IMG/VR virus record: IMGVR_UViG_3300006922_000229 | Location: 1 to 21,298 of that record | Reading direction: 5' to 3' (one strand) | Length of the DNA: 21,298 nucleotides | Source of the DNA: a virus | Shown here: in pieces, positions 1 to 21,298 of the stretch | How the letters are laid out: each line of letters starts with the position of its first letter | How positions within the stretch are numbered: position 1 is the first letter of the stretch | Program-made: the position numbers and the translations under genes | The notes under the pieces: model-generated | What the model was told of the DNA's origin: nothing | Seen by the model: only the letters and a program-made list of their open reading frames with translations | The model's database searches: none

Positions 1-181
1 AAATTAAAATGGTAAATCTGCAGCTTCTTCTTTTGGGTGTTCTTGTACTGCTTCTTGTACTTCTTTTTCAGCGTTTACAATTTTTTGGTCGTTCCAAAAA
101 ATTGTAAACGCTGAAAAAGAAGTACAAGAAGCAGTACAAGAACACCCAAAAGAAGAAGCTGCAGATTTACCATTTTAATTT
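1..181. repeat. perfect 88-bp inverted repeat at the window edge
   Basis: Bases 1-88 are the exact reverse complement of 94-181, with a 5-base loop TCGTT at 89-93; I checked the pairing along the whole arm (i + j = 182). The outermost paired base is base 1, so the arm may be cut off by the edge. The right arm is coding (end of an SSB-like gene) and leads into the terminator at 188. A perfect hairpin made of coding sequence is most simply a fold-back chimera or assembly artefact at a contig end. A true terminal hairpin is the alternative. Confidence 0.95.
95..178 (+). CDS. C-terminal fragment of a probable single-stranded DNA-binding protein (partial)
   Basis: The frame ending at the TAA at 176-178 reads a Gln/Glu/Lys-rich stretch that ends in EEAADLPF. 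A charged, flexible tail with a terminal acidic D-x-P-F tip is the hallmark of bacterial and phage SSB proteins, where the tip recruits replication and repair partners. Only about 27 residues lie in unambiguous sequence, because everything upstream is the mirror image of the same bases. The OB-fold is not in the window, so the call rests on the tail alone. A terminator follows 10 bases after the stop, as expected for the last gene of an upstream replication operon. Read from the other arm, the preceding codons would be Asn-Asp, so the true upstream sequence cannot be fixed here. Confidence 0.5.
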   Translation, partial: QKIVNAEKEVQEAVQEHPKEEAADLPF

Positions 182-187
182 TTTTTT

Positions 188-219
188 AAAAGAGGGGGTT
201 TTTTAACCCCTTTTTTTTT
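188..219 (+). terminator. Rho-independent terminator after the SSB-like gene
   Basis: GGGGTT (195-200) pairs with AACCCC (205-210) around a TTTT loop. The stem can be extended outward by A-rich/T-rich pairing (188-194 with 211-217, including G-U pairs), and a run of nine T follows (211-219). The A tract in front means it could work in both directions. It separates the SSB-like gene from the operon that starts at 254. Confidence 0.85.
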
Positions 220-227
220 ATACCTTT
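220..227 (+). promoter_or_regulatory. possible host-type promoter -7 element for the first operon
   Basis: TACCTTTA directly after the terminator differs from the Bacteroidota -7 consensus TAnnTTTG only in the last base and lies 26 bases before the ATG at 254. There is no clear TTTG -33 element; only T-rich terminator sequence is at the right distance. A promoter is needed here because a terminator precedes the operon, but this exact site is a weak call. Confidence 0.3.
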
Positions 228-253
228 ATAGAAAACAATAACTAACTAAAGAA

Positions 254-1120
254 ATGACAGAGGAACAAACTACACAAAATATGCTAATGGAACTTATAAA
301 AGAGGAGTGTACAATAAACACTACCGAAGTTATGGAGTACCCACCTACAGCATTGAGTTTAGGCGAAAAAACAATAGACACAAAAGGTGGCGAATTAACG
401 TTTCCTATACCAATAGGAACTTATGGGAACTTTAGCTTTGTACAAGCACCACCTAAAACAAAGAAAACATTTTTTGTATCACTACTTGCTTCAGTGTATT
501 TGAGTGGTGGAAACAATTTTGGCGGTAAGATAAAAGGACATAGAGAGGGCAAGTGCTTAATACACTTTGATACAGAGCAGGGGCATTGGCACTCTCAACG
601 AGTATTTAAAAGGGTTGTAGATATGGCTAATGTAAAAGACGTTGGTTGCTACCAGACCTTTGCATTAAGAACGATAAGCTACAAACAAAGATTACAATTT
701 ATAGAGTTTATACTTAAAGAAAACAAAGACAAAAATGGTCTTGTAATAATAGATGGTATTGCCGACCTTGTGAGTGATGTAAACAACTTAGAAGAAAGCA
801 ATTTATGTGTTCAGAAAATAATGGAATGGAGTGCTAAATTTAATTGTCATATCATTACAGTAATACATAGCAATTATGGTAGTGATAAACCAACAGGACA
901 CTTAGGAAGTTTTTTAGAAAAGAAAACAGAAACACAGATACAATTAGAGGCAAACACAGTTAATAAGGAATGGGTTACAGTAAGCTGTAAGCGGTCAAGG
1001 GGTTATGCCTTTGAAACGTTTAGCTTTAGTATTAACGAATTTGGACTACCTTTTGTAGTTGGCGAGATATACGACCCATTAGAATATTTTGTAGTACCTA
1101 AAAAGAAATTATTAGAATGA
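254..1120 (+). CDS. RepA/DnaB-like AAA ATPase (AAA_25 type), probable replicative helicase
   Basis: This 288-residue protein has a RecA-fold ATPase layout. A Walker A-like loop APPKTKKT lies at 65-72, an acidic segment FDTEQG at 105-110, a Walker B strand LVIID at 163-167, a conserved H-S-N at about 205-207, and a GxxGS-like segment GHLGS at 215-219. This order matches the RepA-like hexameric helicases (AAA_25) found in plasmids and phages, which unwind DNA ahead of replication. The P-loop is unusual: Lys stands where Gly normally precedes the catalytic Lys. No primase domain is present. It is the first gene of the early operon, lies downstream of the SSB-like gene, and overlaps the next gene by ATGA, which fits a replication role. 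A RecA-like recombination ATPase is an alternative. Confidence 0.75.
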   Translation: MTEEQTTQNMLMELIKEECTINTTEVMEYPPTALSLGEKTIDTKGGELTFPIPIGTYGNFSFVQAPPKTKKTFFVSLLASVYLSGGNNFGGKIKGHREGKCLIHFDTEQGHWHSQRVFKRVVDMANVKDVGCYQTFALRTISYKQRLQFIEFILKENKDKNGLVIIDGIADLVSDVNNLEESNLCVQKIMEWSAKFNCHIITVIHSNYGSDKPTGHLGSFLEKKTETQIQLEANTVNKEWVTVSCKRSRGYAFETFSFSINEFGLPFVVGEIYDPLEYFVVPKKKLLE

Positions 1121-1596
1121 AGAAACACGGACAAATAAAATACCCATACTTTATAAACGAGTGTGCAGCTTATATTGGTAAGCTAAGAAATTTAACCAAT
1201 TACGATTTAAAACTAACATATACTAAATATGACAGAGGTTATCAAAATGAGGTTGTAGATATTTTAGGCGTACAAGGGGAATTAATTTTTTGTTATTATT
1301 TAGATAAGTTAGATATACCCTATACCGCTACAAAATTATTATCTAACAAGCCATTAAAAGAGCCAGATGTAATTGTAAAGGGAAAAAAAATAGATGTTAA
1401 AGCAGTAAGGAAAACAGCTAAATTTTTAGCAGTAAACCAAGAAGCCCACAAAAAAGATAAGGGTGTAGATACTTATGTATTTATTAGAGTAGATGATTAC
1501 AATAACGCTACTTATTGGGTTTATTCTTATGATGAGGTAGATAGTTGGGAAGTAAAAAAACTAACGTATACTAACGCATATATATTACCGATATGA
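1117..1596 (+). CDS. putative PD-(D/E)XK nuclease-like protein
   Basis: The 159-residue protein has a likely nuclease core: an acidic helix with E55 in GVQGEL, then PDVIVKGKKIDVKAV with D84, D93 and K95, which fits the D...(D/E)xK pattern of the restriction endonuclease-like fold. Asn107 and Gln108 a little further on could complete the site. The length would suit a Holliday-junction resolvase or a small endonuclease acting in phage replication or recombination, but I do not recognise a named family. The start ATG overlaps the stop of the ATPase gene by 4 bases, and its own stop overlaps the sigma factor start in the same way, so the three are probably translationally coupled. Confidence 0.55.
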   Translation: MKKHGQIKYPYFINECAAYIGKLRNLTNYDLKLTYTKYDRGYQNEVVDILGVQGELIFCYYLDKLDIPYTATKLLSNKPLKEPDVIVKGKKIDVKAVRKTAKFLAVNQEAHKKDKGVDTYVFIRVDDYNNATYWVYSYDEVDSWEVKKLTYTNAYILPI

Positions 1597-2087
1597 AAAA
1601 AAGTCTTGTAGAAGTGGCTTATCAACGCCATCAAGATTGGTTAAGAGTTGTTTATGCCTTTGGGTGTAATAAAAGCACCGCAGAGGACATAGTACAAGAA
1701 ATGTATATACAACTTATCCAAGACGTTGATAAGGGATTAGACCTATGGCACAATGAAGATGTAAATATATATTATTGTTGGAAGGTGCTAAGGGGTATAT
1801 ACTTAAACACCCACAAAAAAGAAACAAGACAAATAAAGGAATACATAGAAGAAATAGGCGAACTTCAACAAATAGAAGAATTAGGAATAGATGAGGTAGA
1901 ATACGCTAAACAAAAAAATCAAATAGACGATATAATGAACGATATGTATTGGTACGACAGGAAAGTGTTTGAGATTTGTGCAAGTGGTAAAAGCGTTGCA
2001 GGATTGAGTAGGGAAACAGGCATAAGCTATTATTCATTATACAACACTTATGTAAATGCAAAGAAACATATAAAAGATAAATTATGA
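1593..2087 (+). CDS. phage-encoded RNA polymerase sigma factor, ECF-like
   Basis: The 164-residue protein has the two-domain layout of small sigma-70 family factors. Region 2 spans about residues 8-75 and contains AEDIVQEMYIQL (30-41), close to the ECF region 2 signature EDIVQEVF. After an acidic linker (about 82-108), region 4 spans about 110-164 with a helix-turn-helix at 134-160 (SVAGLSRETGISYYSLYN). It would direct host RNA polymerase to phage promoters. It lies in the early operon between a nuclease-like gene and a small Cys protein, with ATGA overlaps on both sides. The repeated non-host motif in front of late genes (7352, 8884, 16429, 18297, 20579) is an obvious candidate target; that link is inference. 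A non-sigma HTH regulator is the main alternative. Confidence 0.7.
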   Translation: MKKSLVEVAYQRHQDWLRVVYAFGCNKSTAEDIVQEMYIQLIQDVDKGLDLWHNEDVNIYYCWKVLRGIYLNTHKKETRQIKEYIEEIGELQQIEELGIDEVEYAKQKNQIDDIMNDMYWYDRKVFEICASGKSVAGLSRETGISYYSLYNTYVNAKKHIKDKL

Positions 2088-2236
2088 GATTAGGGGATTT
2101 AATATATTACATTACTTATTACACAGGTATTCATTGGCTTGTAAAAAAGATTAGCAAAGCACTTGGTAGGGATTGTGGGTGCGACAAAAGACGTGATGAG
2201 TGGAACGATATAGACTTAGACTTATGGAACGATTAG
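2084..2236 (+). CDS. small conserved phage protein with Cys-Gly-Cys motif
   Basis: A 50-residue ORF starts at the ATGA overlap with the sigma factor gene. The N-terminal half is hydrophobic and aromatic (GDLIYYITYYTGIHWLVKKI at 4-23). The C-terminal part has CGCDKRRDEWN at 31-41, a CxC cluster followed by a charged helix. The pattern resembles a small protein family I recall from flavobacterial phages (GDxI...TGIK...GCGC..R). Its function is unknown; the paired Cys could bind a metal. The coupled overlaps on both sides and the recognisable pattern support a real gene. Confidence 0.65.
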   Translation: MRLGDLIYYITYYTGIHWLVKKISKALGRDCGCDKRRDEWNDIDLDLWND

Positions 2237-2418
2237 ACAAAGAACAATGGGAACAATTTAAAGCAGAGGTTACAACAAAACTAACACAACCACAATACAA
2301 GCTATTATGTACGCTTCACGCAAAATATTATAATCACACATATTACGAGCCGTGTAGCTGCAGACCCAAAGAACTAAAACGATGGATAGCTGATATTGAC
2401 AGACTATATAATAAATGA
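2224..2418 (+). CDS. small conserved phage protein with CxC motif
   Basis: This 64-residue protein starts MERLDKEQWE at the ATG at 2224. A GTG eight codons upstream (2200) is possible, but it would increase the overlap with the preceding gene and adds residues unlike the family I recall. The C-terminal half carries EPCSCRPKELKRWIADID, a C-x-C followed by a Trp-containing helix. Similar proteins accompany the CGC protein in other flavobacterial phages, so the two may work together. The function is unknown. It overlaps the previous gene by 13 bases and the next by ATGA. Confidence 0.65.
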   Translation: MERLDKEQWEQFKAEVTTKLTQPQYKLLCTLHAKYYNHTYYEPCSCRPKELKRWIADIDRLYNK

Positions 2419-2828
2419 TTAAAAATGTACACAAATGGGAACAAGCAGTAATAACCTTATTGAACTTAGATGGGTGGAACTTAAAACATACAGGCGAGGG
2501 GTTTAAACATTATGACGCAATAGGCACAAGCCCAAAAGGAACGGAAGTAGTAATTGAAATGAAGTTCAGAAAAAAATACTACAAAGAAAAGATGTTAGAG
2601 GTTTACAAGTACGATAAGCTAATAGAAACTGGCAAGATAGCTTTATACTTTGTAAACGACCCTAAAGGAAACTATATGTATTGGCTAAACAACTTAAAGG
2701 ACTTAAAGAGTAAAGATATGTATTGCCCAGACACAACCCTATGGACTAAAAAGAAAGTATTAAAGCCCTGTTATTTGTTAGATGAAAGCCAAGCGTCAAT
2801 AATTAATTTAAGTGATTTTAAAAAATAA
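2415..2828 (+). CDS. second putative PD-(D/E)XK nuclease-like protein
   Basis: In this 137-residue protein an Asp at 34 (HYDAIG) is followed by a strand carrying E48 and K50 (VVIEMKFR). This is the D-x(n)-ExK arrangement of the PD-(D/E)XK fold and would place it among small phage endonucleases or VRR/Holliday-type resolvases. A basic and aromatic helix follows (KKYYKEKMLEVYKYDKLI). The family is not recognised and enzymatic activity is inference. It is the last gene of the first early block; its stop is followed at once by the tandem repeat and host-type promoter of the next block. Confidence 0.5.
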   Translation: MIKNVHKWEQAVITLLNLDGWNLKHTGEGFKHYDAIGTSPKGTEVVIEMKFRKKYYKEKMLEVYKYDKLIETGKIALYFVNDPKGNYMYWLNNLKDLKSKDMYCPDTTLWTKKKVLKPCYLLDESQASIINLSDFKK

Positions 2829-2847
2829 TTTGTTTATAATTTGTTTA
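2826..2847 (+). repeat. tandem 11-bp direct repeat next to a promoter
   Basis: TAATTTGTTTA occurs twice without a gap (2826-2836 and 2837-2847). The first copy includes the stop codon of the previous gene. The second copy contributes the TTTG of the promoter -33 element at 2840-2843. The 11-base period is about one helical turn, so both copies face the same side of the DNA. It could be an operator, or simply a duplicated -33 box. Confidence 0.6.
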
Positions 2848-2870
2848 TAATAAAAAAGTTTGTACATTTG
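2840..2870 (+). promoter_or_regulatory. Bacteroidota-type promoter (TTTG-N19-TACATTTG)
   Basis: TTTG at 2840-2843, a 19-base spacer, then TACATTTG at 2863-2870. This is an exact match to the Bacteroidota primary sigma consensus TTTG-N19/20-TAnnTTTG. Transcription would start at about 2875-2880, with the first ATG at 2888. It should drive the second early block using unmodified host polymerase, and it is the best evidence in the window for the host group. Confidence 0.8.
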
Positions 2871-2887
2871 TGTAAACAATAACAATT

Positions 2888-3064
2888 ATGAGAACACAAT
2901 TAACAGATTTAAAAAAAGAATTAGCGCATATAGAATACACTTTAGAATATTACAAAGCAAATAGCGTTAAATGGAAAAGTGGTTATTATCTTCCACAAAA
3001 TACAATAGACAAACTATTGAAAAGACAAGACGAAATTAAAAGTATAATATTTAACATACAATAA
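2888..3064 (+). CDS. small hypothetical protein
   Basis: This 58-residue ORF is the first behind the host-type promoter, which supports it as a true early gene. It is mostly helical and charged: a Lys/Glu-rich N-terminal helix, YYLPQNTID in the middle, then a second charged helix. No family is recognised. The next gene starts one base after its stop. Confidence 0.6.
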   Translation: MRTQLTDLKKELAHIEYTLEYYKANSVKWKSGYYLPQNTIDKLLKRQDEIKSIIFNIQ

Positions 3065-3065
3065 A

Positions 3066-3254
3066 ATGAAGAAAACAAAAACAGGATTACATATCCAAAC
3101 ACGCAAAAACAGAATTGAGGTTTACACTAAAAAAGAGTTAGAACGTCAAGAACAAGAACGCAAAGAAGCACGAGCATTTATTATCCGTATGGCTATATTG
3201 TTGTTTGCTTCACTAACGTTTGTATTAGGATTTATTACAGGCGCAGCTTCATAA
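3066..3254 (+). CDS. small single-pass membrane protein
   Basis: This 62-residue protein has a strongly basic N-terminal half (about residues 1-40, Lys/Arg/Glu-rich, probably helical) and one C-terminal hydrophobic segment (about 41-59, MAILLFASLTFVLGFITG). The charge pattern predicts a tail-anchored inner-membrane protein with a cytoplasmic basic domain. In an early phage operon this could be superinfection exclusion or host takeover, but nothing specific shows that. The next ATG shares the last base of the stop. Confidence 0.55.
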   Translation: MKKTKTGLHIQTRKNRIEVYTKKELERQEQERKEARAFIIRMAILLFASLTFVLGFITGAAS

Positions 3255-3529
3255 TGGATTTATTACAAAAACAAGCATATCATTTGTGGTTTAATTGGTT
3301 AGCCGATAAGGTAATGGAGTGGAAAGATGCCAAGCCATTAAACACCGACCTTAGAAATTGTGTCAAAGCAATGAATGAGATAGGTATGTTTACAAACGGA
3401 CTACAAACAGAGATTGAGGTGCTACATAAAAGAGTAAAGTTGATTAGACAACAAAAAAATGATATGATACAAAAACAAAGAGAACAAATAGAAGAATTAG
3501 AAAACAAATTAAAACAATACGAGATATGA
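3254..3529 (+). CDS. hypothetical protein with C-terminal coiled coil
   Basis: The 91-residue protein has an aromatic N-terminal part (HLWFNWLADKVMEW at 10-23) and a long C-terminal helix (about 50-90) with heptad-like Leu/Ile spacing and many Gln, Glu and Lys, ending in EQIEELENKLKQYEI. It probably forms a coiled coil. The function is unknown. It overlaps the preceding membrane protein gene by 1 base and the following zinc-ribbon ORF by ATGA. The antisense ORF opposite it is a shadow. Confidence 0.6.
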   Translation: MDLLQKQAYHLWFNWLADKVMEWKDAKPLNTDLRNCVKAMNEIGMFTNGLQTEIEVLHKRVKLIRQQKNDMIQKQREQIEELENKLKQYEI

Positions 3530-3648
3530 ATATTTGGGACGATTACATAGACGCACCAGACGAAATAAGCACTTGTAGAATGTGCGACACAGAAACTAAC
3601 GGACAAACATACTGTTCTGAAACTTGTAAAAATTATGACCTTGAATAA
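3526..3648 (+). CDS. 40-residue zinc-ribbon-like protein
   Basis: The ORF starts at an ATGA overlap and reads MNIWDDYIDAPDE, then C17-x2-C20 and C30-x3-C34 in STCRMCD and YCSETCK. Two Cys pairs about ten residues apart in a 40-residue protein suggest a single zinc-binding knuckle. The function is unknown. It overlaps the exonuclease gene by 14 bases, so the two may be co-translated. Confidence 0.6.
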   Translation: MNIWDDYIDAPDEISTCRMCDTETNGQTYCSETCKNYDLE

Positions 3649-4414
3649 AATAAGATTATTAGATGGAAAACTATACGACAAAGCAGAGTTGCTTAAACGT
3701 ATGTTAGATGACGAGTTTTACTATGGCGAACTAAATAGGTTAGCACTTAGTAGTAGTTCTCTTAAAACGCTTCTATCAAGCCCTAAGACGTATAAGTTTA
3801 GTTTGGAGTATGGTAGCCCATCAAGTCAAGCGTTAAGAGATGGTTGGTTATTTCATACCGCTATATTAGAGCCAAACGTTTTCGAGGCACAAACATTTAT
3901 AGACGTACAGAGTAAAAACACAAAGAAGTTTAGAGAAGCTAAAGCAGAAAATCCAAGAGTGTTCACAGCTAAGGAACGAAGCGATGCGGAACGTTTAGCA
4001 GATGCGTTTTTAAGAAACGAACACGCAAAGGAACTAATAAGGAATAGCGAGTTTGAAGTACCTGTAATAGGCGAGGTAATGGATATGCCATTTAGAGGTA
4101 AGGCAGATGTATTAGGCAAGGATAAAATAGTAGACCTTAAAACCACAACAGACATAAAAGGGTTTAGTTGGAGTGCCAATAAATACGGATATGACGTACA
4201 ATGCTATTTGTATTGCAATCTATTCCAAAAAGATTATAAAGATTTTTATTTCTTAGCTTTAGATAAAGGCAGTCTGGATATTGGTATATTTAACTGTTCA
4301 GAAGAATTTTACTTTAGAGGCGAAGAAAAAGTAGAAAAAGCACTTGACCTATATAATAAGTTTTTTATAGAGGGTGCAGATTTAGATAACTATTGTTTAA
4401 CAGGGGAGTTATGA
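3635..4414 (+). CDS. RecE/Cas4-like PD-(D/E)XK exonuclease
   Basis: The 259-residue protein carries the motifs of the phage exodeoxyribonuclease VIII-like (PDDEXK_1 / RecB-nuclease) family. It has H74 in GWLFHTAILEP, an acidic residue near E147, D158 in FRGKADVLG, D167-L-K169 in KIVDLKTTTD, and the Q189-x3-Y193 motif in VQCYLYC. Such enzymes degrade one strand of double-stranded DNA ends to load an annealase in phage recombination. No RecT/Erf-type annealase is next to it in this window; the SSB-like protein might partly serve. It overlaps the zinc-ribbon ORF by 14 bases and the next gene by ATGA. Family assignment is strong, substrate polarity is inferred. Confidence 0.8.
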   Translation: MTLNKIRLLDGKLYDKAELLKRMLDDEFYYGELNRLALSSSSLKTLLSSPKTYKFSLEYGSPSSQALRDGWLFHTAILEPNVFEAQTFIDVQSKNTKKFREAKAENPRVFTAKERSDAERLADAFLRNEHAKELIRNSEFEVPVIGEVMDMPFRGKADVLGKDKIVDLKTTTDIKGFSWSANKYGYDVQCYLYCNLFQKDYKDFYFLALDKGSLDIGIFNCSEEFYFRGEEKVEKALDLYNKFFIEGADLDNYCLTGEL

Positions 4415-4821
4415 AAATAGAAGAAAAAATAAAATTTTTAAATAAAAATACGCCAATAGTTAATACTTTCAATAAAGATACTGTTGTTAATTGTATGCAT
4501 TGCAATCAAACTTATTATGCTTATGAATGCAGCATAGAAGATGATAAAATTTTATGCAAAGATATAATTAATTGTGATGGCTCAATTATAGATTGGATTG
4601 TTAAAAACAAAAAAAAATCAACTTCAACCAATAAGAGAACTAATAACAAAAATAATAAGAAAATTAAATTTATCCCTGCAGATGAACACACGATGACTTA
4701 TAAAGTAAGGGGTAATACGCCAAGACCATCTGCCGCAAGAAACTATATGTGGCTAAAGCATAACAAAAAATGGAATGCAATTAACAAAAAAAATGAAGCA
4801 AAAAAAACACAGAATAATTAA
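4411..4821 (+). CDS. hypothetical protein with Cys-rich zinc-ribbon-like N-terminus
   Basis: The 136-residue protein starts at the ATGA overlap at 4411; a TTG six codons upstream (4393) is less likely. Cys at 28, 31, 40, 49 and 55 (CMHC first) suggest a zinc ribbon. A low-complexity Asn/Lys-rich stretch follows (about 67-85), then a basic C-terminal tail that resembles nucleic-acid-binding tails. The base composition is even more A-rich than that of neighbouring genes. No known family is recognised. Confidence 0.6.
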   Translation: MKIEEKIKFLNKNTPIVNTFNKDTVVNCMHCNQTYYAYECSIEDDKILCKDIINCDGSIIDWIVKNKKKSTSTNKRTNNKNNKKIKFIPADEHTMTYKVRGNTPRPSAARNYMWLKHNKKWNAINKKNEAKKTQNN

Positions 4822-4832
4822 AACTATAAAAA

Positions 4833-5003
4833 ATGAAATTTGATTTAAAGATTGAGTATTTAGGAAAGAAAGAAAAAAAAGGCGATACGGAAAAAGATAT
4901 GTATCACTTATCGTTTAAGACGTATAATGCAGAGATTACAGGTAAGTTTGAACGTAGTGAGATACGACACCTTATACAACAATTAGACAACGCAATAATA
5001 TGA
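4833..5003 (+). CDS. small hypothetical protein
   Basis: The 56-residue ORF (MKFDLKIEYLGKKEKKGD...) fills what would otherwise be a gap, and its stop overlaps the ATG of the DUF3310 gene by ATGA. It alternates strand-like and charged segments and ends in a short helix (SEIRHLIQQLDNAI). No family is recognised. The tight coupling with the next gene is the main evidence that it is real. Confidence 0.6.
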   Translation: MKFDLKIEYLGKKEKKGDTEKDMYHLSFKTYNAEITGKFERSEIRHLIQQLDNAII

Positions 5004-5227
5004 GAGCAACATATTTACATTACGAGAATGGTAAGGGCTATGACGTAATAGACTTTATAAAAGACTACAACCTTAATTTTAACAGAGGTAATATTATTAA
5101 GTATATTTGTAGAGCAGGTAAAAAAGAAAGTGAATTAAAGGACTTAGAAAAAGCTGCTGATTATTTAAGACGAGAAATAGAATACATAAGAAACGAACAA
5201 GAAAAATGGATAGAGAAGAACAAGTAA
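5000..5227 (+). CDS. DUF3310 family protein
   Basis: The 75-residue protein contains YDVIDFI (14-20), NFNRGNIIKYICRAGKK (26-42) and DLEKAADYLRREIE (48-61). This is the signature of DUF3310 (SaV-like), a widespread small phage family that may bind nucleotide or DNA and usually lies among early genes. The length matches the conserved core. Its biochemical role is not established. The next gene begins 22 bases before its stop. Confidence 0.85.
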   Translation: MRATYLHYENGKGYDVIDFIKDYNLNFNRGNIIKYICRAGKKESELKDLEKAADYLRREIEYIRNEQEKWIEKNK

Positions 5228-5589
5228 TAAACGAAGTAATAAGCGACAAGCACCTAAACTACTTAAAGAGTGTACTAATAGCCCAACTACTATTAGAGGC
5301 AAACGATGAACTAAAAGGAAGTAAAGCGTTTAGACAGAACATAAAATACCAAGTAGGCAAGACTAATAAACTATTAGAAGAAGTATATCAAGAGGGGTTT
5401 AATACGGTATACCACAACAACCCAGAGATGTGCATAAACGTCCTCAACAAAATAGATGGCTTAATACACAAAATAAAAACAGCTTCTATTGACGAACTTG
5501 TAATGATAGATGCCTTAGTAGATAAGTATTTTGAAAACAAAGACGAGATAAACGAAACACAAACCGCAGAATTTTTAAAACTAAACTAA
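5206..5589 (+). CDS. hypothetical early protein, all-helical
   Basis: The 127-residue protein is predicted to be almost entirely helical, rich in Leu, Asn, Glu and Lys, without Cys clusters, membrane segments or known catalytic motifs. The start at 5206 overlaps the DUF3310 gene by 22 bases. A GTG start for the Mom-like gene follows its stop without a gap. Its place in the operon suggests a replication or DNA-metabolism accessory role, but I do not recognise it. Confidence 0.65.
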   Translation: MDREEQVINEVISDKHLNYLKSVLIAQLLLEANDELKGSKAFRQNIKYQVGKTNKLLEEVYQEGFNTVYHNNPEMCINVLNKIDGLIHKIKTASIDELVMIDALVDKYFENKDEINETQTAEFLKLN

Positions 5590-6225
5590 GTGGAAGTTAA
5601 AAGCATAAATACTTTTGAAACACACGACTGGCTATTAAATAAACACTATGCTAAACGAATACCAAGTATAAGTTATTCCTTTGGGTTGTATATAGGTAAT
5701 GCTTTAGAGGGTGTTTGTACTTTTGGCAAACCTGCAAGTAATCCTTTATGTGTTGGAGTTTGTGGCGAACATAATAGTAAATATGTTTATGAGTTAAACA
5801 GATTAATAACAAATGACGATTTACCAAAAAATAGTTTGTCTTTTTTTGTTTCTAAATGTTTAAAAATGTTGCCACCTTTAATAATTGTGAGTTATGCAGA
5901 TACTTCGCAAAATCACAATGGATATATTTACCAAGCAACTAATTGGATTTACACAGGGTTATCTGCAAAAAGAACAGAGAGGTATGATATTAACAATCCT
6001 AACAAGCACAGTAAGTCAGTAACGGAAAACAAAAAATTAAACTATGATGATTTAGCAGTAAGGGAAAGACCACAAAAGCACCGATATATATATTTTACAG
6101 GAAGTAAAAAACAAAATAAAAAATGGCTTAAAGAATTAAATTATAAAATACAAGAATATCCAAAAGGACAAAATAAAAACTATGATGCAAGTTACAAACC
6201 TAAAACACAAATAAAACTATTTTAA
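5590..6225 (+). CDS. Mom-like DNA modification protein (GNAT-fold, adenine methylcarbamoylation family)
   Basis: The 211-residue protein starts with GTG directly after the previous stop. It resembles the phage Mu Mom family: HYAKRIPS near 19-26, FGLYIGNALEGVCTFGKPAS (31-50), YELNRL (67-72), SFFVSKCLKMLP (84-95) and VSYADTSQNHNGYIYQATNW (100-119). Mom converts adenine to N6-methylcarbamoyl-adenine and protects phage DNA from many restriction enzymes; the fold is a modified GNAT. The C-terminal about 60 residues are Lys/Asn-rich and basic, which would suit DNA contact. A methyltransferase gene follows one gene downstream. Family placement is from pattern memory; the exact chemistry in this phage is not shown. 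Confidence 0.75.
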   Translation: MEVKSINTFETHDWLLNKHYAKRIPSISYSFGLYIGNALEGVCTFGKPASNPLCVGVCGEHNSKYVYELNRLITNDDLPKNSLSFFVSKCLKMLPPLIIVSYADTSQNHNGYIYQATNWIYTGLSAKRTERYDINNPNKHSKSVTENKKLNYDDLAVRERPQKHRYIYFTGSKKQNKKWLKELNYKIQEYPKGQNKNYDASYKPKTQIKLF

Positions 6226-6227
6226 AT

Positions 6228-6752
6228 ATGACACTACAACAACTTAAAGAAGAACTAAACAAATACTATAAATTTGATATATCAGAACGCAATAGACAAC
6301 GTGAATACTCATACGCACGAAAGGTGTATTGTAGATTAGCAAGAGAGTTAGGGTATACGTTTCAATCATTAGGGCAAGAGATAGGACTAAAACACGATGC
6401 AGCGTTATATCATTATAGAGATTTTAATGTAGTTAGTGATATGGATAAAAAAATATTCAATAAGACAATAAGAAGATTAGGGTTACCTATTGAGCAATGC
6501 GCAATTAAAAAGAAAATAAAGCCAATAGCAGATACGCTTAAAACACAAAACCCTAAGACACATAAAGAGGCACTAATAAACGAACTAATAGACATAGTAA
6601 GCAAGTGGGAAGATAACACATTAGAAAACTTTATAAACACAAGACTAAAGATATACAACAAACTAATAGAAACAACTAAACCACAAAAGAAAATAAAAGA
6701 AGTAAAAGGTGCTACATTAAACAGACCTGTTAAAAACCCTGTACTATGCTAA
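6228..6752 (+). CDS. protein with DnaA domain IV-like helix-turn-helix
   Basis: Within this 174-residue protein, residues 22-66 (RQREYSYARKVYCRLARE..., then LGQEIGLKHDAALYHYRDF) follow the pattern of the DnaA C-terminal DNA-binding domain, where an Arg-rich helix is followed by the GRDHSTVLHA signature. Here the signature becomes LKHDAALYHYR. No AAA+ domain is present, so it is not an initiator ATPase. It may bind an origin or DnaA-box-like sites, or act as a transcription regulator. The rest is helical, with a basic C-terminus. It overlaps the methyltransferase gene by 7 bases. Confidence 0.6.
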   Translation: MTLQQLKEELNKYYKFDISERNRQREYSYARKVYCRLARELGYTFQSLGQEIGLKHDAALYHYRDFNVVSDMDKKIFNKTIRRLGLPIEQCAIKKKIKPIADTLKTQNPKTHKEALINELIDIVSKWEDNTLENFINTRLKIYNKLIETTKPQKKIKEVKGATLNRPVKNPVLC

Positions 6753-7354
6753 TAACAAACGAAGACAATATGGAACTAATGGCAAGGTATGAGGATAATT
6801 ATTTCGACCTTGCTATTGTAGACCCGCCTTATGGGATTGGTGGTGGTGCAAATACTAAAAAAATGAATGTTGATTGGGATAATACAATACCAAATAAAAA
6901 TTATTTTACAGAATTATGTAGAGTTAGCAAAAATCAAATCATTTGGGGAGGTAATTATATGAGTAAAAAAATACCTTTTTATTCAAATCATACTATCATT
7001 TGGGATAAGGAAAATGGAGATAGTTTTATGAGTGATGGAGAAATAGCTTTTACATCAATAAAAAAACAAACAACAAAATTTTTTAGGTTATTTTGGATGA
7101 GCAATATGATGAAAGCAAAAGAAAAACCTTTAATACATCCAACACAAAAACCAATACAACTTTACGAATGGCTTTTAATGAATTACGCAAAAGAAGGGGA
7201 TAAAATATTAGACACACATTTAGGTAGTGGCTCAATAGCTATTGCGTGCCATAATTTAGGATATGACTTAACAGCTTGTGAATTGGATAAAGATTACTAC
7301 AACGCCGCGATAAAAAGAATAGAGCAACACAAAGCACAACAAAGGTTATTCTAA
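6746..7354 (+). CDS. DNA methyltransferase, N6-adenine or N4-cytosine (DPPY type)
   Basis: The 202-residue protein has catalytic motif IV DPPY at 26-29, HPTQKP at 131-136, the AdoMet-binding motif LDTHLGSGS at 155-163 and CELDKDYY at 178-185. The order IV then X then I is that of beta-class amino-methyltransferases. The length is short, which leaves a small target recognition domain, typical of phage orphan methyltransferases. It would methylate specific sites in phage DNA to evade host restriction; no restriction enzyme partner is adjacent. It is the last gene of the early region and is followed by the first late-type motif at 7352. Confidence 0.9.
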   Translation: MLITNEDNMELMARYEDNYFDLAIVDPPYGIGGGANTKKMNVDWDNTIPNKNYFTELCRVSKNQIIWGGNYMSKKIPFYSNHTIIWDKENGDSFMSDGEIAFTSIKKQTTKFFRLFWMSNMMKAKEKPLIHPTQKPIQLYEWLLMNYAKEGDKILDTHLGSGSIAIACHNLGYDLTACELDKDYYNAAIKRIEQHKAQQRLF

Positions 7355-7383
7355 AAAAAAAGTAATTCTGTTTATATATTATT
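7352..7383 (+). promoter_or_regulatory. late promoter-like element, copy A
   Basis: CTAAAA-like A-rich box from 7351, then TTTATATATTATT at 7371-7383. It has the same 19-base spacing between the upstream box and the TATATATT core as the other copies. It sits between the methyltransferase stop and the small terminase start (ATG at 7406), at the early/late boundary. It matches the other copies, not the host TAnnTTTG consensus. Confidence 0.55.
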
Positions 7384-7405
7384 GAATAAACAATCTTTTT
7401 CAATT

Positions 7406-7675
7406 ATGGACAAAAGAAAAAATAATGGTGGCGCAAGAAAAGGCGCAGGAAGAAAACCAAAGGCACAGGAACAAAAGCTAATAGAACGCTTAGACGCTAT
7501 AATAGACAAAGACGAAGCATTGGCAAAATTAGGAGAGTTGGTAGCTAAAGGCGATATGAGAGCAGTACAACTGTATTTAAGTTATCGTTATGGCAAACCA
7601 AAGGAAAGCGTAGACATAAACAGTTCAGAGGGCTTAAACATCAATTTTAGAGATTTAATTAAATTCGTAGACTAA
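7406..7675 (+). CDS. terminase small subunit
   Basis: The 89-residue protein begins MDKRKNNGGARKGAGRKPKA. The GGARKGAGRKPK basic motif is typical of small terminase subunits in many phages, which recognise phage DNA for packaging. A helical oligomerisation region follows. I prefer the ATG at 7406 over the TTG at 7382, because the upstream codons overlap the promoter-like element and the family normally starts just before the KGAGRK motif. The large terminase gene starts 3 bases after its stop. Confidence 0.8.
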   Translation: MDKRKNNGGARKGAGRKPKAQEQKLIERLDAIIDKDEALAKLGELVAKGDMRAVQLYLSYRYGKPKESVDINSSEGLNINFRDLIKFVD

Positions 7676-7678
7676 CGA

Positions 7679-8887
7679 TTGATTAACGTACATAGCAAAT
7701 ACAAAACTATTGTAGGCGAAAACAGTAGATACTACATAGTAAGTGGTGGGCGTGGGTCTGGTAAGTCATTTTCAGTAAACGCCCTTTTGGTAATGCTAAC
7801 ATACGAAGCAGGACACACAATACTATTTACACGCTATACCCTAACCTCTGCATACATATCCATTATACCTGAATTTATAGACAAGTTAGAACTGTTTGGA
7901 TTTACACAACACTTCCATATAACTAAGGACGAAATAATAAACAAACAGACAGGAAGTAAAATAATATTCAGAGGTATAAAAACATCAAGTGGCGACCAAA
8001 CCGCAAACCTAAAATCATTACAGGGCATTACAACTTGGGTGGTTGATGAAGCAGAGGAACTAACAGACGAACAGAAGTTTGACACTATTGACTTGTCGGT
8101 AAGACAACAAGGCAAACAAAACAGAGTTATCTTAATATTAAACCCAACTACAAAAGAGCATTTTATATACAAACGTTTCTTTGAGGATAGAGGGGTACAA
8201 GAGGGTAGCAATATAACCAAAGGCAATACAACCTACATACATACCACATACTTAGACAACATAGACAACCTCTCTAAAAGCTACATAGAGCAGATAGAAC
8301 AAATGCGACAACGTAGACCTGAGAAGTACAAACAACAAATGTTAGGTGCGTGGTTAAACAAAGCAGAGGGTGTTATATTTAATAATTGGACAATAGGCGA
8401 GTTTAAGCGTAAAGGTGTATCCGTATGGGGACAGGATTACGGATTTGCAGCAGACCCAACAACACTAATAGAAACAAACATAGATACAAGCACTAAAACA
8501 ATATATCTAAGGGAATGCGTGTACCTACCAAGACTAACCACATCACAAATAGCTGAACTGAATTTAAAACACGCAAGAGATGGTTTAATAATAGGGGATA
8601 GTGCAGAGCCACGATTAATCACAGAAATAAAAGCAAAGGGGTGCAATGTAAAGCCATCAATTAAAGGGCAGGGGAGTGTAACGTATGGTATATCTCTTTT
8701 GCAAGATTACGACCTTGTTGTAAGTTCAGATAGTACAAACCTCATCAAAGAACTAAATAACTATCGTTGGTTAGAACGCAAATCAAATACACCAATAGAC
8801 AAATACAACCACTTAATAGATGCGGTTAGGTATGCAGTAGGTTATCAATTACAAAACCCAAATAGAGGTAAGTATATTGTTCACTAA
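7679..8887 (+). CDS. terminase large subunit
   Basis: The 402-residue protein has an N-terminal packaging ATPase with Walker A GGRGSGKS (23-30), Walker B TTWVVDE (118-124) and coupling motif NPT (155-157). The C-terminal RNase H-like nuclease has acidic residues D253 (GQDYGF), D307 (IIGDS) and D381 (HLIDAVRY). The layout is that of PBSX-type (Terminase_3) large subunits. It cuts concatemeric DNA and drives it into the prohead through the portal. The start is TTG at 7679, 3 bases after the small subunit stop; no earlier ATG in this frame covers the N-terminus. Confidence 0.92.
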   Translation: MINVHSKYKTIVGENSRYYIVSGGRGSGKSFSVNALLVMLTYEAGHTILFTRYTLTSAYISIIPEFIDKLELFGFTQHFHITKDEIINKQTGSKIIFRGIKTSSGDQTANLKSLQGITTWVVDEAEELTDEQKFDTIDLSVRQQGKQNRVILILNPTTKEHFIYKRFFEDRGVQEGSNITKGNTTYIHTTYLDNIDNLSKSYIEQIEQMRQRRPEKYKQQMLGAWLNKAEGVIFNNWTIGEFKRKGVSVWGQDYGFAADPTTLIETNIDTSTKTIYLRECVYLPRLTTSQIAELNLKHARDGLIIGDSAEPRLITEIKAKGCNVKPSIKGQGSVTYGISLLQDYDLVVSSDSTNLIKELNNYRWLERKSNTPIDKYNHLIDAVRYAVGYQLQNPNRGKYIVH

Positions 8888-8916
8888 AATTATTTAAAAA
8901 CGTTTATATATTAATA
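8884..8916 (+). promoter_or_regulatory. late promoter-like element, copy B
   Basis: CTAAAATTATTT at 8884-8895, then TTTATATATTAATA at 8903-8916, 12 bases before the ATG at 8928. Core and spacing match copies D and E. It lies in the 40-base gap after the large terminase and would start the tail gene cluster. Confidence 0.65.
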
Positions 8917-8927
8917 ACAACAAGTAT

Positions 8928-9572
8928 ATGAATGTTAATTTAAGAATACCGACAACCCTAAACGAGATAACCTTAGGACAGTATCAAGAATATGCAAAGT
9001 TAGAAGGACTAAGCGAAACAGACCTACAACTAAAGACCATTGAGATATTTTGCAACGTGCCACCAATAGTAGTGCGCAATATGAAAGCTACAGACATAGT
9101 AGAGATATGTAGTATCATTAGTGGTATGTTCGATACTAAGCACCAACTAATATCAATGTTTAAATTAAACGGTGTTGAGTATGGGTTTATACCATCGCTT
9201 GAAGATATGAGTTTTGGCGAGTATGTGGACTTAGATACCTTTATTGGCGATAACGATAATTTGCATAGAGCAGTAAACGTACTATACAGACCAATAGAAC
9301 ACAGACAGGGCAATAGATACACGATAAAAGAGTATGACCCTAACACAAGCGAAATAGCAAAGGATATGCCTTTAGATGCTGTACTTGGTGCGGTTGTTTT
9401 TTTTTACAATTTAGGCAAGGACTTATCGATAGCTATGCTGAACTGTTTGGACAAGAAGAACGAGCAGACCTTAGCGGAGTATCTAACTTCAATGCCAAAT
9501 GGGGGTGGTACAATTCAATCTATGGACTATCTAACGGAGATGTTACAAAATTTGAACATATCACTAAATTAG
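8928..9572 (+). CDS. tail assembly chaperone, short (unshifted) form
   Basis: The 214-residue protein resembles the first tail-cluster protein of flavobacterial phages (IPTTLNEITLGQYQEY near the N-terminus, VLYRPIEHRQGNRYTI near 117-132). Tail assembly chaperones bind the tape measure during tail assembly and are usually made as a short and a -1 frameshifted long form. Here the zero frame runs through a T9 run (9397-9405) and then to the stop at 9572, while an overlapping -1 frame stays open to 9661. Calling it a chaperone rests on position, the frameshift architecture and the typical sequence of the extension. Confidence 0.65.
   Translation: MNVNLRIPTTLNEITLGQYQEYAKLEGLSETDLQLKTIEIFCNVPPIVVRNMKATDIVEICSIISGMFDTKHQLISMFKLNGVEYGFIPSLEDMSFGEYVDLDTFIGDNDNLHRAVNVLYRPIEHRQGNRYTIKEYDPNTSEIAKDMPLDAVLGAVVFFYNLGKDLSIAMLNCLDKKNEQTLAEYLTSMPNGGGTIQSMDYLTEMLQNLNISLN
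9398..9404 (+). other. -1 ribosomal frameshift slippery heptamer T TTT TTT
   Basis: In the zero frame the codons are GTT GTT TTT TTT TAC, so T TTT TTT (9398-9404) is a perfect X XXY YYZ heptamer inside a run of nine T. After a -1 slip both tRNAs can still pair fully with TTT. The -1 frame is open from 9344 to the TGA at 9659-9661. I could not define a downstream pseudoknot by eye. Confidence 0.6.
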
Positions 9573-9661
9573 GAGTACACGAATGTTTGACATTTCTAAC
9601 ATACACTAAAGAAAAAAACGAAATAGAGGCAAGACAAATAAAAAGTAAATTTAACAGATGA
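9404..9661 (+). CDS. -1 frame extension of the tail assembly chaperone (long-form C-terminus)
   Basis: After a slip at 9398-9404 the -1 frame encodes 85 more residues, giving a 244-residue long form (159 zero-frame plus 85). The extension contains NAKWGWYNSIYGLSNGD and then KFEHITKL and ECLTFLTYTKEKNE. This W-G-W...SIY.L..GD pattern is what I know from the frameshifted part of tail chaperones. The frame has no ATG of its own, so a frameshift (or a poor TTG/GTG start) is needed to express it. Its TGA overlaps the ATG of the next gene (9658) by ATGA, which shows ribosomes are expected to arrive in this frame. Confidence 0.65.
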   Translation, partial: LQFRQGLIDSYAELFGQEERADLSGVSNFNAKWGWYNSIYGLSNGDVTKFEHITKLGVHECLTFLTYTKEKNEIEARQIKSKFNR

Positions 9662-10128
9662 GCCAAACAGGAATAAGAGGATTTTACCTACTAACAGAAA
9701 CGATTAAAGACCAATTACTTGGCGATGTAAATGTAAACACCGTTACAACAGGCGATATATACGACATAGATTTAGCTAAGCAAAGTATATTCCCACTTAG
9801 TCATATAATCATAAACAACGTCACAACACAGGAACAGGTACTAACGTTTAACATTAGTATTTTGGCTATGGACATAGTTGATGAGAGCAAAGAAGCTACA
9901 ACGGATATATTCAGAGGGAACAACAACGAACAAGACATACTAAACACACAATTAGCTGTATTAAACAAATTAGTGATGGTGCTTAGAAAAGGCACACTAT
10001 ATAGCGACCAATACCAATTAGATGGCGATGCAACATTAGAGCCATTTTACGAGAGGTTTGATAATCGTTTAGCTGGGTGGAGTGCAACGTTTAATGTGTT
10101 TGTTAAGAACGATATTGATATATGTTAG
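9658..10128 (+). CDS. probable tail terminator / tail completion protein
   Basis: This 156-residue protein belongs to a family seen after the chaperone in flavobacterial phages: YDIDLAKQSIFPLSHIIINN in the N-terminal half, MDIVDE near 77-82, NEQDILNTQLAVLNKL in the middle, and AGWSATFNVFVKNDIDIC at the end. The alpha/beta pattern and size would suit a tail terminator that caps the tail tube, but no experimental link is known to me. Its ATG overlaps the stop of the chaperone extension, and its own 3' end overlaps the next gene by 7 bases. Confidence 0.55.
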   Translation: MSQTGIRGFYLLTETIKDQLLGDVNVNTVTTGDIYDIDLAKQSIFPLSHIIINNVTTQEQVLTFNISILAMDIVDESKEATTDIFRGNNNEQDILNTQLAVLNKLVMVLRKGTLYSDQYQLDGDATLEPFYERFDNRLAGWSATFNVFVKNDIDIC

Positions 10129-10628
10129 CAGATAAGTATTTAAGAGATGAACTAAATAAGTTTGCTAAGTACGTTATACAACAAAGCCGAAGCAACTTAA
10201 CTAAGGGCAAAAAAAACGCTTCTAAGGAACTTTATAATAGTTTAGGGTACGATATATCACAAAAAGGCGATACAACGTCTATGGCGTTTAAAATGGCTGA
10301 TTATGGTACATTCCAAGATAGAGGGGTAAGCGGAACAGAAAAGAAATACAACACACCTTATTCCTATACAACTAAAATGCCACCAAGAAAAGCATTTGAC
10401 AAATGGATAGTCAGAAAGGGTATTGCACCAAGAGGCAAAGGCGGTAAGTTTTTAAGCAGACAAAGTTTACAATATTTAATAGCAAGAGCAGTATATAAGA
10501 AAGGAATAAAACCGAGTTTGTTTTTTACAAAGCCATTTGAAGCAGCGTTTAAGCGTTTGCCAGATGATTTAGTAGAAGCGTACTCAATAGGATTAGAGAA
10601 ACAAATACAACTGAATATAAAGAAATGA
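10122..10628 (+). CDS. probable head-tail/tail completion protein (HK97 gp10-like position)
   Basis: The 168-residue basic protein contains MADYGTFQDRGVSGTEKKY, then KMPPRKAFDKWIVRKGIAPR and PSLFFTKPFEAAF. The segments recur in flavobacterial phage tail clusters. A basic helical N-terminus, a central loop and a C-terminal FFTKPF segment are like HK97 gp10-type neck proteins. Role inferred from context. It overlaps the previous gene by 7 bases and the next by 4. Confidence 0.55.
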   Translation: MLADKYLRDELNKFAKYVIQQSRSNLTKGKKNASKELYNSLGYDISQKGDTTSMAFKMADYGTFQDRGVSGTEKKYNTPYSYTTKMPPRKAFDKWIVRKGIAPRGKGGKFLSRQSLQYLIARAVYKKGIKPSLFFTKPFEAAFKRLPDDLVEAYSIGLEKQIQLNIKK

Positions 10629-11734
10629 AAATAAACGCAAGAAGCCCATACTACATAAACATAAGTGCTACCAACTTAACACAGGTAGATATGGAACTAT
10701 ATGTATACACAGGAACGCAAACAACCGATAGAAGCAATTTGTTTACATTAACTTCATTTGCTATAAGCGGAAATGTAACGTTTGAAATTGGCGAGATAGT
10801 TAGAGATTATATACTACAAACTTTTGATGGCGATTATGCAACCGCTAATGTATGGGTTGATTATAGAACTACAAGCTATATACAAGGCGTAGCACAAACA
10901 CCAACAGCATATACACAATTAGTTGGCTTTGATGGTTATGGGTATTATGAGGACGATGCAAACCCCCAGAATGATAGTGGGTTATTACAAAGTAATTACA
11001 AAATAGTAAAGTTAGACGATGCACCTGCAACAATTCCTGTAGATACTTCAAAGACCACACAAGTAACATACGAACTTGATGGCGAATTAGTATACACTAA
11101 AGCTGTATCAAGCAGTACAGTAAGTACAACGCAAGTTGAGTACGTTACAAATACTATAAATGGCTCTGATGAATTTGAGAACAGAGTTATACAAGATGGC
11201 GGTACGTTTGAGGGTAGCCCTTGTTTAAAACAGTTTGCTAATGATTTTACCTTATTTGACTTTGACACTATTTATGTAGACACTACTGATGGTGTTATTA
11301 AGCTAACTGTAGACAATATAGAGGAATGTAAATACCAACCTTATAAAGTAACGTTTGTAAATAAGTTCGGTGCATTACAAGACTTGTGGTTTTTCAAAAG
11401 AACAAACGAGGTGCTAACAACTAAAAAGGAAGATTTTAAGCGTAATATAATTGTTAATGGTGCTTATGATACAAGTAGACACCAACAGAAAATATTAACT
11501 AAGAACGGAACAGAAAAACTAACACTAAACACAGGGTTTTATCCAGAGGTTTATAACGAGGTATTTAAACAAATGCAGTTAAGCGAAGATTGTTGGATAG
11601 AGATAGAAAACAAAACACTTCCTATAAATGTAGCAAGTAGCAGTTTAAATTACAAAACACACTTAAACGACAAGCTAATAAATTACACAATACAAATAGA
11701 CTTTGCGTTTGACACGATAAACAACATACGTTAA
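10625..11734 (+). CDS. conserved flavobacterial phage tail protein
   Basis: The 369-residue protein starts MKINARSPYYINI and is rich in beta-strand-like Thr/Val/Tyr segments. The C-terminal half has CKYQPYKVTFVNKFGALQDL and ends in a Asp/Asn-rich FDTINNIR segment. I recall this architecture as a conserved tail-cluster protein in flavobacterial phages, probably part of the tail tip or baseplate. No enzymatic motif is visible. It overlaps its neighbours by 4 bases and 1 base. Confidence 0.55.
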   Translation: MKINARSPYYINISATNLTQVDMELYVYTGTQTTDRSNLFTLTSFAISGNVTFEIGEIVRDYILQTFDGDYATANVWVDYRTTSYIQGVAQTPTAYTQLVGFDGYGYYEDDANPQNDSGLLQSNYKIVKLDDAPATIPVDTSKTTQVTYELDGELVYTKAVSSSTVSTTQVEYVTNTINGSDEFENRVIQDGGTFEGSPCLKQFANDFTLFDFDTIYVDTTDGVIKLTVDNIEECKYQPYKVTFVNKFGALQDLWFFKRTNEVLTTKKEDFKRNIIVNGAYDTSRHQQKILTKNGTEKLTLNTGFYPEVYNEVFKQMQLSEDCWIEIENKTLPINVASSSLNYKTHLNDKLINYTIQIDFAFDTINNIR

Positions 11735-14376
11735 TGCAAATAATAGAACTATATATAAAAGGGTTTAATGTAGTAAGGGGTTCTGCTAAAAGTTTTGCCA
11801 CTAACAAATTAATTGACACAAGTAGTAATTTTACAGAATTAGGTGTTATAGTTGGCGATTTAGTTACAAACCAAAGAACACAGGAAACAGCGACAGTAAC
11901 AGCTATTGATAGTGATACTCAACTAAGTTTATCTGCTGATATTTTTGTTAGCCCAAACCCAGATTTATACAGAATTGAAAGCGATTATTTTAGAGCAGAT
12001 TTATTTGAGGACGAAAGTGTATCTATTACAGATAGTGTTTTAAACGTAAGAGATATAGGTAAAGTGTTTACACCCTTTAGCCAACAATTTAATTTACCTG
12101 CGTCTAAACTAAACAACAAGCTATTTAGACATTACGAAAACTTTGACATTGAAAACAGTTTTGATGCAAGGTTTAGACACGATGCTATAATAAAGCTAAA
12201 CGGAATAGACTACAAAAAAGGTAAGATACAATTTAAAAGCGTATCATTAAAAGACAATAAACCACACGCATACAAAGTAGTGTTTTTTGGCGATGCAGTA
12301 GAATTAAAAGAGGTGTTAGGGGAAACAACCTTGTCTGGTCTTAATTATGATAGTTCATTAAATTTTGAATACACACAAGCAAACATTGAAAATCTTTTTA
12401 CCGCATCAGATAGTTCAATAAATAGTACATTTGGTAGTACAGATATACTTGTGCCTAATATCCAACATAGTAAAAATATGCGCTACACAAACACAGGATA
12501 TAAGGACAATATAACAGACACAGGGCTTATTTGGACAGATTTAAAACCTGCAATTAGATGTAGAGCAATTATAGATGCAATAACCAACACCTATCCACAA
12601 TTAAATTTTACAGGGTTTTTTAATTCAGAGCCATTTAGCAATGTATATATGTGGGTGCATAGAAACGAGGGTTATGTTACAAATGCGGTAGAGGGGAACG
12701 ATACTTTTATAGTTAGAAACCGATGGCGACACCAAACAGATGACCCATTAGACTACACGCACACAAGTACAACCCCATCAAGTTTTGGCGATGTTAGAAC
12801 GCAGTATATTCAACCGCCAGGTTGGAAATTTAAGTATAGAGCAACAGTAAATGTTTTTACAAGCCAAACAGAGCCATATACAGTAAGAATTTTAAAAGGC
12901 AGTACAGGATATGTTTATCAAAGTTTTAATCACGAAAATGGTGGGAATACTGTAACGTTTACAGATATTACATACGACTTAACACCAGGTGGTGCATTAG
13001 ACCTTATTATTGAGGTTGAGAGTAATAACACAATTACAATGACCCAAACCTTAACAATACAGAAATATTCTGGTGCTATTCCTAACACTTATAACACGCT
13101 TGTATATACAGCTAACTATACACCAACAAACAACCAACCAGATAAAACTTTCTACATTGATAAACAAATGCCAGATATGAAAGTTATGGACTTTTTAAGT
13201 GGCTTGTTTAAAATGTTTAATTTGTTGGTTTTTAAAGATGGCAACAATATAGATATACAATTAGCAAGTGTTTTTATGAGAGGTGGTACTTCTTATGACA
13301 TAACTAAATATGTTGATATGGCTTCTTCTAACGTTGAGAGGTTATTTCAGTATAAAGAAATGGATTTTAGTTTTAAAAGCAAAAAATCATTTTTAGTACA
13401 GTTTTCAGACGAAATACAAGGTATACCTTTTTCACAAGAAAGCTATGGCGATAACGAATGGGACGGAAGGGTTTATAAAGTAGAAGTACCATTTGAGAAG
13501 ATGATGTATGAACGTTTAAGCAACGAAGATACAGGCGCACAAACATATATTGGACAAGGTGCGATGTTAGATAAAAAGTTTGAGCCGACAATAGGAGAGC
13601 CATTGTTGTTGGCTATACATTACGAAGAAAACACAAATAACGAACTAACAATAGGTGGAATTGCACCAACTCGCTATCGTAGACCCTCAAATATGACTAC
13701 TTTTAATTGGGGTTGGAATAATAGAATGCAACTTAATTTTGGTTTAGAAGCTGATGAGTGGTTAGGCGAAATGCCATTAGCACAAACATCTTCAAATTTA
13801 TTTGAAGCGGGGTATTTAGATTATACAGAAACTGTTTTTGATAGAAAGGCAAGACTTTATAAAGTTAGTGCATATTTACCACTAAGCATTATCACACAAT
13901 ACAAACTAAATGACAAATTTGTAATTAACAATACTTCCTTTAGAATTAATAAAATAAAAACAAATCTATTAACAAATAAAACAGATTTAGAGTTATACAA
14001 TAAAGAAGAATTTGTAAGTAATTTAGCAAATGGACAAGTAGCGTATTTAGATAGGGTTGCAAACGTACAAACCCCAACAATAGGTGCTAATGCAATAGAT
14101 TTATCTTGGGATAGTGTAAGTGGTGCAAATGGTTATGCTGTTTATGTTAATGGTGGTTTATTAGGTGTAGCGGTATTAACATCAGTAAAAATAACACCTT
14201 TAGAGCCAGATACTACTTATGAAATTGGGGTAAGCGCAAGGTTTGATGTAGATGGAAACGACCTTTATTCATTACCAACAACATTAACTGTAACAACATT
14301 ACCACCACCTGTTGCACTTGCAGAAGATGGCGACACATTAATAACAGAGGTTGGCGATACAATAATATTAGAATAA
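11734..14376 (+). CDS. large tail tip/baseplate protein with C-terminal fibronectin III domain
   Basis: This is the largest protein of the window (880 residues). The N-terminal region (about 1-90) is beta-rich; the middle contains many aromatic and Thr/Asn segments typical of tail tip or receptor-binding proteins. Residues about 775-862 form a fibronectin type III-like domain (IDLSWDSVSGANGYAVYV, then LEPDTTYEIGVSA), which in phage virions often mediates weak contacts with surface carbohydrates. After a Pro-rich linker it ends in ALAEDGDTLITEVGDTIILE, a short repeated hairpin-like tag that also occurs in other phage structural proteins. Its position before the tape measure suggests a tail tip role. 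Confidence 0.65.
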   Translation: MQIIELYIKGFNVVRGSAKSFATNKLIDTSSNFTELGVIVGDLVTNQRTQETATVTAIDSDTQLSLSADIFVSPNPDLYRIESDYFRADLFEDESVSITDSVLNVRDIGKVFTPFSQQFNLPASKLNNKLFRHYENFDIENSFDARFRHDAIIKLNGIDYKKGKIQFKSVSLKDNKPHAYKVVFFGDAVELKEVLGETTLSGLNYDSSLNFEYTQANIENLFTASDSSINSTFGSTDILVPNIQHSKNMRYTNTGYKDNITDTGLIWTDLKPAIRCRAIIDAITNTYPQLNFTGFFNSEPFSNVYMWVHRNEGYVTNAVEGNDTFIVRNRWRHQTDDPLDYTHTSTTPSSFGDVRTQYIQPPGWKFKYRATVNVFTSQTEPYTVRILKGSTGYVYQSFNHENGGNTVTFTDITYDLTPGGALDLIIEVESNNTITMTQTLTIQKYSGAIPNTYNTLVYTANYTPTNNQPDKTFYIDKQMPDMKVMDFLSGLFKMFNLLVFKDGNNIDIQLASVFMRGGTSYDITKYVDMASSNVERLFQYKEMDFSFKSKKSFLVQFSDEIQGIPFSQESYGDNEWDGRVYKVEVPFEKMMYERLSNEDTGAQTYIGQGAMLDKKFEPTIGEPLLLAIHYEENTNNELTIGGIAPTRYRRPSNMTTFNWGWNNRMQLNFGLEADEWLGEMPLAQTSSNLFEAGYLDYTETVFDRKARLYKVSAYLPLSIITQYKLNDKFVINNTSFRINKIKTNLLTNKTDLELYNKEEFVSNLANGQVAYLDRVANVQTPTIGANAIDLSWDSVSGANGYAVYVNGGLLGVAVLTSVKITPLEPDTTYEIGVSARFDVDGNDLYSLPTTLTVTTLPPPVALAEDGDTLITEVGDTIILE

Positions 14377-14516
14377 TGATAAGATTAATTTTAGACAGCT
14401 TAAAATACGCAAACGGAGAAACGGAAAATATCCGCATAGCACAGGGTAAACACAAACTACCTACAACACTAAAAGAGGGTTACAAAGCACTTAAACGAGA
14501 AATAAAATGGCAATAG
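14376..14516 (+). CDS. small hypothetical protein between tail protein and tape measure
   Basis: The 46-residue ORF starts at the base shared with the previous stop (TAATG) and ends 10 bases inside the tape measure gene. It begins MIRLILDSLKYANGETENI and has a basic C-terminus. The overlaps on both sides and the lack of any other gene in this 130-base gap support it. No family is recognised. Confidence 0.55.
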   Translation: MIRLILDSLKYANGETENIRIAQGKHKLPTTLKEGYKALKREIKWQ

Positions 14517-16426
14517 AAAAAACAGTAGAAATAAAAGTTGATAGTAAACAAGCAGAAAAAAATCTTAAAGAAATAAACTCAACTATTGACGACCAAAGAG
14601 CAATATTGGTATTGTTAGAGGAAGAATATATAAAAGCAAAAAAAGCCCTTGATGATTATACAAAGTCTGGAAAAGTAAATCTTGCGCAAGAAAAACAATT
14701 AAAACAAGCAGTATCCGAACGTAAAGACGCATTAACTGACCAACGTTTAGGATTGAAAAAATTAGCTGTTGAACAAAGAGCAGCTACAACTTCTGTTAAA
14801 GATTATAGAAAAGAGCAAAAAGAAAATACTAACATTGTAAGGGCTATTGATAAACTTACAGGGGGTTTTGCCACAAAAATAATAAAACTAACAAAGGGGT
14901 TTAAATCAAGTTTAAAAGGAATAAAAGGTTTTGTCGGTGGCTTAAGTGGTGTAAAAAAAGCACTAATCGGAACAGGTATTGGGGCATTAGTTGTTTTAGT
15001 TGGAACACTTGTAGCAAACTTTGATAAAATAAAAGAAAGTCTTTTTGGTATATCTAAGGAAACTAAAAACACAGTAAAATCTGCTGAAAAAACTGCATCA
15101 GCTTCTCAAGAACAATTAGATGCTTTAAATTCAAGTGAAAATATTTTAAGGGCGCAAGGAAAAAGTGAAAAACAAATAAGAGATTTAAAAAAACAACAAA
15201 CAGATGAAACAATTACAGCCCTTGAAGCACAATTAGAAGCGCAAAAAACTGTTAGACAATCACAAATAGACACTGCAAAAAGAAACAAAACAATCCTTGA
15301 GGGAATTTTAAATTTTATAACAGCACCTTTAAAATTATTAACTAAAAGCATAGACAGTATTGGTGCAAAGTTTGGTAAAGATTTTGGTTTAACGGAAAGC
15401 ATTGAAAGTTTTAATGAAGCTGTTGCAGGAAAATTATTTAGTGGAATAGACGAAGAAGGCGATGAAGCTATAAAAGAAACAGAAAAACAACTTTTAAAAT
15501 TAAAAAATGCAAGGGCTAATTTTGAATTACAAGATAAAAAGGACAACGAGAATAAAGCAAAAGAAAAAAGAGATAAAGAGTTAAAAGATGCACAAGAACT
15601 TGAGGATTTAAAAAACAGAATAAGAGAAGCAAGTGCTAATAAAGAAGATGAAAGAAGGGCATTAGAATTACAAAAAATAAAAGAAGAAAACCAAAAACTA
15701 ATAGATGAAGCAAAAGCTAAAGGTTTATTAACAGAAGAATTGCAAACATCTTTAAATGAAAGATTAGCAGCTAAACAAGCGGAATTTGATGAAATTGACA
15801 GACAAAGAAGAGAAGAAAAAAACGCTAAACAATTAGAAGAAACTAAACTACTAAACGAACAACTCGCTACAGCAGAAACAAATTTACAACAAGCTAAAGC
15901 CAATGCAATACAAGGTGGTTTACAAGTTATAGGGACTTTAGCAGGAAAGTCTAAAGCAGTGGCTAAAACATTATTAGTTGTAGAAAAAGGTTTAGCAATA
16001 GCGCAAGTTATTTCAAATGCTGCGAGGGCGATTGCACAAGCGAAAGCAAATTTGGCTGCCACACCTGCTGTTATTGGTTTAGTACCAAACCCTGCTTATG
16101 TAATACAAGCAGCCGCAACTGCTAAAGGCATATTATCAACTAAATTAACCGCAGCCACGTCAGTTGCAACTATTGCTGCACAGGCAATAGCAGGATTAGG
16201 CGGTGGCGGTGGTGGTGGCGGTGCAAGTGTTGGTGGCTTAGGCGGTGGTGCTTCAGCTGAAACACAACCCCCACAATTCAATATTGTAGGTGCAACAGAA
16301 ACAAGCCAATTAGCGGAAGCGGTAGCAGGACAAACACAAGAGCCAGTACAAGCGTATGTTGTAGCTAATGACGTAACAACCGCACAAAGTTTAGAAAACA
16401 ATATTGTTGAGGGTGCGACCCTATAA
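14507..16426 (+). CDS. tail tape measure protein
   Basis: The 639-residue protein has long N-terminal and central coiled coils rich in Lys, Glu and Gln (about 10-110 and 340-470), a hydrophobic segment GIGALVVLVGTLVANFDKIK near 157-176, an Ala-rich hydrophobic region (about 475-545), a Gly-rich linker (about 564-583), and a C-terminus with AYVVANDVTTAQSLENNI. This layout fits the rod that sets siphovirus tail length and later helps DNA cross the inner membrane. At about 0.15 nm per residue it would predict a tail of roughly 95-100 nm. A long antisense ORF here is a composition shadow. Confidence 0.8.
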   Translation: MAIEKTVEIKVDSKQAEKNLKEINSTIDDQRAILVLLEEEYIKAKKALDDYTKSGKVNLAQEKQLKQAVSERKDALTDQRLGLKKLAVEQRAATTSVKDYRKEQKENTNIVRAIDKLTGGFATKIIKLTKGFKSSLKGIKGFVGGLSGVKKALIGTGIGALVVLVGTLVANFDKIKESLFGISKETKNTVKSAEKTASASQEQLDALNSSENILRAQGKSEKQIRDLKKQQTDETITALEAQLEAQKTVRQSQIDTAKRNKTILEGILNFITAPLKLLTKSIDSIGAKFGKDFGLTESIESFNEAVAGKLFSGIDEEGDEAIKETEKQLLKLKNARANFELQDKKDNENKAKEKRDKELKDAQELEDLKNRIREASANKEDERRALELQKIKEENQKLIDEAKAKGLLTEELQTSLNERLAAKQAEFDEIDRQRREEKNAKQLEETKLLNEQLATAETNLQQAKANAIQGGLQVIGTLAGKSKAVAKTLLVVEKGLAIAQVISNAARAIAQAKANLAATPAVIGLVPNPAYVIQAAATAKGILSTKLTAATSVATIAAQAIAGLGGGGGGGGASVGGLGGGASAETQPPQFNIVGATETSQLAEAVAGQTQEPVQAYVVANDVTTAQSLENNIVEGATL

Positions 16427-16428
16427 AT

Positions 16429-16460
16429 ACAAAAATAATTAAAAAACATTATATAATAAT
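16429..16460 (+). promoter_or_regulatory. late promoter-like element, copy C
   Basis: ACAAAAATAATT at 16429-16440, then ATTATATAATAAT at 16448-16460, ending directly at the ATG at 16461. Spacing is the same as copies D and E; one core base differs (TATAATAAT for TATATTAAT). It sits between the tape measure and the protease gene. Confidence 0.6.
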
Positions 16461-17507
16461 ATGCGAATAGTAGAACTAATTTTAGACGAAGAACAAGAAA
16501 TAGGTATTGAAGCTATTAGCGTAGTGGAAAACCCTGCAATAGAGGAAGATTTTATAGCTTTAAAAAGCCAAGAATTTAAACTTGCAGAGGTAGACAAAGA
16601 AAAGCGTATTTTAATGGGTGCTTTATTGATACCTAACAAGCCCATATACAGACGTAATGGCGAAGATGAGTATTATATATATTTTTCAAAAGATACGGTC
16701 TTAAAAGCGTCACAAATGTACCTTATGCAAGGTAAACAAAACAACTCAACCTTAGAACACCAATACGAAATAAACGGACTATCATTAGTAGAGAGTTGGA
16801 TAGTAGAGGACAAGGTACACGACAAAAGCGTAAAATACGGAATGGATTTACCTTTAGGAACGTGGGTTGGAAGTGTTAAGGTTAATAACGAACAAATTTG
16901 GAATGAGTTTGTTAAGACAGGCAAAGTAAAAGGTTTTAGTATAGAGGGGTATTTTGCTGATAAGATGGAACGCCCACAGGAAAAAATAAACGACTTTAGT
17001 AGTGATGAACTATTAAAAGAAATAGACCAAGACGAAGCGGAGTATTTACTTAGCGAGATACGAGCCATCATAAAAAACGATAAGCGAGTAAAGGGTGGTA
17101 AGAAGATGATACTTGAAAGCTACACCGATTATCCAAGTGGCGTAAAGAACAACGCAAAGCGAGGTTTAGAACTTAACGAAAAGGTAAACAACAAATGTGC
17201 AACCCAAGTAGGAAAAGTTAGGGCGCAACAATTAGCACAGGGCAAACCTATTAGCGTAGAAACTATTAAGCGTATGTATTCTTATTTGTCAAGAGCAGAG
17301 GAATATTACGATGAAAGCGACACGACTGCTTGTGGTACTATCTCTTATTTATTATGGGGTGGTAAGGCAGGTAAACGTTGGGCATTAAGCAAACTAAAAG
17401 AGTTAGACCTTATAGACCTTAAAGCACCTTGTCAAGCAGGATATGAGCAGTACGGAATGAAAATGAAAAACGGTAGATTAGTACCTAATTGTATTCCTAT
17501 TAAATGA
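16461..17507 (+). CDS. XkdF-like prohead protease with C-terminal extra domain
   Basis: The 348-residue protein has an N-terminal XkdF/S78-like serine protease domain: VVENPAIEEDFIAL (21-34), ILMGALLIPNKPIYRR (50-65), H100 in NSTLEHQ, VESWIVED (110-117), and S160 in KGFSIEG. H100 and S160 are the likely catalytic pair. It would cleave scaffold and capsid during head maturation. From about residue 212 a second conserved domain follows (NAKRGLELNEK, CATQVGKVRAQQ, RMYSYLSRAEEYY, ACGTISYLLWGG), ending in a Cys-containing tail (PCQAGYEQYGM, PNCIPIK). That fusion is common in flavobacterial phages; its role is unknown to me. Confidence 0.8.
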   Translation: MRIVELILDEEQEIGIEAISVVENPAIEEDFIALKSQEFKLAEVDKEKRILMGALLIPNKPIYRRNGEDEYYIYFSKDTVLKASQMYLMQGKQNNSTLEHQYEINGLSLVESWIVEDKVHDKSVKYGMDLPLGTWVGSVKVNNEQIWNEFVKTGKVKGFSIEGYFADKMERPQEKINDFSSDELLKEIDQDEAEYLLSEIRAIIKNDKRVKGGKKMILESYTDYPSGVKNNAKRGLELNEKVNNKCATQVGKVRAQQLAQGKPISVETIKRMYSYLSRAEEYYDESDTTACGTISYLLWGGKAGKRWALSKLKELDLIDLKAPCQAGYEQYGMKMKNGRLVPNCIPIK

Positions 17508-17632
17508 GAAAAGTAGCGGTTAAAATAGAACGCAAAAGAGTAAGACGTAAAGGCATACACGCTAAAAGCAAAACAAGTCAATTAAAGTCAAGTAAGAACT
17601 ATAAGAAACTAAATAGGGGACAGGGCAAATGA
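17504..17632 (+). CDS. 42-residue highly basic protein
   Basis: The ORF starts at the ATGA overlap with the protease gene. It is very rich in Lys and Arg (RKRVRRKGIHAKSKTSQLKS, then SKNYKKLNRGQGK) with almost no acidic residue. A similar small basic protein recurs at this place in flavobacterial phages. It probably binds DNA or RNA, or an acidic partner such as the scaffold; nothing more can be shown. The next ATG overlaps its stop by 4 bases. Confidence 0.65.
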   Translation: MRKVAVKIERKRVRRKGIHAKSKTSQLKSSKNYKKLNRGQGK

Positions 17633-17841
17633 GATTTAAAAAATTCTTTACACCAAGTAGAACAAGTCCAAAAGGTGGACGTAGGGCTTGTCTATGTGAG
17701 GACAACACCTACTCTATTAAATGTTGTGATGGTAGTTTAAGGGCGCAAGGCATAGGTACGACAACAAAACAATTTAATTACTTGTTACAAGAAAACACAA
17801 GTTTTATATTACAAGAAAATAACAGTAAAATTATTTTATAA
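17629..17841 (+). CDS. small Cys-rich phage protein with a C-terminal hairpin-like tag
   Basis: The 70-residue protein has a basic N-terminus, then RRACLCEDNTYSIKCCDGSL (18-37) with C21, C23, C32 and C33, a possible metal-binding cluster, followed by RAQGIG. The C-terminal about 20 residues YLLQENTSFILQENNSKIIL form a duplicated (L/I)LQEN repeat similar to the tag at the end of the 880-residue tail protein. The Cys-cluster family recurs in flavobacterial phages; function unknown. The next ATG shares one base with its stop. Confidence 0.65.
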   Translation: MRFKKFFTPSRTSPKGGRRACLCEDNTYSIKCCDGSLRAQGIGTTTKQFNYLLQENTSFILQENNSKIIL

Positions 17842-18290
17842 TGTCAGATAAAAAAATTACACAATTAGACAATACAGCCGCTTTAGATGGTACAGAAAAT
17901 TTAGTATTTGTACAAAGTGATATTACTAAAAAAGGTACAGTAAACGATATTATAAATTATTTAGTACCTACACACATAACTGTATCAAGTGGACAAACTG
18001 TAAACCTTTCGGATAGTCAATACGCTAACATTAAACTTGTAAGACTAACGTGGAGTGGTGGCGCAGGAAATATGACACTTAATTTACCAAGCGCATCGGA
18101 CAACACAAATAGAGCAATAAGATTTATTTCAAACGGTGGTTTTAACACAAACACAAGGGTTTATTTAACACCAAGCGGTGGCGATACATTAGATGGCTCA
18201 ACTAATTACTATGAAATAAACAAAGAATACGAGGGAATATATGTTTGGAGTGATGGTACGGAGTGGTTTATAATTCAGAAAAAAGCATAA
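17841..18290 (+). CDS. small structural protein, fibre or capsid decoration-like
   Basis: The 149-residue protein starts with KKITQLDNTAALDGTENLVF and KKGTVNDIINYL. This ITQL...FVQ...TKK.T..DI pattern is typical of the N-terminal attachment domain of phage fibre and decoration proteins. The rest is beta-rich, with LTWSGGAGNMTLNLPS and YLTPSGGDTLDGS, ending in WSDGTEWFIIQ, a strand layout like small fibre heads. It lies between the Cys-rich protein and the scaffold, so it probably ends up in the virion. Confidence 0.55.
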   Translation: MSDKKITQLDNTAALDGTENLVFVQSDITKKGTVNDIINYLVPTHITVSSGQTVNLSDSQYANIKLVRLTWSGGAGNMTLNLPSASDNTNRAIRFISNGGFNTNTRVYLTPSGGDTLDGSTNYYEINKEYEGIYVWSDGTEWFIIQKKA

Positions 18291-18296
18291 CAAAAT

Positions 18297-18328
18297 ACAA
18301 AATTAATTTTTAACCATTATATATTAAT
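18297..18328 (+). promoter_or_regulatory. late promoter-like element, copy D
   Basis: ACAAAATTAATT at 18297-18308, then ATTATATATTAAT at 18316-18328, ending directly at the ATG at 18329. It is one of the best copies, in front of the scaffold and major capsid genes, which need the highest late expression. Confidence 0.7.
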
Positions 18329-18955
18329 ATGAACACGAACGATATGATTAGTAAAATCAAAGAAGTTCTAAACCTTAGCGAAGAAGTTAAGTTAGAACAA
18401 CAAGCGTTAGAAAACGGTACTGTATTAGAAGCAGAAGCGTTTGAGAGTGGCAATGAAGTATTTATTGTTACCGAAGATGAAAAAGTAGCTGTTCCTGTTG
18501 GCGAATACCAATTAGAGGACGGACGTATTTTAGTAGTAGCCGAAGAGGGATTGATTGCAGAAATTAAAACCGAAGAAGCGGAAGAAGAAACCGAAGAAGT
18601 AGAAGCAACGGAAGATGTGGAACTTGAAGAGAAAGAAGAAGAAAAAGAGGTTTATGCTACTAAAGAGGAATTAGCTGAGGTTAAGTCAATGCTTGAAGAA
18701 ATTAAGTCAATGTTAGAGCCAAAAGAGGATTTAAGCGCAGACGAATTAGGAAACCTTATGACCGAGGAACTTTGCAAACACGACAAAGTGGAACTAAGCG
18801 AAGTGCCAGAAGAAGTACAGGAAGAACTAAACCAACCTGCTGCTGAGCCAATTCAAGCTAACCCAGAAACAAAACAAAACCTATCTAAATTCAATATCTC
18901 ACAAAACAGAAGAATGAGTACATTGGATAGAGTAATGGCAAAATTTAATAATTAA
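18329..18955 (+). CDS. capsid scaffold protein
   Basis: The 208-residue protein is very acidic: an N-terminal segment with VAVPVGEYQLEDGRILVV (53-70), a Glu-rich stretch at 82-108, a short coiled coil at about 111-131 with the repeat KSMLEE-I-KSMLE, and a C-terminal basic tail (NRRMSTLDRVMAKFNN) likely to contact the coat protein. Composition, size and position directly before the major capsid gene fit a scaffold that guides prohead assembly and is then removed, probably by the XkdF-like protease upstream. 23 bases separate it from the capsid gene, without a promoter motif in between, so the two are probably co-transcribed. Confidence 0.75.
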   Translation: MNTNDMISKIKEVLNLSEEVKLEQQALENGTVLEAEAFESGNEVFIVTEDEKVAVPVGEYQLEDGRILVVAEEGLIAEIKTEEAEEETEEVEATEDVELEEKEEEKEVYATKEELAEVKSMLEEIKSMLEPKEDLSADELGNLMTEELCKHDKVELSEVPEEVQEELNQPAAEPIQANPETKQNLSKFNISQNRRMSTLDRVMAKFNN

Positions 18956-18978
18956 TAAACAACTAAAAACTAAATAAA

Positions 18979-19914
18979 ATGAGTGTAAACATTGTATCAT
19001 CAAGTTATAGCGGGGAATTCAGCGGCAAATATATAGCCGCAGCGCTTCTCTCGGCTGACACATTAGACAAAGGGCTAATTACAATTATGCCTAACGTTAA
19101 GTTTAAGTCTGTAATCAAAAAGGCTTCAACTGACGACATCGTAAAAGACGCTACTTGCGACTTTCAAACTGGACAAGGGACTTTAACTCTTGAAGAAAAA
19201 ATCCTTCAACCAGAGGAATTTCAAGTAAACCTCGACATTTGTAAGAAAGATTTGCATAGCGATTGGGAAGCTGCTCAAATGGGATATTCTGCATTTGACA
19301 ACCTACCTGCAAACTTTTCTGATTTTGTATTGGCTCACGTTGCTGCAAAAGTAGCTGACCGTACAGAAAGAAACATTTGGTCTGGAGATACTGGAACTTC
19401 TGGACAATTCGACGGATTTGCTACATTGTTAGCTGCCGATGGCGATTTACCTGCAGGACAAGACATTGTTGGTACTGCTGTAACGGCTGCAAACGTTGTT
19501 GATGAATTAGGCGATGTTGTAGATGCTATTCCTACTGCTGTTTACGGAAGTGATGACTTAGTAATTTACGCTGCTTCTAATGTTATTCGTGCATATACTC
19601 GTGCATTAGGTGGTTTTCAATCTGGTGGACAAGGTGCTGCAGGTTATGAAAACAAAGGAAACAACCAATCTTTAGGGTCTTTATTCTTTGATGGTATTCC
19701 TGTTGTTCCTGCTCGTGGTGCTGCTGACGATATGATTATCGCTGCTGAAAAATCTAACTTATTCTTTGGTACAGGTATCTTAAATGACCTTAACGAAGTA
19801 AGAGTTATTGATATGGCTGAAACTGACGGAAGCCAAAACGTTCGTGTAGTGATGAGATTTACAGCAGGTGTACAATACGCCCAAGTATCTGACATTGTTT
19901 ACAGAACTGTATAA
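18979..19914 (+). CDS. major capsid protein (HK97-fold expected)
   Basis: The 311-residue protein starts MSVNIVSSSYSGEFSGKYIAAALL and continues with LDKGLITIMPNVK, the pattern of coat proteins in Bacteroidota phages. The size is right for an HK97-fold coat without a delta domain. Codon use differs clearly from its neighbours: GCT, GTT, GGT, TCT, GAC and AAC are preferred, as in highly expressed flavobacterial genes. It follows the scaffold and is followed by a strong terminator, both typical for the main coat gene. Confidence 0.8.
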   Translation: MSVNIVSSSYSGEFSGKYIAAALLSADTLDKGLITIMPNVKFKSVIKKASTDDIVKDATCDFQTGQGTLTLEEKILQPEEFQVNLDICKKDLHSDWEAAQMGYSAFDNLPANFSDFVLAHVAAKVADRTERNIWSGDTGTSGQFDGFATLLAADGDLPAGQDIVGTAVTAANVVDELGDVVDAIPTAVYGSDDLVIYAASNVIRAYTRALGGFQSGGQGAAGYENKGNNQSLGSLFFDGIPVVPARGAADDMIIAAEKSNLFFGTGILNDLNEVRVIDMAETDGSQNVRVVMRFTAGVQYAQVSDIVYRTV

Positions 19915-19934
19915 TAATTAATTAATCAACGTAG

Positions 19935-19965
19935 AAAGGGGTGGGGGATTGCCCTACCCTTTTTT
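19935..19965 (+). terminator. Rho-independent terminator after the major capsid gene
   Basis: AAAGGG (19935-19940) pairs with CCCTTT (about 19957-19962). Inside it, after a bulged G, TGGGG pairs with the CCCTA stretch through one G-U pair around a GATTG loop, and a T tract follows. It insulates the capsid transcript from the next gene, which therefore needs its own promoter. Confidence 0.8.
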
Positions 19966-19986
19966 ATTTAAAAACATTTTAAAAAT
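19964..19986 (+). promoter_or_regulatory. degenerate late promoter-like element (copy F)
   Basis: TTATTTAAAAACATTTTAAAAAT ends at the ATG at 19987. The left half is nearly identical to that of copy B (TTATTTAAAAACG), but the core is TTTTAAAAAT instead of TTTATATATT. Because a terminator lies directly upstream, some promoter must lie here, which makes the weak match more credible. Confidence 0.35.
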
Positions 19987-20514
19987 ATGGCTTGTTCATT
20001 AACTACAGGAAGAAAAGTACCTTGCAAAAGCGCAGTAGGTGGTATTAAAACTATTTACTTTGCTGATTTTGGTACTCTTGGCGATGCAACCATCGCTGCA
20101 GGGGAAATTACTGCATTAGCAGGGTCGCCTACTTGGTTTCAATTTGATGTTAAGGGTAATTCTTCTTTAGAAACTGCTATCAATTCTTCAAGAGAGAATG
20201 GTACTACTTTCTATGAGAGTACACTTAACCTAACTTTGACCTTCCAAGACAAAGCGACACAAGAGGAACTTAAACTAATTGCACACGCAAGACCGCACAT
20301 TGCTATTGAGGACTATAACGGAAACTATTTCCTTATGGGCTTAGAACACGGTGCTGATGTAAACGGTGGAACTATCGTTACAGGTGCAGCTATGGGGGAT
20401 TTAACAGGATATACAATTACAGCGGTTGCACAGGAAACTGCGCCACCTTATTTTGTAACAGCTTCTGTTATCACCGATGATGCTTCTGCAACACAGATTG
20501 ACCCAACTGCATAA
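19987..20514 (+). CDS. probable major tail (tube) protein
   Basis: The 175-residue protein starts MACSLTTGRKVPCKSAVGG, then KTIYFADFG. The middle has ENGTTFYESTLNLTLTFQDK, then HARPHIAIEDYNGNYFLMG, and GADVNGGTIVTG followed by GDLTGYTITAVAQE, a strand order that resembles phage tail tube proteins. It uses the same high-expression codons as the capsid gene and has its own terminators on both sides, as expected for a second very abundant virion protein. A second capsid or decoration role is the main alternative. Confidence 0.65.
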   Translation: MACSLTTGRKVPCKSAVGGIKTIYFADFGTLGDATIAAGEITALAGSPTWFQFDVKGNSSLETAINSSRENGTTFYESTLNLTLTFQDKATQEELKLIAHARPHIAIEDYNGNYFLMGLEHGADVNGGTIVTGAAMGDLTGYTITAVAQETAPPYFVTASVITDDASATQIDPTA

Positions 20515-20533
20515 CAATTTAGGGTTTTAAATT

Positions 20534-20565
20534 AAAGGGTTATCTTTTTAGGTAGCCCTTTTTTT
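20534..20565 (+). terminator. Rho-independent terminator after the tail tube gene
   Basis: AAAGGGTTATC (20534-20544) pairs with GGTAGCCCTTT (20551-20561) with two G-U pairs around a TTTTTA loop, followed by a T tract to 20565. This isolates the tail tube gene as its own transcription unit. Confidence 0.8.
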
Positions 20566-20578
20566 ATACCCATACAAT

Positions 20579-20610
20579 ACAAAATAAATTAGTTTTGTTT
20601 ATATATTAAT
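20579..20610 (+). promoter_or_regulatory. late promoter-like element, copy E
   Basis: ACAAAATAAATT at 20579-20590, then TTTATATATTAAT at 20598-20610, ending directly at the ATG at 20611. The core is the same as in copy B. It lies just after a terminator, so a promoter is required here, which supports reading the motif as a promoter. Confidence 0.7.
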
Positions 20611-20961
20611 ATGAAGCTAATAACTACAAGCGGTAATAAGACCTTTAAGATAATACCAAGACAATATATTGAGGGTGCAATTACTGTAAATTTAACAAGT
20701 GAAAGCACAGGGTCTAACGTAAGTGTAACACCAACTGCAACTACTGATAAAAACTATATGAGTTTTGATGCGGTTTTTGGTACATTAACAGAGGGCGATT
20801 TTTACATATTAGAAGTTAAGAACGGAAGTGCAGTAATATACAAGGATAAGGTATTTTGCACAGACCAAACAATAAACCAAACTAACAACGATTACTACTC
20901 TATCAATAATGGCGAGTATGTACAAGAAGATAGTTTTGATAACGATTACATTATATTATGA
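20611..20961 (+). CDS. small conserved phage structural protein
   Basis: The 116-residue beta-rich protein contains KTFKIIPRQYIEGAITVNLT in the N-terminal half, FGTLTEGDFYILEV and VIYKDKVFCTDQ in the middle, and a Asn/Tyr-rich C-terminus ending SFDNDYIIL. I recall this family from the head region of flavobacterial phages. The role is unknown; a minor head or connector protein is plausible because it overlaps the portal gene by ATGA. The ending resembles the (I/L)IL ends of the tag-bearing proteins at 11734 and 17629. Confidence 0.6.
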   Translation: MKLITTSGNKTFKIIPRQYIEGAITVNLTSESTGSNVSVTPTATTDKNYMSFDAVFGTLTEGDFYILEVKNGSAVIYKDKVFCTDQTINQTNNDYYSINNGEYVQEDSFDNDYIIL

Positions 20962-21298
20962 ATGATTTAAGAGTAGTTAATTTAAGCACTTATACAAGCC
21001 CAGAGATTGTAGAAAAATCAAATAAAGAGTGGGTTGCGTATGGTACTGATAACAATTATTTTAGTTATCTAATAGACCGTTACAATGGTAGCCCAACAAA
21101 CAACGCTATTATTAACGGAATTAGTGAAATGATATATGGCAAAGGTTTAGATGCTTTAGACAGCAACAAAAAGCCAGAGGCGTATGCTAAAATGATGACT
21201 TTATTTCACAAGGATTGTGTTCGCAAATTGTGTTACGACCTTAAACTTATGGGTCAATGCTCTATGCAAGTTATATACTCAAAAGACCGCAAGACTGT
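20958..21298 (+). CDS. portal protein, N-terminal part (runs off the window)
   Basis: The first 113 codons of an open frame start at the ATGA overlap with the previous gene. They include EWVAYGTDNNYFSYLIDRY, then SPTNNAIINGISEMIYGKGL, the usual N-terminus of flavobacterial phage portal proteins, and QCSMQVIYSKD at the visible end. The portal is the dodecameric channel through which terminase packages DNA. It is unusual that it lies more than 12 kb from the terminase genes, after capsid and tail genes. Confidence 0.8.
   Translation, partial: MNDLRVVNLSTYTSPEIVEKSNKEWVAYGTDNNYFSYLIDRYNGSPTNNAIINGISEMIYGKGLDALDSNKKPEAYAKMMTLFHKDCVRKLCYDLKLMGQCSMQVIYSKDRKT

Follow-up and report, generated by a model that had tools for sequence, protein, structure and literature searches.

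Sigma factors encoded by phages and serving late genes have long been known, and the cascades of SPO1 (gp28, gp33/gp34) and T4 (gp55) are examples in which such a protein moves the host RNA polymerase from early to later genes. Among bacterial sigma factors the simplest plan for comparison is that of the ECF (group 4) proteins SigL, SigH, SigR and sigma E, which possess regions 2 and 4 only, and promoters of ECF sigma factors carry a -35 box of the AAC type. In PMC9723704, on a flavobacterium, a CGT -10 box is taken as a sign of promoters that belong to ECF sigma factors, and the same paper together with PMC6847099 gives TTTG / TAnnTTTG as the consensus of flavobacterial host promoters. In leaderless bacterial genes, as described in PMC3160421, the -10 box is situated about 12 nt upstream of the start codon. 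Few flavobacterial mRNAs are leaderless, the figure given in PMC9723704 for F. psychrophilum being 5.5%.

The DNA analysed here, referred to as the window, is the whole IMG/VR fragment IMGVR_UViG_3300006922_000229 (21,298 bases). It belongs with marine flavobacterial phages that are mostly uncultured, and very probably to a phage in which an early ECF-like sigma factor redirects the host core enzyme to late promoters. The likeness to SPO1 and T4 lies in this passage of the host polymerase from early to later genes; the difference, as far as a comparison by description goes, is that here a single step is apparently involved, with an ECF-like protein of two domains and with promoters adjoining start codons. 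The box geometry relative to the ATG is the same as in the leaderless bacterial genes treated in PMC3160421, but there it is the host primary sigma factor that reads the box.

The sigma factor gene (1593..2087, + strand, an ORF of 164 aa) lies in the early region, within an operon headed by the gene of an AAA_25 (RecA-like) ATPase (254..1120, +; Pfam PF13481, E 5.5e-8). The ATPase gene adjoins the sigma gene in most related contigs, and in most contigs compared the sigma gene keeps the same position in the order AAA, sigma, exonuclease, terminase. The first gene of the late arc is a candidate for the terminase small subunit (TerS; 7406..7675, +), which has homologues at the same place and stands beside the large subunit gene (TerL; 7679..8887, +; Pfam Terminase_3, E 2e-32). 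The major capsid protein (MCP) gene (18979..19914, +), whose homologues in Bacteroides phages bear the annotation 'major capsid protein', was used as a bait for related phages that is independent of the sigma factor.

Several other features of the window and its relatives deserve mention. The terminase is a module of its own: in four contigs (G001, G007, G010, G011) TerL shares 82-99% identity with that of the window, and in G002-G006, G008, G014 and others about 30%, with late genes otherwise similar. A full-length Mom-family DNA modification protein is encoded at 5590-6225 (Pfam E 3e-38, PHROG 1384 E 2e-64); a comparison with 19 further contigs gave three distant partial matches and no close counterpart. 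It is followed by a DnaA C-terminal-like helix-turn-helix protein (DnaA_C) at 6228-6752, whose Pfam match (E 7e-5) is under the cut-off and whose gene is present in 7 of 20 contigs, window included. Positions 1-181, at the contig end, form a perfect inverted repeat (arms 1-88 and 94-181, 5-nt loop), which is most likely a fold-back assembly artefact and not phage sequence.

The first-pass annotation had read the ORF at 1593-2087 as a small two-domain sigma factor, and this was borne out by an AlphaFold model (mean pLDDT 82.5) that matches ECF sigma factors. Three helices make up region 2 (protein residues 13-22, 27-46 and 59-90) and three the helix-turn-helix of region 4 (120-130, 135-142 and 146-163), and the linker that joins them (residues 84-98) is flexible and modelled with low confidence. 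The secondary structure of the model and its structure matches indicate that regions 1.1 and 3 are absent. The best Foldseek matches are ECF sigma factors in transcription complexes (E 2.4e-4 and 7.2e-4). Taken alone, region 4 fits SigL (VIA; Z 9.0, 1.9 A, 65 residues) and region 2 fits SigR (VIA; Z 8.5, 2.6 A, 71 residues), the large whole-chain rmsd being due to a different placement of the two domains. The profile searches suggested in the first-pass annotation gave a divided answer: PHROG 1740 'RNA polymerase sigma factor' matches residues 3-164 (E 6e-7), and Pfam Sigma70_r2 matches residues 10-47 (E 1.6e-4) with 21.9 bits, below its 24-bit cut-off. This cut-off, exceeded by one of 25 records, is a proxy in terms of sequence score and not a biological feature; since the window protein lies below it, the protein is termed ECF-like and placed in no named group. 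A sequence-profile search of solved structures returned no sigma factor (best E 0.27), so that homology to solved sigma factors rests on the fold. Judged from sequence alone the identification would be of moderate strength, and once the structure model is included it is firm.

Relatives of the protein are encoded by at least 593 loci of the viral collection, among the 600 pattern matches listed. A tblastn search with the window sigma factor against 50,697 phage records gave nothing at E 0.01, and an alignment-based scan of genome contigs yielded 174 stretches, among which no bacterial genome or prophage was confirmed. For the sigma alignment 52 sequences were used, i.e. the window and 51 of 80 loci; a stop codon led to the exclusion of L064, and others were omitted as near-duplicate or partial. 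Throughout the alignment W16, F23, G24, E31, D32, V34, M37 and Y38 are invariant in the core of region 2, as are W120, Y121, L138, I144, Y146, S148, L149, Y150 and T152 in the helix-turn-helix of region 4. A lack of core-binding residues in region 2 had been named in advance as evidence against a sigma factor; the segment AEDIVQEMY is conserved in this alignment. The sigma factors of G010 and L020 have EDIVMSMY in place of EDIVQEMY, Q35/E36 being changed in a few members.

The early region carries signals of host type. A -7 element at 221..228 (+; TACCTTTA in TATACCTTTA), of the form TAnnTTT with the final G of the consensus absent, lies upstream of the early operon and directly after a terminator-like hairpin (arms 188-200/205-217), and an early promoter at 2841..2870 (+; TTGTTTATAATAAAAAAGTTTGTACATTTG) ends 17 nt upstream of the ATG at 2888. 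Promoters of the form TTG(TTTAT)-N-TATATTTG, mostly with 15-30 nt from box to ATG, are found in the early regions of both clades distinguished below, that of the window (clade A) and a variant one (clade B). A loose host-promoter pattern gave 223 matches, little above the 173 of the reversed control, and only the tighter TTGTTTAT-like set was used, descriptively. The resulting distribution is relay-like, with the sigma gene among early genes that have host-type promoters and its presumed targets at late genes only.

The same annotation had pointed to a repeated element in the late half, at 18297 and 20579, unlike the host promoter; both sites hold, and an exact third copy at 16429 had been overlooked. 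The pattern ACAAA-N16-TATAT-N6-ATG has exactly these three matches in the window, the number expected by chance with up to one mismatch is 0.20, and none of 100 shuffles reached three. With two weaker copies there are five, all on the + strand and all in the late half. The first, weaker one (7351..7383; TTTATATATTATT) has CTAAA as its -35 box, which overlaps the stop codon of the upstream gene, and lies about 22 nt upstream of the TerS ATG at 7406; relatives keep it upstream of TerS, G011 and G017 having the variant CGATATAT of their clade. The second, also weaker (8884..8915; CTAA-N16-TTATATATTAAT), overlaps the TerL stop codon with its -35 box and is separated by 12 nt, from box to ATG, from the gene that starts at 8928. 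The third (16425..16460; ACAAA-N16-TATAT) adjoins the ATG at 16461, the fourth (18293..18328) adjoins the ATG at 18329, whose gene precedes the MCP gene, and the fifth (20575..20610) adjoins the ATG of gene 20611 and is situated downstream of a terminator-like stretch.

The TerS leader directly after the late box (7384-7405 in the window; also in G001, G010, G035, G032 and G034) contains an inverted repeat whose arms vary between genomes and yet remain complementary (GATTG..CAATC, CTTGA..TCAAG). In G032 and G034 it forms a hairpin that resembles a terminator and includes a run of T (-9.3 and -7.3 kcal/mol), and in the window the fold is negligible (-0.2 kcal/mol).

In related contigs the two-box element is found at a fixed distance from the ATG upstream of the 18329 and 20611 orthologues, and the regions that precede the AAA gene, 19987 and the capsid gene look unlike it. 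A position matrix was trained on 18 upstream sequences from relatives with the window excluded, and the held-out window sites obtained scores of 39.9, 39.7 and, for the site at 16425-16460, 22.9. Across 20 contigs (508 kb) the matrix gave 33 matches above 20 bits, training sites included, all on the strand of the sigma gene, and none above 20 bits in Markov-simulated sequence (2 Mb per model). Little variation in spacing is tolerated: the + strand has 42 copies of CAAA-N18-TATA-N5-ATG and at most 6 with any other spacing, and a pattern with a 15-N spacer instead of 17 gave nine matches in 30 records, a chance-like number. A looser count, of ACAA at every distance before any ATG, showed no clear peak and was uninformative.

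In 80 loci selected by the MCP gene (at least two of which overlap training contigs; L128 and L131 are parts of G009 and G019, G009 having been used in matrix training) there were 159 matrix matches above 16 bits, distributed over 66 loci, all on the + strand and 158 of them followed by ATG. Of 64 matches above 16 bits in 25 contigs, 59 are on the + strand within the late arc, from TerS to 20611, which comprises 47% of the bases; the remaining five resemble chance matches, with the possible exception of one that precedes a start codon in G015. The element stands before 58 of 660 ATG-started ORFs of the + strand and 0 of 162 of the - strand, mostly before the same few operon-start genes, and it is not a general start-codon context. 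Nor is it always joined to the ATG: in six genomes (G000, G002-G006) 12 nt separate the box of gene 8928 from the start codon, which it adjoins in others, and the TerS box, at least 20 nt away, is still conserved. G055 has no recognisable site before its 16461 gene, and the sites of G016 are degenerate.

Two side observations were made on the oriented contigs. A gene before the terminase cluster in three of them (G004:23539, G005:13805, G006:18937) has its own late-type element adjoining the ATG, and its N-terminus is ParB-like in our reading of the sequence. In G049 (3639-8240) the capsid end and the homologues of 19987 and 20611 are present twice, with the late element also doubled, which may be either a real duplication or an assembly artefact.

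Gene and element occur together. Related phages with the motif and without the gene, or the reverse, had been foreseen as counter-evidence; the sigma gene was found in all 15 MCP-selected contigs of at least 25 kb. In the first set a sigma profile search detected it in 5/5 contigs of at least 27 kb, and in a diverged capsid group in 10/10 contigs of at least 25 kb (E 2e-27 to 2e-34), where the proteins are 23-31% identical to the window sigma factor. Records without a sigma match are fragments of at most 23.8 kb (9 of 18 in the first set, 7 of 18 in the diverged group), and in G034 the contig ends within the match. The matrix failed to find the element in 14 of the 80 capsid-selected loci; 12 of these (L184-L195) belong to the diverged capsid group, in most of whose members a variant of the element stands at the same genes.

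These variants amount to dialects. Clade A is characterised by an RCAAA -35 box and a TTATATATTAAT -10 box, with CTATATA or CGATATA subgroups, and in G011 and G017 the TerS site, although away from the ATG, has the CGATATA form. Clade B has the same layout and another -10 box, with GAACA/AAACA as -35: six contigs have ACA..N16..TTATATARRT then ATG, two have GTTATA(A/T)TAGT then ATG and one has TTGTTATAAT then ATG. The forms found at the same genes thus include TTATATARRT, GTTATAATAGT and TTGTTATAAT. The AAC-type -35 of clade B is a likeness to ECF promoters, as is the CGT-type -10 of the cultured relative discussed below, and the model aligns with ECF sigma factors; the differences are an identity of only about 10-20%, the position of the window protein under the Pfam cut-off and, in clade A, the TTATATATTAAT -10 and RCAAA -35 boxes.

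The sites of one genome change in concert. Similarity of non-orthologous boxes was 0.733 within genomes vs 0.589 between them, a difference reached by 0 of 2000 label permutations; the site finder used in this test rewards a following ATG and employs clade templates, and five rows were dropped, one of which, with its start mislocated, was re-entered by hand. Independent drift would not give such a result, which speaks for one trans-acting reader, and the sigma factor is the obvious candidate for it. The correlation of box similarity with sigma identity (r 0.65) exceeds that with the capsid (0.48) and falls short of that with the neighbouring AAA gene (0.80, on a separate set without some distant genomes); on 24 common genomes sigma (0.631) is only just ahead of g8928 (0.619). 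Hence the statistics show that there is a trans-acting reader and not which gene encodes it, i.e. they cannot separate the sigma factor from co-inherited genes. On this ground it could be proposed that another early phage protein, an activator or repressor, reads the element and that the sigma factor serves other promoters or is a partner. The AAA gene, correlating at least as well as sigma, and the DnaA_C-like helix-turn-helix protein, also encoded in the window, would be available for this role. We consider the proposal decidedly unlikely, since a sigma target has just this layout of -35 and -10 boxes a fixed distance apart, and the DnaA_C-like gene is present in 7/20 contigs vs sigma in all MCP-selected contigs of at least 25 kb.

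Sigma gene and element also occur in a cultured relative. Nonlabens phage P12024S, which with P12024L represents Inhavirus, was reached via capsid and terminase matches and a profile, and its gp33 is a homologue of the window sigma factor (profile E 8e-9). With 25.3 bits gp33 is over the Pfam Sigma70_r2 cut-off; in the GenBank record it is annotated only as 'containing Sigma-70 region 2'. As in the window, the homologous gene is one of the early genes that precede the terminase genes, host-type promoter matches occur before early genes, and late genes have an element of the same layout; the difference is in the -10 box, which is CGTTA. The pattern AAACA-N16-CGTTA-N7-ATG has five exact sites (0.09 expected; 0/100 shuffles reach five) and a sixth with a 15-nt spacer, the sites being those of gp01, gp05, gp08, gp41, gp44 and gp45.

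The mechanism favoured here is a relay, as the first-pass annotation had proposed, in which the host sigma reads early genes and the phage sigma late ones; computation has lent it support through co-occurrence, the restriction of the element to late genes and concerted variation. The sigma factor would be made early from a host-read promoter, take the place of the host's own sigma on the core RNA polymerase of the host and guide this enzyme to some five late promoters at the heads of the late operons, namely those of TerS, of the gene after TerL, and of 16461, 18329 and 20611. Such a promoter would consist of a -35 'ACA(A)' box, about 16 nt and an AT-rich -10 box (TTATATATTAAT in the window). 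The -10 box normally touches the start codon, its first T lying about 12 nt upstream of the ATG, so that transcription is predicted to begin at or beside the A of the ATG and most late mRNAs would have no leader. The sigma factor as reader, the use of the host core and the start sites are steps that we infer.

It might be argued that the element is read by the host primary sigma or by a host ECF sigma and that the phage protein acts elsewhere. Flavobacteria own several ECF sigma factors (seven in F. psychrophilum, according to PMC9723704), and TTTG is found in some sites, such as that of 20611, by chance. This is nevertheless very unlikely: the late box is without the -7 consensus TAnnTTTG of the host, found at early genes in P12024S and in either clade, and the sites of one genome change together between phage clades, each clade having its own -10 box. 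As for a translation-initiation or leader signal at chosen start codons in place of a promoter, the 158/159 adjoining ATGs and the absence of Shine-Dalgarno sequences in Bacteroidetes, which favour A at -3 (PMC6847099), speak for it, but it is most improbable in view of the boxes conserved away from the ATG at TerS and at g8928 in six contigs, of the mere 58 ORFs in 660 that have the element, and of a -35-like box at fixed spacing, which has no translational reading.

The early phage sigma factor thus remains the preferred reader of the late element. The first-pass annotation knew of no relay with such a target described for flavobacterial phages, and literature searches did not contradict it: nothing on this system was found on sigma factors or late promoters of flavobacterial or Bacteroidetes phages, 'sigma' in passages of PMC4615864 and PMC7077304 being a chemical supplier, and PMC7824862 treating jumbo phages. 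The new points are the element itself, the several dialects in which it occurs, the way it is fused to start codons, and the ECF-like sigma factor with which this lineage pairs it. We lean towards the broader view that a mostly uncultured lineage of marine flavophages has its own ECF-type sigma factor, late promoters fused to start codons and leaderless late mRNAs, and that sigma factor and promoters have co-diverged into at least five dialects.

A late element that varies in concert is what would be expected if the phage reprograms the host RNA polymerase for its late genes. If this is true, the late-gene switch would be decoded for a phage family with at least 593 sigma relatives and a cultured, testable member, P12024S. 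The natural variants of sigma factor and promoter would help to decode how a -10 box is read by a two-domain sigma factor, and the late promoters could serve as orthogonal expression signals in Bacteroidetes. It would also raise the question of how flavobacterial ribosomes handle leaderless late mRNAs.

Follow-up and report, generated by a model that had tools for sequence, protein, structure and literature searches.

An ECF-like phage sigma factor as the probable reader of five late promoters in a siphophage group of Bacteroidota

Late-gene transcription under a phage's own sigma factor is already known from phiEco32/7-11, T4 and SPO1. The late promoters of T4 have a single element, the -10-like TATAAATA, and depend on the sliding clamp. 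The sigma factors T4 gp55 and SPO1 gp28/gp34 switch the host polymerase to late or middle genes and are essential (PMC9429907). In phiEco32 (gp36) and Salmonella phage 7-11, a phage sigma redirects the host core polymerase to a few conserved promoters before the structural genes; these sigmas are regarded as distant relatives of the sigma-A family, and their promoters follow a 9-bp extended -10 model (PMC4331800, PMC3594737). ECF sigma factors are defined as having only sigma2 and sigma4, with a linker of <50 residues, and their promoters carry AAC at -35 and CGT at -10 (PMC8103513). Late gene control in Bacteroidota phages has barely been described, and a search of the open-access literature found no paper on a phage sigma or a late promoter in this phylum. 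Here we describe five elements in a phage genome fragment which, with a probability of roughly 0.86, are late promoters served by an ECF-like sigma factor that the phage itself encodes; recognition by that sigma and the start site are the predicted parts of this reading.

The window, meaning the whole stretch of DNA analysed, is a linear 21.3-kb IMG/VR virus fragment with a G+C content of 34%. It derives from a siphovirus-like phage, and its TerL is 55.6% identical to the terminase of Nonlabens phage P12024L. The gene order runs from early genes through terminase, tail, protease, scaffold and capsid to head-completion genes, and the portal gene begins at the 3' end. A bipartite element, YAAAA-N14-TTATATAWTAAT, occurs on the sense strand at 7353, 8885, 16430, 18298 and 20580. 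The features of the window are as follows.

1593..2087, + strand: gene for an ECF-like sigma factor of 164 aa with sigma2 and sigma4, the proposed reader of P1-P5; N72 and G68 are its proposed specificity residues.
2841..2870, + strand: host-type (Bacteroidota sigma-A) promoter TTG-N19-TACATTTG in the early half; consensus from PMC6847099.
7353..7383, + strand: predicted late promoter P1 (terminase operon), an A-rich box about 14-15 nt before core TTATATATTATT (7372-7383); TerS ATG at 7406; element in 21/28 orthologues.
7406..7675, + strand: TerS-like gene, the first gene downstream of P1.
8885..8915, + strand: predicted late promoter P2, box TAAAA (8885-8889) and core TTATATATTAAT (8904-8915); ATG at 8928, 12 nt past the core; element in 35/42 orthologues.
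16430..16460, + strand: predicted late promoter P3, box CAAAA (16430-16434) and core TTATATAATAAT (16449-16460) adjoining the prohead protease ATG; element in 28/34 orthologues.
16461..17507, + strand: XkdF-like prohead protease gene (Peptidase_S78_2), downstream of P3.
18298..18328, + strand: predicted late promoter P4, box CAAAA (18298-18302) and core TTATATATTAAT (18317-18328) adjoining the ATG of a scaffold-like gene upstream of the putative major capsid gene; element in 30/32 orthologues.
18979..19914, + strand: putative major capsid gene, with an element of its own in 0/51 orthologous upstream regions.
20580..20610, + strand: predicted late promoter P5, box CAAAA (20580-20584) and core TTATATATTAAT (20599-20610) adjoining ATG 20611; element in 30/40 orthologues.

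The core adjoins the ATG at 16461, 18329 and 20611, and lies 12 nt before ATG 8928 and 22 nt before ATG 7406. P5 is preceded by a terminator-like hairpin (20534-20561). The putative major capsid gene is presumably transcribed from P4.

A first-pass annotation of this DNA had proposed six copies of the element. Those at 7352, 8884, 16429, 18297 and 20579 are borne out by shuffles, weight matrix and orthologues; the sixth, at 19964, was rejected with a best matrix score of -8.6 and the element in 0/47 orthologous upstream regions, and is a chance similarity. The pattern YAAAA-N14-TTATATAWTAWT, allowing at most one mismatch, has five matches in the window, all on the + strand, against a mean of 0.07 and a maximum of 1 in 100 dinucleotide shuffles of the window. 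With a weight matrix trained on 14 non-redundant sites, some window copies among them, the scores are 13.9 (7352), 35.3 (8884), 29.8 (16429), 31.5 (18297) and 39.7 (20579). The 95th percentile of the best matrix score in shuffles is 14.2; four sites lie far above every shuffle and 7352 is borderline. We accepted this weakest copy, in which the run of A exceeds that of G020 by one base, because the element is found in 21/28 orthologous TerS upstream regions.

The sigma and capsid proteins served as queries for gathering homologous relatives, independently of the motif, and many of the contigs are metagenome fragments. At these homology-selected loci the element stands before the five late units in 144/176 upstream regions (counts as listed above for TerS, gene 8928, protease, scaffold and gene 20611), before early genes in 2/290 and before nine further late genes in 0/282, as would be seen with a single promoter for each transcription unit. 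Among 152 matrix hits, 145 are in sense orientation, 151 are intergenic and 103 have the core directly on an ATG, while the seven antisense hits are AT-repeats.

When the motif, together with an ATG, was sought across all contigs of IMG/VR, at least 120 stretches matched; its reversed form matched two. Homologues of window genes are present in 68/68 loci newly fetched from the motif-only scan, which places them in the same phage group, and 78/82 sites in these loci precede the same four gene families. Only 11 motif matches were found in 84,980 bacterial and archaeal genomes; they lie inside ORFs or before no real gene, none at the intergenic start of one, and look like chance. Since the motif is rare in bacterial genomes and the newly fetched IMG/VR loci all belong to this phage group, it is a signal of the phage group and not of the host. 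The first-pass reading of a phage-specific late promoter, which expected the motif to be rarer in coding DNA and in shuffled sequence and to cluster upstream of late genes, is strongly supported by gene-specific conservation, by strand and intergenic placement, by near absence at bacterial gene starts and by concerted change with a phage sigma, described below. Its view that the early half has a host-type promoter instead also stands: TTG-N-TAnnTTTG at 2841-2870 is the only full TTG/TAHHTTTG match in the intergenic DNA of the window, and the late elements lie outside the host consensus, with the -7 element TAHHTTTG at none of P1-P5. In loci that bear the sigma, most host-type matches are intergenic and in sense orientation (103, versus 16 antisense intergenic).

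ORF 1593-2087 has Pfam and PHROG matches to sigma-70 region 2, with a Pfam score of 21.9, just below the curated cut-off of 24. In an alignment of 40 relatives region 2 is conserved and a C-terminal helix-turn-helix, ISYYSLYNTY, is very conserved. With the AlphaFold2 model (pLDDT 82, pTM 0.50), the top Foldseek matches are all ECF sigmas, sigma4-DNA complexes included; a sequence-only search of the PDB found no relatives, the fold search alone giving matches. The sigma is present in every examined motif-bearing contig >27 kb, and the motif-bearing contigs without it are shorter fragments. The first-pass annotation overlooked this gene in the same window, as well as the usual adjacency of core and ATG.

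Close relatives of the sigma were absent from bacterial genomes in a search for related loci, and a profile search of two Flavobacteriaceae genomes gave borderline matches only. In cultured phages tblastn found none except in P12024L/S. Gene product gp35 of P12024L belongs, as a diverged member, to this sigma family (22% identity; E = 3e-39 with a profile alignment that already included gp35), and in this cultured relative CGTTAATATA-like cores adjoin the ATGs before six structural-module genes. The existing annotation of gp35 is simply a hypothetical protein with Sigma-70 region 2. No anti-sigma factor was recognised among the window genes in a non-systematic look, and neither an RNA polymerase-like gene nor another recognised transcription factor was seen in the ORFs and families of one near-complete relative contig.

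We term the protein ECF-like because its fold and size fit this class, while the AAC box and autoregulation do not. Its 164 residues, the helices of the AlphaFold2 model and the Foldseek matches agree with a protein of sigma2 and sigma4 only. Spacing is strict, as in ECF promoters: YAAAA stands at offset 19 in 82-91% of sites across all four core types, in loci that were partly motif-selected. Repeated on homology-selected loci only, the count for YAAAW at offset 19 was 57/60 for TT cores, 12/12 for CT cores and 2/4 and 0/4 in the small CG sets, with the box position of the CGATATA group shifted by one base. The ECF promoter hallmark is lacking, in that the box reads YAAAA and CGT is confined to basal clades and P12024L, the window clade having TTA. 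Positive autoregulation, a further ECF trait, is not indicated, with the element in 0/76 upstream regions of the sigma gene itself. In keeping with late promoters served by phage sigmas, the sigma is encoded by the phage and the conserved promoter stands at late, not early, genes.

Promoter and sigma diverge together. Contigs whose sigma is 39-48% identical to that of the window lack the window-type core; before the same genes they have a CTATATA, CGATATA or CGTTATA core, which in most cases adjoins the ATG. The variants at -12 to -10 are TTA, CTA, CGA or CGT, with the YAAAA box and the offset of 19 unchanged; a conserved box would fit the conserved sigma4 helix, and a variable core the more variable sigma2. 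Within a genome, the cores before different, non-homologous genes are more alike than expected (0/1000 permutations). Core types map onto the sigma tree: TT and CT are each monophyletic (support 95/95 and 100/98), and the CG types fall outside.

Only three columns of the sigma alignment fully separate the TT, CT and CG groups. In one of these, residue 72, the TT sigmas have N, the CT sigmas A/S/Q, and every CG sigma, that of P12024L among them, has D; across 63 sigma/promoter pairs, D72 occurs with G-11 in 13/13 and N/A/S/Q with T-11 in 50/50. In the same pairs G68 accompanies A-10 (53/53) and S/T/C68 accompanies T-10 (10/10), and base -10 changed three times on the sigma tree, residue 68 changing along each time. 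The independent switches number only 2-3, with two pairs on supported branches, too few for a sign test to become significant. Residue 40 likewise separates the groups and is a further candidate beside residues 68 and 72. Aligned by eye along the helix, residues 72 and 68 correspond to N92 and N88 of Mtb sigmaH, which in the open complex contact the -11 pair and base -10 of G-11 T-10 T-9 promoters (PMC6411747). That sigma and promoter change in step over hundreds of relatives suggests, as far as sequences can tell, that the sigma reads the element.

We propose that host RNA polymerase would use host-type promoters to transcribe the early region with its sigma gene (1593-2087), and that the phage ECF-like sigma would then take over the host core polymerase; this order of host sigma first and phage sigma next is modelled on phiEco32 (PMC4331800). 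Sigma4 would bind the YAAAA box at about -31 to -27, and sigma2 would bind and melt the core at -12 to -6, with residue 72 reading base -11 and residue 68 reading base -10. Transcription would start at, or 1-2 bases from, the first base after the core. Each element would thereby start one of five virion units, namely terminase, the tail-module unit at 8928, protease, scaffold plus capsid, and head-completion plus portal.

When the A of an abutting ATG is taken as +1, CG-type cores read C-12 G-11 T-10 T-9, the register of sigmaH, and T-9 is common to all core types. From this equality of register, leaderless late mRNAs are predicted for units whose core abuts the ATG, and leaders of about 12-22 nt for the others. 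By analogy with sigmaH, the mRNAs from P3, P4 and P5 would be leaderless and those from P2 and P1 would have leaders of about 12 and about 22 nt. The split between leaders of 0 and of at least 12 nt was considered as evidence for the start site and dropped, because other clades have cores at 1-4 nt.

Transcripts of sigma-dependent promoters might instead begin several bases up- or downstream of the predicted point, in which case late mRNAs would not be leaderless. We hold this to be possible, if rather unlikely: the start site was deduced solely from the sigmaH-promoter register, the core lies 1-4 nt from the ATG in some relatives, and host transcripts are usually leadered, 87% of those in F. 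johnsoniae having >10 nt (PMC6847099). In abutting sites, however, with the core at -12 to -6, no more than a few bases could precede the ATG, and G-11 T-10 T-9 falls exactly in the ECF register when the A of the ATG is +1. The adjacency of 103/152 cores to an ATG could also mean that the core is no promoter but a Kozak-like, A-rich translation-initiation signal of Bacteroidota genes; translation in F. johnsoniae starts more readily where -3 and -6 are A (PMC6847099), and the core supplies both. This is very improbable, given a second box at fixed spacing outside the ribosome footprint and a core that is kept where the ATG is 12-37 nt off (P1, P2, relatives). The core is absent, moreover, from other late and early genes (0/282, 2/290), which are likewise translated, and it changes clade by clade with the sigma.

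Chance similarity might be expected in a genome of 34% G+C from a core of A and T only, but shuffles, the reversed-motif control, strand bias and gene specificity refute it for the five sites and make its probability negligible. There is also a small probability that the late promoters are real and take their specificity from another factor, either a host alternative sigma or a phage activator acting on the host holoenzyme, with the phage sigma as a co-traveller. The sigma tree and the phage phylogeny are nearly identical and sigma and promoters have mostly been inherited together; the independent switches fall short of significance in a sign test, and the phage has further genes of unknown function. 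Such a factor would not explain why residues of the phage sigma at positions structurally equivalent to promoter-contacting ones covary with the bases they would contact, 2-3 independent switches included, nor why the core register matches that of ECF promoters. The motif is also unused at host gene starts, and the near-complete relative contig showed no other recognised transcription factor or polymerase. We prefer the reading in which the phage sigma itself recognises the five elements.

More broadly, we lean towards the view that a large and almost uncultured group of marine flavobacterial siphophages has all its late genes under a co-evolving ECF-like sigma and a rigid, start-codon-fused promoter, with a residue-base code (72/-11, 68/-10) and with leaderless late mRNAs as the rule in a usually leadered phylum. 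If true, this would provide a ready motif to find and orient late operons in a common marine phage group, a set of sigma/promoter pairs for Bacteroidota polymerase that may be orthogonal, and a naturally varied series in which to study -10 recognition by ECF sigmas.

Among described systems, the cultured Nonlabens phages P12024L and P12024S (Inhavirus) resemble the window in TerL (55.6%), in the sigma family and in ATG-adjoining cores, but have a different version of core and box. The likeness to ECF sigmas (Mtb sigmaH and sigmaL, B. subtilis SigW, E. coli RpoE) lies in the presence of sigma2 and sigma4 only, in the fold match, in a strict -35/-10 consensus with a rigid spacer, and in CG-type cores with G-11 T-10 T-9 in the sigmaH register. 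Unlike those systems, the sigma here is a phage gene without an element of its own and with no anti-sigma identified among the window genes; YAAAA replaces AAC, and the core of the window clade has T-11 A-10. Compared by description, T4 gp55 and SPO1 gp28/gp34 differ from the present case, which has two promoter boxes. With phiEco32 and 7-11, also compared by description, the phage shares a sigma of its own, a few conserved promoters and early genes on host sigma promoters. It differs from them in its small ECF-like sigma, in a bipartite promoter of rigid spacing whose core usually adjoins the ATG, and in the co-divergence of promoter and sigma over a large group of Bacteroidota phages.

The late element, a two-part candidate late promoter (YAAAA box plus core) preceding virion transcription units, has a counterpart in another clade (within L150-L161, e.g. 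L153 and L159), where the same genes are preceded by an AACAA-type box and a core resembling GGTTATATAAGT. No sigma was found on the L159 contig, the single fragment checked from this clade. The CTATATA clade, with its diverged sigma and changed core, has an extra late-promoter target (in L330, L337, L353 and others), a gene beginning MQLINIQEVKPNENNPRFIKDYKFKKLVKS that looks ParB-like by eye. Orthologues of early gene 254 were preceded by the late element in 2 of 62 regions.

The only cultured relatives found of the window sigma, the phage-encoded ECF-like factor proposed to read the late element, were the following protein of Nonlabens phage P12024L and its twin in P12024S.

P12024L (L162) 21405-21884, gp35, hypothetical protein with Sigma-70 region 2

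P12024L gp35 offers a test case that is readily available in the laboratory. One other sigma copy (L064:10001-10483) contains an in-frame TAA, reflecting either a sequencing error or a broken gene.

Two terminator-like hairpins lie in the late region.

19938-19955, hairpin 3' of the putative major capsid gene
20534-20561, hairpin 3' of gene 19987

As no recognisable promoter follows hairpin 19938-19955, gene 19987 is probably transcribed by read-through.

At the contig start (1-181), 88 nt are repeated perfectly in inverted orientation around a 5-nt loop, a structure that probably arose as an artefact of assembly or amplification; the 88-nt repeat is a second copy of a gene 3' end (protein C-terminus ..EEAADLPF*).

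The window also encodes a Mom-family protein and a DNA methyltransferase.

5590-6225, Mom-family gene (PF25680, E = 3e-38)
6746-7354, DNA methyltransferase gene, near the Mom-family gene

The former suggests that the phage may carry a DNA modification like that of Mu Mom.
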